DNA of 64,000 nucleotides, from positions 4,600,314 to 4,664,313 of the forward strand of contig NZ_CP036271.1 of assembly GCF_007745175.1 (NCBI RefSeq), read 5' to 3'. The position numbers and the translations under genes are program-made. This DNA comes from Caulifigura coniformis. Lineage in GTDB: Bacteria; Planctomycetota; Planctomycetia; Planctomycetales; Planctomycetaceae. Position 1 is the first letter of the stretch; each line of letters begins with the position of its first letter. Under the pieces are notes generated by a model, which saw only the letters and a list, made by a program, of their open reading frames with translations, was not told where the DNA came from and made no database searches. Positions 1-64,000 of the stretch are shown piece after piece.

Positions 1-1
1 G

Positions 2-1357
2 CCGCTGGTCCTGTTCGACCAGGTCGCGGCCGATGGTCCACGCAGCGCAGGCGCCATAGTTGCGATTGCCGTTGGCCTGGGAACGTTCGTCTGGGTGATG
101 TGTTGGGGCGCCTCGATGCTGAACTCGTTCGTCATCGATGAACGACTGCCGAGATGGCTCATTTCGGTTCACCCTTACGGATTGGATCGCAGCGAGACTG
201 AAACGGTGCTCAAAGCCGCCGGTCTGGAGGAATTCGAGCCGCTCACGCTGGTCGACACGCGCCTGTCCCCCGGCCCCCGGCGCGACACCCCAATCCCGAC
301 ATTGCTGATCGGCGTACACGGCCTGCGGGAAGGCTCCAGTCGGATTCCATTCACACTGGTGGCCGGCAACCTCGACTCCGTCATGACCGACGTGGACAAC
401 GGAACAGGTTGCCTGCTGAGTGACTGGTATGCCCACAGTGCCAATGTCGCGGTAGGAGATGAGGTGTCTGTTGCCGTTCCGGGGCGACTCGAAAACGGCA
501 GCGTCCTCCATCGCACGTATCGCGTGGCCGGAATCGTCGAGCTTCGCGGCTGGAGAATGGCGACAAAGCAGAACAAGGTCCGGCTTCGGGGCGACAAGCA
601 TCGCGCGATGGTGGTCCTGGACGCAAAGACGGTGCGCCGCGACTTTTTTGTGAGCGATGCGAACTATCTGCTCGGATGGACGCGCCCCGCGGCGTCGGCG
701 CCCCCCTCTCGCTACGGAGCCGGGACTGCGGAACCGGAGTCGTACCAGGTCAGTCGGGGGGAACGTCTGGATCTCGAACGACAGGTCTCAGCGCTTCTCG
801 ATCTGGATCGCCCGATTCGATACTCGCCCGATGGGGGGGCTGAAATCACATTGTCGTCGCGGGTGGTTCAGGTCGACGATCTCGATCGCGCCCGGAGCGA
901 GTTGCTGGGCAATTGGGGGGGAGGAGCAGTTCGAAAGATGGGCTGGCTGCCGATGATGGCGCTGGCGATCAGCCTCTTTTCGGTCGCGGGCTCGCTGGCC
1001 GTATCGCTCCAGGCCCGCAGTCGCGAACTAGGGATATTGAGGAGCTGCGGGATGACGAGATTCGGCCTGTTGAGGTTGGCGATTGCTGAGAGTGTGCTGG
1101 TAACCCTGGCGGCGGTCGTTGTCGCCGGGCTGTTCGGTGCCGGTCAGGCGTGGCTCATGCTGCAGCTGGCATCGATCATCGGCTACCACCTCGACTTCGC
1201 CGGAATACGTCCGGAGTTCACGGTGCCCTGGGAATGGATGGTCCCCGGTGCGCTGATGACGGCGGCCGTTTGTGGCCTTGCTGCCTTGTGGGCGGGTTGG
1301 CGAATCGGGCGCCTGGCGCCGGCCGGCCTGCTGTCGGGTTCAATGATTCGATCTTGA
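2..1357 (+). CDS. FtsX/MacB-type ABC transporter permease, 5' end cut by window
   Basis: The reading frame is open from the left edge to a TGA at 1355-1357, so the N-terminus lies outside the window. A hydrophobic segment near the visible start is followed by a roughly 270-residue extracytoplasmic region. Three C-terminal membrane helices then follow (about DNA 940-1010, 1075-1180 and 1230-1320), with the FtsX-domain signature of a short loop after the first helix (QARSRELGILRSCGMTR). This topology is typical of MacB/LolCE-type permeases, which use the ATPase mechanically to move lipoproteins or export small molecules rather than to import. The ATP-binding partner begins 10 bp downstream. The substrate cannot be told from the sequence. 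Confidence 0.88.
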   Translation, partial: PLVLFDQVAADGPRSAGAIVAIAVGLGTFVWVMCWGASMLNSFVIDERLPRWLISVHPYGLDRSETETVLKAAGLEEFEPLTLVDTRLSPGPRRDTPIPTLLIGVHGLREGSSRIPFTLVAGNLDSVMTDVDNGTGCLLSDWYAHSANVAVGDEVSVAVPGRLENGSVLHRTYRVAGIVELRGWRMATKQNKVRLRGDKHRAMVVLDAKTVRRDFFVSDANYLLGWTRPAASAPPSRYGAGTAEPESYQVSRGERLDLERQVSALLDLDRPIRYSPDGGAEITLSSRVVQVDDLDRARSELLGNWGGGAVRKMGWLPMMALAISLFSVAGSLAVSLQARSRELGILRSCGMTRFGLLRLAIAESVLVTLAAVVVAGLFGAGQAWLMLQLASIIGYHLDFAGIRPEFTVPWEWMVPGALMTAAVCGLAALWAGWRIGRLAPAGLLSGSMIRS

Positions 1358-1366
1358 GGACCGTGA

Positions 1367-2158
1367 GTGACCACGACTGATCGACGCGCGTTGCTTCAGG
1401 CATCCGGATTGCAAAAGCGCTTCACTGCCGGAACGGATGCGATTCATGCCGTCGACGGTGTCAGCATCGATCTGATCGCCGGTGAGACCGTGGCAATCAT
1501 GGGGGCTTCCGGATCAGGAAAGACTACGCTGCTCCACCTGCTCGGGGGGTTGCTCCGCCCCGATTCAGGAATTCTCCGTTTCGCGGGAGCCGATCTGGCC
1601 ACTTTGTCCGATGCCGCGCTCACTTCATTGAGATGCGAGCGCATGGGAATCGTCTATCAGTCGTCGAACCTGATTCCGACGCTTTCGGCCCTCGACAACG
1701 TCGCGCTGCCGATGCTGCTCAACGGCTCGTCGCGCACGACGGCACGCGCGGCGGCGCACGAGCGTCTGCGGGAAGTCGGCCTGGGGGCCAGGGCACTGCA
1801 CCGGCCGGGCCAGATGTCGGGCGGCGAGCAACAGCGAGTCGCCATCGCCCGGGCCTTGATTGCGAAACCGGAACTGGTCCTCGCAGACGAGCCTACCGGA
1901 AGCCTCGATCGCCAGAATTCGCTGGATGTCTGCCAGCTCCTGCATCAGGTCGCGGCCGACAGATCGCGATCGGTCGTCATCGTCACGCATGACCCGGCAG
2001 TGGCGCTGCTGGCCGATCGCATCCTGGTGCTTTCAGACGGGAAGCTGGTCTCGGAGATATCGCGCGCAGATGTCGCGACGGCCGAGGAAGTCGCGATCTA
2101 TTGCATGAGAGTCGCCCGGCGAAACCAGGTGTTTGCTCCGTCGTCGCCGGGGATCTAG
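1367..2158 (+). CDS. ABC transporter ATP-binding protein (LolD/MacB class)
   Basis: This 263-residue ATPase starts at GTG 1367, 10 bp after the permease stop. It carries a Walker A (GASGSGKTT, about residues 45-53), a Q-loop ([15 protein letters not shown]), the signature [15 protein letters not shown], a Walker [10 protein letters not shown] and the switch His in VTHDP. The Q-loop context and the SLD after DEPTG match the LolD/MacB/FtsE class, which pairs with FtsX-type permeases such as the gene just upstream. The two form an operon and should make a homodimeric ATPase on the inner membrane. No substrate is indicated. About 25 residues after the switch region ([17 protein letters not shown]) form a slightly longer tail than usual. 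Confidence 0.93.
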
Positions 2159-2168
2159 GCATGTGTCA

Positions 2169-2209
2169 GCTGCGTCGCTCCCTTGCATGTGCGGGCAGAG
2201 CGACGCAGC
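2169..2209. terminator. Bidirectional hairpin terminator between convergent genes
   Basis: A perfect 12-bp inverted repeat (GCTGCGTCGCTC at 2169-2180 and its complement at 2198-2209) with a 17-nt loop lies in the 66-bp gap between the convergent ABC ATPase and the secreted protein at 2225. A weak T-rich stretch follows on the plus strand. Position and symmetry suit a shared terminator. Confidence 0.7.
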
Positions 2210-2224
2210 CGGCCATCCTCTTGT

Positions 2225-3040
2225 TCATTTCAGATCGAGCGTCAGCGTCCCGATTCGCGAAACCGGTCCACCCGAGGGCTGAGCGGCGTCGGTCGAGGCG
2301 ACCGAGATCCGGACTTCAACCATGTATCGGCCTGGGTGTTTGACGGGAATCGACACGATTCCCAGTTCCGTCTCCCCTGTCTCGCTCCATTCACCTGGCC
2401 CGGAGACCGTCACGCGGCACTGATCCGCCGGGTTCCCGTCGTCGAGTACGATCAGGCTGAGTGATTCGCCGTCCCACTTGGGAAAGAAGTCGACTTTCAT
2501 GGCCTCGTTGGGCTTCGACTTCAGCGACTCCCCTTTCGAGAGCGCGGCGTACTTGGCATAGAACTCCGAGCGGCCGGAACTGGCACCCATGCCTTCGCGG
2601 CCGCCACGACTTCCCCGCTCACCGCCGAAGCCGCCCCTCCCCCCACCGGGACGACCTTCACCCTCGAGTCCCCCCTGGGGGCGGCCGGTGCTCTGTCCGG
2701 GGGACATCGCCCGCACTGGCGGGAGATACACGACCTCAAGCTCGGCAGGTGCGGGGGCATCAAGCCTGGCAGACAGGACTGCGAGTTCACCCGCCACATG
2801 CCGGGTCACGCTCATCGCCTGACGCTGGTCTGAATGGACGGAGAACACCTTGACGTCGGCATTCGCGTCCAGCATCGCGCTGCTTCCGGGCTGCGGTCCA
2901 TCGGCAAAACTGATCGCCACCCTGTTGGCACTTGAGTTTCCCGCCTGGGGATAGACCCAAATCCCATGGGCGAACGCCGCGGATGCTGACAGTGCGAATG
3001 AACCGGTGATGGAGAAAACGAGACGACGACGAACGTTCAT
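2225..3040 (-). CDS. Secreted DUF4198-like protein with Gly/Arg-rich segment
   Basis: The start is placed at ATG 3040, because the protein then begins MNVRRRLVFSITGSFALSA and shows a clear signal peptide ending near AFA-HGIW; upstream codons look non-coding. The mature N-terminus (HGIWVYPQ) resembles DUF4198 proteins, which begin AHKMWL-like after cleavage and are linked to metal uptake loci; the second example in this window is at 10209. The middle of the protein has a Gly/Arg-rich low-complexity stretch (about residues 140-175 of the mature form), then a beta-rich C-terminal half. It is downstream of the PepSY membrane protein at 3096 with a 55-bp gap and probably shares its transcript. I infer a periplasmic accessory role in metal uptake; the exact family is uncertain. 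Confidence 0.65.
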   Translation of the reverse strand: MNVRRRLVFSITGSFALSASAAFAHGIWVYPQAGNSSANRVAISFADGPQPGSSAMLDANADVKVFSVHSDQRQAMSVTRHVAGELAVLSARLDAPAPAELEVVYLPPVRAMSPGQSTGRPQGGLEGEGRPGGGRGGFGGERGSRGGREGMGASSGRSEFYAKYAALSKGESLKSKPNEAMKVDFFPKWDGESLSLIVLDDGNPADQCRVTVSGPGEWSETGETELGIVSIPVKHPGRYMVEVRISVASTDAAQPSGGPVSRIGTLTLDLK

Positions 3041-3095
3041 TGGAAGCCTGCTGCACGGAAGTCGGGAAAAGACATGGAACGTGAGACACGCTCGA

Positions 3096-4187
3096 TCAGC
3101 GGACCCCATTGGCCAGCATCTCGTGCATGCCGATTCCGACATACGTTGCCGAGGCAACGCTGAGGAGCAGGCAGATTCCACCCAGGACGCGTGTCCGCTT
3201 GATCTGCCACCACATCACGATTCCGGAGATGCCCCAGAACACCATGATCAAAGACATCGCGTCGACGATCATCGCCCAGACAAAGCGAATCGGGTTGTCA
3301 TCGGCCGGATAGCCGTGCGCCATATGCATCCGGAGCAGGAACGATCGGGCCGACATGGCAAGCCCTTCCGCGCCCTCGGGGACCGGCTGGCCCGTCACGG
3401 AACCGATCAGTGGGTTGTAGGAGGCCTGCCACTTCTTTCCGGCCGACTCCATCTGGAACGACAACGGCGTGACGCGGACCTCCGACACACGGACGCCATC
3501 CATCTTCAAACGTGACAGGACGGTGCTCAGTCCATCCTCAATGCGGTCGAACGGCGAGGCCTTCAGGAGGAGACCACTCTTCACTTCGAACGGGGCCGCA
3601 GCACTTTCTGTCGATGATTCACCGAAACCGCCACGTCCGCCGCGACCGCCGCCGCCGCGGCCCCCGAGTCCGCCCACCGCCAATTCGCGAATCGATCCGG
3701 TTCCGCTCGTCCCCAGGCTGACGCTGTAGGCCTTTCCGTCGCTGCCGATGAGACTGGCGCCGAGTCCGCCACGACCGAACGAGATGCGGTCGGCATCCAG
3801 GAGTTCATACTGGTCCTTTCCGCTGGCGTTGATCGCGGCGACGACTTCGGCCGCCATCGCGGCCGGCCTCTGCAGTTCGCTGAGGGGCGTTCCCTTGATC
3901 AGGCGATTGGTGATCGAGGTGGTTGGCTGGTCTGACCAGACCTCCGGATGGTTAAACAGGAAGCCGGTCACACCGTACAGGAATACCCAGGGGACCAGCA
4001 GCAGGCCCGCGTACAAGTGACCGCGCCGCGTCAGGTGCATCGACGTCTTGCCAAGCTTGCTGCGCTTGGGAGCAGGCGCCTTCGCCGGTGGAACGGCCGG
4101 GCGATCTTTGCGGGCTTGCTGGAGCGGTGAAAGCTTCTCCACCGGTGGCGGGGGCGCGGAAACGGACGCGGAAGGGGGTGGTGTCAT
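3096..4187 (-). CDS. PepSY-associated transmembrane protein
   Basis: A 363-residue protein has a Pro-rich cytoplasmic N-terminus (about 1-50), a first helix at about 55-77 preceded by LTRRGHLYAGL, a large periplasmic part, and two C-terminal helices (about 305-352) ending in a short tail. The conserved 'HxxG...TG...N.P' pattern around the first helix (GFLFNHPEVW) is that of PepSY_TM proteins, which sit next to siderophore receptors and are thought to help reduce or release iron at the inner membrane. A Gly/Arg-rich stretch (about 170-190, GGRGGGGRGGRGGFG) interrupts the periplasmic part. The gene is divergent from the DUF1559 gene at 4610, and the intervening 420 bp hold Fur-like palindromes. 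Confidence 0.78.
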   Translation of the reverse strand: MTPPPSASVSAPPPPVEKLSPLQQARKDRPAVPPAKAPAPKRSKLGKTSMHLTRRGHLYAGLLLVPWVFLYGVTGFLFNHPEVWSDQPTTSITNRLIKGTPLSELQRPAAMAAEVVAAINASGKDQYELLDADRISFGRGGLGASLIGSDGKAYSVSLGTSGTGSIRELAVGGLGGRGGGGRGGRGGFGESSTESAAAPFEVKSGLLLKASPFDRIEDGLSTVLSRLKMDGVRVSEVRVTPLSFQMESAGKKWQASYNPLIGSVTGQPVPEGAEGLAMSARSFLLRMHMAHGYPADDNPIRFVWAMIVDAMSLIMVFWGISGIVMWWQIKRTRVLGGICLLLSVASATYVGIGMHEMLANGVR

Positions 4188-4322
4188 GGACGTGGAGTCA
4201 GCGGAGAAGGAAAGACCACTGGAGTGCAGGCCGGCTCTCGAGCGTGACCACCGGGCAGCGACTCTTGGGAGAGCATCTCACGCGGTCAAACGGACTGCGC
4301 GGATCACACCCTCGATTCATGT

Positions 4323-4378
4323 TGAGTCTCAGTTGCAATGAAAATCTAGTGGCCTCGGTGTGGCTTGCAACTGACTCA
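4323..4378. promoter_or_regulatory. Inverted Fur-like half-site pair upstream of PepSY operon
   Basis: Two related motifs face each other: TGAGTCTCAGTTGCAA at 4323-4338 and TTGCAACTGACTCA at 4365-4378. Read on the minus strand, the first is TTGCAACTGAGACTCA, similar to the TTGCAA-TGAGA part of many proteobacterial Fur sites. They lie 135-190 bp upstream of the PepSY gene at 4187. Seen: the repeats. Inferred: binding of a Fur-family repressor. Confidence 0.4.
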
Positions 4379-4556
4379 CCCAACAATCCCAGCCAGTGCG
4401 GGCGATAGCCAAACGGCATGGAACATCGCGACACAAGCCATTATTTTTCAATGCCTTATGCGATCCAACTAGCCGGAGCGCCTTGGAGGAATCCGAGGCA
4501 TCGGACGGTGGGGGAACCTTGAAAGTCACCTCTCCTTCCGATACAGAGCACGTCGT

Positions 4557-4571
4557 TGAGACTCAGTCTCA
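4557..4571. promoter_or_regulatory. Perfect 7-1-7 palindrome, candidate Fur-type operator
   Basis: TGAGACT-C-AGTCTCA is a perfect 7-1-7 inverted repeat centred on 4564, the same architecture as the Fur core TGATAAT-n-ATTATCA. It is 39 bp upstream of the DUF1559 start at 4610 and 370 bp upstream of the divergent PepSY gene. It shares the TGAGACTCA core with the motif at 4323-4338. The regulator is inferred, not shown. The rest of the 4188-4609 gap shows no gene. Confidence 0.45.
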
Positions 4572-4609
4572 GTGTGATTTGGGTGTTCGAAGAGAAAGTG
4601 CGGAGACAA

Positions 4610-5623
4610 ATGAACCTGTCGAGAAGGCGAGCCTTCACCCTCATTGAGCTGCTGGTCGTGATCGCGATTATCGCCATTCTGATTGCCCTGCTCTTGCCGG
4701 CCGTGCAGCAGGCCCGCGAAGCCGCCCGTCGGACCCAGTGCCGCAACAACCTGAAACAGATCGGGCTGGCGCTTCACAACTACATGTCGACCTACAACGA
4801 GGTGCTGCCCAATGCCGGCGGCCCCGGGGTCGGGTACCTCAATGACCACTCACCGCTCGCGCGGCTCCTGCCGTTCCTCGATCAGGCCAACCTACAGAAC
4901 CTGATCGATTGGAACATCCAGATGGGGCATCCCGGCAGTGGAATCCTTCCCGAGGCGTTGCGTCCCATCGCCGCGACGTCGATTCCGACGTACCTCTGCC
5001 CCAGCATGGCGGGCAATCCCGTCACTGATATCACTCAGCAATCCGTGACCTACAAGACGGCCGGTGCGAGCTACGGAATGGTCCATGGGAACGGGCTGGA
5101 TAGCGCGTTCCATGCGGGCTCGAATCCTGGAAACGGCCTGTGCTGGGCCAACGCCAAGATCCTGATTCGCGACATCACCGACGGCACGTCCAACACAATC
5201 GCCTTCGTCGAGGCCGTCGTCGGGCCCGGTTCGAACGCCACGCCTCCGGCCGCTTCGGAGAAGGCCGATCCCAGGCTGTGGCGAGCGAACGGATCGGCCA
5301 GCAACGCGGCCACCGGGCAGAATCAGGGTTATGACGCAATCGCTTCCGCCATCGGCGGCTGGACCGGCGGGAAGAACACGATGTGGCTCCGCGGCAGCGT
5401 CCCTAACGGTCCGGTCATGGCTCCGATCCTGACTCCGAACAGTAAAATCCCGGACTTTGGCTCGGGCTCCGCGAAGGCCGTCGCCTCTCGAAGCTTCCAC
5501 TCCGGCGGAGTGTCTGTGCTGCTCTGCGATGGCAGCGTGCGCTTCGTCAGCGACAACATCGATCGGAATACCTGGCACGCACTCCTCAGCCGTTCCGGCG
5601 GCGAAGTGGTCGGAGAGTTCTAA
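4610..5623 (+). CDS. DUF1559 pilin-like secreted protein
   Basis: The start ATG 4610 has a GGAG at 4602-4605 and gives a 337-residue protein beginning MNLSRRRAFTLIELLVV. This is a type IV prepilin-like N-methylation signal followed by one long hydrophobic helix (IAIIAILIALLLPAVQQAREAAR). The DUF1559 body follows, ending in the family's C-terminal H-X9-DG motif (FHSGGVSVLLCDGSVRF) and a final GEF. Planctomycetes carry many such paralogs; their function is unknown, and the signal suggests processing by a prepilin peptidase and assembly or anchoring at the cell surface. The gene is alone in its orientation, followed by a strong terminator, and preceded by a Fur-like palindrome, so it may respond to iron. 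Confidence 0.93.
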   Translation: MNLSRRRAFTLIELLVVIAIIAILIALLLPAVQQAREAARRTQCRNNLKQIGLALHNYMSTYNEVLPNAGGPGVGYLNDHSPLARLLPFLDQANLQNLIDWNIQMGHPGSGILPEALRPIAATSIPTYLCPSMAGNPVTDITQQSVTYKTAGASYGMVHGNGLDSAFHAGSNPGNGLCWANAKILIRDITDGTSNTIAFVEAVVGPGSNATPPAASEKADPRLWRANGSASNAATGQNQGYDAIASAIGGWTGGKNTMWLRGSVPNGPVMAPILTPNSKIPDFGSGSAKAVASRSFHSGGVSVLLCDGSVRFVSDNIDRNTWHALLSRSGGEVVGEF

Positions 5624-5637
5624 TCAGGATGCAGGGT

Positions 5638-5687
5638 ACGAGCTGGCGATCGGCGTGAACGCAGGTCGAACGCCAGCTCGTCTTTTT
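5638..5687 (+). terminator. Rho-independent terminator after DUF1559 gene
   Basis: An 11-bp perfect stem (ACGAGCTGGCG 5638-5648 with CGCCAGCTCGT 5671-5681) closes a 22-nt loop and is followed by a run of five T at 5683-5687. It starts 15 bp after the DUF1559 stop. The binding-protein gene begins right after it, so it must have its own promoter or be reached by read-through. Confidence 0.85.
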
Positions 5688-5696
5688 CGTCTGGCA

Positions 5697-6800
5697 ATGT
5701 CGTTCAATTCCGTGGATTCACTGATGAAGCCCCTGGGAAGTCTTTCGAACAGTTCGTCGCGAACGCTTGCGATGGTCGCTGTCCTTCACGCCGCGCTGAT
5801 TGGCGGGGGCCTCAACCCTGTCGAGGCCGGAGAGTCAAAGCGAATTCTCCATGCGCAGGGGACGACCGAGCTGGCGGCCGTTCCCCGCAAGGTCGCCGTT
5901 CTGGATCTGGGCGCTCTCGATATTCTCGATTCGATCGGCGTCGAAGCGGCCGGAGTTCCATCGATGAAGCCGGAGGCGTGGCCGGACTACCTCGGGAAGT
6001 ATGCGGGCGAAAAGTACGCCAAGATCGGTTCGTTGTTTGAGCCCGACCTCGAGGCCCTGCGGCAACTCAAGCCAGACCTGATTATCGTCGGCGGCCGCTC
6101 GGCCGGAAAATACCCGGACGTGAGCGCGATCGCCCCGACCCTCGATCTCTCTACGACGACTGTCGGTTTCATCCCGAGCGTGGTCCAGAACACGTTGACA
6201 CTCGGATCAGTTTTCTCGCGCGAGAAGGAAGCCAGCGAGAAGGTGCTCGAACTGCTCGGCGAAATCCGGCAACTCCAGGTGAAGGCGTCCCAGCAGGGGC
6301 GCGGTCTGCTGCTGTTTGGAGTCGGTGACCGCGTCATGGCGCAGCAGCCGCTGACCCGCTTCGGCATCGTCTATGAGCTGATCGGCATCGAACCCGTCGT
6401 CACTGCGGAGGATGCACCTCCGCCCGGAGAACGCCGGCCGCGGAATGCCGCGCGCGGCGCCGGCGAGTCGGGCGTCCCCGATCCCGCAGCCGAGGCCCGG
6501 GAAAAAGAGCGGGCCGCGGTCGAGGCGGCCCGCTTCGCAAAGATCCTCGGGCGCGAGCCGGACTGGCTGTTCGTGATCGACCGCAACTCGGCCTTCAAGG
6601 AACGGGCCAACGCCAGCGACGTTCTTGCCGCGAACCCGGGAGTCGCCAAGTCGGGGGCATGGCAAAAGAAGAAAGTTGTGCATCTCGACGGGGCCGGCTG
6701 GTACCTCGTCGGCGGCGGGTTGCAGCAGCTGCGGAACAGCATCCGCCAGATCGACGCGGCGTTCGACAAGCACCCGCCTGCCGTGAAACCTGCGTCCTGA
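5697..6800 (+). CDS. Siderophore/iron-type ABC substrate-binding protein
   Basis: This is a TroA-superfamily binding protein close to the FatB/CeuE/YclQ group. The N-lobe reads VAVLDLGALDILDSIGVEAAGVP, followed by KYAKIGSLFEPDLEALRQLKPDLIIVGGRSA, and the linker helix and C-lobe end with a Gly-rich strand and the NSIRQID helix. The start at ATG 5697 gives a signal-peptide-like N-terminus; ATG 5724 (MKPLGSLSNSSSRTLAM) is an equally good choice. A charged, Pro/Arg-rich insertion (about residues 235-275, APPPGERRPRNAARGAGE) is unusual for the family. There is no ABC permease or ATPase of the import type nearby, so the partner transporter must be elsewhere. The neighbours (a siderophore-type esterase and PepSY proteins) support ferric-siderophore or heme uptake. 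Confidence 0.82.
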   Translation: MSFNSVDSLMKPLGSLSNSSSRTLAMVAVLHAALIGGGLNPVEAGESKRILHAQGTTELAAVPRKVAVLDLGALDILDSIGVEAAGVPSMKPEAWPDYLGKYAGEKYAKIGSLFEPDLEALRQLKPDLIIVGGRSAGKYPDVSAIAPTLDLSTTTVGFIPSVVQNTLTLGSVFSREKEASEKVLELLGEIRQLQVKASQQGRGLLLFGVGDRVMAQQPLTRFGIVYELIGIEPVVTAEDAPPPGERRPRNAARGAGESGVPDPAAEAREKERAAVEAARFAKILGREPDWLFVIDRNSAFKERANASDVLAANPGVAKSGAWQKKKVVHLDGAGWYLVGGGLQQLRNSIRQIDAAFDKHPPAVKPAS

Positions 6801-6857
6801 CACCCACGGACTTCAACGATCCTGAGTCTCTCTTCTTCCAACGTTCTGCTGATTCGT

Positions 6858-7778
6858 ATGCGACAACTGGTCTGGCCACTACTCGGGGTCATCGCCGCTC
6901 TCTTTTCCAGCCGGGTGGCAGGACAGGATCAAGTCGCGCCGATGGTCAAGGGGAGTGAGAACTTCAATGTTCCCTATGTGGAGTTCAAGTACCGCCAGCA
7001 TGAGCGGCATCGCCTGAACCTCGTGGTCCCCGCACGGGTGGAAGGAAGCAGGCTTCCGCTCGTGATCTGGATTCACGGCGGCGCGTGGCGGGAAGGCAGC
7101 AAGGATGTGTGGCATCCTGCCCGTGTCATGTACGACAAAGGATTCGCGGTCTGCAGCATCAACTACCGGCTCAGCAACAGCGCGCCTTTTCCTGCACAGC
7201 TTCAGGATTGCAAGGCGGCAATCCGGTGGCTTCGTAAGAATGCGGATCGCTATGGCATCGATCCCGACCGAATCGGGGTGTGGGGCGCGTCAGCCGGAGG
7301 GCATCTCGCAGCGCTCGTCGGCACGACAGGCGACGTCGCACAGTTCGACATCGGCGAGAATCTCGACCAGTCGAGTTCCGTCAAATGCGTAGTCGACTAC
7401 TACGGTCCGACAAATTTCCAGCTCATGAACGAGCAGGCCAAGGGTCTTCCGGGCGGCCCGGCACTCGATCATGACCACCCGAATTCACCGGAATCCCTGC
7501 TTCTCGGCGGCCCGGTCCAGCGCCTCTCGGCGGAGGCGCGACGCGCGGATCCCTGCGAGTATGTCACCGCCAACGATCCACCGTTTCTCATCATTCATGG
7601 GCAGCGCGACCCAGTCGTGGCACATGGACAGAGCGAATTGCTGGTGAAGTCGCTGAAAGAGGCAGGGATCGCAGTCGACTTTCGTTCCGTTCCGAGAGCC
7701 GGCCACGGGGACGGATTCGGAGATGCTGAACAGAAAGCCTCGGAAGACTTTCTTCGTCATCACCTCGCACCGAAGTGA
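6858..7778 (+). CDS. Secreted alpha/beta hydrolase (BD-FAE/carboxylesterase type)
   Basis: The 306-residue protein begins with a signal peptide (MRQLVWPLLGVIAALFSSRVAGQ). It has the oxyanion-hole motif IHGGAWREGS, the nucleophile elbow GVWGASAGGHLAAL (Ser in GxSxG), an acid in HGQRDPVV and the catalytic His in RAGHGDGF. This order fits the hormone-sensitive-lipase/BD-FAE group of esterases common in planctomycetes. The substrate is unknown. It sits between the siderophore-type binding protein and the siderophore-esterase-like gene, so it may act on an iron chelate, but secreted esterases of this group more often act on plant or algal esters. Confidence 0.88.
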   Translation: MRQLVWPLLGVIAALFSSRVAGQDQVAPMVKGSENFNVPYVEFKYRQHERHRLNLVVPARVEGSRLPLVIWIHGGAWREGSKDVWHPARVMYDKGFAVCSINYRLSNSAPFPAQLQDCKAAIRWLRKNADRYGIDPDRIGVWGASAGGHLAALVGTTGDVAQFDIGENLDQSSSVKCVVDYYGPTNFQLMNEQAKGLPGGPALDHDHPNSPESLLLGGPVQRLSAEARRADPCEYVTANDPPFLIIHGQRDPVVAHGQSELLVKSLKEAGIAVDFRSVPRAGHGDGFGDAEQKASEDFLRHHLAPK

Positions 7779-7853
7779 CACGCCCGGATGTTGCCTCTCG
7801 CGAAATCCTTTCGCATCGTCGTCTTCTCGAAAGGACGTCATGTGAGGTCCACG

Positions 7854-8864
7854 ATGCTCGAACGAAATTCAGGGACATTGCAATTGCTTCGCGTGCTGAT
7901 CGGGATCGGAGTGATCACGGCACATTTTGTCGTGGCCGGCTCCTTATGCGTCGCGCAGCCCCCGGTTCGCACAATTGGCAGAACCGTCGCCGACGAAGAG
8001 TCGGAACATTACCGATTTGAGCGATTCACGATGTCGAGCCCGGACGCAAGCCGTACCTGGCGAGTGAACCTTGCAATCCCGAAGGGTGCGACGCCTGATA
8101 ATGGTTTTCCGTCGTTCTGGATGCTCGATGGCAACGCCTGCCTCCTGGAGTTCAACCAGGCGCTGCTGAAGGATCTGTCGACTCGGACGACACCGACCGT
8201 GCTGGTCTTTATCGGACACGACAACGATCTCCGAACCGACTCGCAGGCCCGTTACCGGGATTACACCCCCACGCTGACGTCGAGAACTGAGCCAGGAGCG
8301 GTCGCCGCCGTTACCGGCGGTGCTGATTCGTTTCTGGATGTCATTGAACGCGAAATCCGTCCGAAGGTCATGGAATCAGTCAAGCTCGCGCCAGGTCAGC
8401 AGACCCTCTGGGGGCACTCGCTGGGAGGCCTCTTCGTCCTCCATGCGTTCTTTACTCGCCCCGGCGCCTTCGACAACTACATTGCCGGCAGTCCTTCCTT
8501 GTGGTGGGACAAGGGAGTTGAGCTCGCTGAGGCAGAACGCTTCATCGAGCACAACGCCGGCCGTTCGAAACGCATCGTCATTCATCTCGGCGAGAAGGAG
8601 CGAACTGGTGAAGGTCGTCCCCGAGACACCAACAATCAGCGCGAAAAGGCGCATCTCGCTCGACTGGAAGGAGCGCCGCCGGACTCCGCACTCAAGCTGG
8701 CCGCACGACTCCAGAGTGTCACCGGCGTGAAGTCGTCGTATCAGGAATTCCCAGGACTGAGCCATGGTCCCATGTTTCGCGCTTCACTGATGCAGGCGCT
8801 GCAGGATGTCGGCGCCTCCGCGGGCAAAGGATTGACTCCCACTCCAGCGGCCGCCGCTCCCTGA
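7854..8864 (+). CDS. Siderophore-esterase-like alpha/beta hydrolase (Fes/IroE family)
   Basis: The start ATG 7854 is chosen because GAGG at 7844-7847 is 6 bp upstream and a signal peptide follows (about residues 11-36). The body matches the esterase-D/IroE group: WMLDGNACL near the start of the fold, LVFIGHD, the nucleophile LWGHSLGGLFVLHAF, then YIAGSPSLWWD, and a His in FPGLSHGPM. Enzymes of this family hydrolyse the ester backbone of enterobactin-type siderophores in the periplasm to release iron. It is 75 bp after the upstream hydrolase and 19 bp before a PepSY gene, so an operon is likely. A low-complexity Ala/Pro tail ends the protein. Confidence 0.82.
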   Translation: MLERNSGTLQLLRVLIGIGVITAHFVVAGSLCVAQPPVRTIGRTVADEESEHYRFERFTMSSPDASRTWRVNLAIPKGATPDNGFPSFWMLDGNACLLEFNQALLKDLSTRTTPTVLVFIGHDNDLRTDSQARYRDYTPTLTSRTEPGAVAAVTGGADSFLDVIEREIRPKVMESVKLAPGQQTLWGHSLGGLFVLHAFFTRPGAFDNYIAGSPSLWWDKGVELAEAERFIEHNAGRSKRIVIHLGEKERTGEGRPRDTNNQREKAHLARLEGAPPDSALKLAARLQSVTGVKSSYQEFPGLSHGPMFRASLMQALQDVGASAGKGLTPTPAAAAP

Positions 8865-8883
8865 TTCCCAGACAAGTACGAGA

Positions 8884-9540
8884 GTGTCAGCTTCACTTCC
8901 GCCAACAACGCCAGCCAACCGGACGCGATCGCGTCGCGGGTCGCTGCTGCGCACGATGATCCAGTGGCACTGGGTCAGCTCGGCGCTGTGTCTGGCAGGG
9001 ATGATTCTGTTCACCATTACGGGCATCACCTTGAACCATGCCGGAGAAATCGAGGCGAAGCCGGCGGTCCTCACTCGGACGCTCGAGATGCCCCGCGATG
9101 TTCTCGACACACTGAACGCGGCCGAGGCGAGTGACGCGGCCCCTGTCCCAAATCCGGTGGCGACCTGGCTCGCAGACCGGCTGGCGAGGCCCATTCCGGC
9201 CCATCCCGCCGAATGGTCGACCAGCGAAGTGTATCTCTCGATGCCTACGCCGGGCGTCGATGCCTGGCTGGTTGTCGATCGGGAGACGGGAGCCGTGGAA
9301 TTCGAAAGATCCGATCGCGGATGGATCGCCTACTTCAATGATCTGCATAAAGCCCGGCATACCGGACTCGCGTGGAAGTGGTTCCTCGATCTCTTCGCGA
9401 TCGCCACTCTCATCTTCTGCGTCACCGGCCTTTATCTCCTGTACTTCCATGCCAGGCATCGCCGGATGACCTGGCCGGTCGTTGCACTGGGGCTGGCCAT
9501 TCCCTGGTTCCTGGCCCTGCTGATCAGTCATACCCGTTAA
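8884..9540 (+). CDS. PepSY-associated transmembrane protein
   Basis: The 218-residue protein starts at GTG 8884. It has an N-terminal helix (about 30-50, WVSSALCLAGMILFTITGITLNHAG), a periplasmic stretch of about 100 residues, and two C-terminal helices (about 162-185 and 196-214). The TG-x-TLNH pattern after helix 1 and LHKARHTGLAWKWF before helix 2 are characteristic of PepSY_TM_like proteins. Its neighbours downstream are DUF2271 and DUF4198 proteins. This trio is a recurrent set beside TonB-dependent receptors in other Gram-negative bacteria, suggesting a role in iron or copper handling at the inner membrane. No receptor is present in this window. Confidence 0.85.
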   Translation: MSASLPPTTPANRTRSRRGSLLRTMIQWHWVSSALCLAGMILFTITGITLNHAGEIEAKPAVLTRTLEMPRDVLDTLNAAEASDAAPVPNPVATWLADRLARPIPAHPAEWSTSEVYLSMPTPGVDAWLVVDRETGAVEFERSDRGWIAYFNDLHKARHTGLAWKWFLDLFAIATLIFCVTGLYLLYFHARHRRMTWPVVALGLAIPWFLALLISHTR

Positions 9541-9555
9541 ACGAGAAGGTGCCCG

Positions 9556-10119
9556 ATGAGACGCATTGTTGTGGTCGCGCTGATGGCCGTCATGGCCGGT
9601 GCGACGTTGCGATCCAGCCCGGCCGAGGAGCCGAAGCCCAAGGCCGACGAGCTCCAGATGAAGTCGGACAAGATGGAGCTGAAGGTCGAGATTCCACAGC
9701 TCAACGTCTCCGAATACCACCGTCCTTACGTGGCGATGTGGATCCAGAACGAGAAGCAGGAAGTCGTCACGAATCTGGCGGTCTGGTATCAGCTCAAGGG
9801 AACCACCGACGGCGCCGGAACCAAATGGCTTCCCGACCTGCGGCAGTGGTGGCGGCGCTCAGGGCGGAACATCGAGTTCCCGGCCGATGGCATCTCTGCT
9901 CCATCACGCCCCGTTGGTGAGCACACGGTGACGATCGACGATCAGAAACTCGCGAAACTCTCCCCTGGCAAGTACGTCCTGCTGGTCGAAGCGGCCAGGG
10001 AGGTCGGCGGACGGGAACTACTCGAAATTCCGTTCCACTGGCCCGGCGACAAGTCGGTCACCTATCAGGTCGCCGGAAAGAAAGAACTGGGGAAGATCAC
10101 CCTTACGGTGAAGCCCTGA
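9556..10119 (+). CDS. DUF2271 secreted protein
   Basis: A 187-residue protein with a signal peptide ([23 protein letters not shown]) starts 15 bp after the PepSY gene. The mature domain ([37 protein letters not shown] and the C-terminal KITLTVKP) is a clear DUF2271 domain. This beta-sandwich family is encoded with PepSY and DUF4198 genes. Function is not established; I infer a periplasmic accessory role in metal uptake. A Lys/Glu-rich segment between the signal peptide and the domain ([20 protein letters not shown]) is probably a flexible linker. Confidence 0.88.
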
Positions 10120-10208
10120 TCGACCTTGGTCACAAATTGAATTGAAGCCGTTGATCCCAGATTCAACGAGAGCATTTGACTACTCCCCATCCTCACAGGA
10201 GCTCACTG

Positions 10209-11015
10209 ATGCCCCGCCCTCTGATCCTCGCGATCGCGCTCGTCCTGGTCTCGCCACTGACCGCCAATGCCCACAAGATGTGGCTCTTGCCGTCCGACAC
10301 CGTATTGTCCGGCTCGGAGCCGCTGATCACCGTCGACGGCGCCATCTCGAACGATCTGTTCTACTTCAACCACCACGCGCTCCCGCTCGACACGCTGGTC
10401 ATCACGGCCCCGGACGGTTCGCAGGTCGAAGGTGAAAGCAAGGCGATGCTCAAGTATCGCAGCGTGTTCGACGTCCCGCTGCGTCAGAAGGGAACCTACA
10501 AGATCGCCGTGCCGCGTTCGGGAGTGTTCGCCAGTTGGGAAGCCGATGGCAAGCCGCAGCGTTGGCGTGGAGCGGCCAAGGATGTCGCCGCGAAAATCCC
10601 CGCGAACGCCGAGAAGGTGGAAGTGTCCGAGACCGTCGGCCGCATCGAAACTTTCGTGACCAATGGCGCTCCGTCCGATCGCGCTCTGCAGACGACCGGC
10701 AAGGGGATCGAACTCATCCCGCTGACGCACCCGAATGACCTCTATGTCGGCTCCAAAGGACGCTTCCGCCTCCTGGTCGACGGCAAGCCGACCGGCGAAC
10801 TGAAGATCGAAATGGTCCGCGGCGGCACGCGCTACCGCGACTCGCAGGACGAGATCCACGCCACCACGGACACCAACGGCGAGTTCGAAGTCGAATTCAA
10901 GGAGCCCGGCATGTACTGGATGGAGACCTCGACCAGCGACGCCAAGACGACCGTCTCGCAGGCGAAGACCCGGTACCTCAGCTATACCGCGACATTCGAA
11001 GTGCTGCCGAAGTAA
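10209..11015 (+). CDS. DUF4198 secreted protein
   Basis: The start ATG 10209 has AGGAG at 10197-10201, and the protein then opens with a signal peptide (MPRPLILAIALVLVSPLTANA) and the classic mature DUF4198 N-terminus HKMWLLPS. The body has a first beta-domain with TVDGAISNDLF and a second carboxypeptidase-regulatory-like domain (IELIPLTHPNDLYVG, TTDTNGEFEVEFKEPGMYWMET). DUF4198 proteins are periplasmic and have been tied to nickel, cobalt or iron uptake loci. It closes the PepSY-DUF2271-DUF4198 set; the 90-bp gap before it could hold its own promoter. Confidence 0.9.
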   Translation: MPRPLILAIALVLVSPLTANAHKMWLLPSDTVLSGSEPLITVDGAISNDLFYFNHHALPLDTLVITAPDGSQVEGESKAMLKYRSVFDVPLRQKGTYKIAVPRSGVFASWEADGKPQRWRGAAKDVAAKIPANAEKVEVSETVGRIETFVTNGAPSDRALQTTGKGIELIPLTHPNDLYVGSKGRFRLLVDGKPTGELKIEMVRGGTRYRDSQDEIHATTDTNGEFEVEFKEPGMYWMETSTSDAKTTVSQAKTRYLSYTATFEVLPK

Positions 11016-11150
11016 TTCGGACCACTGCGAGTATTCGAGAGTGGCGTGTGTTCGAGGTTGCCCCCATGCGAACCCGAGAATCGCGTCACTCTCTGTCTGA
11101 ATTCTGGTGTGTCCGAGTTGGCAACGTGTCATCCGGCACTTTGCCGAGCC

Positions 11151-11760
11151 TCACTCGCGACTCAGCTCTCGGGCCGTACGTTGCGAGTACGACGTCAACT
11201 GCCCGCCCAGTCGGCTGTGGGCCACGACGTCTGGCCGTTCCGCTCGAGGCGCGTTCGGAATGTCGAACGGGTCCGGCGGCGGGCTTCCCCTCGCGTCATG
11301 CGGCCGTTCCCGGTCGTTGTGCACCTGGAACTCGCTGTTGATGTCGTTCAGGTGGCGACTGCCCACGATCGCGAACTTGTTCAGGCACCCGTGCTTGAGC
11401 GTCTGGATGAAGCGCTCGACGTGGGCTCGCAGGTTGGGTGACCGGAGCGTATTCTCGCCTCACCTTCACTCGTCCTGATGTGAGCACTCGAACGAACTCA
11501 GGGGCACAGTTCGAGTCATTGTCCCGCATCACAATCTCGGGCCTCCGTTCCACATCGTCCGCGTGCATCACGAAGTTGCGGGCCTGCTGCTCAACCCACG
11601 CCGGCTTGGGATGGTCGGTGCACCGACTGATCCAGCAACGGAGTGTGCCGAAGTGGAGGAACACCAGGATGTACAGGTCGCCCAGACCTTGAGCCGTCCA
11701 CAGCGGCCTGGAGACGCAGTCGCACTGCCAGACCATGGCGCCATGCCGCCGCGCTACCAC
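11151..11760 (-). pseudogene. Truncated, frameshifted DDE integrase (transposase relic)
   Basis: On the minus strand the frame ending at 11760 encodes a retroviral-integrase core: VWQCD (first Asp), ILVFLHFGTLR, then WVEQQARNFVMH and VMRDND (second Asp). The match continues in another frame from about 11447 with NLRAHVERFIQTLK (the catalytic Glu), GSRHLNDINSEF, NDRERPH and a final RLGGQLTSY, ending at 11151. One frameshift near 11447 therefore splits the DDE domain. The N-terminal DNA-binding region is absent, and the K+ channel gene ends only 89 bp upstream. I read this as a decayed insertion element; a programmed frameshift is less likely because the 5' part is missing. Confidence 0.75.
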
Positions 11761-11848
11761 TCCGACATCGGCTACAGGTCCTCATCGTCAGGAGACAGCC
11801 CGATTGCTTCACACTTTGACCTGACCGAAGGTCGACGACCGAACTGAG

Positions 11849-13531
11849 CTATTGGAGCGAGTCAAAAAACCTCTGTTCTGATTCTGCATCTCCGACGAGT
11901 ACCAGTTCGGCGTCCGCCGCGAGCCGGGTTTGTGGCGCTGGATGCGTGTCCAACCGCCCCCCCTGTTCGATCGCGACAACGTTGCACCCCGTCGTCTGCC
12001 GAAAACGACACTCTTGAAGCGTTTTTCCGATCAGTGGTGGCGGAACAGGAACGCGGAAGGCATCCAGACCATCGGCAAGCAGAAGCAACGTTCCACGCTT
12101 GAGCAGGTTGAACATCGTGCTCGCGCCGGTTGAGGCATAAGACATCACGAAGTCCGCCCCCGCGCGATGCAAGGTTGAAACATTCCGGTCCTGATTCGCG
12201 CGCGCCAGAATCTGGACATCCGACCTCAGCCGCCGGCAGTAGATTGCCAGGTAGACGTTGATATCGTCATCGTGAGTTGTGATCACGACTGACGAGCAGG
12301 TCATGATTCCAGCCGCCTTGAGCACATCCAGTTCTGCCGCATCTCCGATCACATACTGCCCCTTGACCCTCACGCGATCGGCATTGCGTTCAACGATTCG
12401 GTATTCCACACCCCGCTCACTGAGCGCCGTGGCAGTCGCCCGCCCGACTCGGCCGCCACCAACGATGATCACGGGGGCGTCGGACGTTGAATAGACGCAG
12501 AACAGCCCATCATACTCCTCGAGATCCGCTGCAGTGCCGGCGAGCAGCAGCACGGAGGTCGAAGTTATCAAAGTCTCCGGTCCCGCGAGCTCGAAACGCC
12601 CGCGATTCCAGACTCCCACGACATTCACCCGCGCATGTTCTGCCAGGCGAATCTCCTTCAGTGTCCGACCGACGAGAGGCGTACCTGCAGCGGCGGCCTC
12701 GGCAATGAGCAGTTCCTCGAACTCACCGACCACGTGACACTTCGCGTCACGCCCCAACACTCGCCTCGCTAATGCCTGCCCCAGCATCTCTCCCAGCTGT
12801 AACACCTCGTTGCAACCTGCGAGTTGCAGAATATCGACTGATGCAGGAGCAGCAGCCGTCGCAACTACAGAGACACTCGACGAAATCTCGCGGACCGTGA
12901 ACGCGACATTCGTGTTCGTCGTGTCTTTGAGTGCTGTGACAACAAGCGCCGCTCGTTCGACTCCTGCACGCAAGTAGGTGTCGCGATCGTCGACCTCGCC
13001 AACCATGACAGAGTAACCGTCGTCATGCAGCCGCAGTGCTTCGGCCAGTTCACTGACCAGAACCACGTACGGGATCTCTGCTCGCTTCAGCATTCGAATC
13101 AATGATTGCTCGATGACTCCCAGTCCAGTCACCAGGACGTGTCGATTGATACGCGCCTGAACCTGTCGCGGGGCTCGGGCAGCCGCCTGAGCCTCCATCC
13201 ACGGCGAATAGAAGAACTGGATGAACATGAACGGGAGCAACACCAGCATGAACACAGACCCCGACAGCAGCACAAAGACCGAGAACACCCGGCCAAGATC
13301 GGATTGGAACGTGATGTCGCCAAAACCCAGTGTCGACATCACGACCATGACCCAGTACACGGCAGTCGCCCAAGAATGCGATTGTCCTTCCCGCTCCATC
13401 AGCACATGGAAGACGACCGTAAACACACTCACAACAAGCACCAGGGCCAGCAGCAGCCGAGCCAGGGCCATCAAGTTGCGCCGCCGTGCAGGATGCGTCA
13501 GGAAAGAGAGAGCAACGGGAAGCGATTTCAT
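11849..13531 (-). CDS. Two-helix potassium channel with tandem RCK (TrkA-N/TrkA-C) domains
   Basis: With the start at ATG 13531 the protein has 560 residues. Two helices (about 20-45 and 73-100) flank a pore loop with the filter STLGFGD, a variant of TVGYGD. Two cytosolic RCK units follow: the first Rossmann motif VTGLGVIEQS is degenerate in its last Gly, while the second, IIVGGGRVGRATA, is canonical. Each unit ends in a TrkA-C-like domain (TPLVGRTLKEIRL and PPLIGKTLQECRF). This layout is that of ligand-gated bacterial K+ channels in which tandem RCK pairs form a gating ring. Nucleotide binding is expected mainly at the second unit. No operon partner is apparent. Confidence 0.92.
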   Translation of the reverse strand: MKSLPVALSFLTHPARRRNLMALARLLLALVLVVSVFTVVFHVLMEREGQSHSWATAVYWVMVVMSTLGFGDITFQSDLGRVFSVFVLLSGSVFMLVLLPFMFIQFFYSPWMEAQAAARAPRQVQARINRHVLVTGLGVIEQSLIRMLKRAEIPYVVLVSELAEALRLHDDGYSVMVGEVDDRDTYLRAGVERAALVVTALKDTTNTNVAFTVREISSSVSVVATAAAPASVDILQLAGCNEVLQLGEMLGQALARRVLGRDAKCHVVGEFEELLIAEAAAAGTPLVGRTLKEIRLAEHARVNVVGVWNRGRFELAGPETLITSTSVLLLAGTAADLEEYDGLFCVYSTSDAPVIIVGGGRVGRATATALSERGVEYRIVERNADRVRVKGQYVIGDAAELDVLKAAGIMTCSSVVITTHDDDINVYLAIYCRRLRSDVQILARANQDRNVSTLHRAGADFVMSYASTGASTMFNLLKRGTLLLLADGLDAFRVPVPPPLIGKTLQECRFRQTTGCNVVAIEQGGRLDTHPAPQTRLAADAELVLVGDAESEQRFFDSLQ

Positions 13532-13970
13532 GGACCGTGATGCGTCTGGAACTGCGGGTAGTGAACTCCAACCGGTCTCACCGCGTCGGCGGGCAGGCGG
13601 CAGAGCTTGACGTTCTGCAGCATCAACCTCGAGTCGAACGTCCGCCCGGCCACGAGCCGTCATCTCCAGCGCACAAGTTTCGTCTCAGAACAGCGAGTGT
13701 CGAATGACATTCGTGATAATTCGAACGGCGTCTTCCGGCGAGTCATCGCGGCAATGGATGAACGGACCAGGCTCCAGCGCACAACTGATGTCCAGACTGC
13801 TGTCGATCACCGCAGGTCGGCCGTCCAGTCGAAGTCCTTCCAGAGTGTCGACGGTATCCAGCGACGAAGTGTCGCGATCAGTTCGAGGGAGTGGCTGGAC
13901 CTGAGTCCCCTGCGTGGCAAGTAGTGGCCGCGCAGAGCATCCGTCTTGAGTTCACAGGCGGGCCCATCAA
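13532..13970. other. Intergenic region, nothing recognised
   Basis: This 439-bp stretch separates the K+ channel start and the end of the second DUF1559 gene, both on the minus strand. Short open frames exist on both strands, but none has a plausible start signal, family resemblance or coding bias. It may hold the channel promoter near 13532-13700. Confidence 0.5.
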
Positions 13971-14954
13971 TCAGAATTCCCCGAGGACTTCACCGCCCTT
14001 GCGCGAAAGCACTCCTGCGAAGGTCTTCAGGTCGATGTTCTGATTGAGCCATCGCACGCTCCCGTCGCAGAAGAGGAAGAACGCTCCCCCTGTGTGGAAG
14101 CTGTGGAAATCCTGATGGCCGGGGTCACATCCCAGTCCTCCTTCCGGCGTGACAAGACCGAAGGGGCGGCAGCTATCCCATGGTGAGGTCGAGCTGATGA
14201 TGCCGTTCAGCGGCGCTGACTGGTCCATGAGATTCTTGTGCCCCGCCCACTGACCGAAGATCGCGTTGGGAGCCTCTCCGAGCATGACGGTATTGGAGAG
14301 TCCGTCCGTGATGTCGCGTACACCGACGGCGCTTTCTGACAGCAATCGCATCGGTCCCCGTCCCGCCGAGTCGTTCTGGTCACTGTGACTGTTCGCACAT
14401 CTCGCAGGATGACACCTGAGATTTCGTTCGCCCCAGTTCCCCGCGTAATCGTTCCGACCGTACAGCCTGGTCGTTGACAGTGGGGTGTCGCCATTGGCTT
14501 TGAGATCCTGGGACTTCGGATTCGTCGGGCAGATGAAGACTGCGAGCCGTGTCTGTGCGAGTGGCACATTGCTGCCTTGCGAGTACCACAGGTTCATGTC
14601 CCATTGATTGTAGAGCGGCCCCTGATCGAGATAGGGCAGCAGCACGGTTCCCCAGCTGGCATAACGGGACATCGTTGCCCAGGCATTGAGGTTCGCAGGA
14701 GTCGGGTTGGCCACAGCGGAATCCGGAAGCGAAATCGCCGGCCCCCCTTTCGGAAACATGCGCATGGCCGATTCGTAGTTGTGCATCGCCAGCCCCATCT
14801 GCTTCAGGTTATTGCGACACTGGGTCTTCCGGGCGGCCTCGCGCGCTTGTTGCACGGCGGGCAACAGTAACGCGACAAGGACGGCAATCACGGCGATGAC
14901 GACCAGGAGTTCGATCAGCGTGAACCCGCGACGAATTCTGAAGAGAGAGGACAT
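13971..14954 (-). CDS. DUF1559 pilin-like secreted protein
   Basis: The start ATG 14954 gives a 327-residue protein beginning MSSLFRIRRGFTLIELLVV, a prepilin-type N-methylation signal with one hydrophobic helix ending LLLPAVQQAREAARKTQ. The DUF1559 body contains QMGLAMHNYESA, a cysteine-containing stretch unique to this copy (NLRCHPARCANSHSDQND), VGVRDITDGLSNTVMLGE, and the C-terminal H-X9-DG motif FHTGGAFFLFCDGSVRW. It is a paralog of the gene at 4610 with the same domain order. It is divergent from the cobalamin riboswitch transcript; the 244 bp between 14955 and 15198 should carry both promoters. Confidence 0.93.
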   Translation of the reverse strand: MSSLFRIRRGFTLIELLVVIAVIAVLVALLLPAVQQAREAARKTQCRNNLKQMGLAMHNYESAMRMFPKGGPAISLPDSAVANPTPANLNAWATMSRYASWGTVLLPYLDQGPLYNQWDMNLWYSQGSNVPLAQTRLAVFICPTNPKSQDLKANGDTPLSTTRLYGRNDYAGNWGERNLRCHPARCANSHSDQNDSAGRGPMRLLSESAVGVRDITDGLSNTVMLGEAPNAIFGQWAGHKNLMDQSAPLNGIISSTSPWDSCRPFGLVTPEGGLGCDPGHQDFHSFHTGGAFFLFCDGSVRWLNQNIDLKTFAGVLSRKGGEVLGEF

Positions 14955-15198
14955 TGGTATTTCATTTCGAGGCGACGCCGATCGGCAGCGTGAAGTCACG
15001 AACGCAACGATCGCGAGCGAAAGCATGCCGTCCAAGGACGCGAAAGCCGACCATCACCTGGTGGTTCTCAGCCAGGTGGTCACCCCCTGCAGGGGAAGAT
15101 GGACGATAGACGGGACCGGCCGTCTCGACAAACTCGCCTGTCGCCCCCCTTTGCGCAGTGTTGCAGATGGCCGATGACACGGTTACCTTCGCCGCCGA

Positions 15199-15375
15199 CA
15201 TGGGTGCTTCAGGCGTGTCGCCTGGAGAGAATAGGGAAGACGGTGAAATTCCGTCGCGGGGCCGCCGCCGTAACTGGTCAGGTCCATCCCAATTGCCACT
15301 GCTGTTCGGTCGCCATTTGAGCCGAGACGCGGGAAGGCGGGATGGATTCGCCGGGAGCCGGAAGACCTGCCCATG
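15199..15375 (+). ncRNA. Cobalamin (B12) riboswitch
   Basis: The P1 stem pairs CATGGG (15199-15204) with CCCATG (15370-15375). Inside are the conserved blocks: GGGAAGACGGTGAAATTCCG (15234-15253), the GCCGCCGCCGTAACTG region, GCCACTG near 15295, GCGGGAAGGCGG near 15329, and the B12 box AGCCGGAAGACCTGCC (15355-15370). The order and spacing match the cobalamin riboswitch. It lies 127 bp upstream of the DUF4465/PEP-CTERM gene at 15503 on the same strand, so it should repress that gene when B12 is present. I did not identify the expression platform; a start-site-sequestering hairpin in 15376-15502 is likely. Confidence 0.88.
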
Positions 15376-15502
15376 GTCCATTTCGCCTGGCCCTCGGTCT
15401 TGGGGCATCGCGAAAGCCTTCGAACTCTGATCGCGAGCGTGTCCGGAGATTCATTCTCCTGATGGCGTTCGTGCCCATCGTTCCAATACGACCGCTGAAG
15501 TC

Positions 15503-16465
15503 ATGCTCTTTTCGCGTTACGCCACCTGTATTCGCTGTTGCGCCTTGCTGATCATTACCGCCGTCGGCTTACCTGCTCGCGCGGAAATCATCACCTTCGA
15601 CGATCTCCCGCCTGGGCAAGGCACCCAATACAGCGGAGCGGATGTCGTAGGAAGCTACTACTACGGCGATTCGCCTGACGGCGTCATCGTTGAAGGCACC
15701 TACGGCCCTGTTTACGAGAGCACGTTTACCAGCGGGGGAGCAGGGTTCATCAATCGGGTCGATCAGACGTATGGGAGCTGGAGCGGGTTCTCCTACTCGA
15801 ACGTCAGCGACATCGTGACACCCGGCTTCGAGAACCAATATGCGGCCTACACCCTTTCCGATCCGGGATCTGGAATGGGGCCGGGTGTTGACAACTACGG
15901 GATTGCATTTGGCTACGACGACATCGTTCCCAATCTGTTCGATCCTGACGCGTTCGACCCGACGGACATTGCTGACCTGTTCCGCCTGCCGACCCTCAGC
16001 CTTCCCACCGGCATGGCGGCAGTGGGGATGTACGTCACAAACACGACTTATGCCGCTCTGTCAATGCTCGGTGGCGACAGCTTCGGCAAGACATTCGGAG
16101 GTGCGAGCGGGGACGACCCCGACTGGTTCAAGCTCACTGCCTATGGCATCGGTGCTGACGGCCTGGCAATGGCCGAGTCGGTCGAGTTCTACCTCGCGGA
16201 CTATCGGTTTGACGACAATTCATTGGACTACATCGTCGACGATTGGACCTGGATGGATCTCTCGGCCCTTGCGGACGCGAAAAGTCTCCACTTCAACCTG
16301 GCATCGAGCGACGCGGGTGACTTTGGGATGAACACCCCCGCGTATTTCGCAATGGACGATCTGCAACTTGAAGCCGTGCCGGAGCCGACGAGCCTGATGT
16401 TCGCGGCTGTTACGGGGCTGGGGGTCGTCCTTCGGAGGCGCGGCCTTCGAAAGAAATCTGCTTAA
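15503..16465 (+). CDS. DUF4465 PEP-CTERM protein, B12-regulated
   Basis: A 320-residue exported protein has a signal peptide (about 1-27, ending PARA), a DUF4465 domain, and a C-terminal PEP-CTERM sorting tail. The domain shows GSWSGFSYSNVSDIVTPGF, YVTNTTYAALSMLGGDSF, VEFYLADYR, WTWMDLSALADAK and MNTPAYFAMDDL. The tail has VPEPTSL, a hydrophobic helix and the basic end RRRGLRKK. The riboswitch just upstream implies that it is made when cobalamin is scarce. I recall DUF4465 proteins in B12-regulated loci of Bacteroidetes, so a surface corrinoid-binding role is my inference. The PEP-CTERM tail would place it in the envelope, processed by an exosortase not in this window. Confidence 0.9.
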   Translation: MLFSRYATCIRCCALLIITAVGLPARAEIITFDDLPPGQGTQYSGADVVGSYYYGDSPDGVIVEGTYGPVYESTFTSGGAGFINRVDQTYGSWSGFSYSNVSDIVTPGFENQYAAYTLSDPGSGMGPGVDNYGIAFGYDDIVPNLFDPDAFDPTDIADLFRLPTLSLPTGMAAVGMYVTNTTYAALSMLGGDSFGKTFGGASGDDPDWFKLTAYGIGADGLAMAESVEFYLADYRFDDNSLDYIVDDWTWMDLSALADAKSLHFNLASSDAGDFGMNTPAYFAMDDLQLEAVPEPTSLMFAAVTGLGVVLRRRGLRKKSA

Positions 16466-16544
16466 GGCCAGGTCACCTGACGAGCCAGGGACGTACTCGA
16501 CGATCTTCTGTGGTCTTGTCGTCCCGTGGACGGATAGCGAGGCG

Positions 16545-17087
16545 ATGAACGCGCTGGGGTTCCAAGCCGAGAAAGACTCCCTGCACTGGGGCCTCGTCGC
16601 CGGAACGCAGAACGCCCGGGTTCTTGTTGCCCACGATCGATTACGTCCGCCAATTGACTGTCGAGAAATCGACTGGCTCATCTGGCTTCGTGCGCAAGTC
16701 CACTCGTTGCTCCAACAGCATGAACCTGACGCCGTTGGAGTTCACCTGATGGATGCGACTCTGGTGTGGGAGGCCTCTCCGAAGTCCTTTGAGAATGTCA
16801 TTCGACGTGCTCGGCTGGAGGGTGTCCTCCTGGAGGCCACTCGGCCGCGTCGTGTGACGATCTCCGAGGAGTCTCGAGGTCAGTCAGGTTCACATTCGTC
16901 CGGCCGCCTGACCAGACTAAGCTTCTGCCAGTCTGATGGGGCAAAAGTCGACTGGAGGCTCATTCCAAGCACAAGTCGTCGCCAGGCAATTGTTGTCGCG
17001 GCCTCGTTGCTACCGGAAGCGCCCGCTCCAATCGCCGCCGCAGGAAGTCCGCGGTCGACTTCTGGCCCTCCCGCCGCGTCAAGGTAG
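16545..17087 (+). CDS. Possible RuvC-like (RNase H fold) protein, perhaps decayed
   Basis: A 180-residue frame from ATG 16545 reads LGFQAEKDSLHWGLVAGT, then LVAHDRLRPP, LLQQHEPDAVGVHL, RRARLEGVLLEATRP, VTISEESRG and, near the end, RRQAIVVAASLLPE. The succession of a short strand, an adenine-like DRL turn, a helix, 'DAVGV', 'R..RLEGVLLEA' and a closing 'R.AI..A' helix resembles small RuvC-like proteins. The C-terminal Pro/Ser/Ala-rich tail after LLPE is not family-like and may be read-through of a decayed end. The start is uncertain: GAGG at 16539-16542 is too close, and the frame is open further upstream into the DUF4465 gene. A pseudogene is possible. Confidence 0.4.
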   Translation: MNALGFQAEKDSLHWGLVAGTQNARVLVAHDRLRPPIDCREIDWLIWLRAQVHSLLQQHEPDAVGVHLMDATLVWEASPKSFENVIRRARLEGVLLEATRPRRVTISEESRGQSGSHSSGRLTRLSFCQSDGAKVDWRLIPSTSRRQAIVVAASLLPEAPAPIAAAGSPRSTSGPPAASR

Positions 17088-17151
17088 TTGCAGTTCACGT
17101 GCGGTGGGGCATCAGGCTCTTTTTCTCGGGAGTGTAAGCCTCGCGTTTTGT

Positions 17152-18057
17152 TTACTTCGCGAGTGACTTGCTTGCACGGGCGACCTCAAGCAAGGCCTTG
17201 ACGTAATCGATCTCCAGATCGTTTTTGCGAAGCCCAAGAAAGATCTGCTTGTCGATTCCGGTTTTCCCGAGTCGAACCGGGAAGATTTCGAATCGCGCCT
17301 GCTGTTCCTTGACGAGCCATCGCGGCAAGGCCGCAACACCGCGACCACAGGCCACCATTTGCAGGATGATGTCGGTGGTTTCGATGAGTTTGTGTCTCGC
17401 CGGCACCACTCCGGCTGGCGCCAGAAAGTAATTGAACACGTCGAGGCGGTCGACGGACACCGGGTAGGTAATCAGCGTTTGATCGGCCAGTTGCTCGGCC
17501 TCTGCATACTTCGCCTTCCGGAGTGGGTGGCCCGGCCCAACAACGAGAACTTGCTCGTAGTCGAAAACTGGCTCGAAGAAGAGTCCCTGTCGTTTGAGCG
17601 GATCCGGAGTGACAAGCACATCGATGTCGTGTCCGGTCAGCGCATCAATTCCGCCGAACTGAAACTTCTGAATGACGTCCAGATCGACGTCCGGCCAGGC
17701 TTCCAGAAAGGGCTCTGCGATCTTCAACAACCACTGGTAGCAGGGATGACATTCCATCCCGACCCGAAGTGTCCCGCGCTCCCCCTGCGCGAACTGACGC
17801 AGCTGCTGTTCCGCGCGTTCAAACTGCGGGAGGAGCCGATTCGCCACTTCGAGGAGGTATTGACCTCCTTGAGTGAGGCGAAGAACTCGTCCTTCCCGGT
17901 CCCAGATCTTCAGCCCGAGCGATTCTTCCAGCTTGCGAATCGAGTGACTGAGCGCAGGCTGAGTGACGTAGAGCGACTCAGCGGCGGCCGTCACCGAACC
18001 CCCTCGATCGATCGCCCTGATGATTTCGAGGTGACCTCGTTGGATCGTCGACAGCAT
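17152..18057 (-). CDS. metR: LysR-family methionine regulator, MetR-like
   Basis: The start ATG 18057 follows a strong GGGAGGG ribosome site 8 bp upstream, giving a 301-residue protein. The N-terminal winged helix-turn-helix (HLEIIRAIDRGGSVTAAAESLYVTQPALSHSIRKLEESLG) is typical of LysR-type regulators, and the effector domain (GTLRVGMECHPCYQWLLKIAEPF, GGIDALTGHDIDVLVTPDP) resembles MetR, which senses homocysteine. It is divergent from metE, sharing a 136-bp promoter region with a perfect palindrome at 18084-18095. Division of labour with metE and metF downstream supports the MetR call; activation of metE is the expected role. Confidence 0.82.
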   Translation of the reverse strand: MLSTIQRGHLEIIRAIDRGGSVTAAAESLYVTQPALSHSIRKLEESLGLKIWDREGRVLRLTQGGQYLLEVANRLLPQFERAEQQLRQFAQGERGTLRVGMECHPCYQWLLKIAEPFLEAWPDVDLDVIQKFQFGGIDALTGHDIDVLVTPDPLKRQGLFFEPVFDYEQVLVVGPGHPLRKAKYAEAEQLADQTLITYPVSVDRLDVFNYFLAPAGVVPARHKLIETTDIILQMVACGRGVAALPRWLVKEQQARFEIFPVRLGKTGIDKQIFLGLRKNDLEIDYVKALLEVARASKSLAK

Positions 18058-18083
18058 TTGGGGTCCCTCCCGTACATGAGCAG

Positions 18084-18095
18084 TATTCATGAATA
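18084..18095. promoter_or_regulatory. Palindrome between metR and metE, candidate MetR site
   Basis: TATTCATGAATA is a perfect 12-bp palindrome (18084-18095) in the divergent metR-metE intergenic region, 26 bp from the metR start. It contains TTCA/TGAA halves as in MetR sites, although MetR's usual TGAA-N5-TTCA order is inverted here. Its position suits an autoregulatory LysR-type site. Confidence 0.45.
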
Positions 18096-18193
18096 CGTGA
18101 GAATTTATCATTTTTCATCATTTCAGGGGAAGAGTAGGCTCTGGGCGTCTCAAACACTCAGAGTCTCAAGACCGAACGAAACAAGGTCATCTC

Positions 18194-20488
18194 ATGATCA
18201 CGTCGCACAATCTGGGCTTCCCCCGCATCGGAGCAGAACGCGAACTGAAGTTCGCGCAGGAAACCTACTGGAAGGGACAGTCGAGCCTCGCTGACCTCAA
18301 GGCCGTCGGCGCCGAACTCCGTCGGCAGAACTGGCAGACGCAGGCCTCGCTGGACCTGGTACCGGTCGGCGACTTCGCGTTCTACGACCAGATGCTCGAC
18401 ATGAGCTTCACGCTCGGGAATCTCCCGGAGCGGGTCCGCGGTTACGAGGGGGACCTTCTCGACAACTACTTCCGCGTGGCTCGAGGACGCTCAGCACCAC
18501 AGGCAATGGGTTCGAACCCGGAAGGCGTCGCCGCCGGTGAAATGACCAAGTGGTTCGACACCAACTACCACTACATCGTTCCCGAGTTCACCGCTGGTTC
18601 CGAGTTCAAGCTGGATGCGGCTCGCCTCGTCGACCAGATCCGGGAAGCCAAGGCCGTCGGAGTGAACGTCAAGCCGGTCATCGTCGGCCCGGTCACTTAC
18701 CTGGCGCTCGGAAAAGCGAAAGACGATTCCGACAACCTCGCTCTGCTGCCCAAACTGCTCACGGTCTATCAACAGCTGCTGGAGACGGTCGCCAACGAAG
18801 GCTGCGAATGGATCCAGGTCGATGAATCGATCCTGGTCACCGAACTGGAATCGGCCTGGCAGAAGGCGTTCGAGACGGCCTACCAGGCGCTGAGCACCAG
18901 CAAGGTCAAGATCCTGCTGACAACGTACTTCGGCCCGCTGCTTGCGAATCTGCCTCTTGTCGCCGCCCTGCCGGTTGCTGGCGTGCATCTCGATGCCGCT
19001 AATGCCCGCGAAGAAGTCGCGACGTTGATTCAGAAGCTGCCGGCCGATCGCGTGCTGTCGCTGGGCGTCATCAACGGCCGCAACATCTGGAAGACCGATC
19101 TCAACGGCCTGCTCGATTGGCTGGAGCCGATCGCGAAGCAGCTCGGCGATCGTCTTTGGATCGCTCCGTCGTGCTCGCTGCTGCATGTGCCGGTCGACCT
19201 CGACAGCGAGAAGAAGCTCGACGGCGAGATCAAATCCTGGCTGGCTTTTGCGAAGCAGAAGCTCGAAGAACTCCGCGTCGTCAAGCAGGCGCTGGCCGGC
19301 GGCCGAGGCTCGGTGGAAGCCGAACTCAAAGCCAATCAGGCCGCAATCGCATCGCGTCGTCAGTCGCTTCGAGTGAATAACCCGGCTGTCAAAGCCGCCG
19401 TCGCCAAGATCGACGCGAAGCTCGGTGAGCGGAAGAGCGAGTTCCCGAAGCGCGCAGAAAAGCAGGCTGCGATCCTCAAGCTTCCCAAGTTCCCGACGAC
19501 GACCATCGGCTCATTCCCGCAGACGGCCGACATTCGCCGAGCCCGTAATCAGTTCAAAGCCGGCAAGATTGATGAGACCAGCTACACCGCAGCGATGGAG
19601 AACGAGATCGCCCGGTGCGTCCGCGAGCAGGAAGCTTTGGGGCTCGACGTCTTTGTGCACGGTGAAGCCGAGCGCAACGACATGGTTGAGTACTTCGGCG
19701 AGCAGCTCGACGGGTACGCCTTCAGCGAGTTCGGCTGGGTGCAGTCGTACGGCTCCCGTTGCGTGAAGCCGCCGATCCTGTTCGGCGACATCAGCCGGCC
19801 GAAGCCAATGACGGTCCGCTGGATCAAGTACGCCCAGTCGCTGACGAAGAAGCCGATGAAGGGAATGCTGACCGGCCCGGTCACGATCCTGAACTGGTCG
19901 TTCGTTCGCGACGATCAGCCGCGTTCAGTTTCCTGCAAGCAGATCGCCCTGGCGATTCGCGACGAGGTGCTCGACCTCGAGAAGGCCGGCGTGCAGGTCA
20001 TCCAGATCGATGAGGCCGCGCTCCGCGAAGGTCTGCCGCTCCGGCGTTTCCAGTGGAAAGAGTACCTCGACTGGGCCGTGGAGTCGTTCCGGATCGCCGC
20101 GAACGGTGTGTCGGATAGCACGCAGATCCACACCCATATGTGCTACTCGGAGTTCAACGACATCATCGAAGCGATCGCCCAGATGGATGCCGACGCGATC
20201 ACGATCGAAACCTCCCGTTCGGATATGGAGCTGCTGGAAGCCTTCGAGACGTTCAAGTACCCGAACGATATCGGCCCGGGTGTGTACGACATCCACTCGC
20301 CCAACATCCCCACCGAGAAGCACATCGTCGGGCTGATGCAGAAGGCGGCGGAGCGGATCCCCGCCGAACGCCTTTGGGTGAATCCGGATTGCGGCCTGAA
20401 GACGCGGCAATGGGAAGAGGTGATTCCGGCCCTGACCAACATGGTCGCGGCCGCGAAGACGCTTCGAGTCACTACGAACGCTCAGTAA
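18194..20488 (+). CDS. metE: Cobalamin-independent methionine synthase
   Basis: This 764-residue enzyme, normal length for MetE, transfers the methyl group of 5-methyltetrahydropteroyl-triglutamate to homocysteine in the cytoplasm. The N-terminal barrel begins [22 protein letters not shown]; the C-terminal barrel begins [17 protein letters not shown]. The zinc ligands are visible as His648 and Cys650 in HTHMCYSEF and Cys733 in [24 protein letters not shown] is the conserved substrate strand. The start ATG 18194 has AAGG about 10 bp upstream. The metR-metE-metF arrangement forms a methionine block. The cobalamin riboswitch at 15199 is 2.8 kb upstream with an intervening minus-strand gene, so it probably does not control metE. 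Confidence 0.97.
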
Positions 20489-20610
20489 GAAAAGATCGTC
20501 GGTCACTTGGGCGGCGACGAACAAGGCCACTGACCTCAAGAAGTCGGCCGGTCTCGAGCGAAGTCCTTCTATCGCATTGTCAGTTCTGAAAGCTTGATTG
20601 CGGGGTCAAC

Positions 20611-21582
20611 ATGAACATCAGAGACGCCTACGGTCCGAATCGCTTTGGATTGTCATTCGAGGTGTTTCCGCCGAAGTCCCTGGAGGGAGACCGTCAGCTC
20701 GCGACTGAGTTGGAAAAGCTTGCTGAATGTCGGCCTGCATTCATTTCCTGCACGTACGGAGCCGGCGGATCGACCAGTAAGCGGACGTTGGAATGGTGCG
20801 GCAGGATTCAGCAGGAGTTCTCAACTCCGGCAATGGCCCACCTGACCTGCCTCAACTCGACCGCTGACAGTCTCAAGCACTGGATGCGGCAGGCGTTCGA
20901 TAGCGGAATCAACAATCTGATGGTCCTGAGGGGCGATCTTCCCAGAAACGCATCGACTGGCGGCGAAGAAGCCCCGGGCGGCCTTCGCAGGGCCCATGAA
21001 CTCGTGACGCTTGCCCGCGAGCTGTCCGACAGCATTGGAATCGGCGTGGCCGGCTATCCCGAAAAGCACCCGGAATCGCCCGATGATGAGACGGACCTGC
21101 TCCACCTTGGCACGAAGGTGCGGTGTGGCGCCGATGCCGTCTTCACTCAGCTGTTCTTCGACAATCGGACCTTCCTCGCGTTCCGCGATCGAGCAATTCG
21201 GGCCGGGATCCAAACTCCAATCGTCCCTGGCATCATGCCGGTCACGGAGTATGACAGTCTGGTCCGAATCAGCTCACTCTGCGGGTCGGTGATTCCGGAC
21301 GAGTTGCAAAGCGGACTCGAGGCCGCGCGTCATGATCCTGTCGCGCAGTTCGAATTCGGTGTCGACTACGCAATCCAGCAATGCCGAGACCTCATCAGGC
21401 ATGGAGTTCCAGGAATCCATTTCTACGTTCTCAACAAGGCGGCCGCGGTCCGTCTGATCGTCCGTGAGTTGTTGTTCGATGCCCGCGACTTGAGTCCGAT
21501 CGCCGGTCGCACACCTGGCAAGCAGCTGGCAAGCTGCGACAAAGATCTCGTTGCGGCGAGGCAAACAGAAACGTGGTACTGA
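20611..21582 (+). CDS. metF: Methylenetetrahydrofolate reductase
   Basis: A 323-residue MetF reduces 5,10-methylene-THF to 5-methyl-THF with FAD, feeding MetE. Seen are the opening strand LSFEVFPPKS, the catalytic region SCTYGAGGSTS, the folate/FAD loop LMVLRGDLP, AGYPEKHPES, DAVFTQLFFDN, PIVPGIMPV and GVPGIHFYVLNKA, in family order. It starts 122 bp after metE on the same strand. A C-terminal tail of about 25 residues after the last helix (DARDLSPIAGRTPG...) is not conserved. It probably belongs to the metE transcript or is co-regulated by MetR. Confidence 0.96.
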   Translation: MNIRDAYGPNRFGLSFEVFPPKSLEGDRQLATELEKLAECRPAFISCTYGAGGSTSKRTLEWCGRIQQEFSTPAMAHLTCLNSTADSLKHWMRQAFDSGINNLMVLRGDLPRNASTGGEEAPGGLRRAHELVTLARELSDSIGIGVAGYPEKHPESPDDETDLLHLGTKVRCGADAVFTQLFFDNRTFLAFRDRAIRAGIQTPIVPGIMPVTEYDSLVRISSLCGSVIPDELQSGLEAARHDPVAQFEFGVDYAIQQCRDLIRHGVPGIHFYVLNKAAAVRLIVRELLFDARDLSPIAGRTPGKQLASCDKDLVAARQTETWY

Positions 21583-21767
21583 TGCGGCCGTGCGAGATCG
21601 CGGCGATGAACAAATCGTGGCCCAATCGACTCCTTGAGACCGAACGACTCAATCAATCGAGGCGTGGGGGGCAGCGTCATCACGCCCGCGAAATGCCGAG
21701 CCGTGTAAGATTCCTCCATTGGTTGTCGGAGCCGGGTGGACTCGGCACGCGGTTCCTTCCAGTGATT

Positions 21768-23807
21768 TCAGGGGACTGATTCGCGTGCGGCCGAATCGCT
21801 GGCTTCCGGCTCCCCGTCGGCGTGATGCACGACCCACTGCGGATACGGAATCACAATTCCGCGCCGGTCGAATTCGGTCTTGATGCGCCGGAGCATCTCC
21901 CGTTTGACGCCCCATTGCATATGCGGCCGGGTCTTGATCGTGAACTTGACCAGAACGGCCGAATCTCCGAGGGCGTCGACGCCCTGCATTTCGGGCTGCC
22001 CGAGCGTCTGCGGCCCGTACTTCGGATCGTCGCGCATCTGCTTCGCCAGGTCGAGAAGCAGCGTCATGACCTCGTCGATATTCTCCTGATAACCGACAGG
22101 GATCTGGAAAACGGCCCGCGACCAGCCGTGCGTCATATTACTGACCTTCGTGACCTGGCCATGAGGGATGAAGTGCACAGTCCCCTCTTCGTCCCGAAGT
22201 ACGGTCATCCGCAGCGAAATGTCTTCGACGACGCCGGAGGTGTCGGCGATCCTGATCACGTTTCCGACGCTGTACTGGTTCTCCGCGAGGATCATGAAGC
22301 CGGTGAAATAGTCCTTGATCAGGTTCTGGGACCCGAAGGCGACGGCAGCCCCGATCACGGCGGCTCCGCCGAACAGCACGCTGACATCGATTCCGGACGT
22401 ATGCAGCACGGCGAGGACGCCCAGCGTGAGCACCGCCATGCTGACCGCATAGCGGAAGACCCGCTGCAACGTCTCCGCGCGCTGTTCGCGTTCGGCCGAG
22501 GATCCATGCCGACTGCGGCGCATGAGCGTCCCGATGACTCTCCTCGCAACGATCTGGCCTGCCCACCAGATGACGAGCAGCAACAAGACAAGCCCAAGCA
22601 CCCGCGGGCCGGTATTGCGAATCCATCCGCCGATGCGATGTGGAGCGACCGGGCTTTCCAGCAGGGCCAGCTTCGCCTCAGCGCTCTTGAGAGACTGAGC
22701 TGCCCCTTCCAGCTCTTTCCCGGCCAATGACCGGGATTCCCGCAATCGCTCCAGGAGGACCCGCGATTCGTCCACGCGCGTTCTCTGGAAGGCGATCTCA
22801 GCCCGCGTCGCCTCAACCCGACCGGCCTCGCGGGCGAGTGCCTCCTCCAGGGAGCTGGTTTCGGCCTCGGGAGTCCCGTCCGACCGCCGCTGTTCGAGCT
22901 CCCGTCGCTGCTCCTGAACGGTCTTCGTGGCAGATTCCGCTTCCTGTCGCGTGATGTCGAGCAGGCGTTCGGCGCTTTGCAGGTCGCGTTCGAAGATCGC
23001 AATGCTTTCGTCGAGTTCCTGGACTCGCTCGTTCGCGAGGTCCAGTTCCCGTCGGCGCGATTGAAGTTCGCGCTTCGCCGCCAGGACTGGCTCGGCTTCG
23101 ACGGCGGGCGCGGGGTTCGACTCTTCCTTCTGGTCCGCGGCGTTTGCCTTTGCACCCGGAGCCAGGGCCTCCGCGGCCGGCCGGTCCGCGGCGGTATTCG
23201 AGGGTGACTTCGATTCCTCCGGGCCAGCGGCGTTCGCATCGGCAGCGGGCTGCCCGTCCGGAGCGGCCTTCGGCGGGCGCGACCTCGGACTGGGTTGCGA
23301 GCTGGCCTCCGGCTCGGCCGACTTCAGTCGTTCCAGCCCCTTCTCCTCCAGGGCGATTTTTTCCGTGAGGATTTCCAGCTGTTCCTGCACGGCCTTGCGC
23401 CGGCTGATCGTCCGGTCGAACTGGGCTCGCGCGGCCTCCCTCTCCTTCTCCAGCTTCTCCAGCGCGGGTCGCCGGACCTTGAGTTCCTCCTCTGTGGCGG
23501 CTTCCATGCCGGCCCGCGTTTCGGTGACGAGCGAATCCTTGGTGGTGAACTCGGCCGATCTGGCCTCGAAGTCTTGCTGCAGTTCCTCGCTCAAACGACG
23601 CAAGTCGGCCTGACGCTGGCGATCGGCCGTCAGCAGCCGCTCCAGCCCGGCGATGCGTTCCGCGGTCGTCGGTTGCGTCTGCCCCGACGTCGCCGAATTG
23701 GCGGCCGTCGCCGGGGCCTCTTTCGATTCGGTCTTCAGTTGACCGGCCGACGCATGATGCCCCTGAGAGAGAACCAGGAGGCAAAGCAGGACGCGAGAGA
23801 GAGTCAT
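21768..23807 (-). CDS. MscS-family mechanosensitive channel with coiled-coil periplasmic domain
   Basis: The 679-residue protein has a signal peptide (about 1-22) and a long periplasmic coiled coil (about 50-415, rich in Glu, Arg and Leu heptads, with a Pro/Ala-rich linker near 150-210). Helices follow near 430-455 and 490-510, then the MscS pore helix VLFGGAAVIGAAVAFGSQNLIKDYFTGF and the beta domain EDISLRMTVLRDEEGTVHFIPHG. The last domain ends in the IPYPQWVVHH region. This resembles the large MscK/YbdG-like group rather than minimal MscS. It should release solutes on membrane tension. It is convergent with metF, and no partner gene is apparent. Confidence 0.92.
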   Translation of the reverse strand: MTLSRVLLCLLVLSQGHHASAGQLKTESKEAPATAANSATSGQTQPTTAERIAGLERLLTADRQRQADLRRLSEELQQDFEARSAEFTTKDSLVTETRAGMEAATEEELKVRRPALEKLEKEREAARAQFDRTISRRKAVQEQLEILTEKIALEEKGLERLKSAEPEASSQPSPRSRPPKAAPDGQPAADANAAGPEESKSPSNTAADRPAAEALAPGAKANAADQKEESNPAPAVEAEPVLAAKRELQSRRRELDLANERVQELDESIAIFERDLQSAERLLDITRQEAESATKTVQEQRRELEQRRSDGTPEAETSSLEEALAREAGRVEATRAEIAFQRTRVDESRVLLERLRESRSLAGKELEGAAQSLKSAEAKLALLESPVAPHRIGGWIRNTGPRVLGLVLLLLVIWWAGQIVARRVIGTLMRRSRHGSSAEREQRAETLQRVFRYAVSMAVLTLGVLAVLHTSGIDVSVLFGGAAVIGAAVAFGSQNLIKDYFTGFMILAENQYSVGNVIRIADTSGVVEDISLRMTVLRDEEGTVHFIPHGQVTKVSNMTHGWSRAVFQIPVGYQENIDEVMTLLLDLAKQMRDDPKYGPQTLGQPEMQGVDALGDSAVLVKFTIKTRPHMQWGVKREMLRRIKTEFDRRGIVIPYPQWVVHHADGEPEASDSAARESVP

Positions 23808-24345
23808 TTGTTACGAGGTGAGTTGTCGTTCAGGGGCAGGCAGCAGGCGCATTCACACTCGCCTGTGGCCGACCGTGGTTCATCGGACCCCGAACGACCT
23901 TGTCCCAATGCGGCGAGCCCGGTTCGAGGGCGAGTCCATCATAGCCAATATTCTTTCGGCAGGTTCTTGCCGTCATGGAACGGGGCACGAGAGTTCCTGC
24001 AGTTGCGGCACCTGTCTTTGCGGCGTCATGGTCGCCATTGAAAGCACCAGGCGGGTCCGTTCGACCGTGCGATATCCATCCGCCACACACCGGGCGTCAC
24101 CGTGAGCGCGCGTGGCGATGGTCCAGCTCTGCGTTCACGGCCTGCCAGATTGCCGCGGCCGTTCCAGTCAGGACGGCCGCCATCCCATGGGCTGCAGCAG
24201 TCAGAATTCCACAATTCCTCGGGCCGATCGGGGATGGTTCCTCTGCACCATCGGCGACCAGCGCTTCGAGAGAAGGATTGAATTACCATCCGTCCTGCGA
24301 TCACACCGTGCTTCCATCGATTTCTAGCTCGAGGTCTGGCAACGC
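23808..24345. other. Intergenic region, no gene recognised
   Basis: A 538-bp gap lies between the divergent MscS gene and the giant fusion gene at 24346. Short open frames on both strands lack family resemblance, and I see no riboswitch or clear operator. It should contain the two divergent promoters, and a GAGG at 24331-24334 serves the downstream start. Confidence 0.5.
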
Positions 24346-27300
24346 ATGAAACGCTTTCATCCCACGGACGCCTGCTCTCTGTGGATCGCCGCCTGGAGAT
24401 TCGTGTGCCTGTGTGCCGCGTTCGTACCGGCCGGTGTCGCTTCCGCGGGGCCGCTGGTCTTTGAAGGGAACGCAGGGTCTGGGAAGGGGAAGCACATCGT
24501 TTTCCTGGCGGGCGACCATGAGTATCGCTCGGAAGAAACGCTCCCCGCGCTCGCGCGTCTTCTGGCAAAGCATCACGGATTCAAATGCACGGTGTTGTTC
24601 AACATCGACCCCACGACCGGCGAGATCGTGGCCGGGAATTCCAACATGCCGGGAATGGAGGCGCTCGACACGGCGGACCTGGCCGTGGTGTTCCTGCGCT
24701 TCCAGGATTTCCCGCGGGAGCAAATGAAGCACTTTGACGACTATCTCGACCGCGGCGGTCCGATCGTCGGCCTGCGGACAGCGACGCATGCGTTCAAGAT
24801 GACAGCCGCGAGCCCGTTTCCAAAATACTCCTACGACTACAAGGGTACCGACTACGAGCTGGGCTTCGGGCACCAGGTGCTGGGGCAGACCTGGGTGGGA
24901 CATTACGGAAAGAACCACACTCAAAGCACGCGGATCACGATCGTCGATGACCGGAAGACGCATCCGATCCTGCGCGGCGTGAAAGACATCTGGGTGCAAG
25001 CCGGAGGCTACGTGGGCAAGCCAACGGACGGCGAAGTCCTGACGCTGGCCCAGCCTCTTAATGGCATGGCGCCCGATTCTCCGACCGACGAGACGAAGCC
25101 CCCGATGCCTTCGGAGTGGACGCGGAGTTACAAGTCCGCCTCGGGCAGGACGGGGCGGGTGTTCACCTCACTGTACGGCACGCCCGAAGACCTTCTGAAC
25201 GATGGCTACCGCCGGATGCTGGTCAACGGATGCTTCTGGGCGGTCGGCCTGGAGGATTCGATCATGCCGGACGCCGACATCCGTTTCGTCGGGCCGTTCC
25301 AGCCGAACACCTTTGCCGGTGGCCGATATGCGCGCGGAATCAGGCCGCAGATGTATGCCGGGTTCGAGAGCCCGATTCCAGCGACGCACGACACACGCGG
25401 GCCAGCCCCGAAGCCTGCCCGTCAGCCGGGCGGCAAGGAGTCTGCTGCAAAACCGGCCGCTGCTGGTGCTGAGAAAGGGACGACAGCCGCAAAGGTCACG
25501 TCGAAGCCTGCGAGAATCGTCCGGATTGAATTGCCCGGCGAGAAGCGGATCCTCACGCTCGCGGAAGTCGAAGTCTTCAGCGGCGGAAAAAACGTGGCCC
25601 GGGGCGGAAAGGCGACGCAATCCAGCACGAACGGTCCGGGCGTCGCTGCACGAGGGATCGATGGCAACAAAGACCCCGACTGGTCCAGGGGCGGGCAAAC
25701 GCATACGACGAACAGCGGTTCTTCGAACCCGTGGTGGGAGGTCGACCTCGGCAAGGCCGTCGATGTCGAGAAGATCACCGTCGCCAACCGGAAAGGGTTC
25801 GAGAGACGACTCGACGGTTTCACGCTCGCGCTGCTCGATGCGGATCGCCGCGAGGTGTTCCGGATCACGAACGTCGCCGCTCCGGAATCGCTCGAAATCG
25901 ACGTGAAGGGGGGAGGCAAGCTGGCGTACGCCACATACGACGGCAAGCCGGATTCCGAGGCCGCAACGGGACAAAGGATCGCAAAAGGCGCTCCGGCGAA
26001 GGCAGGCGAACAGAAAGCTTCTGAGGCCTCCAACGAGCCGGTGCTTTTCGACGTTCCCGCCGATTACCGCGACCCCGCAGCGTTCGCGTTCCAGAAGAAC
26101 GACGTGGTGGCGATTGTCGGGAACGGCCTCCCCGACCGCATGCAGCACGATGGCTGGCTGGAGACACTGCTGCAGAACGAACTGAAGGGACGCCAGCTCC
26201 GCCTTCGTAATCTGAGTGCGAGCGGCGATCGGCCCGACTCGTTCCCGCGCAGCCAGGGGGCCGCCTCGATGACCGAATACCTGCGGCACGTCAAAGCCGA
26301 CGTGGTGCTGGCATTCTTCGGCTACAATGAGTCGTTCTCGGGAGTGGAAAAGGCGGACGAGCACCGTCAGAAACTCGTCGCCTTCGTGAAGAAGACGCGG
26401 GGCTCGAAAGCGAACGGCAAATCGTTTCCCCGGATCGTGCTGTTCAGTCCGATCGCTCATGAAGACACGCACAACCCAAACCTGCCGGACGGCAAGGCGC
26501 ACAACATCCAGCTGGAGGCATACACGAAGGCGACAGAGGCTGCCGCCAAAGAAGCGGGCGTCGGGTTTGTCGATCTCTTTCATCCTTCGCTGGAGCTGTA
26601 TCGGGCTGCACGAACGCCGCTGACGATTAACGGGGTGCACCTGACGGAGGAAGGGAACCGGCAGCTGGCGGAAGTCATTGCCAGCGCCCTGCTCGGGCAT
26701 GCGGTCAGCTCTTCGGCCTCCCTGCAACCTCTGCGGAACGCCGTCATCGTCAAGGACATGCACTGGAACAACCGCTATCGCGCCCGTGACGGCAACGACG
26801 TCTGGGGCGGCCGCTCGACGCTGGCATTCACCAACGATCAGACCAACGCCGTTGTGCTGCAGCACGAGCAGTCGATGCTCGACGTGATGACGGCGAGTCG
26901 CGACTCCCGGGTCTGGGGCCTTGCGGACGGAAAAGAATTGAACGTCGACGACAGCAATGTTCCCGGCCCCATCGAGGTGATCTCGAACGTGGGGGGAAAG
27001 AGCAAGAGTTCGAGCGCCCTGAAGGAAGGGACGCTGAACTACATCAGCGGTGAAGAAGGAATCGCGCACATGGGCGTCGCGAAGGGCTTCGAGGTCAGCC
27101 TGTTCGCCGACGAATCCAGGTTCCCGCAACTCGCGAACCCGGTACAGCTACAGTTCGACACCCGGGACCGCCTGTGGGCAGCCGTCTGGCCGACCTACCC
27201 GAAGTGGGAACCGCTCAAAGAGATGAATGATGCGATCATCATCCTGCATGACGACGACAACGACGCGCGGGCCGACCGCGTGACGGAGTTCGCCCGCGTG

Positions 27301-29505
27301 CAGAACCCGCTGGGATTCGAATTCTGGAACGGCGGGGTGATCGTCAACTGCGCTCCCGAGATCCTGTTCCTGAAAGACACGGATGGCGACGATGTGGCGG
27401 ATGTCCGCACCATCCTGCTGCAGGGGCTCGACTCATCGGACACACACCACGGCGCGAACAATTTCATCTACGGGCCGGACGGGGGGATCTACTGGCAGAG
27501 CGGCGTTTTCATGATGCACAACCACGAGCATCCGTGGGGCCCATCACTGCAGGCGGAAGCCTCGGCCATGTTCCGCTTTGATCCCAGGCGATTCACAATC
27601 GCGATGCACGCGATCAACTCACCGAATCCACATGGCATCGCGTTCGACTCCTGGGGCTATCACTACGCGACCGATGGCACAGGGGGGCGCGCGTACCAGG
27701 TGCGCCCCGAGGGGGCCGGCTTCAAGATGCACGAGCTCCTCAAAAAGGAAGTCCGGCCGGTGACAGCGTGCGAGGTGGTCAGCAGCTCCCATTTTCCCGA
27801 ATCGATGCAGGGAGATTTCCTGATCCTGAACGTGATCGGGTTTCTCGGCATGAAGCACTACCACCTGGAACGGAATGCCGAGACTGGCGCCGTCTGGGGG
27901 GAACCTGCCGGCGACGAGCTGACTGTCACCACGATCAACGCTGACGGGTCGAAAACCGAGGATCGGTCGCGCGGGCTGATGATGAGCGGCGACAAGAACT
28001 TCCGTCCTTCTGACGCGATCTTTGCGCCGGATGGGTCGCTGTACTTCAGCGACTGGCACAACGTGATCATCGGCCACATGCAGCACAACGTTCGCGACCC
28101 GAATCGGGACCACGCGCACGGACGAATCTACCGAATGACGGCGAAGGGACGTCCCCTGCAGAAGCCCGTGCCGATTGATGGCCAGCCGGTCACAGCCCTG
28201 CTCGACAACCTGAAGTCTCCGATCGACGGCGTCCGACATCGGACGCGCGTGGAACTCAGTGAACGCGACACCGCCGAAGTCATTGCGGCGACACGGGAGT
28301 GGATCAAGCAGTTCGACCCGAACTCCGCGGCCGACGCTCATCACCTTCTTGAGGCCCTGTGGGTCCACCAGCAGCACAACGTGCGCAACCCCGAACTGCT
28401 CGGTGTGTTATTGAAGTCTCCCGAGCCGCACGCCCGCGTCGCAGCAAATACCGTGAGGCACCTGTGGACCAACGTCGAACGGAGCATGCGCGGCGGCGTG
28501 ATTGCTGGGGCGCGGGAAGCCGCCGCGAAGAAGTCCGGCGTGCTCAGCGAGACTCCCGAGCTGACGACGATCCGGATTGCGACCGTTCCCGAGCGGATGA
28601 TGTATGACGTGACGAAGTTGACGGTGAAACCGGGACGGAAGGTGAGCCTGACCTTCGCCAACGTCGACTTCATGCCGCACAACATCCTGCTGGTCAAACC
28701 GGGCAAGGCCGATGATGTGGGATTGAAGGCGATCGCGCTCGGCGCCCGCGGGTTTGAAGTCGGTTTCGTCCCGGAAAGCCCGGACATCCTGTGGTCCAGC
28801 CGACTGGTCGACTATGGAGATGAACAGGTGATCGAGTTCACCGCACCATCGGAAGAAGGGGCTTATCCTTACATCTGTTCGTTCCCGGGACACCACCTGA
28901 TCATGCGGGGAACGCTGTTTGTCACGAACGATCTCAAGGATTTCCTCGCCCGGAATCCCGAATCCGTGCCGACGATCACCGAATGGAAAGTCGCCGACCT
29001 CGCGACCGACCTGGCGCGCGTCGGCCAGCACCGGAACTTCGCCCGGGGGAAGCAGCTCTTCACGACGCTCGCCTGTGTGCAATGCCACCAGATGGGCAAG
29101 GAGGGCGTCGCCCTCAGCCGGAATCTGACCGTCGGGCCGAACCTCGACGACGTCGTGAAGAAGCACAAGGGGGATGCGAAGCTCGTGCTGCAGGAAATCC
29201 TCGATCCCTCGAAGAATGTCGAGGAGAAGTACCGGAGCGTCATCCTGCAGCTTCAGGACGGAACGGCCGTCACCGGAAACGTGATCGCCGAGGATGACGA
29301 CTCGCTGACGCTCCTCACGGGTCCGGCCCCTGCGAAGGAACGGAAGATCGCCAGAATCGCGATTGAACAGCAGAAGTTCTCAACGCTGTCGCTCATGCCC
29401 GTGGGGCTGCTCAACTCACTGGACAAGGAGCAGATCCTCGACCTGCTCGCCTACGTGCTGGCTGGTGGGAATGCGGACAGCGCCGCGTTCAAACACGCCC
29501 ACTGA
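24346..29505 (+). CDS. Giant secreted fusion: ThuA, discoidin-like, SGNH, propeller, cupredoxin, cytochrome c
   Basis: After a signal peptide (about 1-34) the 1719 residues carry at least six modules. A ThuA-like domain (about 48-300) contains IVFLAGDHEYRSEETLPAL. A discoidin-like domain (about 385-530) contains GIDGNKDPDW and NPWWEVDLGKAVDVEKI. An SGNH hydrolase-like domain (about 570-785) contains LAFFGYNESF and GVHLTEEGNRQLAE. A PVC-type propeller (about 905-1260) contains TRDRLWAAVWPTY. A cupredoxin (about 1410-1530) has ligands His1445, Cys1511, His1516 and Met1520. A C-terminal cytochrome c has CVQCH at 1577-1581. Such planctomycete proteins likely couple carbohydrate or sugar-acid oxidation to electron transfer outside the cytoplasm. 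No partner oxidase gene is adjacent. The substrate is not evident. Confidence 0.9.
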   Translation: MKRFHPTDACSLWIAAWRFVCLCAAFVPAGVASAGPLVFEGNAGSGKGKHIVFLAGDHEYRSEETLPALARLLAKHHGFKCTVLFNIDPTTGEIVAGNSNMPGMEALDTADLAVVFLRFQDFPREQMKHFDDYLDRGGPIVGLRTATHAFKMTAASPFPKYSYDYKGTDYELGFGHQVLGQTWVGHYGKNHTQSTRITIVDDRKTHPILRGVKDIWVQAGGYVGKPTDGEVLTLAQPLNGMAPDSPTDETKPPMPSEWTRSYKSASGRTGRVFTSLYGTPEDLLNDGYRRMLVNGCFWAVGLEDSIMPDADIRFVGPFQPNTFAGGRYARGIRPQMYAGFESPIPATHDTRGPAPKPARQPGGKESAAKPAAAGAEKGTTAAKVTSKPARIVRIELPGEKRILTLAEVEVFSGGKNVARGGKATQSSTNGPGVAARGIDGNKDPDWSRGGQTHTTNSGSSNPWWEVDLGKAVDVEKITVANRKGFERRLDGFTLALLDADRREVFRITNVAAPESLEIDVKGGGKLAYATYDGKPDSEAATGQRIAKGAPAKAGEQKASEASNEPVLFDVPADYRDPAAFAFQKNDVVAIVGNGLPDRMQHDGWLETLLQNELKGRQLRLRNLSASGDRPDSFPRSQGAASMTEYLRHVKADVVLAFFGYNESFSGVEKADEHRQKLVAFVKKTRGSKANGKSFPRIVLFSPIAHEDTHNPNLPDGKAHNIQLEAYTKATEAAAKEAGVGFVDLFHPSLELYRAARTPLTINGVHLTEEGNRQLAEVIASALLGHAVSSSASLQPLRNAVIVKDMHWNNRYRARDGNDVWGGRSTLAFTNDQTNAVVLQHEQSMLDVMTASRDSRVWGLADGKELNVDDSNVPGPIEVISNVGGKSKSSSALKEGTLNYISGEEGIAHMGVAKGFEVSLFADESRFPQLANPVQLQFDTRDRLWAAVWPTYPKWEPLKEMNDAIIILHDDDNDARADRVTEFARVQNPLGFEFWNGGVIVNCAPEILFLKDTDGDDVADVRTILLQGLDSSDTHHGANNFIYGPDGGIYWQSGVFMMHNHEHPWGPSLQAEASAMFRFDPRRFTIAMHAINSPNPHGIAFDSWGYHYATDGTGGRAYQVRPEGAGFKMHELLKKEVRPVTACEVVSSSHFPESMQGDFLILNVIGFLGMKHYHLERNAETGAVWGEPAGDELTVTTINADGSKTEDRSRGLMMSGDKNFRPSDAIFAPDGSLYFSDWHNVIIGHMQHNVRDPNRDHAHGRIYRMTAKGRPLQKPVPIDGQPVTALLDNLKSPIDGVRHRTRVELSERDTAEVIAATREWIKQFDPNSAADAHHLLEALWVHQQHNVRNPELLGVLLKSPEPHARVAANTVRHLWTNVERSMRGGVIAGAREAAAKKSGVLSETPELTTIRIATVPERMMYDVTKLTVKPGRKVSLTFANVDFMPHNILLVKPGKADDVGLKAIALGARGFEVGFVPESPDILWSSRLVDYGDEQVIEFTAPSEEGAYPYICSFPGHHLIMRGTLFVTNDLKDFLARNPESVPTITEWKVADLATDLARVGQHRNFARGKQLFTTLACVQCHQMGKEGVALSRNLTVGPNLDDVVKKHKGDAKLVLQEILDPSKNVEEKYRSVILQLQDGTAVTGNVIAEDDDSLTLLTGPAPAKERKIARIAIEQQKFSTLSLMPVGLLNSLDKEQILDLLAYVLAGGNADSAAFKHAH

Positions 29506-29518
29506 CCGGAAACAGGGA

Positions 29519-29562
29519 CGTCGGGCCGATCCCGCACCGTGGGATCGACCCGACGCTGTTTT
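29519..29562 (+). terminator. Terminator hairpin after giant fusion gene
   Basis: CGTCGGG at 29519-29525 pairs with CCCGACG at 29549-29555, and the inner CGATCCC pairs with GGGATCG, with a short loop. GTTTTG follows at 29557-29562. It lies between the convergent fusion gene and the DapA-family gene and could act for both. Confidence 0.8.
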
Positions 29563-29599
29563 GCGATACGCCGGAGTTCCGTTCCGTGTCCTACAGGAT

Positions 29600-30523
29600 T
29601 CAGCGGAGCGCCGCCTGCAGCCGGACAAACAGCCGGTCCACCTCGGCTGCGGTTTCCGCATCGAGTTCCCAGCCGACGGGTTGGCGCTGAATCGTGTTGG
29701 GGAAGATCCCCCGCTTCTTCATCAGGTGCTTTTCAATCGACAGGAAGCCATCCAGCCCGGCCGAGAGCTGCAGAGCCACGAGACCCGAAATCGGGAGCGA
29801 CAACTGGTACGTCCGCTCTTCGTCGCCGGCCTGAAGCGCCCGCCAGAGCGCCACGACGGCATCCAGGAGATCCGTCCCGGGCATCGTCCCCTGAATCCCG
29901 CGGCGATAGCAGTCGACGAGGTTGATTCCTCCGGAGCCTTCGAAGATCCGGGCCTGCCCCCGCGTGGCGTCCCGCAGCCGCGACAGGTTCGGGCCGAGAG
30001 GATGAGCTTCCGGTTTGAAGAAGATCCGGTCGGTCCCGAATGTCTCGAGCAGGTCGAGGTAGACATCCAGCGAAATCGCGGCCCCGACGTATCCCGAAGC
30101 ATCCTGCACGATGAGCGGGATTTCCACGGCTTTCGCGATGCCGGCGAAGTAGTCGCGGGTCATCGTGGAAGACAGCCGGGTGGCGATCGGCGGAATCGCC
30201 ATCACGGCGCTGGCCCCCTGACTTTCTGCATGGCGGGCCAGTTCGCACGCTTCCGCGGTGCTCTCCGCTCCGACGCTGATGACAGAGAATCCGCGCGCCC
30301 TGGCTGCCGGACAGACCAGCTCCGCAAGCTCCCGACGCATCGCCTGCGGAAGCCGGCAGACCTCGCTGACCATTGCGACGACGACGCCATCCGCGCCGAC
30401 CTCAAATGCCCAGTCGATCTCGCGCTGCAGGGTTTTGTGATCGATGCGGCCATCCTCCAGAAACGGAGTGTGCAGCACCGGGAGAACTCCCTGGAGGGAA
30501 GATTTTTCAGAGGAGGATTTCAT
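29600..30523 (-). CDS. DapA/NanA-family aldolase or dehydratase
   Basis: This 307-residue TIM-barrel protein opens [37 protein letters not shown] and has the Schiff-base lysine region [15 protein letters not shown], then [16 protein letters not shown]. The usual GxxGE motif is replaced by AMVSEVCRL, and the Tyr of the YNxP motif is absent (VQDASGYVG). True dihydrodipicolinate synthase is therefore unlikely; a dehydratase or aldolase on a sugar acid fits better, matching the adjacent secreted sugar-processing fusion. The genes are convergent, so co-transcription is not expected. The start ATG 30523 has no strong ribosome site. Confidence 0.88.
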
Positions 30524-30936
30524 GGATCAATCGTTCCGCAACGGCGATGACTCGTTCAAGTCGGCCGTGATCAAACGGGGTCTGCCCGACGGGGGAAATG
30601 TCTTCGTCGTCAAGCTCCTGGGAAGGCAGATATCCCAACAGCCGTTAAGCAGGTTCATACAGGCCAACGGAATTCCTGCATACCGGAGGGGGAGATACTT
30701 CTGGAAAACGGAAGACTGTTCGGCAAGGCCGCCAACGAGCAAGGCGTCACCGAAGCGGCAGGTGGAGAGTTCCAGCGGAAAGGATAGGCCGTTCCCCACC
30801 TCCTGGCGGATCGCCCGCTTGCGTTTGATCCTTTCCGCCCGAGTCTCGTCGGGCGCCGGGTTTTCAACGCAACTCTTCCGATCGGCGGACGGATAATCCT
30901 TCCTGCGTGCGGGCATCTGTCAGGAAAGGTCGACCC
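30524..30936. other. Intergenic region with one hairpin
   Basis: A 413-bp divergent gap. I see a hairpin with 7-bp arms CGCCCGA (30836-30842) and TCGGGCG (30849-30855) followed by TTTT, whose function is unclear. A short open frame from ATG 30522 has an apparent GGAGG but lies mostly in non-coding sequence; I judge it coincidental. Confidence 0.4.
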
Positions 30937-31545
30937 ATGGGCGACAAGAAAGACGAAGGCGGCTTCGACATCGATTTCAAAGTCCTGCCTCCCGAACTGC
31001 AGGTCAAACTCTGGCTGCTGTCCCTCGACGCGGATACCAGCAAGGTGACACTGGCCTACAACCCCGGCAAGTTCGTGATGAATATCGGGTACAGCTACGG
31101 CGGCAGCATCGAGTCGTCGTTTCTCGTCCGGCGGTTCTCGGCCAAGTTGGGCGTGAATCCCTCCAGCCGGGAGGTCGACCTCGGACTCGTTTTCCGCGGC
31201 TTCAAATTCTCCGCGTCAACATCCGTCGGCAAGCCAACTCTCGGCCTCGGCATTTCGTACGGCTCGGGATTGCTCCCGTTTCCGTCCCAGCTGGGGAGCA
31301 CGTTCACCTCGGCCGCAGGGGGATTGAGCAACATTGCCGGCGATCTCAGCTCCGCTCCCGACAATCCCCTTGCCTGGTACAACCTTCACAGCGACGACGT
31401 CGAGTCGATCAGCAAGGCGGTCTCCCTCGGACAGCAGATCATGAAGGCCGGAAGCGACAAGAATCGGTTCGGCGTGGGGCTGAGGTTGAACTACACCTCG
31501 GAATCCGGACTGACGATCTACGGCGGAGCCCAGCTGAGGTTCTGA
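30937..31545 (+). CDS. Unknown beta-rich protein at T6SS edge, no signal peptide
   Basis: The start ATG 30937 has AGGAAAGG 8 bp upstream, giving 202 residues beginning MGDKKDEGGFDIDF. There is no signal peptide, but the sequence shows repeated amphipathic strands (KFVMNIGYSYGGSI, FLVRRFSAKLGV, VDLGLVFRGFKFSASTS, KPTLGLGISYGSG) and ends in GLTIYGGAQLRF, a terminal Phe after alternating residues like an outer-membrane barrel. I do not recognise the family. It is convergent with tssL, 34 bp apart. A barrel without export signal could be cytoplasmic, or could leave the cell by the adjacent type VI system; the latter is speculation. Confidence 0.72.
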   Translation: MGDKKDEGGFDIDFKVLPPELQVKLWLLSLDADTSKVTLAYNPGKFVMNIGYSYGGSIESSFLVRRFSAKLGVNPSSREVDLGLVFRGFKFSASTSVGKPTLGLGISYGSGLLPFPSQLGSTFTSAAGGLSNIAGDLSSAPDNPLAWYNLHSDDVESISKAVSLGQQIMKAGSDKNRFGVGLRLNYTSESGLTIYGGAQLRF

Positions 31546-31579
31546 CGTCGACGGGGCGTCTGCTCGACATCGGCAACGC

Positions 31580-32239
31580 TCAGCTGCGCGTCAGCTTCAT
31601 GTAGATGGCCAGCAGAACCAGCCCCAGCACGATCGCGACGAACAGGCAGGCGGCCATCGTCTGCAGCCAGGCCGAGCCGGTCAGCGGTTCGACTCCGCCC
31701 GAGATCGGCTCGCCAGCGAGATCGGCCGACGACTGTTTGCGGATCAGCTTCGCCAGTTCCTGGGCCCACGCCTGCCGGGCTTCGGTCGAATTCGCCGCCC
31801 CGCCCGGCATCGGTTGATGGAGGTGCTCGCGAAACGCTTCGCCGATATCGCCTTCGAATCCGAGGACCAGGCAGAGGTACCATGCCTCGACAACGTCGGG
31901 AGAGCTCGAACGTGCGGCCCGCTCACCAAATTCATAGAAGCGCCAGGCGCGGTTCTTCTCTGCGAAGTAGTCGAATTCGAGGGTGATGTCCTTCCACTCC
32001 GGGTCGGCCATCGTCAGGACTTCGTCGACCCAGTAGATCAGCCCCCTTCTGGCCAGTTCGAGGTCTTCGCGACGGGCGGACGACTGGTTGGCCGATGCGC
32101 CGGTCAGCGCATCCAGGTCCATCCGGATCAGCTTCTTCTCCTCGTTGAGGTCGGGACGCTCCCGACGCTCGATGCGGTCGACGAGGTCGAGCACCGCATC
32201 GAACACCCGGTTGACGGACTGTGCAAATTCCGGGGTCAT
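31580..32239 (-). CDS. tssL: T6SS membrane component TssL (DotU-like)
   Basis: The 219-residue protein has a cytoplasmic DotU-like domain with the conserved ARRGLIYWVDEVLT and WYLCLVLGFEGDI regions, an acidic segment before them, and a single C-terminal transmembrane helix (about 193-216). In type VI secretion TssL pairs with TssM and TssJ to form the membrane complex. It begins 3 bp after the tssK stop, so translation is probably coupled. It lacks a peptidoglycan-binding extension, as in the minimal form. Confidence 0.88.
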   Translation of the reverse strand: MTPEFAQSVNRVFDAVLDLVDRIERRERPDLNEEKKLIRMDLDALTGASANQSSARREDLELARRGLIYWVDEVLTMADPEWKDITLEFDYFAEKNRAWRFYEFGERAARSSSPDVVEAWYLCLVLGFEGDIGEAFREHLHQPMPGGAANSTEARQAWAQELAKLIRKQSSADLAGEPISGGVEPLTGSAWLQTMAACLFVAIVLGLVLLAIYMKLTRS

Positions 32240-32242
32240 CGG

Positions 32243-33658
32243 TCAGGCGCCCTGGGGCATGGCGTAGAGGGCGAATGACAATCCAACGAGTTTCCCCTGG
32301 TCGGTCCGGATCTGAATCGTCTGCTCGCCGTCGATTCCGCCCACCACCTGTTTTTCGTTGAAACGAATGGCCAGATTGAGCGTCTTCTCGACCGCCTGCC
32401 ACGCTTCCGAACTGCGATCGAGCTTCCAGTAGGTCCAGCCAGCTCCCGGAAAATCGCGAGGCGGCGCCGCTTCTGGACGGGCTTTTACGCCCCCTTTTCC
32501 GCCGCGATAGATGTTCTCGACGACGTCGCTCGATCCGACTTTCAGGTCGAGCCGATCCGTCAGCAGGTGATCGATCTCGTTGAAGGGCAGCTGCGATTCG
32601 ACGCCCATGTAAAACGTCCAGCCGGGCGTGAGCCATTCGCGTTCCAGCCGCACCTGCATCTGCAGACCGGCGCCGATGAACGGCCGCTTGATATAGGCTC
32701 GCTTCTGGCGTTCCTGATCGAGGTCGAGAAGCCGGCGGATTGCGTGGAAGCAGCCGCCGAGGTCATCGTGGTCGTACAGCGGGACCTGCGGCATCCGCCG
32801 CTCGGGCAGGAAAAGTGCAATCTGCCCCACAACGCGGCAAAGCTCCATGTACGCCGTCAGCGGATGAATGCCGCGGACGAACGGCAGGTTGCAGAGATAC
32901 CCGATGGCCGTGTTCAGCGAATGGAGCTTGAAAATCCGTTCGAGGTCTTCGCGGTGTCCGCTTTCGAACGCCACGCCCCGGTCGAGCATGTTCCGGGCGA
33001 GCTGATCGGCCAGGCTCCCGAAATGGTCCGTAATCCCCCCGAGGATCCGTTCCTGCAGGAACGCCCAGGCGTCGCAGGCGAGAATGGGGGGAATGTAGTC
33101 TGGATCGATCTCTGGTGGGGCTTCGGCGACGGCGCCAAGCCGCAGCCGCATCAGCGGCAGCGTTTCGTATCCGGAGAGTTCTTCGTTCCCGAGCAGCAAC
33201 TTGGCATTCAGCCAGCGGACGCTGACGACGAGCGGATTGCCGACCTGGTTCTCGTCTTCGACTTCCTGGGAGTCGACGGCATAGCGGCTCGAACCGTCGC
33301 CGGTCTGCGTGTCGGCGTTGCGCCGCCCAAGCTGGAGCCGCGGCACGGCGAGATGCACCATCAGGCGATCCTGCGCGCTGCGGAAGGCGGCCCGAGGGAT
33401 CTCGACCGGCGAGAGCAGTGAATCCTCCGGAAACCGGAGACAGGTGCCGTCCCGCAGCCGGGCGTGCAGAGAATCAATAGACACCCGCCAGTTGGCGAGC
33501 GCGTCGGCATTCACCTGGAACTTTCGCAGTCCATAGGCGTAGCCGACGTGCCATTGCTGGGCGACGCCAATCTCTTCACGCAGTCGCCGCTCGGAAAGCT
33601 GAAAGTGATGCGGGCTGATGAACAGCCCTTCCGACCAGTGAACAGAATGGTTGGTCAT
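32243..33658 (-). CDS. tssK: T6SS baseplate component TssK
   Basis: The 471-residue protein opens VHWSEGLFISPHHFQLSERRLREEIG, the family's WxEGLFLxPxHFQ motif, and continues with GLRKFQVNADALANWRVSIDSL, LRDGTCLRFPE, SSRYAVDSQEVED, LPLMRLRLG, AWAFLQERI, and a C-terminal SAPG-like tail. TssK trimerises and bridges the baseplate to the TssL/TssM membrane complex. It is first in the tssK-tssL pair on the minus strand. Length is near the family norm (440-460), and no key region is missing. Confidence 0.92.
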   Translation of the reverse strand: MTNHSVHWSEGLFISPHHFQLSERRLREEIGVAQQWHVGYAYGLRKFQVNADALANWRVSIDSLHARLRDGTCLRFPEDSLLSPVEIPRAAFRSAQDRLMVHLAVPRLQLGRRNADTQTGDGSSRYAVDSQEVEDENQVGNPLVVSVRWLNAKLLLGNEELSGYETLPLMRLRLGAVAEAPPEIDPDYIPPILACDAWAFLQERILGGITDHFGSLADQLARNMLDRGVAFESGHREDLERIFKLHSLNTAIGYLCNLPFVRGIHPLTAYMELCRVVGQIALFLPERRMPQVPLYDHDDLGGCFHAIRRLLDLDQERQKRAYIKRPFIGAGLQMQVRLEREWLTPGWTFYMGVESQLPFNEIDHLLTDRLDLKVGSSDVVENIYRGGKGGVKARPEAAPPRDFPGAGWTYWKLDRSSEAWQAVEKTLNLAIRFNEKQVVGGIDGEQTIQIRTDQGKLVGLSFALYAMPQGA

Positions 33659-33791
33659 TGATGACGGTCGGCAATCTGGGCGCCCTGGCCCACCAGAGAT
33701 GCGATTTCCGGACGGGCGAAATCGTCATCAATGCAGGCCTGGATGGCAACCCACTCCCGGTCGGCTTCTGCCCGATCTGTCCGGATCGCTG

Positions 33792-35189
33792 TCAGAACTG
33801 GGCACGGCTCGCCCGGGTCGACAGCGGGCCGAAGTACCAGTTGAACATCACCCGGAACTCCCCATCGAACGCCCGGTCCGATCCGCCGCCGATCGGCGCG
33901 ACGTAACCCAGCATCAGCGACTTGTTCTCGTCGATCAAAACGTTCGAGCCGAATACGGCATTCAGGGTCTGGATGTTGACCCGGTTCGAAATGTTGGCAT
34001 TGTCACCGGCAATGGCATCGGTCCGCCCCAGCGTGTTGTTTGAGTGCAGTTCCGAGATCAGGGCGATTCGCGAGATCAGGGAGGAGGGATCCGACGCCTG
34101 GTAGATCCAGTAGCCGCCGCTCAGAGACACGAACAGGTAGTTCGGGTCGTCGAGCCGGCCTTCCCGAACCAGCGCCAGGCTGTCATCCGCGGTGTAGACC
34201 GAGTTTCCGCGAGTCGCTGCATCGACCTGGATCACCCCCTGGAAGAAGAGGCGTTCCGTGGGAGTGAACACGCCGCCGATGAACGGCAGCAGGTGAACGG
34301 ATTCATTCTTGATCAAATCGAGCGTCGTTCGTGCCCCGTCATCCGAAACGACGCGGAGGTCGTCCGCGGTCGGCAGGGCGATCCCCAGACCGGTTGACAC
34401 GGCCCAGACCTCGTTCTGGAACAGCAGGGCTTTGAAGAAGCCGGTGAGGTTCCCGAGTTCGTAGCTGGTGGTGTCATACCCGCTGACGAGGAGATTCGTC
34501 GTGTCGAACGGCGTCGTGGAGTTCAGCGTCGTCGCCATCGGAACACGAAGTTCCAGCGAGAGGGCGCCGTCGAGCAGGGTCTTTTCGACACCGGGCGTCA
34601 GCCGGCGGACGTCGAGTCCTCCCGGAATCAGGCTCACGTCATCGAAGTAGCTGTAGTTGACGTAGAACCGGTCACGCGGAATGACACTGGCGTTCTCTGC
34701 GAACTTCATCAGGCCCACCGAGTTGCCGCGCGGAATCGCGACCACTCCGCCAGAGGGGACGCTGGAGATCGTTGTACCCGGGCCGGCGTAGAAGTCGCCG
34801 AAGACCGATGGAACGTAGTCCTGCCCGGAGATTGCCCCCTGCCCGGCCTGCAGCGACGCTACCGAAGGCGGGCTGGAGAACTGCGACTGGGGTGCCTGCG
34901 GCGGAGCCGTGAGGGGCGTCGGCGTGGGCTGGAACACCTGGTCCGGCTGCATCACGTTCGGCGGGCAGGGATTCGGTGGACACGGATTGGGCGGGCACGG
35001 ATTCGGAGGGCAATGCACCCCGGCCGAAGTCGGCTGCAGCAACTGGGCATCGAAGAAGGCTTCTTCTTCGGCCGACGTCTGCGCAACCCGGTTCGGTTCC
35101 GCCGCATTCACCGCGCTGCACTGGATCGCCGCCGCCACCGTCGCCAGCCGCAGGCAGCGCAGCACGCCCGTTTGAGTGAAGAAGCCCAT
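33792..35189 (-). CDS. Outer-membrane barrel-like protein with Cys-Pro repeat
   Basis: The start is placed at ATG 35189 because AAGGG lies 8 bp upstream of it; the upstream ATG 35198 would place that site against the start. The resulting 465-residue protein has a signal peptide (to about AVNAAE), an acidic Glu-rich patch, and four CPPNP-type repeats (34956-35015). A Pro/Gln-rich linker, SLQAGQGAISGQDYV, and then a beta-barrel-like body follow, with aromatic-ended strands (RFYVNYSYFDDV, FFQGVIQVDAAT) and a final WYFGPL. It resembles the neighbouring protein at 35282 in the leader, Cys-Pro motif and AGQGA region, so they are paralogs. It sits between tssK and the YHS protein; a surface role is inferred, function unknown. 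Confidence 0.78.
   Translation of the reverse strand: MGFFTQTGVLRCLRLATVAAAIQCSAVNAAEPNRVAQTSAEEEAFFDAQLLQPTSAGVHCPPNPCPPNPCPPNPCPPNVMQPDQVFQPTPTPLTAPPQAPQSQFSSPPSVASLQAGQGAISGQDYVPSVFGDFYAGPGTTISSVPSGGVVAIPRGNSVGLMKFAENASVIPRDRFYVNYSYFDDVSLIPGGLDVRRLTPGVEKTLLDGALSLELRVPMATTLNSTTPFDTTNLLVSGYDTTSYELGNLTGFFKALLFQNEVWAVSTGLGIALPTADDLRVVSDDGARTTLDLIKNESVHLLPFIGGVFTPTERLFFQGVIQVDAATRGNSVYTADDSLALVREGRLDDPNYLFVSLSGGYWIYQASDPSSLISRIALISELHSNNTLGRTDAIAGDNANISNRVNIQTLNAVFGSNVLIDENKSLMLGYVAPIGGGSDRAFDGEFRVMFNWYFGPLSTRASRAQF
34956..35015 (-). repeat. Four 15-bp tandem repeats encoding CPPNP
   Basis: Four direct 15-bp units with small variation (34956-34970, 34971-34985, 34986-35000, 35001-35015) encode the repeated Cys-Pro-Pro-Asn-Pro in the protein at 33792. 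Such in-frame repeats can expand or contract without shifting the frame. Confidence 0.85.
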
Positions 35190-35281
35190 GGGTTCCATCC
35201 CTTCGCGTCCCCACTTCCGGCGGGGACTTCTGAATTATTGACTTCGTGAACTGATGGCTTTGATACGCACATTGGCTCGCA

Positions 35282-36496
35282 TCAGAAGAGGATCCGGTAC
35301 TCGACCCGGAACAGTTCCTCGTAGAACTCTTCGTTGGTGACCGGGATTCCGAATCCGGCGTAGATCGACTGGCTCTGCATCATGGCCGGTCCCCGATCGC
35401 CAAGGCCGACGCGGACGCCAGGCTTCACGTTGACGATGGTGTCGCCGTTGGCGCTTTCAGGGTCCACGCCGCCGGAGCTCGCATCGAACTTCTGACCGCC
35501 GAGGAATGTCCAGCCAACCATTTCGAGCATCGGAATGACCGACACGTCGTCGCTCTCATACAGGATGTAGCCCAGGCCGCCGCCGTAGCTCAGAACGTTG
35601 CTGGCATAGCTGTCGACGCCGATCGGGCAAAACTCGCTGAACTGGCTCTGGAGGAGCCAGTTTTCGGAGAGTCGGCGGTAGTAGAGAATCGCCGGTTCCA
35701 GGCTGACGTGGTTGGTTCCCAGGCCTTCGCGTGAATCGCCGGTCGGAATGTAGGTTTTGAACTGGAACGTCAGGTACTCATCTTCTTCCGCGATGAAGGC
35801 GTACTTGAAGCCGGCCGTCATGTCGGCGAAGCCGTTCGAACTTCCCAGTGCGGGAAGCCCGGGGAGCGATGTGTAATCGACGAATCGAACGGGCAGTTCC
35901 GTGAACAGCGAGAACTTCGGATTGAACGCGTATTCGAAGTACGCGCGGACTTCCTGGTAGTCGACGCTCGTGTTCAGGCCGATCGGGCCCGCCGCGTCGG
36001 GATCTGCGCCAATCTGCCTGAAGCAGCCGCACTTCGCATAGAAGTACTCGCCGCGATCCGGGAACGGGTTGTCGTTCGCGATATCGTACCGCAGGCGAAA
36101 CATCGTGACGGGCGCGGCCGGATCGAGATAACCACCCGCCATCATCGAGGCGGCCACCAGGTTCTCACCGCCGAGGGCCCCCTGCCCTGCGGACAGCGAG
36201 CCGACATTTCCGGGAGAGAAAACGGAGTCGGGAGTCGCCATCGGCTGGGGCATCGAAGCCGCAGGTCCGGGCGTCATCGTGCCGTACGGAGACGTCGCAC
36301 CGGGCGTCTGCAGGCAGTTCGCCGGCGGGCATCCGACCGTGCACGACGCCGGCTGCGCCGCCAGTTTCGAATCGAACAGTTGCTCGTCTTCCGTCAAAGC
36401 GGCGAGCCCAGGCGTCGGAGTCTGTGCGGCGGCGGGCAGCGCGCCGAACGCGATGGCCGCAGCGACGAGACTCGGTTTCCAGAAAGCGCTCTGCAT
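35282..36496 (-). CDS. Outer-membrane barrel-like protein, paralog of upstream neighbour
   Basis: The start ATG 36496 has AAGGA 7 bp upstream, giving 404 residues beginning MQSAFWKPSLVAAAIAFGALPAAA, a signal peptide. An acidic ALTEDEQLFDSKLA motif, a Cys-Pro segment (SCTVGCPPANCLQTPG), a Met/Pro-rich linker, SLSAGQGALGGENLV, and a barrel-like body follow (FRLRYDIANDNPF, YQEVRAYFEYAF, YLTFQFKTYIPTGDS), ending in VEYRILF. The leader, Cys-Pro motif and AGQGA region match the protein at 33792. Both may be outer-membrane proteins whose Cys-rich leader crosses the periplasm. It has no known function. Confidence 0.8.
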   Translation of the reverse strand: MQSAFWKPSLVAAAIAFGALPAAAQTPTPGLAALTEDEQLFDSKLAAQPASCTVGCPPANCLQTPGATSPYGTMTPGPAASMPQPMATPDSVFSPGNVGSLSAGQGALGGENLVAASMMAGGYLDPAAPVTMFRLRYDIANDNPFPDRGEYFYAKCGCFRQIGADPDAAGPIGLNTSVDYQEVRAYFEYAFNPKFSLFTELPVRFVDYTSLPGLPALGSSNGFADMTAGFKYAFIAEEDEYLTFQFKTYIPTGDSREGLGTNHVSLEPAILYYRRLSENWLLQSQFSEFCPIGVDSYASNVLSYGGGLGYILYESDDVSVIPMLEMVGWTFLGGQKFDASSGGVDPESANGDTIVNVKPGVRVGLGDRGPAMMQSQSIYAGFGIPVTNEEFYEELFRVEYRILF

Positions 36497-36617
36497 CGTC
36501 GAATCCTTGACAGGGCCGCTCGCACATCCTGATTCAGTGACTCTTGAATTCCGCTTGCAGATCCTTAACGCCCGAACAGACACACTCGACTTTCAGCCAC
36601 CCGAAAGCTGCCACGCT

Positions 36618-38003
36618 TCACCGCGACACGACGGACTGCCCTGTCGTGACACGATCGCGGAGCACGAACTTCTGCGGAGCCGCCTTGAACTTGTCCCAGT
36701 TCTCTTTGGCTGCGAAGAGGTAGAACTGCCCCTGGTATTCACGAAGGAACTGGCCATCGACCATTTCCCGCTTCGTCTGCCAGACCACCGGGTCGTACCC
36801 GCGGTAAGCGAGGCCGAACCGCTCCGGCTCGGCGTCGAAGGCCGCCTTCTTCTCCTTGGAGGAGAAGTAGTAGGTGCGTCCGTCGAACGTCGACGAAAAT
36901 TCCGGTTTCGCCGCGACGAACTTCCGGTCACGGAGTTCCATCACGCAGTAGCCTTTGAGCCCCGGAATGGCCGGACGCAACGGCGTGCCGGACATTGAAG
37001 ACTTGGTCGCCATCGTCTGGGTCACCGGGCCTTCCGCCGATCCTTCAGGGGGCGGAGTGAGTTTCGGCACGGATTCTTCGAGCTGCGGCGGCTTCACTTC
37101 CTTGTCGTCCGGCGCCGGCGTTTCGCCAGGCGTCTTTTCCGGCTCGTCAGCAGGCGCGACCGGAGGCTCCGGCGAATGCATTGTCCACCCGGGAACCGTG
37201 CAGCACAGGCAGAGGCCTTCTTTGGCCGCCTCGCGGACGCGTTCGGAAGGCTCGACGAAGCAGCACGCGCCGTCTTTTTCGTAGGCGACTTTCGCCAGGG
37301 CGTTCAGCACCTTGGCGTTGCAGCACCCGCGGCAACAGTCGTAACGCTTCTCCTGCACTTCGTTCTTGCGCTTCGCGTCGCGGGCCTCGGCCTTGGCCGG
37401 ACCTTTGGCGTCCTTGATCAACGCCCGCTGATGTTCCTTTGAGTGCTTTTCCGAGGCCGCCGCGATCTCCTTCTTGTTCTCGCAGGATTCGCACTCGCAC
37501 TCGGTGTCGAGATTGGCACAGCCGCGGGTCAGCATCATCCGCAGGGCCATGACCGCTTCGTAGCGGACCTCCTCCTGCGGGTCCTCGTTCATCACCGCGA
37601 TCAGCATCTCCTGGGCCTGCGGGTAGGTCGCGCAGTCAACCGTTCCCAGATAGGCTGCGGCGGCGACGCGATTCGGCGCATCGAGCTGCACCGCGCGAAT
37701 GCCGGCCGCCATTCCCTTGAGCGAGTCGGTCGGCGCCCCGGCAAACGGCGGGCGCTGGAGCGGGTCGGTCCGGTTGAGCTTTTTCGCCAGTGCAACCGGG
37801 CGGGCGAGCAGCCAGTCGCAGAAGGTCGGCTTGATGTCCGGGCTGGCGAACTCCGGCGTCTGCGGAATCGGCGCCCCTTTGGGCGCCGGCGGTGCCGCAG
37901 GCGGTTTGGGTGCGGCCGCATCCTGCCCGAAGGAGGCGGTCGTCAGCGTGAGTGCAGTCGCAAAAGCGCCGCAGGTCCATCTGCGATAACGGGTGGCCAT
38001 CAT
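36618..38003 (-). CDS. Secreted HEAT-like, Cys-rich protein with tandem YHS-like modules
   Basis: The 461-residue protein has a signal peptide (ending SFGQ), a Pro/Ala-rich stretch, and alpha-helical HEAT-like repeats (about 80-190, QEEVRYEAVMALRMML). A Cys cluster follows, with CECESC near 168-175 then DCCRGCC, ACCF and CLCC further along, then a Pro/Glu-rich linker. Two C-terminal YHS-like modules read GLKGYCVMELRDRKFV...YYFSSKEKKAAFDAEPERF and YRGYDPVVWQTKREMVDG...FYLFAAKENWDKFKAAPQKF. YHS domains are found in metal-transport and secreted planctomycete proteins. The Cys cluster suggests metal or disulfide chemistry. The gene shares orientation with the two barrel-like proteins and tssKL, so a T6SS-linked envelope role is plausible but unproven. 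Confidence 0.82.
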   Translation of the reverse strand: MMATRYRRWTCGAFATALTLTTASFGQDAAAPKPPAAPPAPKGAPIPQTPEFASPDIKPTFCDWLLARPVALAKKLNRTDPLQRPPFAGAPTDSLKGMAAGIRAVQLDAPNRVAAAAYLGTVDCATYPQAQEMLIAVMNEDPQEEVRYEAVMALRMMLTRGCANLDTECECESCENKKEIAAASEKHSKEHQRALIKDAKGPAKAEARDAKRKNEVQEKRYDCCRGCCNAKVLNALAKVAYEKDGACCFVEPSERVREAAKEGLCLCCTVPGWTMHSPEPPVAPADEPEKTPGETPAPDDKEVKPPQLEESVPKLTPPPEGSAEGPVTQTMATKSSMSGTPLRPAIPGLKGYCVMELRDRKFVAAKPEFSSTFDGRTYYFSSKEKKAAFDAEPERFGLAYRGYDPVVWQTKREMVDGQFLREYQGQFYLFAAKENWDKFKAAPQKFVLRDRVTTGQSVVSR

Positions 38004-38334
38004 GGTCTCTACCCAACGCGCGGAATGAGGACAGTGTCACTTCGCGTATCGGGAAGAAAACTTCAGAATCGTCAAAGGTTTTCAGACGGGTGTTACAGCT
38101 TGCTCAGCCTGCGGCCCTGCGACTCAGTTGTGCAGATTAGGTCGACCCGTTTCCGGCGGAAGCTGCCGGCCAATTCCGCGAATCGCCGGGTCCCCCGCTC
38201 CGCAGCTCCGCCCCAGATGGAGACCACGCCTCCCCCTGTTCGTTGAATTCCGGCCTCCGCATCAATATGACTCACGTCGACTCGCTCACTTGTTGGCAAC
38301 TTGGGCGAGGGGCAGAACTCATCGGAGGCGGCAC
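38004..38334. other. Divergent promoter region of the T6SS island
   Basis: A 331-bp gap separates the minus-strand YHS gene and the plus-strand clpV. A GGAGG at 38324-38328 serves the GTG start of clpV at 38335. The open frame continuing upstream of the GTG has no family resemblance. I see no further operator or RNA element. Confidence 0.55.
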
Positions 38335-41019
38335 GTGGATGTCAGCTTGCGGTCGCTCGTTGGGAAACTCAATGAGCCTTGTCGGCGATCACTCGAGAGT
38401 GCTGCAGGGCTCTGTCTTTCAAGGACAAATTACACCGTTGAAGTCGAGCACTGGCTGCAGAAACTGCTGGAACTGCCGGATACCGACGTCGCCGCCATCT
38501 TCAAACATTATGAAGTCGACCACAGCCGGCTTCAGGCCGCACTGACCAAGGCGATCGACGGATTCAAGACCGGCAATGCCCGACCGCCTGCTCTCTCTCC
38601 GCTGCTGGTCGACCTCGTTCGAGATGCGTGGGTGTTCGCTTCGATCGAGTACAACGAGACCGCTGTCCGCAGCGGACATCTGCTGCTCGCGGCGCTCACG
38701 AACACCAAGGTCAGCCAGCTCTTCCTCGGGAGCGTCAAGGACCTCGGGAAGCTCACGCCGGATGGCTTGTCCCGCGAACTGAAAGATGTCACCGCCGGCA
38801 CGTCCGAAGATGTCGCCTCCGTGCAGGCGACGCAGTCGGCCACGTCGACGGGTGCCGCTCCAGCGGCCGGCAATCCCAAGACGCCGGCCCTCAACCAGTT
38901 CACCGTCGACCTGACGGAACGGGCCCGCAGCGGCGCGCTCGACAGCGTCTCCGGACGCGATTTCGAGATTCGGCAGCTCATCGACATCCTGATGCGCCGC
39001 CGGCAGAACAACCCCATTCTGACCGGCGAGGCCGGCGTAGGAAAAACGGCTGTCGTCGAAGGCTTCGCCCAGCGCATCGCTGCCGGCGATGTTCCGCCCC
39101 CGCTCCGCGGCGTGGCCGTCCGTTCGCTCGACCTCGGATTGCTACAGGCAGGCGCGGGCGTGAAAGGCGAATTCGAGAACCGGCTCAAATCGGTGATCCA
39201 GGAAGTCAAAGCCTCGCCCCAGCCGATCATCCTCTTCATCGACGAAGCCCATACGCTGATCGGAGCGGGAGGACAGGCAGGCCAGAATGATGCGGCCAAC
39301 CTCCTCAAGCCGGCCCTGGCCCGTGGCGAGCTCCGCACGATCTGCGCGACGACCTGGTCGGAGTACAAGCAGTATTTCGAAAAGGACGCCGCCCTGACCC
39401 GACGGTTCCAGGTGGTGAAAGTCGAAGAGCCGGCCGAACGACAGGCCGAGATCATGCTGCAGGGCCTCGTGAAGATGCTCGAAAAGCATCACGGGCTCCG
39501 CATCCTCGATGAAGCGGTCGCCGCGGCCGTTAAGCTGTCGATGCGGTATATCACGGGGCGTCAGTTGCCGGACAAGGCGGTCAGTCTGCTCGACACGGCC
39601 GCCGCCCGCGTCGCCGTCGGACAATCGGCCACGCCGGCCGCCGTTGAAGACCTCGCCCGGCAGATCGAACAGGATGCGATGCGGCTCGAGATCCTCGAGC
39701 GGGAAGCCGCCGCAGGCGCCGACCACGCTGTCCGCATGGAAGAACTCAAGGCCGGCCGCGAGAAGGCGATCGAAGAACTCAAGCAGATGGAATCGCGATG
39801 GACGGCCGAGCGCGATCTCGTCACGAAGATCTGCGAACTGCGCGACCGCCTCGCCGGAACCCCCATCCAGAAGAAGGGCGGATCCGACGAGAAGGCGCCG
39901 CCCCCCACCCAGTTGGCGGAGTCGGAGAAACAGCAGTTGCGGGAAGAACTGACGACGCTGCAGGCCGAACTGAAAGGACTGCAGGGGGAGGCCCCTCTGG
40001 TCCAGCCCTGCGTGAACTTCGCCGCGATCGCGGAAGTCGTCTCAGCCTGGACCGGCATTCCAGTCGGCAAGATGCTGACGGATGAAATCCGGCTCGTCTC
40101 ATCGCTCCATGAACGGATGACCGAACGGGTCATCGGCCAGAACCACGCGCTGACCGCCATCAGCCGCCGCATCCAGACGGCCCGCGCCAACCTGACCGAC
40201 CCCAAACGGCCCATCGGCGTGTTCCTGCTCGTTGGCCCCAGCGGTGTCGGGAAAACCGAGACGGCGATGACGCTCGCCGAAATGCTCTACGGCGGTGAAC
40301 GGAACATGGTCATCATCAACATGACCGAGTTCCAGCAGGGGCATACGACCTCAACCCTCATCGGCTCGGCCCCGGGGCTCGTCGGCTATGGCAAGGGGGG
40401 CAAACTGACGGAAGCCGTCCGCCGGCGGCCGTACTGCGTCGTCCTCCTCGACGAAATCGAAAAGGCGCACGACGACGTTCTCGAGCTGTTCTACCAGGTC
40501 TTCGACAAGGGGGTGCTCGAAGACGCGGAAGGCCGCGAGATCGATTTCAAGAACACGATCATCCTGTGCACCTCCAATGTCGGGTCCGAGTTGATCCAGT
40601 CGCTGTGCGCCGATCCCGACACCAAGCCCGATTCCGACAAGCTCGGCGAACTGCTCCGCCCGAAACTGCTGGAACGCTTCAAGCCCGCCTTCCTCGGACG
40701 CATGACCGTCGTCCCCTATTTCTCGCTGGGAGACGAGGTGCTCAAGAGCATCATCCGCCTGCAGCTCGGCCGCATCGGCGAGCGGCTCAAGGAAAACCAC
40801 CGGGCGCAGCTGACGTTCCCGGACGCCGTCGTCGACCACATCGCCAGCCGGTGCAAGGAAACCGAAACCGGCGCCCGGAACGTCGATCACATCCTCACCG
40901 GCTCGGTGCTCCCCGACATCTCGCGTGAACTCCTCTCGCGTATGGCCGACGAGCGGTCGGTCGCCCGCGTGACCATCGATTTGGCCGAAAACAGCGGCTT
41001 CCGCTACGAGTTCGAGTAG
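38335..41019 (+). CDS. clpV: T6SS ATPase ClpV (TssH)
   Basis: The start is GTG 38335, because GGAGG is 6 bp upstream and the sequence after it (SLRSLVGKLNEPCRRSLESAAG) aligns with the ClpV N-domain; upstream codons do not. The 894-residue ATPase has Walker A motifs GEAGVGKT (231-238) and GPSGVGKT (634-641), Walker B IILFIDEAH and VVLLDEIE, and a middle coiled region between. ClpV disassembles contracted TssBC sheaths. It leads the plus-strand run and is 133 bp before vgrG. The N-domain CLSRTNYTVEVEHWLQKLLE is the ClpV-specific sheath-binding region, which separates it from ClpB. Confidence 0.95.
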   Translation: MDVSLRSLVGKLNEPCRRSLESAAGLCLSRTNYTVEVEHWLQKLLELPDTDVAAIFKHYEVDHSRLQAALTKAIDGFKTGNARPPALSPLLVDLVRDAWVFASIEYNETAVRSGHLLLAALTNTKVSQLFLGSVKDLGKLTPDGLSRELKDVTAGTSEDVASVQATQSATSTGAAPAAGNPKTPALNQFTVDLTERARSGALDSVSGRDFEIRQLIDILMRRRQNNPILTGEAGVGKTAVVEGFAQRIAAGDVPPPLRGVAVRSLDLGLLQAGAGVKGEFENRLKSVIQEVKASPQPIILFIDEAHTLIGAGGQAGQNDAANLLKPALARGELRTICATTWSEYKQYFEKDAALTRRFQVVKVEEPAERQAEIMLQGLVKMLEKHHGLRILDEAVAAAVKLSMRYITGRQLPDKAVSLLDTAAARVAVGQSATPAAVEDLARQIEQDAMRLEILEREAAAGADHAVRMEELKAGREKAIEELKQMESRWTAERDLVTKICELRDRLAGTPIQKKGGSDEKAPPPTQLAESEKQQLREELTTLQAELKGLQGEAPLVQPCVNFAAIAEVVSAWTGIPVGKMLTDEIRLVSSLHERMTERVIGQNHALTAISRRIQTARANLTDPKRPIGVFLLVGPSGVGKTETAMTLAEMLYGGERNMVIINMTEFQQGHTTSTLIGSAPGLVGYGKGGKLTEAVRRRPYCVVLLDEIEKAHDDVLELFYQVFDKGVLEDAEGREIDFKNTIILCTSNVGSELIQSLCADPDTKPDSDKLGELLRPKLLERFKPAFLGRMTVVPYFSLGDEVLKSIIRLQLGRIGERLKENHRAQLTFPDAVVDHIASRCKETETGARNVDHILTGSVLPDISRELLSRMADERSVARVTIDLAENSGFRYEFE

Positions 41020-41152
41020 CGGGCCAACTTTGTACGCAACTTCTCAGGGGAGCGGCCGACAATCCGGAGTGAAGCTCGCATCGACGATGACCACGCGATC
41101 CTCCCTCACGTTGTTTCGCGGCTTCGCGGTCCGAACACGTTGAAGTGCGAAC

Positions 41153-43408
41153 ATGCCCTCCGAATACACCGACAAGGCCCGTCTGCTGCTGTTCAAGGCC
41201 GACGGCAAGTCCGACCTGCTGCTGCCGACCAGCTTCACGGCCAGTGAGCAGATGTCCGGACTGTTCAACGTCCACGTCGACCTGCTCGTCACCGTCGACA
41301 AGGCCAGCCAGGTGAAAGCCGACCAGCTGCTCGGCAAGCGCATGTCGCTGCGGGTTTCGCTGGGAGACGACTACACCAAGGGCCCCTACCGCTATTTCGA
41401 CGGAGTCTGCAACCGGTTCGCGGCCGTTGGCAAAGATCACCGCTTCCACTATTTCGAAGCCGACCTCGTTCCCTGGCTGTGGCTGCTCGAGAAGAAGGCC
41501 GACCTGCGTGTCTTCCAGGACAAGAACGTCCCCGACATCGTCGAGACGATTCTCAAGGAACTCCAGGGGGATTTCAGCGAGTTCAAGTTCGAGATTCGTG
41601 CCCAGCGGGGCAACTACAAGAAAATCGACTACTGCACGCAGTTCAAGGAATCGCACCTCTCCTTCATTTCGAGGCTGCTCGAAGAGGACGGCCTGTACTA
41701 CTACTTCGAACACACCGACTCGGGCCACAAGCTGATCATCGACGACTCGCTCACGGCGGGCAATGACGTCCCCAACCAGGCGCAGGTCGCGCTCAGGGTC
41801 GAATCCGGTCCGGACGAATCGGGCAAGGACGCGGTCATGGAGTGGCGGGAAGAACGGGTCATCCATTCCGGAAAGTTCGCCGCCCGCGATTACCACCCGC
41901 AGCTCGCCCAGAACAAGATCGACTACTCCGGCGTCGCGCCCAAAACGGTGCTCGCCAAGAACGACAAGCTCGAAGTCTTTGAATGGCCCAGCGGCGGCGC
42001 CCTGCGCTATAACCTCCCTGACCAGCGGCTCGATGAAGTCAATTCACAGGGCTCGAAGCTGGTCGACCTCCGCGCCCAGGAATCGGAGGCATCGCATCAC
42101 ACCTTCTCCGGCGAGAGCCACTGCCGCGGCTTCGTGTCGGGCTACCGGTTCAGCCTCAAGCACGATTCCGGCAAGAAATACCTGCTGACCAGCATCCAGC
42201 ACTCCGCCATCCAGGATGCCAGCTACATCACGGGCGAGGCCAGCCTCACCCCCTATCGCAACACCTTCACCGCGATTCCCGCGGACGTCCAGTACCGTCC
42301 CGAACGGAAAACGCCCAAGCCACTCGTCGAGGGGGTGCAGTCGGCCAGGGTCGTCGGCAAGCAGGGGGACGAGATCTACGTCGATAAATATGGCCGCGTC
42401 CGCGTCCAGTTCTTCTGGGACCGGAAAGGAAACAACGACGAAAAGAGCGCCTGCTGGGTCCGCGTCGCGCAGATCGCCGCCGGCAAGCGGTGGGGCGCCT
42501 CGTTCTGGCCCCGGATCGGCCAGGAAGTGATGGTCGCGTTTGTGGAAGGCGATCCCGATCAGCCTGTGATCGTGGGGACCGTCTACAACAACCAGCAGAT
42601 GCCCCCCTACCTGGGGGACGGACCGGACGACAAGCACAAGGTCGATCCCAACATCAGCGGCATCAAGACGAACTCCACCAAGGGGGGCGACGGCTACAAC
42701 GAGCTGCGTTTCGACGACACCAAGGACAAGGAGCAGGTCTTCATCCATGCCGAGAAAGACATGGATGTCCGGGTGAAGAGCACGCAGCGGACCCAGGTGG
42801 TCGGCGACCGTTACCTGATTGTTGGCGATGAAGGCAACAGCGAGGACGTTGGCTATTGCGAACAGCTGGTGCACAAGGAATGGCGGCTGAAGACCAAACA
42901 GCACAAGGTCGAGAAGGTCGAAGGCAACCAGTACCTCACAGTTGGAGTGGGAGAAGCGTCCGACGGAGGCAATCTGCATCAGTACGTCGAGAAGGATCAC
43001 ATGGAGCAGGTGGGAGGAAACCACCACACCAAAGTCGACGGCGACCGCTCGGAAAAGGTCGACGGTCACCTGTCCATGACGGCTGGCCGAATGGATACGA
43101 AAATCGAGCAATCGGCCGCGATGGAGGCCGGCCAGGTCCTGCACCTGAAGGGAATGACCGTCGTCATCGAGGCCGACATGCAGCTGTCGCTCAAGGTCGG
43201 CGGCAACTTCGTCGACATCTCGGTCGCCGGCGTCGCCATCAACGGCATGCCGATGACGTTGATCAACAGCGGCGGCGCGGCCGGGGCCGGCCCCGGCGTT
43301 CAGCCGGACAGTCCCCAGGAACCGATCAAGGCCGGCCAAAACAAACCTGACGACAGCGATTTCAAGAAAGCCGACGATTCCAAAACTGGCAGCAAGTCCT
43401 GCGATTGA
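41153..43408 (+). CDS. vgrG: T6SS spike protein VgrG (TssI)
   Basis: The 751-residue protein has a gp27-like N-terminal part (about 1-380, opening KARLLLFKADGKSDLLLPTSFTASE, with SHLSFISRLLEEDGLYYYFEH), an OB-fold (about 385-480, DKYGRVRVQFFWDRKG, CWVRVAQ and FWPRIGQEVMVAF), and a gp5-like beta-helix needle built of short repeats (VGGNHHTKVDGDRSEKVDGHL). It ends with a Pro/Asp/Lys-rich tail (about 720-751) and no effector domain. This is a structural spike protein whose trimer is tipped by the PAAR protein two genes downstream. No immunity-type gene lies beside it. Confidence 0.95.
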   Translation: MPSEYTDKARLLLFKADGKSDLLLPTSFTASEQMSGLFNVHVDLLVTVDKASQVKADQLLGKRMSLRVSLGDDYTKGPYRYFDGVCNRFAAVGKDHRFHYFEADLVPWLWLLEKKADLRVFQDKNVPDIVETILKELQGDFSEFKFEIRAQRGNYKKIDYCTQFKESHLSFISRLLEEDGLYYYFEHTDSGHKLIIDDSLTAGNDVPNQAQVALRVESGPDESGKDAVMEWREERVIHSGKFAARDYHPQLAQNKIDYSGVAPKTVLAKNDKLEVFEWPSGGALRYNLPDQRLDEVNSQGSKLVDLRAQESEASHHTFSGESHCRGFVSGYRFSLKHDSGKKYLLTSIQHSAIQDASYITGEASLTPYRNTFTAIPADVQYRPERKTPKPLVEGVQSARVVGKQGDEIYVDKYGRVRVQFFWDRKGNNDEKSACWVRVAQIAAGKRWGASFWPRIGQEVMVAFVEGDPDQPVIVGTVYNNQQMPPYLGDGPDDKHKVDPNISGIKTNSTKGGDGYNELRFDDTKDKEQVFIHAEKDMDVRVKSTQRTQVVGDRYLIVGDEGNSEDVGYCEQLVHKEWRLKTKQHKVEKVEGNQYLTVGVGEASDGGNLHQYVEKDHMEQVGGNHHTKVDGDRSEKVDGHLSMTAGRMDTKIEQSAAMEAGQVLHLKGMTVVIEADMQLSLKVGGNFVDISVAGVAINGMPMTLINSGGAAGAGPGVQPDSPQEPIKAGQNKPDDSDFKKADDSKTGSKSCD

Positions 43409-43452
43409 TCGATCGTCGATTCCGTCGCCCGATCCACGTCCGAACCCGTGAA

Positions 43453-44421
43453 ATGTCCCAGTACCTGATCCTCGATGCCATTCGCGGCCCGCTTGAGGGG
43501 CAGTCATTCTCCATTCCCCTGGGGAGTTCACTGACCATCGGACGGTTGCCTGAGTGCGGCATCCCGATCACCCAGGATCCGACGGTTTCGCGGCAGCAAT
43601 GCCGGATCGAGTTTCCGGGCCCCGACGCGCAGCTCGTTCATCTCAGTGTGACGAGCGACACCCTGGTGAACCGCTCCCCCGCCACGCGCACCGAGCTGCG
43701 CGGCGGCGACACGATCGAACTCGGCACGGGTAACCTGTTCAAGGTCCGGATGGACGACTCCGCCGCGCCACCATCGCCCAGGCCAGCCGCCAGTCCCATG
43801 AAACCGGCGGGAGGCGGCCACTACACGATGACGGCCGCCAGTTGCGGGTGGTCCCTGTACCAGTTTCCAGGCGGAATTCAGACGCCGCAGCAGCTGCTCG
43901 ACCTGCTCGGAAAATCAGCGACGGTCCGCGCGATCGTCGATTTCCGGAAGACTGGCGTCCAGCCAACGGAAATCGATCCCGCCTGGGCGCCCCTCTTCTC
44001 ATGGCTTTCCGTTGACCAGCAGCTGCAGTTCTCGCCAATGATCGTCAAGTCGTCAGGAGTCTCCGCAGAGCTTTTGCAGTCGGCGTGGGGAAAAGACGCG
44101 CTGGTGAGCGTCGGTTCGACGCTCGACGACGCAGAGTTCATGGAACACTGGCAGGCGATCAGCGGCGTTGAAAACGGTCAGCCGGGAAAGGCCCTGAGCA
44201 TCTTTCACTGGCCGTCCCTGCTTCGGCTGGTTTTGACCTGCCAGCAGCCCGATCGCATGAATCCGGTGCTGTCGAAGCTGAGCTGGATTGCCGTCGAAGA
44301 TTCCGAGGCGCCCGCGCAGCTCAGCCTGTTCGCGCCTTCCACATTTTCCGACGAGCTGGGAAAGCGGGGCTTCAGCCCCAGTTCCACGTCCGCCACCGTT
44401 GTCTCCCCTGGCAAGGACTGA
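43453..44421 (+). CDS. FHA-domain protein with unknown C-terminal domain
   Basis: From ATG 43453 a 322-residue protein starts with an FHA domain: LILDAIRGPLEGQSFSI, TIGRLPECGIPI, then DPTVSRQQCRIEF, which contains the phosphothreonine-binding R and S residues. After a Pro/Ala linker, the C-terminal half (about 130-320, ASCGWSLYQFPG, LDLLGKSATVRAIVDF, LSIFHWPSLLRLVL) resembles DUF4123-type VgrG adaptors in its helical pattern, but this is uncertain. FHA proteins regulate several T6SSs through the threonine phosphorylation pathway, and a kinase lies downstream at 56803. The gene sits between vgrG and the PAAR gene, where adaptors are usual. Confidence 0.78.
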   Translation: MSQYLILDAIRGPLEGQSFSIPLGSSLTIGRLPECGIPITQDPTVSRQQCRIEFPGPDAQLVHLSVTSDTLVNRSPATRTELRGGDTIELGTGNLFKVRMDDSAAPPSPRPAASPMKPAGGGHYTMTAASCGWSLYQFPGGIQTPQQLLDLLGKSATVRAIVDFRKTGVQPTEIDPAWAPLFSWLSVDQQLQFSPMIVKSSGVSAELLQSAWGKDALVSVGSTLDDAEFMEHWQAISGVENGQPGKALSIFHWPSLLRLVLTCQQPDRMNPVLSKLSWIAVEDSEAPAQLSLFAPSTFSDELGKRGFSPSSTSATVVSPGKD

Positions 44422-44435
44422 ATCGAGGGCGCACC

Positions 44436-44729
44436 ATGCCTCCCGCAGCACGCATTTCCGACATGCACGTCTGCCCCATGCAGACGCCGGCTGTCGTACC
44501 CATACCGCACGTCGGTGGTCCGGTGTGCGCCGCATGTCCGAACGTGATGATCGAATTCCTGCCTGCCACACGCGTGGGGGACATGGCGATCTGCGTCGGA
44601 CCGCCGGATGTCATCGCGATGGGATCATTCACCGTCATGATCGGCGGACAGCCGGCCGCGCGGATTGGCGACATGACGGCGCATGGTGGGTCGATCGTCA
44701 TGTGCAGCCCGACGGTCATGATCGGCTGA
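44436..44729 (+). CDS. PAAR-domain T6SS spike tip
   Basis: The 97-residue protein has two PAAR repeats: PAARISDMHVCP at the start and PAARIGDMTAHGG near residue 73, each followed by a VMIG-type strand. There is no extension, so it is a plain tip that caps the VgrG trimer and carries no fused effector. It begins 15 bp after the FHA gene. Confidence 0.95.
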   Translation: MPPAARISDMHVCPMQTPAVVPIPHVGGPVCAACPNVMIEFLPATRVGDMAICVGPPDVIAMGSFTVMIGGQPAARIGDMTAHGGSIVMCSPTVMIG

Positions 44730-44866
44730 CGCAATCCACAGGAAGGGCTGAATTCCAGAATGCAGGGCTGGCAGGAACATCGGCGGAAAGACACACTCGC
44801 ACGCAGGCGGATCGCCCGCAGCGATGCGCGGCCGCGATCCGCACACATCGCCGGAAGCATTCGTTC

Positions 44867-47800
44867 ATGAACGCCGGAAAGCCACCTTCGCGCGATTGGC
44901 GAGCCCAGCCTCCAGCGCAGTCGGCCTATGCACGTGAGTGGCGAGGTGGCTCCGGCGAATCGAAATCCGGCCTGTCGAAAACCATGCGCGTCCGCCTGCT
45001 GGTGGTCGGCATCGTGGCCGTTGTCGCCGTCATCGGCCTCCTGCTTGCACCCATCGCCGATCGCGTCCCTCAAACACAAATTGTCGCCTTCGGCATCGGC
45101 TCCTATGGCGGTCGTGCCACGCCGACCGGCAACATGCCGGTCAACCCGTTCGGAAAGCGGGATGCCCAGGCGTTCGACAGCCTCGCCGAACAGTTCCCCG
45201 ATCAGTTCCTGCCTGTCCGGCAGGAAGACAATGCACTCAGCGGCGCCCAGCTGCTCAGTTTTCTCGAACAGGAAGCACAGTCACCCGCGGTCGCAGGCCG
45301 CAACCTGATCGTGTTCTGCACGCTCCACGCACTGGTGCAGCCCTCGGGCGGCATCGAGCTGTTCGCGATTGATGCGACGCCCGATAGCCCCAGTTCCACC
45401 GGCGGCGCCATGGTCCCGCTCGACGATCTGGTCGAGCGGCTGCAGAGGAGTGTCGCCCGGCATGTCCTTCTCGCTCTCGATGTTTCGCGGCTGCAAAGCA
45501 ACTGGCGGTCCGGAATCCTCACGAACGACGTCGTCGCGCAGGCGCAGTCCGCCGCGAACTCATCGACGTCGTCCACGCAGACGCCGGTGGCCATCCTGCT
45601 GGCGGCCTCACCCGGCCAGGCCAGCTGGCCGGCCGACATGCAGTCCGCGTTCGTGACGGCGCTGGTCGCAGGCCTCTCTGGTGAAGCCGACGGGGCCGTC
45701 GATGGCGGCTCACCCACTGCGAAGGGCGCGCAGGATCGCCGGGTGACGCTGCACGAACTTGCGGCGTTTGCCCGCACCCGCGTGGCGGCCCAGGTCTCCA
45801 CACAGTTCGGCGCGCCGCAAACGGTCCAGTTAATAAAAGACACGACCGACTACCCGTTGGCCGTCGTGAATCCCCCCCGGCCTGCCCGTCCGGCCCCTTC
45901 CAAAGATCAGGCCAGCCCCGCAAAGCCTCCCGAGGCGACTGTCGCCACGACAAAGCCCGCAGCCGACGGCGACACGGAGCCGGGGAAAGCTCCCCCTCCC
46001 ACTCCCCCCAAGCCCAGGCCGTTTGACTGGCAGGCGCGGCTCGCCGAAATGCGCGCCGCACGGGATGCCCTTCAGGAGAGCGGTCGGATCTCGGTCCTCC
46101 GCTCCCGGATGCCGTTTGCGTGGCGCGCGCTCGATGCGCAGCTCGAACTGGCCGAATCTTTGATCCAGGGAGGCCAGGCCGACCTCGCCCCCGATGTGGT
46201 TCAACGAGCCGATCTCCTCGAAAAGTCGCTCCTCGCGGGAAGCGCCACCTCGGCGGCCGACCTGGACGCCGCGCGTCGGGCTCTCGGATTCAGTCCCTCC
46301 AACGCGCCGCCTTCGCGCGAAGCGCTGGCCGCGGCCGCGAAATACCTGCAGAGTCTCGTCACGGCCCCCCCGCCGATGCCTGGCGTCGCCCCCCCTCCCG
46401 TGCTCCCGGCCGATCAGGTTCCGGACGCGTGGACGATCCAGACCTGGCTTCGTCAGCAGCTGCTCGCCGACCCGGGAAGTCGGGCGTGGCCGGAGTTGCG
46501 AAAGATCGTCTCGAAACTGGATGAGATCGGCGGCCTGCCGCCGACGGTGGAGGCGATGCTCGTCCGGAACGCGGTCCAGATGGACAACGCAGAAGCGCGG
46601 CTGGCGGCCGGGAATTCGCTCTCACGGCTCTTCACCCTCCGGGATCGCGCCCGGCGACTGGCCGTCGAGCGCACCACCGCCCTGCCACTCATACAGGACG
46701 ACATCGCCTCGGTGCTCCATGCTCTGACGGCTGCCGAGCGCTGGATGCTGATCGTCGGCAGCGAGCGTCCTGAAACGACGCAATGGCTCGACCAGGCCGA
46801 ATCGACACTGACCCGCTGTGAATCGATGGGACGGCAGTACGTCCAGACGCTCGCCGACTGGAACGACCTCCTGATCGAGCTTCCCGACTACGCGGCCTGG
46901 GTCGCATCGAGGGCGGGCGACGACCCGCGACGCGACCTCTCCGTGGAAAGCCTCAGAACCGTGGCCAGCATATGGGCCGATTCCGAGCGGAACAGGCAAT
47001 GGGACGTTTCCTCGGTGGTCAGTCCGTGGCCCGACCGCCCGTCCCGCTGGACCGATCTCGAACGCAAGCTCCTCACGCTTTTCGTCGATGTCCAACGACT
47101 GAAACAGGCGCTGTTTCCGTCTGGCAATCGACCCGCCACGACCTCCGATGGTTCGTTCGGTTATCTCCTGTCCGAGATTGCCCTGCACCGCCGCGACTTC
47201 CAGGAGGAACTCTCCCGGGCCATTCCGCGGCTGGGAACGGCGGACAAGCCCACGCCGCAGGTCAAGCAGGACGCCCGCCGCCTGCTCGGATACGCCTGGC
47301 TGTCCAGTTCCGACCGCAAGCCGCTGGAAGCCCTGACAAAGCTGACTCCGCAGGGCGACGGCCTCGCCAGTCGCGATGTTGACAGGGACGGCGTCTGGCA
47401 GGGCTTCTGGGCCATCGCCGCCATGAGCCTGCTCTCACAGGATCCCGAGGACACGTCCCAGCTCTGGAAAGACTGGGATCGCCTGGCCGAGTTGTCGGGC
47501 AAGGCTGCGGGAACGAAGGGAGATGCCGAGCAGCTGGCATCCATCCGCCGCCGGGCCGAGCTGGGACGGTCGGTGCGCCTCACCTGGCGGAAGCTGCAGG
47601 ATCGCGCAGGCGCCGTCAGAACTGATCAGCCAGCCTCAAAATGGGCCCTCATCGCCGCCACGCTCGATCCGACGGTCATCCCGGAAACCGATCCGGATCA
47701 GCGGCTGCTCGCCGAGGAATCGCGGCAGCTCAATGCCTGGCTCACTCTGTTCGCGTCCGACTGGAACCAGCGCCGCTGGAATACCCGCTTTGCCGGGACC

Positions 47801-50020
47801 GGCGCACAAACGCCGCCAACCGCGATGTGGGAACTGGCCGGCGCGACGCTTCCCGGCACGCCCCCGGTGGCTCCGACGCTCAACGAGATTCCGCCGCCGA
47901 AGTTCAATCCGGCCCGTGAAGGCACGCTCGAGATCTCGGCAGCCGCTCGAGGCAACCTGCCGACGCGGCTGTACCTCACCGGCAACCGCATTCGCCTGCG
48001 CGACGCTCCCGGTCAGAACCTCGCTGCCCAGGCCGTTGCGCGGCCCGCTGCCGCCGATGGCAAATGGGTCGTCGACCTGCTGCTCGATGCGGAGGTCGAT
48101 GTCGCCCAGGACCTGCTTGTCGTTCTGGCGGATGACGAGGGGTTCCCCGTCGACTTCCGCCAGGTTCCACTGAGCCCGCCGTTCGATCCCAATGCCTGGC
48201 GCGTGGAACTCGTGGAACCAAAGACAGGCGTGCCGCTGCAGGCCTCGCCGACGACGAACCCGAAGGGGTTGAAAGTCTTCCTGCCGCCTAACGGGGAAAT
48301 TGCCTTCAAAGCCGAACTCATTCGCCCCGTCAAAGAGAATACTCCGTCTGCAAGGCTGACGATCTTCCAGGTCGGCGAGTCGGGGCGCGCACCGATTGCG
48401 GAGAACATCGAGCTCAAGCTCGAAGCGGGTCAGGAGCGGACGACGATCGTCACTGATCTCCCTCCGCCCCCTCCTCCGGCCGCCGCGGGCGAGGCCAAGA
48501 ATGCAGAGGCCCTTCCAGGTCCACTCGCCAACCTGGCGCTCGGTTGGGTCTTCGAGATCACCCCCGAAGGGCAGCAACCGATCGAGTTTGTGATTCGGCC
48601 GACGTTCTGGTCGGCGACGAAATTCGTCAACACTCCGCAGCCGGAGCTGCGGGACGATCGATTCGTGGCGGTCATCGAACGCGCCCCCGCAGCGAAGGAC
48701 GACCTGCTGATTCCGGACAAGATTCCCGTCGAGATGCGGCTCCCTGCGTCGCTGCAGAATATCGTCACCGACTTCACGCTCGGCGGGCCGCTGGGAGCGG
48801 GACAGACGATGACCCTCTCGTTCAAGCTGCCTCCCGAGTGGCGTGACAGGGCCCGCCAGAACACGTGGGACATCGTCCTTGACGTCGCCGGGATCCCCCA
48901 CGCCTACCGCTGGCGGCTCGATGCGTCAGGAACGCTCCCGCTCATCGGCGGGCAACCTCCGCAGGTAAATCCGCGCCTGCTCCTGGCGACGGAACCGAAG
49001 GCGCCGCCCCGGCTGGCCCCCATCGTCCGACGAGGCCAGGAACCGCTCCACCTGCTCTTCGAAGTCGACGCGGCGACGCTCGATCGAACGGAAGGAAACG
49101 GCGACTGGACGCTCTCCTACAAGGTCGTGCGGGAAACGGATGATGGAGTCGAAGCGACTCCCCTGCAGCATTCCTGGCGACTGTTTTCCTCGCTCAACCG
49201 GCACGTCTATCTGAACGGCGTTCAACGAGGCGTGTGGAAGGTCACCACCGCCGCCAACGACTACGAAACGATCGAGCCGGCCTCGGAAATCCGCGGTCTG
49301 GCCGGGCGGTTCCGCCTCAACGCGCAGCTCACGCAGGCGGACGATCCTCAGACTCCCGTCGCCTCGGCGGCGCTCCGGTTCGCCGTCGACGACGATCAGC
49401 CGCCCGACCTCGCCGTCAAAGGCCTGACCACCGATGCCCGCCTGATTACGCTCGATCTGCCATTCCGCATCGAATCGACCGATCTCGAATCTGGAATCGA
49501 AAAGCTGGCCTACGGATTTGACGCCAACGCCGACAAGATCCTGCAGCCGGAGGAAATCTACGAAAACCGCGCGCTCATTGGCTTCGATAACCCGACGGTC
49601 GCCTGGCCAGTCGTCGTTCCGAAATCCCGGCTGCCGAAGCTCGAGAAGGACGAAGAGACCCGGCGGCTGCTGGTCCAGGCAACGAATTCGGCCGGCATCG
49701 TGACGGCCAGGGACTTCAACGTCACGTTCAAAAAGCCGGTGGTTGTGGTCCCGGTGAAGGCGACAAAAGGCAAACTGGTCGTCAACCTGCAGATCTCCCG
49801 CGGCGGAAAGGCAACCGTCCAGATCACCGGGCCTGACGCGCGGCTTGAACAGGTTTCCGGCGAGAGCATCACCTTCAGCGATCTCTCTCCCGGGCAGTAC
49901 CAGATCTCGGTCAACGTCAACTACGCGGTCATCGGGCGGAAAGAAAAAGGCGAAGCGAAAGTCGACGTGAAAGCCGGCCAGACGACCACGGCGGCGGTTC
50001 CATTGTCGCAGGCGAAATAG
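44867..50020 (+). CDS. Giant membrane protein 1: inactive caspase-like head, helical stalk, beta domains
   Basis: The start ATG 44867 has GGAAG 9 bp upstream and gives 1717 residues. One helix (about 41-62) is followed by a caspase-like fold (about 70-310): the strand IVFCTLHALV retains a His, but the position of the catalytic Cys reads LALDVSRLQ, with Ser instead. A Pro-rich linker (about 340-390) leads into helical regions, then several Ig-like or beta domains, ending PVVVVPVKATKGKLVVNLQ and KVDVKAGQTTT. The region around WQGFWAIAAMSLL matches one in the protein at 51767, so they are paralogs. It precedes the TssM-like gene by 55 bp. I infer a cell-envelope component replacing the usual TssM periplasmic part. 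Confidence 0.75.
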   Translation: MNAGKPPSRDWRAQPPAQSAYAREWRGGSGESKSGLSKTMRVRLLVVGIVAVVAVIGLLLAPIADRVPQTQIVAFGIGSYGGRATPTGNMPVNPFGKRDAQAFDSLAEQFPDQFLPVRQEDNALSGAQLLSFLEQEAQSPAVAGRNLIVFCTLHALVQPSGGIELFAIDATPDSPSSTGGAMVPLDDLVERLQRSVARHVLLALDVSRLQSNWRSGILTNDVVAQAQSAANSSTSSTQTPVAILLAASPGQASWPADMQSAFVTALVAGLSGEADGAVDGGSPTAKGAQDRRVTLHELAAFARTRVAAQVSTQFGAPQTVQLIKDTTDYPLAVVNPPRPARPAPSKDQASPAKPPEATVATTKPAADGDTEPGKAPPPTPPKPRPFDWQARLAEMRAARDALQESGRISVLRSRMPFAWRALDAQLELAESLIQGGQADLAPDVVQRADLLEKSLLAGSATSAADLDAARRALGFSPSNAPPSREALAAAAKYLQSLVTAPPPMPGVAPPPVLPADQVPDAWTIQTWLRQQLLADPGSRAWPELRKIVSKLDEIGGLPPTVEAMLVRNAVQMDNAEARLAAGNSLSRLFTLRDRARRLAVERTTALPLIQDDIASVLHALTAAERWMLIVGSERPETTQWLDQAESTLTRCESMGRQYVQTLADWNDLLIELPDYAAWVASRAGDDPRRDLSVESLRTVASIWADSERNRQWDVSSVVSPWPDRPSRWTDLERKLLTLFVDVQRLKQALFPSGNRPATTSDGSFGYLLSEIALHRRDFQEELSRAIPRLGTADKPTPQVKQDARRLLGYAWLSSSDRKPLEALTKLTPQGDGLASRDVDRDGVWQGFWAIAAMSLLSQDPEDTSQLWKDWDRLAELSGKAAGTKGDAEQLASIRRRAELGRSVRLTWRKLQDRAGAVRTDQPASKWALIAATLDPTVIPETDPDQRLLAEESRQLNAWLTLFASDWNQRRWNTRFAGTGAQTPPTAMWELAGATLPGTPPVAPTLNEIPPPKFNPAREGTLEISAAARGNLPTRLYLTGNRIRLRDAPGQNLAAQAVARPAAADGKWVVDLLLDAEVDVAQDLLVVLADDEGFPVDFRQVPLSPPFDPNAWRVELVEPKTGVPLQASPTTNPKGLKVFLPPNGEIAFKAELIRPVKENTPSARLTIFQVGESGRAPIAENIELKLEAGQERTTIVTDLPPPPPPAAAGEAKNAEALPGPLANLALGWVFEITPEGQQPIEFVIRPTFWSATKFVNTPQPELRDDRFVAVIERAPAAKDDLLIPDKIPVEMRLPASLQNIVTDFTLGGPLGAGQTMTLSFKLPPEWRDRARQNTWDIVLDVAGIPHAYRWRLDASGTLPLIGGQPPQVNPRLLLATEPKAPPRLAPIVRRGQEPLHLLFEVDAATLDRTEGNGDWTLSYKVVRETDDGVEATPLQHSWRLFSSLNRHVYLNGVQRGVWKVTTAANDYETIEPASEIRGLAGRFRLNAQLTQADDPQTPVASAALRFAVDDDQPPDLAVKGLTTDARLITLDLPFRIESTDLESGIEKLAYGFDANADKILQPEEIYENRALIGFDNPTVAWPVVVPKSRLPKLEKDEETRRLLVQATNSAGIVTARDFNVTFKKPVVVVPVKATKGKLVVNLQISRGGKATVQITGPDARLEQVSGESITFSDLSPGQYQISVNVNYAVIGRKEKGEAKVDVKAGQTTTAAVPLSQAK

Positions 50021-50075
50021 ACAGGGGAGTGAGCGTGAGGGACGATCATTTGGCTCGGGTGGGAGGCGGTCGGGC

Positions 50076-51746
50076 ATGTCGCTGATGCGGTTGATGAGCT
50101 TTTCGCGAACGCTGAACGCCGCTCACAACGTCGTGCGGGGGATGCTCCGCTGGCTGGGCCTGATTTTCGGCATTATCCCGCGCGGCGGACGCGTCTCGCC
50201 CGCGCTCTATCGCGGCATTCACTACGCGATCATCATCGCGGTCACCGTCGTCCTCGCGATCTACAGCCCGCGACTCGTCCCCGAGTCACGCGTCCCGATC
50301 TCCAACTGGTTCGTACAGCGGTTCTACGTCGCGATCCAGTTCCTCTTGTTTTATCTCTTCGTCCGGTTGCTGATCGCCGCGATCCAGTTGCTGCTCGCGA
50401 AGGATGTCTCCGAATTCGAAGACATCGATCGCGCCTGGGAAGCAGGCCTCGACGCCCTGGCCCGTGAAGGCTTCGACCTTCACTGGCTCCCCGTGTTCCT
50501 CGTCGCCGGAACCACGCCCCAGCAGCGCAAGAGCCTCTTCGAAAGCACGCGGATGCAGTGGAAGGTCACTCCGTCCGACGACCCCGCCGCCGCGGCCCTG
50601 TCCTTCTACGCCTGCGACGAAGCCGTCTTCATCTGCCTCGACGATGTGGGCGCCATGTCCCGCCAGTTGAGCAAGCCCGCGATCAGTCGGGCCGTCCAGA
50701 CGGGATCGACGACCTCCGACTATGGCCCGCAGGCGACGCTTCGTCCCGGCGCCATCCAGGCCGCCGCCCAGCAGACGCGCCGCCCCGAACAACTCCAGAC
50801 CGGCGACAAAACTCTCGCGCCCGGTGCCATCCAGCAGGCCGCGGCCGGAGCCACGATGTCGCCCCCCCGGGCCGCGCGATTCGGCGAAACGATCCGGCCC
50901 GGCGAAGTTGCCTCGGCCGTTGCATCCACCGCAGTCCGGCCCGTCCCCCTGGAAAAGCTCAGCCAGGAAGAACTGCGCCTCGCGCGCCGCCGGGTCAGCC
51001 ACTTCTGTTCGCGCCTCACGGCCGACCGCAGCCCGTACTGCCCGGTCAACGGCCTGCTCTATGTCCTTCCCATCCGCTGGACTCAGAGTCAGTCGCACGA
51101 GCCGCTTTTCGCCTCCGCCGCCGAAGACGTCCAGACACTCCACCTGCAATTGCACCAGCAGTTCCCGGTTGTCTGCCTGCATGCCGGCCTGGAAGACCTC
51201 ACCGGTCTGACGCAGTTCATCGAACGCGGACGCGAACTCGATTCCCGGTTCAAAGACTCCCGGGCCGGCTCCCGTTTCCCGGCCGGCCTTCGCGTCGATG
51301 ACAAGTCGACCGACTGGGTGGTCGACCGCGGCATCACCTGGTTTCGTGACTGGGTCTATGCCGAGTTCGCCAAACAGTTGGCCAATCCCACAAACCGTCA
51401 GCTGTATCAATTCCTCTGCACACTCACCGAACGCCGCGCCCGGCTGTCACGCGAACTCAGAACCGTCATGGGCGAATTGCGGCTCTCCCAGCCGGTTCGG
51501 CTCAGCGGATATTACTTTGCGGCGACGGGCGACGAGGCGGCCCGGCAGGGGTTTGTGCATGGCGTCATGCAGCGTCTGATGAGTGAACAGAACGACGTCG
51601 CCTGGTCGCAAGAATGGCGTTCAAGGAACCGACGTGCGGCCGCAGTCACCTTCTGCCTGCTGGTCGTCACGCTGGCCGTGCTGGCCGGCGATGCTTACCT
51701 CGGCTGGCGGATCTGGCAGCATGCCGCATCGGCGATGCGCGGATAG
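50076..51746 (+). CDS. Short TssM-like (IcmF) protein lacking P-loop
   Basis: The 556-residue protein has two N-terminal helices (about 49-66 and 82-108) and one near the end (about 525-545). Its middle resembles the TssM cytoplasmic domain: HWLPVFLVAG (the Walker A position reads GTTPQQRKS at 145-153, so no P-loop), FYACDEAVFICLDDVG (the switch region), PVNGLLYVLPIRW (323-), FPVVCLHAGLEDLTGL, and RLSGYYFAATGDE before the last helix. Normal TssM is over 1100 residues with a large periplasmic part; here it stops after the third helix. The Pro/Gln/Ala-rich insertion (about 230-300) is unusual. It lies between the two giant proteins. Confidence 0.78.
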   Translation: MSLMRLMSFSRTLNAAHNVVRGMLRWLGLIFGIIPRGGRVSPALYRGIHYAIIIAVTVVLAIYSPRLVPESRVPISNWFVQRFYVAIQFLLFYLFVRLLIAAIQLLLAKDVSEFEDIDRAWEAGLDALAREGFDLHWLPVFLVAGTTPQQRKSLFESTRMQWKVTPSDDPAAAALSFYACDEAVFICLDDVGAMSRQLSKPAISRAVQTGSTTSDYGPQATLRPGAIQAAAQQTRRPEQLQTGDKTLAPGAIQQAAAGATMSPPRAARFGETIRPGEVASAVASTAVRPVPLEKLSQEELRLARRRVSHFCSRLTADRSPYCPVNGLLYVLPIRWTQSQSHEPLFASAAEDVQTLHLQLHQQFPVVCLHAGLEDLTGLTQFIERGRELDSRFKDSRAGSRFPAGLRVDDKSTDWVVDRGITWFRDWVYAEFAKQLANPTNRQLYQFLCTLTERRARLSRELRTVMGELRLSQPVRLSGYYFAATGDEAARQGFVHGVMQRLMSEQNDVAWSQEWRSRNRRAAAVTFCLLVVTLAVLAGDAYLGWRIWQHAASAMRG

Positions 51747-51766
51747 CTCACGGAGAATCGATCGAC

Positions 51767-54700
51767 ATGGCGTCTGGTGCAGGTCCATCGTGGCGCGGAT
51801 CGGAGCCGACTCCTGGCCGCGGCAACGCACAATCCTGGCGACGCCCAGGCACGCCGGCGGCATCGGCCGCCTGGCCCGTCCGGGGGCGCTGGATTCGTGC
51901 CGTCGGTGGCCTGATCTCCACTGCCATCGCCATCGCCGCAATTGCAACGTTCATCTTTCTCGTCTTCGTCCCCGGCTGCTCAGAGACGCAGTTCGCCGTC
52001 CTGGCCCCCGCGCCTTACAACAACGCCGCCCTGCCCCCCTCCCCCTTCTCACAGCAGGATCGTGAAGCGTTTCGGGCCGACCTCAATGCCGCCAGCCTCC
52101 CCGAGCAGCTCTCTCCCTCTTCCTCCGCCGACGCAGCCTCCTCCTCGAAGCAGGGGCCGCTGTTCATCTATGTCTCGGCCATGGCCGGGCGGACGGGCTC
52201 GGGGGTCGTCCTGTACACGATGGATTCCGGTCCGGACGACGCAGACGGGACGATCCCCATTGAACACTTGTGGAAGTATCTCGCGGCCACGCCGGCGGAA
52301 CGGAAAAAAATCGTCGCGATCGACATCGCCCGCGGACCGGTCGACGAACGCTGGGGACTGTTCATCAGACCGACCGTCGGCGTCCCGGATGGTTCCGGAA
52401 GCCTCCAGCTCACTGAAGAGGCCGCCGCGATCCCCAACCTCGCGGTCATCACGTCCGCGGCCCCGGGCGAGCTCAGCTGGTCGAGTCCCGCGTTTGCCCG
52501 GTCCGTCTTTGCACAGTTCCTAGTCCGCGCGCTGAAGGGCGATGCCGATGGCGCGGCGGGTGAGCCGCGCGACTACCGCGTCAGCCTCGAAGAAGTCCAC
52601 GCCTTCCTCCTGAAGCATGTCAATCACTGGGTGCTTCAGAATCGCGACACGCGAGGGCAGCACCCCCTGCTCCTGTTCTCAAAGCAGGCCGATTCACTGA
52701 AGAAAACCGTGCTGTTTGAAGTTCATGGCCGCCCGACCCCGACCGGCGACGACGTGGCCCGTCAGGTGGACGGCGCCCTGCTGAAGCGTCTCGAGGCTCT
52801 GTGGGATGCGCGCGACCAATGGGCCCCGCGGACTCCGGCGCAGAACACCCCGCTGGAGTGGCAGAAGTTCCATGAGCACCTCCGCCGCGCCGAGCAATGG
52901 CGACTCGCCGGGCAGCTGGAAGGCATGACTCCCCATCTCGATGAAGCCGAATCGGCGCTGCGTGACCTGACGGCCGCAGCGTCAAGGAACCCCGCCGCAG
53001 GGCTGCCTCCGTTCCTCGCCGCCGGTCTCTCTCGCCGCGGAACGTTCGCCCCCTCGGTCACCGATCCGCCGCTTCCGGAAGTGCAGCTCGAAGCGGCCCT
53101 GAAATCCCAGGCGCCGCAACCGGTGTCAGGAGACGCCCGCGCCGCGGCCGTCGCGCTGAGGGCCAGCGCGGAACAGGCCGCCTGGCAAACCTATCGCGCC
53201 GGCCTGTGGACGGGCGGACTTCTGCCCGCCGCCGATCGCGACCGCCGCATTGCGGAAGACCTGCTGTTCGTTGGGAATGCCGCCGACCTCGACCGTGCCC
53301 GGCTGCTGCGCGGCTCCGCCAGCGAGCGTCTCGACGCCCATTCAGAAATTGTGCGCGAGCTTTCAACCGCCCACGCTCTCCACTCCCGGCTCCTCTCGGA
53401 GCTTCCCGCGCTCGCCGCCTGGGCGGCGGAGCGCATGCCCGTCGAAAGCCTGGCATCGAAATCGACAGAGTCCCGCCGCGCCCGCCTGATGAACGATTAC
53501 GCCCAGGGCATTGATGAGTCGCGGTTCCGCCCCCCGTCTCTGTCCGACCAGCGACGCCTTCCTGATTCTTCGGACGACGCCAGCCTGCAGCAGACCGAGA
53601 CCGACCTCCTCCTCCTGTTCGAACAGACGCGCCAACTGGGCCGCCTGCTTGACCGCGAACTCGCGGCCAACTCCGATTTCGCCAGCGACCAGGGTTGGAA
53701 ATCCGAGCTTCAGACACTCCGGCAGCAGCTGACGGATCCCGATCGCGGCCTCGATGGTCTCCAGGCGCGCCTTCTTCGCCACGCGAAAGGCCTCATCGGG
53801 GCGACCGTGACCGACCTCCCGGGCGGTACAAGCACCGGCGCCGGGCAGCCACAGTATTTCCACTGGCTCCGGTTACGAAACGCCCTCCAGTGGAACGGCC
53901 TCCCCGCAGACCTCCGCCGATCGCTGTTCACCGATCTCGAACAGAGCGACCGGACCCTGCACGTCAATTCGCAGAAGGTCCCCGTCGGAGAACCCACCCC
54001 CTGGAACGGGGATGACTGGACCGGCGTCGATGGCTGCTGGCGGTCACTCTGGGCCCTGCAGACCGTCTCACTGGGTCTCGCAGATGCCTCAATGCACGAG
54101 CACTGGGTCGACTGGAAAAACGCCGTCGTTGATCCGGCCAAGCAGATCAACCTGCTGGTCAACCTCGGGCAGTCGGTCCGCCAGGAGTATCGCCAGCGTG
54201 TCGAACGGGCCCAGCCCAGCCTGGCAAACGCCGCAAGCTTGAAGGAGGCCGAAGGCATCCTCCTCGCGGCCGTTCGTGCGGAACGAACGTTCCACGGCGA
54301 CGATGCCGTTCTTTTGACCGGAGAACGCGACCCTCTGCGAAGCCTCCAGCGATTCGACCTCGCGGCAACCTGCCTCGAACAGGCAGGACGTTATGCCGAC
54401 GACTTCTGGGGCACTGATGGCGAAAAGAACCGCGAACCCTGGTTTGCACTGGCCTCGGGCCAATGCCTGCAGGCGGCCGGTCGCCTGTCGGAATCCCTGG
54501 CCGTACCGGCGCTGGCAACGGCCCGCGCGGAGGCCGCCCAGCGCCTGGAAAACCGTCGGCTCGGAAAGCTCGAGCTCGCGCTGCCATCAGAGAAAGTCGA
54601 CCTGACCCTCACGAGCCAGCGCCCGACCTCCGTCACCGTCGAGCGCAACGACAAGGTCCCTCCCGGCGTGGCAGCAGTCTGGCTCATCTCCGATCCCGCC

Positions 54701-56581
54701 ACGGGCCTCGACGCCGTTCCCCCCACACGACTGGGCGTCGAACAATCCCCCGCCACGACCGACTGGACCATCCGCAAGCAGCAGGCGATTCCCTCGGGCC
54801 CCTGCGGCGATGTGGCCATGCGTCCCAGGCTCTATTTCCGTGGACGATTCTGGGATCACGAAGAACAGCTCCTGCGGATCAATCCCTGTCCGCCCGACTC
54901 GCTCGATTTCGAGTACCTGCCGCACGCTCCCACGGGGCAGGTCGTCGTCTTCGGAGCGGATCGGCGCGACACCATTTTCATTCTCGATTGCTCGCTCAGC
55001 ATGGCGGATCCGATGGATCCGAAGAACAAGCAGGGGGAAACGAGGTTCCAGGCGGCCCGCAAGGCGCTGAGCGATGCGCTGCGGGTGCTCCGCGACAGCC
55101 CGACCGTCGGTGAGCAGCGCGACCCGTATGTCGTCGGCCTCATGGCCTACGGACATCGCGCCCGTACGAAGGGGGGCGACTACCTGAAAACCGAAACGAA
55201 CCCCGACTGGAAGTCCGCGATTCCAGCCGCCGTCAGCGACGACTGGCGCAATGATTTCGAGCTGCTCACCTCCCCCTCGCGCCTGGTGGACGACCGTTAC
55301 CAGCAGATGATCCAGCAGATCGGGACGCTTCAGCCCTATGGACAGACCCCGCTTCTGGGCGCGATCAGCTTTGCGTCAAGAACTCTCCTCGAGCGTCAAC
55401 GCGGCGGCGTGGTCGTGGCCATCACCGACGGGGCCTACAACGACGAGAAACGCGAAGGCCCTCGATTCAAGGCCCTGCAGGACCTGCTCCAGAATCATCC
55501 GGAACTCTCCCTGCACGTTGTGGCATTTGGCGTCGAACAGAAGCTCGAACTCGACCTGCTGACTGACCTCGCCACGAAAACCCAGGGGCAGTTCTACTCC
55601 GCGCCGACCGGCGGTGATCTCGCGCGGACCATCGGAACCGTGATGAAGCCCCGGCAGTACTCCCTCGCCCGCAGCGTCGAGCCGCGCGAAGAACAGTTCG
55701 CCGATCTGGGGAGCCCCATCGTGAATCGCCCTCCGCGATCATACGAAGTGCGGTTCCCCGGGCTGGCGAGTTCCACGGTCACCCTCTACGGCGGCGAACA
55801 GCTCCAGTTTGATCTCGATTTCGTCTCCAGCCAGCTTCGTCCGCGCCGCCCTCCGCTGCTCCTGTTCCGCAGGGCTGCGAACTCGGAAACCTTCGCTCCA
55901 ACCGAACCGACGCGCTTCGGCTACCTGCGGGCCGACTACGACGGCGCCCGAAAGGTCGCCACACTGGAACTCGGCATGGACCGGGACGACCTTCTGGGCG
56001 CGATCGACCGTCCTGCCGAAATCCGGCTCGACATCGTCTCCCGCGCCGCGCGTCAGAACACCTCCCGCTCGTGGAAGCTCTCTCCCGACCGATCGATTCC
56101 GGCCTGGCAGGTCGAACTGAAAGCCTGGGAGGCCGACGCCCAGCCCGAGATCCAGGCGATCTGGAAAATGACGCGGACTCCCCCCGATCAGCAGGTCCCC
56201 TTCTCCAAGCTGATCGGTGGTCCCCAGCAGCTGAGCCTCCCGGGTTGGCCCGAGAAAGCCCTGGTCGCCGTGGCGGAACGTCAGCCGGGCAAGGTGCTGG
56301 TTCGACTTCAGGCTGACCGCCAGGCCGCGACGGGCGACGTCGCCGGCGTGCGCGTGGAACTGGGACGTGAATCCATGGTGGAAAAGGTCTTTCTCCCCAT
56401 GGCGCTTCCCTGGCGGAGCAGGCTCTTCGAAACCGAGCGGCAGATCACCTACGAGTTCGACGTGGGAGATGGCGATCTCGACGACCTGCGGATTTCGTTC
56501 ACGTCGTCGGATTCGCTCGATCGAGACGCCCGGCGGCTGCAGACCCCGCTCGTGATCGAGAAATGGGACCGCGAGCTGTGA
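51767..56581 (+). CDS. Giant membrane protein 2: inactive caspase-like head, helical region, vWA domain
   Basis: The start ATG 51767 has GGAG at 51752-51755, giving 1604 residues. A single helix (about 43-69) precedes a caspase-like fold (about 75-330) that lacks the catalytic pair: FIYVSAMAG has Met instead of His, and IVAIDIARG has Ala instead of Cys. Helical segments follow, including WRSLWALQTVSLGLAD, shared with giant protein 1. A von Willebrand A domain (about 1066-1290) carries the MIDAS motif D1074-C-S-L-S (DxSxS), with GVVVAITDGAYND and VVAFGVEQ. The end is beta-rich. It starts 20 bp after the TssM-like gene and is inferred to be a periplasmic or surface T6SS component binding a ligand or partner through metal. 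Confidence 0.8.
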   Translation: MASGAGPSWRGSEPTPGRGNAQSWRRPGTPAASAAWPVRGRWIRAVGGLISTAIAIAAIATFIFLVFVPGCSETQFAVLAPAPYNNAALPPSPFSQQDREAFRADLNAASLPEQLSPSSSADAASSSKQGPLFIYVSAMAGRTGSGVVLYTMDSGPDDADGTIPIEHLWKYLAATPAERKKIVAIDIARGPVDERWGLFIRPTVGVPDGSGSLQLTEEAAAIPNLAVITSAAPGELSWSSPAFARSVFAQFLVRALKGDADGAAGEPRDYRVSLEEVHAFLLKHVNHWVLQNRDTRGQHPLLLFSKQADSLKKTVLFEVHGRPTPTGDDVARQVDGALLKRLEALWDARDQWAPRTPAQNTPLEWQKFHEHLRRAEQWRLAGQLEGMTPHLDEAESALRDLTAAASRNPAAGLPPFLAAGLSRRGTFAPSVTDPPLPEVQLEAALKSQAPQPVSGDARAAAVALRASAEQAAWQTYRAGLWTGGLLPAADRDRRIAEDLLFVGNAADLDRARLLRGSASERLDAHSEIVRELSTAHALHSRLLSELPALAAWAAERMPVESLASKSTESRRARLMNDYAQGIDESRFRPPSLSDQRRLPDSSDDASLQQTETDLLLLFEQTRQLGRLLDRELAANSDFASDQGWKSELQTLRQQLTDPDRGLDGLQARLLRHAKGLIGATVTDLPGGTSTGAGQPQYFHWLRLRNALQWNGLPADLRRSLFTDLEQSDRTLHVNSQKVPVGEPTPWNGDDWTGVDGCWRSLWALQTVSLGLADASMHEHWVDWKNAVVDPAKQINLLVNLGQSVRQEYRQRVERAQPSLANAASLKEAEGILLAAVRAERTFHGDDAVLLTGERDPLRSLQRFDLAATCLEQAGRYADDFWGTDGEKNREPWFALASGQCLQAAGRLSESLAVPALATARAEAAQRLENRRLGKLELALPSEKVDLTLTSQRPTSVTVERNDKVPPGVAAVWLISDPATGLDAVPPTRLGVEQSPATTDWTIRKQQAIPSGPCGDVAMRPRLYFRGRFWDHEEQLLRINPCPPDSLDFEYLPHAPTGQVVVFGADRRDTIFILDCSLSMADPMDPKNKQGETRFQAARKALSDALRVLRDSPTVGEQRDPYVVGLMAYGHRARTKGGDYLKTETNPDWKSAIPAAVSDDWRNDFELLTSPSRLVDDRYQQMIQQIGTLQPYGQTPLLGAISFASRTLLERQRGGVVVAITDGAYNDEKREGPRFKALQDLLQNHPELSLHVVAFGVEQKLELDLLTDLATKTQGQFYSAPTGGDLARTIGTVMKPRQYSLARSVEPREEQFADLGSPIVNRPPRSYEVRFPGLASSTVTLYGGEQLQFDLDFVSSQLRPRRPPLLLFRRAANSETFAPTEPTRFGYLRADYDGARKVATLELGMDRDDLLGAIDRPAEIRLDIVSRAARQNTSRSWKLSPDRSIPAWQVELKAWEADAQPEIQAIWKMTRTPPDQQVPFSKLIGGPQQLSLPGWPEKALVAVAERQPGKVLVRLQADRQAATGDVAGVRVELGRESMVEKVFLPMALPWRSRLFETERQITYEFDVGDGDLDDLRISFTSSDSLDRDARRLQTPLVIEKWDREL

Positions 56582-56802
56582 GCCTCGAATAAGCCGCTAC
56601 TTCGCTCGTGTAACACTTCACACGTCCGTACGCCTGGAACGACATGTTCCAGCCGCCTCATCAGCAGCTCGTCGCATCGCCCGCCTGCTCCAGAGGGCGA
56701 TCCCCCGCACGCCTCACCCGCTGGGAAAGCGACAGCGGCGGTGACGCAAAGCGGCTTTTGAATCAGAAGGTGAGCCCTGTATCATCGACCGAGGGTGGAC
56801 GA

Positions 56803-59328
56803 ATGATCCGCTCTCGCCCGTGGCCGTCTGCAGCCTCGACCGCGGCCTCCTGGTCCTCAACTCCAGAATTTGACGCCGATCTCATGACCACCGGCGAGCT
56901 GAATGCTGATGACCTTGAAGGACTGGTCGGCCGCGAGCTCGACGGACGTTACCTCCTCGACCAGTTCATCGACCGTGGCGGCTTCGGGGTCGTCTACCGC
57001 GGTATCGACAAGAAGTTCAACAGCTCTGTCGCTGTCAAAGTCGGGCTCTCCTATCGGGAGTTCATGAAAGAGGCGAAGCTCGCCGCCGAGGTCCGGCACG
57101 ACAACATCGTCCAGGTCAGCGACTACGGCAACGATCACGGTCTCGCGTACCTGGTGATGGAGTTCCTGCAGGGCGACGACCTCGAAAAACTGTTCAAGGA
57201 GCAGGGACACCGGCTCACGAACGAGCAGTTGCGGAAGCTGGTGGCCGAGGTTGGCGACGCGCTGTCCCACGCCCATTCCGACCAGTTGATTCACCGCGAC
57301 CTGAAGCCCCGCAATATCATCCTGAAAACCAGCCGGAACCGCACCGGGTCGTCGTCCCATCCGGCCCGGTTCGTCCTGCTCGATTTCGGAATCGCCGCCA
57401 AGCTCGATGCCAAGGGAACCCAGCGCAACCGCACGCAGGATGGAGCGGGCACCGTGGAGTACATGGCGCCCGAACTTCTGCGAACCTCCCCCGTCGCCAC
57501 GGTCGCCTCCGATATCTACGCCTTCGGCGTCATCCTCTACCAGATGATGACCGGCCGCGTTCCCTTTCAGCAGTGCGACAATTCGCACATGGCGCTGGCG
57601 GAATGCCTGAATGCAATCGCCCATCAGCTCCCGGCCCCGTTCTCGGAAGTCGCCCCCGACCGCAAATACCCCGCGGCCGCGGAAGCGGTCGTCATGCAGT
57701 GCCTCGAAAAGGAAGCGGCGAAGCGTCCCGCGACCATGTCCGAGGTGCGCGACCAGTTCCTGAGAGCGATGGAGCCGGCCCCGGCGGCCGCCTCGTCCCG
57801 GCCCCGCGATCTGTCGCAGACGCTTCGCCCGGGCGAACTGGACGACACCGCCCCCACGCCCGATCAGAGGCTCGATTCCTGGAATCCTGAACGGCAGCGG
57901 TCGTCCGGTGGAACGCGCTGGCCGTGGATCGTTGCCGCGCTCGCACTCCTCGCAGTGGCCGTGTTCGGACTCACGCGTCCGGGTCAGCCCTCCCTCACCT
58001 TCGAGACCACTTCGACGTTGTCGTCCGTCAAGGGAGCGGAAATCGCCCCTCTCGACGGTCAGCCGCTGGAACTCGTCGCCGGCGAACGGTTGACCGTCGC
58101 CTTCGAAGTCCTCGATGTGCCCCGCGACGCGACGCTGAAATTTGATGTGCCCGAGGCCCCCGCAGGAGTCGTCGTGAAGGAAGAGGCCGCAACCGGATCG
58201 TCGCGGACGTACTCCATCGTCATTGACGATCCGAACCAGGGCCCGGCGCCCCCTCTCGCAGTGGTCTTCAAGGCGACCGCATCCCATCTGTCCAACCCGT
58301 TCGAACAGCGGCTCGAGCTCAACCCCCTCCGTCCAAAGGCCTGGCTTCCCGATTCCCTTCGCAGCCTGGGCTACCGGGAAGCCTCCGATTCGCGGCTCTG
58401 CCGGATTGGAAACGAAGTCTTCTCCACCGTTCTCGAGCGGCGCGTCGGCGCGGAAACCGTTCGGATGCTGCTCGTTCCCGAAACGGAAATCAACGACCGT
58501 CGCATCCGGACCTTCTACGTCATGGAGCGGCTCGTTTCCAAAGCCCAGTTCCAGGCGTTCGCCGCTGCAACGCCCGACTACCAGCTGGCAAGCCGATCGA
58601 CTGACGAGAGGAAATGGGAGTCCGGACCGGAAGGCCCGGTGACCGATATCTACGTCCTCGAGGCGCAGCGGTTCGCTCGCTGGCTCGCCGGCCCGTCAGG
58701 GTCGCTCCCCGCCACCTCCGAATGGGAGCTCGCGGCAGGCTACTACGCCTTCCAGCAGCTGCTGGAAGCCCGCGGCGAACTCACTCCCGACGCCATTCAG
58801 CAGATCACGCGAATGCGGAGGACCGATCCGCTGCTCGGTGCGGAGTCGTGGGTCGGGAAAGGCCCCTCGCTCGGCGAGTTCAATCCCGCGCAAGGCTCCT
58901 CCTGCAAAGGGTGCTCTCCCTATGGACTGAAGTTCGACAGGCTCGCCAGCGGCACGCTGCCGGCCGAAATGACGTCGACCCTCGTCAGCTTCACGTCCGC
59001 CGAAGCCGACCTCAAGGCCCTGAACCGGAATGACGTTCCCAGAGCAACGGACAAGGCGCTCCGCGACGGTCTCTACTCGGCCCGTCTGAGAGGTTTCCCC
59101 ATGATGGGCGAATCCCCCGAAGAGCTGTGGGTCAAGAACGTCTCCGGCGGCCAGGCCCTGCGATCCCAGGAAGATCTCGACGGCATCGGAACACTCGTCC
59201 TGCTCCCCGAGCACGGAATCGGATTCGATTCCTACATCGGCTTCCGGGTCGTCATCTCCACGGAAGGAGCCGGCTCCGCAACGGCCTCCCGCGAATTCTC
59301 CGCCGGCCGGAATTTTGTCCGCAATTGA
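56803..59328 (+). CDS. Ser/Thr protein kinase fused to formylglycine-generating-type domain
   Basis: The start ATG 56803 has a GAGGGTGG just upstream; earlier ATGs give an Arg/Ser-rich leader with no family match. The kinase (about 49-310) has DRGGFGVVYRG, SVAVKVG, IHRDLKPRN, LLDFGIA and VEYMAPELL, all key residues present. A Pro/Asp-rich linker and one helix (about 375-394) anchor it, and the outer C-terminal part (about 520-840) resembles an FGE/SUMF1-like fold (RTFYVMERLVSKAQFQAFA, LPATSEWELAAGYY, GEFNPAQGSSCKG, IGFRVVIS). The gene follows the T6SS giants. Together with the FHA protein it suggests a PpkA-type phosphorylation switch for secretion; the outer domain could be a sensor. Confidence 0.9.
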   Translation: MIRSRPWPSAASTAASWSSTPEFDADLMTTGELNADDLEGLVGRELDGRYLLDQFIDRGGFGVVYRGIDKKFNSSVAVKVGLSYREFMKEAKLAAEVRHDNIVQVSDYGNDHGLAYLVMEFLQGDDLEKLFKEQGHRLTNEQLRKLVAEVGDALSHAHSDQLIHRDLKPRNIILKTSRNRTGSSSHPARFVLLDFGIAAKLDAKGTQRNRTQDGAGTVEYMAPELLRTSPVATVASDIYAFGVILYQMMTGRVPFQQCDNSHMALAECLNAIAHQLPAPFSEVAPDRKYPAAAEAVVMQCLEKEAAKRPATMSEVRDQFLRAMEPAPAAASSRPRDLSQTLRPGELDDTAPTPDQRLDSWNPERQRSSGGTRWPWIVAALALLAVAVFGLTRPGQPSLTFETTSTLSSVKGAEIAPLDGQPLELVAGERLTVAFEVLDVPRDATLKFDVPEAPAGVVVKEEAATGSSRTYSIVIDDPNQGPAPPLAVVFKATASHLSNPFEQRLELNPLRPKAWLPDSLRSLGYREASDSRLCRIGNEVFSTVLERRVGAETVRMLLVPETEINDRRIRTFYVMERLVSKAQFQAFAAATPDYQLASRSTDERKWESGPEGPVTDIYVLEAQRFARWLAGPSGSLPATSEWELAAGYYAFQQLLEARGELTPDAIQQITRMRRTDPLLGAESWVGKGPSLGEFNPAQGSSCKGCSPYGLKFDRLASGTLPAEMTSTLVSFTSAEADLKALNRNDVPRATDKALRDGLYSARLRGFPMMGESPEELWVKNVSGGQALRSQEDLDGIGTLVLLPEHGIGFDSYIGFRVVISTEGAGSATASREFSAGRNFVRN

Positions 59329-59454
59329 CGCAACTTTCCCCGCCGCAATCAGACAATCTCCGAAGGAGAATGACGGATTGTTCTCGGAGGATTCGCCTCA
59401 GGACCACACAGTTCCCTGATGCGGCCAGATGCCGTGTTCCCAGGGTGATCAACG

Positions 59455-62400
59455 ATGTCCGCTCTTCCAACCCGATCCGTGCTGCGTTTGGCCGCGGTGC
59501 TGATCGCCACATTCCCCTGGTCTGCCAGCGCGCAGTCGGTCCTTCCGCCCGGAGACAAGACACCGCATCTCCGCCTGGAGACCGGCGGGCCGCGAAGCTA
59601 TGTCAGCGGCCTCGCCTTCAGCCGCGACGGCAACACCCTCTACGCCTCCGGCTGGGACAAAGCCGTCCTCGTCTGGAACCAGGCAGCCGATGGCCGCTTC
59701 GAATTCACCCCCCGCGCCGCCCTGCGCGTCCCCACCGGGGCCGGCTTGTACGGTGGCCTGAATACCCTCTCCCTCTCGCCCGATGGCCAATGGCTCGCGG
59801 TTGGCGGACAGGGCTACGCCACCGGGATCTCCGGGCAGCGGGAATCAGGCTGGATCGTCCCCGTCGGCATCCTCGATGTCGACGCGCAACTCCAGCAGGG
59901 GCTGATCTATGTCTTCAACACGGCCGACCGTTCGACGCGACTCCTCCGCGGCCATCGGGGCCCCGTTCAGGCCGTCGCATTCGTCCGCGGAGCCTCAAAA
60001 ACTCCGCTGCTCGTCTCCGTCGCCGAAGAACGCACCGACACGTCGAGCGACTTCCAGCCCGTCGTTCGCCTCTGGAATGTGACGACCGGCGCTCAGGTGG
60101 CCGAACTCAAATCGTTCTCCACCGCCGCGGCCTCGCTCCCATCCCTGCAGGGGTTTCGTCCGGGACTCGCGGCCTGGAGCTTTGGCGATTCTCCCAAGCA
60201 GACACGGGTCGCCCTCGCCTGGGGTGACGACCAGTTCCGAATCTGGGACGTCGCGACAGGCCAGGTCGCAAGCGCCGCATCCAGCCAGAATGTCCTCGCC
60301 GTCCTCCCACTGGACGACCAGTCCGCGAGGGTCTTTACGGGCGCTCATGCGTCGGTTGGAACCTGGCAACTCGGCGCCGCGCTGGCGACCGCCGGCAAAT
60401 CGCTGAAGAAGGAGCAGTTCCTCGCCGCCCCGGCGCCGAGCGTCAACGGCAAGGTGCAGAATCTCGCCGCCGCTGCAGCCCTCATCCCATCTCAGGGCGG
60501 CGCGCCTCCGCGCATCGCCTGTGTCGTCACGCACTACCTGCCGGGCAACCAGGGCGAGTATCGCCTGCTTCTGTTTGAAGCGGGACGCACGCTCAAGCTC
60601 CTGGGTGAAGTCCCGCTCGGCTGGACCGGCGGCATCCGCCAGGTCGCCGTTGCCGCGTCGCCTGATGGCACGCGTCTCGCGCTCGCCGGAAGCGACCGCG
60701 ACGAAATTGAAGTCCACCTCGTCTCCGATCTCCTCAACAGGCGGGCCAACCGCGGCCAGGTGCTCGCCAGCGCCGGTCTGATTTTTCAGGACGCCGAGTT
60801 CGTGCAGGCCGACGGCGCCTGGGGGCTCAAACTCTCGCCCGAAGCTCAGAATACCGGCTCCATCGTCGCCGATTTCAGGAATCGCACGCTGGAACTCGCC
60901 GCGCCGCGCTGGACCAGCGCTCGTGCGGACGAGGCCGGCTGGTCCATCAAGCCCGCCGCGACCGGAAAGCTGCGCGTCGATGGTCCTGGCACATCGAACA
61001 TCGAAATCACGCTCGATACCGGCTTCACGCCGACCTGCCAGGCCGTCATTCCCGCATCGAAGTTCTGCCCCGTCCCTCTCGCCGCGGTCGGGTCGCAATT
61101 CCGCGGCCAGCCCCGGTTGCAGTTGTTCCGGGCCGACACCGGCGAGTCGCTGCGGTGGTGCGTCGGGCATACCGAAAAACTCAATTCTGTTTCGTTCTCC
61201 GCTGATGGCCGGATGCTCGTCTCGACCGGCGACGACCGGGTGGTCTCCGTCTGGACGCTCACCGATCTCGCCGGGAACACGCTCGGAAAGCACGGCCGCA
61301 TCGCCGGACTCGCCGTCGACGTCCGCGACAATAAGCTCATCGTCCGCAGCGCGCCTCCGGAACTGCCGCTGAAAGTTGGTGACGAGATCGTCGGCGTGCT
61401 CCGCTCGCGCGAAATCATCGGCGTTCGAACGGCGAAGGAACTCTATGAATACGCCCTCGCGCTCGAGCCCGGAACGCCCCTCGACATGACGATCCGCCGC
61501 AACGGCGCCACGCAGACTGTCACCTGCCCCGTCGCACAGGCGATCGATGAAGTCAAACCCCTCTTCTCGCTCTTCGTCTCCCCGTCGGCCAACGGCCGCG
61601 AGTGGCAATGGATCGGCTGGCATCCCCTCGGCAACTTCGATTCACGCGGCGAGGATGTCGACGGCTGGCTTGGTTGGCAGTTCAACACCGGCGACCTCGA
61701 ACGCCCCGCGCGCTATGCGGCCATCGGCGACTACCGCGACACGTTCTACCGCCGCGATCTGCTCGCGCAGCTGATCGACGCCCAGAAACTCGTGGCCGCC
61801 ACCGTGAAGGAAGATCCGCGTCTATCGATCTGGCTCGAAGACGCCGAAGGCAACGTTCTCTCCACACAATCCGACAGCTTCCCGCGAGTCAGCAGCGGAA
61901 ACCTCCGCGTCCATGCGGAGGTCACCGGTGTCCCCATGAAGTCCGTGCAGTCGCTCGCGGTCTCGCTGGATGACTCTCCCGTCGGGACTTTGCAGCCCTC
62001 GTCCGATGGCCACTGGACCGCCGATCTCTCCCAGCTGCGCTGGCAAAGGGGGCGTCGCCGAATTTCCGTCAAACTGAAGACAGGCCAGCGTGAAGTGACG
62101 CAACTGGTCCGCGTGCAGTACACCCCCGCCGCTCCGAAGCTGCGTTGGCAACCGGCCTGGAGTCCTGCTGCCGAGATCCGTGAGAACGAAGTCGCAGTCG
62201 AAGCCACGATTCAGCCGGCGACCGAACCGTTCGAAGCCCGGCTGCTCATCCACCGCCCGGGTACCGCCGAACCAACAGTTCTCAAAACGTGGTCCGGCGC
62301 TGAGGAACTCGCCATCCGGGAACCGGTTTCCATCGCTCCCGGCGAGAACCGCCTGGAACTGGAGGTCTGGAACCAGGGAACGTCAGCTGCGGAACGCCCG

Positions 62401-64000
62401 GCCGAAATGACGCGGCAGGCAGCCGTGGTGCGACGGGCAATTCCCGAGGCGCCACGCGTCCAGATCGATGCCGTCCTGGGCGGCGGAAAAGAAGGCATGC
62501 TCCAGCCGATCGAACCGGTCGAATTGGTCCATCGGTCGGGCCAGCCGCAGTTCCGGATCCAGGGAAGTATCGAAGCCACCGACAACATCTCCACTGCCCT
62601 CCTCGAGTTCGGCGGAACGCAGCGGCAGATGGCCGGTTTTCAGCCGGGCGCGAGCCGGATGTTCAAGTTTGACGAATTGCTGACCATTCCCCCCGGAACG
62701 ACCTCCGTTGTCGTCCGTTCGGCCGTCGGCGGGCGGAGCGCGGACCGCACGGTGTCACTCTCCTATCAACCGCAAACGCCCACCATCGCCCGATTCCAAT
62801 CCGACGTCGCTCCCCTCAAACCGCTGCCCGAATCAATCGCCGGGTATCTCGATGGAGTCCTCTTTGAAGGCTATCACGAACAGGTCGTTCTCCTGACGGC
62901 AACACTGCAGGGGGACCTCAGCCAGCACTATTCCGTGGAATTCCTGGCCGACGACCAGAAAATCGAACCTGGCCAGATCCAGATCGACCGGAGCGCCCCC
63001 GCGGAACACGTCCTCACTGCCCGGCTCCCGCTGGCCGGCGGTCGACAGTCGTTCAGCCTCAGGGTGTCGAACGAATGGTCGACAGAGTCATCCTTCCGAC
63101 AGATCGATCTCGAACTGCGCCGGCCTCCGCGCATCGACGAACTCCTCGCTCCCGAACGACTTGCCGGAACGCCGCTTGACGTCGTCGCGAAAGTTCATTC
63201 GGTCCTTCCGTTGCGCTCCGCGCGGCTGATGCTCGATGAGTCGATCGAAGTCCCCAATCTGCGGATCGAGCAGGATGCCTCCGCGCCGGACCGCTGGGTG
63301 ATTTCCGCCGGGAACATTGGACTGGCCGAAGGGGAACACCAGTTTGAGCTCACCGTCGCCAATGATGACGGCGTCTCGCTGCTGCCGGCCCGCAGGGCCG
63401 TCCAGATGGACAAGCCTCCCGTTGCGCCCCCGACTCTGACGATCCTCAGTCCCGCCGCACGCGACGCCTCCCTCACGGTCGCTGCGCCACGCCTCGAAAT
63501 CGAATACCGCATCGATTCCGCCGCCCCCGCCGGCGTTCAGTTTGAAGTTCGCGGTGGGCCCCAGCAGCCCGTCGTCGAGCCCTTTGTCGTTCCTGACACC
63601 GATGTCCCGGCCGGTGGACTCGTGAAGCGGCAGCTCATCGAGCTGTTTGAAGGCGTCAACGAGATTTCCCTCCAGGCACATAACCGGGGAGGCTTCAGCG
63701 ACAAGGCCGTCCTGCGGATTGCTTATGTCCCCGCGGCCGCCACGGTGGAAATCGTCTCCGTCGGCGATCTCAAACCCCGCCTGCGGAACGATGGAACCGG
63801 GTATTTCGACCAGCCGGCCAGCCAGTCGTATCTCCCTTTGAAAGGGCGCGTCAAGCTCCACGACCCGGCCATGGCGAAGCGCCCTCTGTCCGCCCGCATC
63901 TGGGTCAATCTGTTCAAGCTCCCGACCGTGCCCGTCGTATTCGACGAGAAGGAGCCCGGCATCGGCACATTCTCGACGGACGTCGTTTTCAACCGGGACA
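59455..64000 (+). CDS. Secreted WD40/PDZ protein, 3' end outside window
   Basis: The frame from ATG 59455 is open to the right edge, more than 1515 codons with no stop, so the gene is partial. It has a signal peptide (SVLRLAAVLIATFPWSASA), WD40 repeats (SGLAFSRDGNTLYASGWDKAVLVWN, TLSLSPDGQWLAVGG, AVAFVRG, VRLWNVTTGAQV, SVSFSADGRMLVSTGDDRVVSVWTL), then a PDZ-like domain (LPLKVGDEIVGVL...YALALEPGTPLDMTIRRNG near 61380-61520). Many beta-sandwich segments follow. It starts 126 bp after the kinase gene, on the same strand. A long periplasmic or surface scaffold working with the T6SS island is likely, but no direct proof is visible. Confidence 0.85.
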   Translation, partial: MSALPTRSVLRLAAVLIATFPWSASAQSVLPPGDKTPHLRLETGGPRSYVSGLAFSRDGNTLYASGWDKAVLVWNQAADGRFEFTPRAALRVPTGAGLYGGLNTLSLSPDGQWLAVGGQGYATGISGQRESGWIVPVGILDVDAQLQQGLIYVFNTADRSTRLLRGHRGPVQAVAFVRGASKTPLLVSVAEERTDTSSDFQPVVRLWNVTTGAQVAELKSFSTAAASLPSLQGFRPGLAAWSFGDSPKQTRVALAWGDDQFRIWDVATGQVASAASSQNVLAVLPLDDQSARVFTGAHASVGTWQLGAALATAGKSLKKEQFLAAPAPSVNGKVQNLAAAAALIPSQGGAPPRIACVVTHYLPGNQGEYRLLLFEAGRTLKLLGEVPLGWTGGIRQVAVAASPDGTRLALAGSDRDEIEVHLVSDLLNRRANRGQVLASAGLIFQDAEFVQADGAWGLKLSPEAQNTGSIVADFRNRTLELAAPRWTSARADEAGWSIKPAATGKLRVDGPGTSNIEITLDTGFTPTCQAVIPASKFCPVPLAAVGSQFRGQPRLQLFRADTGESLRWCVGHTEKLNSVSFSADGRMLVSTGDDRVVSVWTLTDLAGNTLGKHGRIAGLAVDVRDNKLIVRSAPPELPLKVGDEIVGVLRSREIIGVRTAKELYEYALALEPGTPLDMTIRRNGATQTVTCPVAQAIDEVKPLFSLFVSPSANGREWQWIGWHPLGNFDSRGEDVDGWLGWQFNTGDLERPARYAAIGDYRDTFYRRDLLAQLIDAQKLVAATVKEDPRLSIWLEDAEGNVLSTQSDSFPRVSSGNLRVHAEVTGVPMKSVQSLAVSLDDSPVGTLQPSSDGHWTADLSQLRWQRGRRRISVKLKTGQREVTQLVRVQYTPAAPKLRWQPAWSPAAEIRENEVAVEATIQPATEPFEARLLIHRPGTAEPTVLKTWSGAEELAIREPVSIAPGENRLELEVWNQGTSAAERPAEMTRQAAVVRRAIPEAPRVQIDAVLGGGKEGMLQPIEPVELVHRSGQPQFRIQGSIEATDNISTALLEFGGTQRQMAGFQPGASRMFKFDELLTIPPGTTSVVVRSAVGGRSADRTVSLSYQPQTPTIARFQSDVAPLKPLPESIAGYLDGVLFEGYHEQVVLLTATLQGDLSQHYSVEFLADDQKIEPGQIQIDRSAPAEHVLTARLPLAGGRQSFSLRVSNEWSTESSFRQIDLELRRPPRIDELLAPERLAGTPLDVVAKVHSVLPLRSARLMLDESIEVPNLRIEQDASAPDRWVISAGNIGLAEGEHQFELTVANDDGVSLLPARRAVQMDKPPVAPPTLTILSPAARDASLTVAAPRLEIEYRIDSAAPAGVQFEVRGGPQQPVVEPFVVPDTDVPAGGLVKRQLIELFEGVNEISLQAHNRGGFSDKAVLRIAYVPAAATVEIVSVGDLKPRLRNDGTGYFDQPASQSYLPLKGRVKLHDPAMAKRPLSARIWVNLFKLPTVPVVFDEKEPGIGTFSTDVVFNRD

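Follow-up and report, generated by a model that had tools for sequence, protein, structure and literature searches.

The window analyzed here, a stretch of 64,000 nucleotides from Caulifigura coniformis (NZ_CP036271.1, positions 4,600,314 to 4,664,313), comes from a host genome consisting of a single contig of 6.76 Mb. It carries one T6SS locus, which runs from 31.6 kb in the window to about 13 kb past its end. Profile searches recovered TssA to TssI, TssK, TssL and a short TssM. TssK, TssL, a ClpV-like ATPase and VgrG in the window, together with TssA, TssB, TssC, TssE, TssF, TssG and Hcp downstream of its end, identify the locus as a T6SS (Table 1).

The genes encoding an FHA protein, a first giant protein (giant A), the short TssM, a second giant (giant B) and a kinase-FGE protein are consecutive and all lie on the forward strand. 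The intergenic gaps measure 55 nt between giant A and TssM, 20 nt between TssM and giant B, and 62 nt between giant B and the kinase. The first-pass annotation had described positions 44867-56581 as two paralogous giants flanking a truncated TssM, and both the coordinates and the paralogy proved correct (see below). The start of giant B is probably the one given in Table 1, 20 nt past the TssM stop codon, because its homologs start there.

Table 1. Features of the T6SS locus in the window (positions in the window; residues of giant B counted from the start of its ORF where so stated)
Feature	Position	Strand	Basis and remarks
TssL (DotU)	31580..32239	-	PF09850, E 2.2e-15
TssK	32243..33658	-	PF05936, E 1e-64
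Outer-membrane barrel-like protein	35282..36583	-	PF13557, E 3.1e-5; elsewhere homologs near giants or TssK
Cys-rich HEAT protein, two C-terminal YHS stretches	36618..38003	-	PF04945, E 2.2e-13; signal peptide, no lipobox
ClpV (TssH) by context; ClpB-type AAA ATPase	38128..41019	+	AAA_2, E 1.5e-54; ClpB_D2-small
VgrG (TssI)	41153..43408	+	PF05954, E 1.7e-74
FHA-domain protein	43405..44421	+	PF00498, E 1.2e-9; possible DUF4123-like C terminus, below cut-off
Giant A, 1717 aa	44867..50020	+	Basic tail and single TM helix, then caspase-fold head, extended helical block and a C-terminal part rich in beta structure
Tail of giant A with the Trp-Arg motifs RDWR (residue 11) and REWR (residue 25)	44897..44941	+	W25 invariant
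Giant A membrane helix, residues 39-64	44981..45058	+	Model helix 4-29
Giant A caspase-fold head, residues 65-335	45059..45871	+	VIA Z 19.1, rmsd 2.9, 210 aligned
Short TssM, 556 aa	50076..51746	+	PF14331 IcmF-related_N, E 6e-11; helix pair at the N terminus, IcmF-N domain in the cytoplasm, then a third helix
Giant B, about 1604 aa	51767..56581	+	ORF from 51614; plan as giant A plus VWA domain
Tail of giant B with the Trp-Arg motifs PSWR and QSWR	51791..51838	+	Motif inspection, alignment
Giant B membrane helix, ORF residues 90-118	51881..51967	+	Model helix 3-31
Giant B caspase-fold head, ORF residues 120-372	51971..52729	+	VIA Z 18.1, rmsd 3.2, 200 aligned
Giant B VWA domain region, DxSxS metal-site motif (FILDCSLS)	54974..55603	+	PF13519, E 2.2e-9; limits approximate
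PpkA/TagR-like fusion of a Ser/Thr kinase, a TM helix and an FGE-sulfatase domain	56644..59328	+	PF00069, E 3.8e-49; PF03781, E 4.3e-9

The giant proteins and their heads

Comparison of profiles with hhalign showed that giants A and B are homologous over about 990 residues, from the first residue on and including the N-terminal tail. Small family profiles of 5 and 6 relatives aligned over 823 columns with a probability of 100 and an E value of 2.4e-42, and the two heads alone, compared as single sequences, with a probability of 94.7 (E 5.8e-8). The helical block that had been regarded as shared, represented by WQGFW in giant A and WRSLW in giant B, indeed falls in one common alignment column (WQGFWAIAAMSLL at residue 844 of giant A, WRSLWALQTVSLG at ORF residue 809 of giant B). 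In a FastTree tree, the two window giants lie near each other with mixed support.

Each giant harbors a single N-terminal hydrophobic helix, as the first-pass annotation had it. We obtained AlphaFold2 models from 18-row alignments for residues 36-1235 of giant A and ORF residues 88-1010 of giant B, with a mean pLDDT of 62 and 71, respectively, moderate to low outside the heads. Both models lead from the helix through an alpha/beta head into a long helical block, one helix of which spans about 50 residues, and the model of giant A is helical and then beta. Giants are mostly 1460-1900 aa long. Neither window giant gave an NCBIfam match above the cut-off, and Pfam recognized only the VWA domain of giant B in the pair. 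Among 16 full-length giants, VWA_2 was detected in 5 and carboxypeptidase-regulatory-like domains in 6; no IcmF model was present among the 25 listed of the 31 Pfam families matched by 16 giants. Against PDB sequences, the giant profile produced only weak matches, to beta domains (best E 0.0011).

The predicted heads adopt a caspase fold in both giants, and the similarity between them, the lack of which would have spoken against the first-pass reading, is found in structure (Z scores in Table 1) as well as in sequence. The 50 VIA matches listed per head comprise caspases, MALT1 and metacaspases and, for giant B, also Geobacter GSU0716. Foldseek assigned a probability of 1.00 to both heads, with best E values of 5.5e-5 for giant A and 2.0e-3 for giant B, for which none was below 0.001. 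No TssM structure stood among the fold matches listed for either giant, which says little because the caspase heads fill such lists.

At the position of the caspase cysteine we found Ser in giant A (LDVSRL) and Ala in giant B (IDIARG); at that of the histidine, giant A retains His (CTLHAL, the next Gly being lost) and giant B has Met. These are the replacements that had been read from the sequence at first pass. Compared with the definition of caspases (clan CD, C14), the window pair thus has the fold on predicted models and lacks the His-Cys dyad. Across 92 giants, the His was present in 53, the Cys in 8 and both in 7 (L069, L092, L102, L103, L108, L112 and L113), and at least 83 of the 92 heads have no Cys at the catalytic column. 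Since seven giants keep both residues at the catalytic columns, not all giant heads are dead. As a group, they resemble caspases, mostly disarmed and in a few cases intact.

The tails, which precede the membrane helix, carry motifs of the type [S/D]-W-[R/K/Q]. The tryptophan at residue 25 of giant A is one of just 3 invariant columns in the alignment of the 16 full-length giants. To count the motif we set aside giants shorter than 800 aa, cut at the start or duplicated, and 1 of 92 without a TM window. W[RKQ] was found in 82 of 91 tails, in at least two copies in 34, and the narrower W[RK] in 71. Segments of equal length taken elsewhere in the same proteins contained W[RKQ] in a mean of 14.4 cases (maximum 26, 500 draws), and shuffled tails in a mean of 33.8 (maximum 46). 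According to the positive-inside rule, the basic flank of a membrane helix lies on the cytoplasmic side. As the tails are basic, they would be cytoplasmic and the heads outside, and the Trp-Arg motif shared on the cytoplasmic side looks like a docking motif.

A short TssM and an undetected TssJ

The TssM of the window has three hydrophobic helices and ends 10 residues past the third, in agreement with the first-pass claim that it stops there. Judged by its sequence, it would expose almost nothing outside the inner membrane. A scan of public genomes yielded 39 TssM loci, 1 from Holophagae and 38 others, of which 36 are labelled as planctomycete-group genomes and 2 only as "bacterium". The TssM frame could be recovered in 37 of these 38, both "bacterium" loci included, and in all 37 it ended 0-19 residues past the last helix; the Holophagae homolog continues for 839 further residues beyond the helix. 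Moreover, the region 51500-51770 of the window contains no homopolymer of 6 or more. Because all 37 recovered TssM frames stop at the helix and no such homopolymer is present, the truncation is not a sequencing accident. At two loci (L047 and L049), TssM is split into two genes.

A six-frame search of the whole host genome gave no match to PF06761, the TssM periplasmic domain, and the short TssM was the sole match to PF14331 in that genome, so that no full-length TssM was found elsewhere in it. TssJ (PF12790) also had no match in the host genome, where a diverged homolog could still lie below the cut-off. The E. coli control was positive for both profiles. Of the canonical T6SS-i membrane complex, the locus thus retains TssL and the N-terminal module of TssM, and neither the TssM periplasmic domain nor TssJ was detected in the host genome. 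We saw no nucleotide-binding loop in the aligned TssM homologs, judged against the canonical motif. The window TssM had no NCBIfam match above the cut-off, and its profile matched PDB sequences only weakly (best E 0.14).

Co-occurrence and gene neighborhoods across genomes

In an even sample of 294 genomes of the phylum, 9 contained a match to the window TssM, that of G045 being weak. The remaining 8, whose short TssM is clear, are exactly the genomes that encode two full-length giants, and their best giant-profile E values were all 1.2e-42 or lower; the next genome reached 4.1e-30 with a caspase-only frame of 438 aa. In 4 of these 8 genomes, the giants are located on other contigs or more than 50 kb from tssM, so that the link between giants and TssM is not one of mere adjacency. 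The sheath gene (PF05943) was present in 67 of the 294 genomes and PF06761 in 36 (35 over the cut-off), none of which belonged to the 8. Among the 59 sheath-positive genomes outside the 8, PF06761 was found in 35, and 21 of the other 24 encoded TssM-N, the reading frames measuring 1181-1683 aa in 18 and 663-880 aa in 3. From this survey of TssM-N and PF06761, the other sampled classes mostly have a long TssM, and Planctomycetia a short TssM with giants.

The idea that the giants are simply a generic caspase family was rejected, as 91 other genomes of the phylum sample matched the giant profile more weakly, at best at the 4.1e-30 given above versus 1.2e-42 or lower. Nine of these weaker loci, from 9 of the 91 genomes, were fetched and 8 gave a scored ORF, none of which combined the TM-head-helical plan with the tail motif. 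In one of the 8 ORFs, a chance WK fell within the putative signal.

In a second sample, of 382 genomes of the class, the sheath was present in 143 and absent from 239. At an E value of 1e-28 or lower, giants were matched in 126 of the 143 sheath-positive versus 10 of the 239 sheath-negative genomes. The corresponding numbers were 136 and 39 at 1e-20, 130 and 19 at 1e-25, 123 and 8 at 1e-30, 108 and 7 at 1e-35, and 91 and 5 at 1e-40. Generic caspases probably enter the matches at 1e-20, and the line at 1e-28 is itself not clean, because the caspase-only frame of the phylum sample scored better than that. Fisher's test gave a p value of 1.4e-68 at 1e-28, which ignores kinship and is not readable as a probability. 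A few rows of the giant profile were drawn from sampled genomes, which therefore match by construction. Of the 17 sheath-positive genomes without giants at 1e-28, 10 had a match between 1e-20 and 1e-28 and 7 had none at 1e-20. PF06761 was found in none of the giant-bearing genomes, be it the 8 of the phylum sample or the 31 class genomes searched (0 of 39 in all). Co-occurrence across planctomycetes, which the first-pass annotation had suggested checking, is thus strongly positive and led us to reject the giants as chance neighbors of the T6SS.

We also inspected the surroundings of giants at 45 loci that were picked by giant matches and fetched within at most 20 kb. A T6SS core gene other than VgrG was present at 29 of them, including TssK at 17 and TssM at 14. 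The Cys-rich HEAT protein was found at 23 and a barrel-like protein at 11, a kinase-FGE-like match at 6 and FHA at 3. With that of the window counted in, the Cys-rich HEAT protein gave 27 matches; 16 have a giant on either side, and as two of the 16 stem from one locus, this makes 15 loci. Among 13 aligned representatives, hand-picked from the 27, a lipobox was recognized by eye in 10; the protein of the window has no lipobox and carries the C-terminal YHS stretches. Orders such as giant, barrel, Cys-rich HEAT protein, giant, TssM, TssL, TssK (L096 and L097) are recurrent.

A putative split membrane complex

We read the locus as a T6SS whose non-canonical membrane complex would draw on a protein family that has no name so far. 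No paper describing the T6SS membrane complex of planctomycetes turned up in a literature search that was judged on titles and the beginnings of abstracts and contained few subscription papers and preprints. Like the canonical TssJ-TssL-TssM system of T6SS-i, the locus has TssL, the membrane and cytoplasmic N-terminal module of TssM and a full set of tail and baseplate genes. Unlike it, its TssM is devoid of a periplasmic domain, no TssJ was found in the host genome and a pair of giants is present instead. The giants share the fold of their heads with caspases, the paracaspase MALT1 and bacterial caspase-like proteins; unlike these, they have lost the catalytic Cys in nearly all cases, and their heads are embedded in membrane-anchored giant proteins. 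The gene row of the window also recalls the PpkA-Fha-TagR pathway, with a kinase, a TM helix, an FGE-type domain and an FHA protein. TagR is FGE-like, and in the window, unlike in that pathway, kinase and FGE domain are fused into one protein.

Two non-canonical systems offer further comparisons. In the T6SS-iii of Bacteroidota, a complex of TssN, TssQ, TssO, TssP and TssR stands in for TssJLM; it has separate single-helix inner-membrane proteins and a possible outer-membrane lipoprotein, TssR_D2 has a VWA-like structure, and TssL and TssM are entirely absent (PMC10781749). The split complex that we propose below would work in a similar way, and giant B, like TssR_D2, has a VWA domain. Caspase heads are not reported in that account, and the giants differ by their size of mostly 1460-1900 aa. 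Since TssL and TssM-N are present, the window T6SS is not a member of T6SS-iii. In Acinetobacter, a non-canonical complex comprises TsmK, TagX and TslA, TssJ is absent, and TsmK is a co-opted, dead-enzyme-like protein with a ketoacyl-synthase fold (PMC10564176). It thus provides a precedent for the loss of TssJ together with the co-option of a dead enzyme fold; unlike the planctomycete TssM, that of Acinetobacter has retained the periplasmic domain and gained a linker (PMC10564176).

We regard the two giants as nearly obligatory envelope parts of the T6SS in Planctomycetia and consider it likely that they form a split trans-envelope complex. The suggestion made at first pass, that they may supply the missing periplasmic part of TssM, is supported by the co-occurrence and by the absence of PF06761; the periplasmic orientation, the contacts, the pillar function and the replacement of TssJ are what we infer from these observations. 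The inner-membrane base would consist of TssL and the minimal TssM, with its two-helix hairpin, cytoplasmic domain and third helix. Giants A and B, each with one helix beside TssM, would build the periplasmic pillar that TssM supplies elsewhere, with the dead caspase head next to the membrane, then the long helical stalk and a beta or VWA distal part. Their tails may dock on the base, the baseplate or the FHA/kinase module through the repeated [S/D]-W-[R/K/Q] motifs. At the outer end, the Cys-rich HEAT (lipo)protein and perhaps the outer-membrane barrel would take the place of TssJ, and the VWA or beta ends of the giants would meet the outer membrane together with that lipoprotein. We are somewhat inclined to go further and to regard this as a T6SS subtype of Planctomycetia, near-universal in those members of the class that have a T6SS and exclusive of the TssM periplasmic domain. 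It would be defined by a split channel, a minimal TssM, twin pseudo-caspase pillars of which some bear VWA, a Cys-rich HEAT lipoprotein that takes the place of TssJ, and Trp-Arg tails by which the pillars are clamped to the base in the cytoplasm.

The giants could instead be envelope sensors or activators that work with the FHA and kinase-FGE proteins in a threonine-phosphorylation trigger. The VWA giant would then perceive contact or damage on the outside and the tails would signal inside, in the manner of the PpkA/TagQRST or TssW-PpkA-Fha axes. The consecutive, co-directional genes of the window, from FHA through the giants with TssM between them to kinase-FGE, and the kinase-FGE-like matches at giant-chosen loci fit this reading. 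So do two published findings, namely, that PpkA has a periplasmic domain and TssW connects the outer membrane, TssM and PpkA (PMC12607579), and that TagR is periplasmic and acts upstream of PpkA activation (PMC10482370). However, such matches are few within the 20 kb considered (kinase-FGE-like at 6 and FHA at 3 of 45 loci, distant copies being uncounted), and near-obligate presence in sheath-positive class genomes together with a missing TssM periplasmic domain fits a structural part better. Moreover, without the pillar, these systems would have none known. We therefore hold a sensor role to be unlikely, if conceivable.

A role of the giants as caspase-like passengers of T6SS loci outside the machine itself, secreted or displayed on the surface as effectors, adhesins or peptidases, is quite improbable in our judgment. 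In its favor, VWA and carboxypeptidase-regulatory-like domains, present in 5 and 6 of the 16 giants, are frequent in adhesins, and 7 of 92 heads keep Cys and His. Furthermore, caspase-like domains occur in polymorphic toxins (PMC3482391). Against this stand the N-terminal membrane anchor and the conserved tail motif, the pairing of the giants, the loss of the Cys in the large majority of heads and their common presence with the sheath. Finally, the TssM truncation might be an artefact or be rescued by frameshifting, as known from Citrobacter rodentium (PMC4256274), with the giants as incidental neighbors. The uniform end of TssM at the helix, together with the lack of a homopolymer of 6 or more in 51500-51770, rules out frameshift rescue of tssM; PF06761 was absent from all six frames of the host genome, and many genomes have their giants far away or on the opposite strand. 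We give this explanation practically no weight.

If the split complex built on the giants is correct, the T6SS trans-envelope complex would have been rebuilt at least one more time, with TssM cut at the membrane and the pillar moved to a pair of giants that have co-opted protease folds, most of them dead. Besides Bacteroidota, this would be a further natural experiment that helps to tell essential from dispensable parts of the membrane complex, and the giants would serve as markers to recognize T6SS across Planctomycetia. The cell envelope of planctomycetes is unusual, and the giants would offer a way into how the needle anchors across it.

Genes accompanying the T6SS locus

Two related outer-membrane barrel-like proteins are encoded beside TssK. 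In a search of the fetched loci, the second gave 20 profile matches (itself counted), several of them close to giants, TssK or the Cys-rich HEAT gene. Elsewhere in the window, a single protein links an FGE-sulfatase domain via a TM helix to a Ser/Thr kinase, as if PpkA and TagR had been merged into one polypeptide. The protein encoded immediately downstream of it, 1782 aa long, contains WD40 repeats; it also has a putative signal peptide and matches PDZ weakly. The T6SS region further includes a sigma-70-family factor gene. DUF4123 is a family of T6SS adaptors; the C terminus of the FHA protein resembles it weakly (E 0.015), as does that of the L083 FHA protein (E 0.0076), both matches falling below the cut-off.

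Coordinates of the features discussed
Feature	Locus	Window coordinates
Barrel-like protein, first		33792-35198
Barrel-like protein, second		35282-36583
FHA protein		43405-44421
Kinase-TM-FGE protein		56644-59328
1782-aa protein	L066:4768-10116	59455-64803
Sigma-70-family factor	L066:10894-11622	65581-66309
FHA protein	L083:15078-16193	
Two-gene TssM	L047:5971-10750	
Two-gene TssM	L049:6239-11008	
First giant, TGHG and DSC	L069:7861-12786	
First giant, TGHG and DSC	L112:2686-7695	
First giant, TGHG and DSC	L113:6917-11929	

Variation in other genomes

TssC and TssF are each represented by two distinct genes in one T6SS locus of genome G283 (L020, L021). Two loci encode TssM in two separate genes on opposite strands, one specifying a 202-aa part with two helices and the other a part of 521-605 aa. 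In one family (L102-L109), the second giant is just ~870-970 aa long and is mostly followed by another large ORF, as if it had been split. Finally, three first giants retain both the caspase His (TGHG) and Cys (DSC) and, because of this, may be active proteases.
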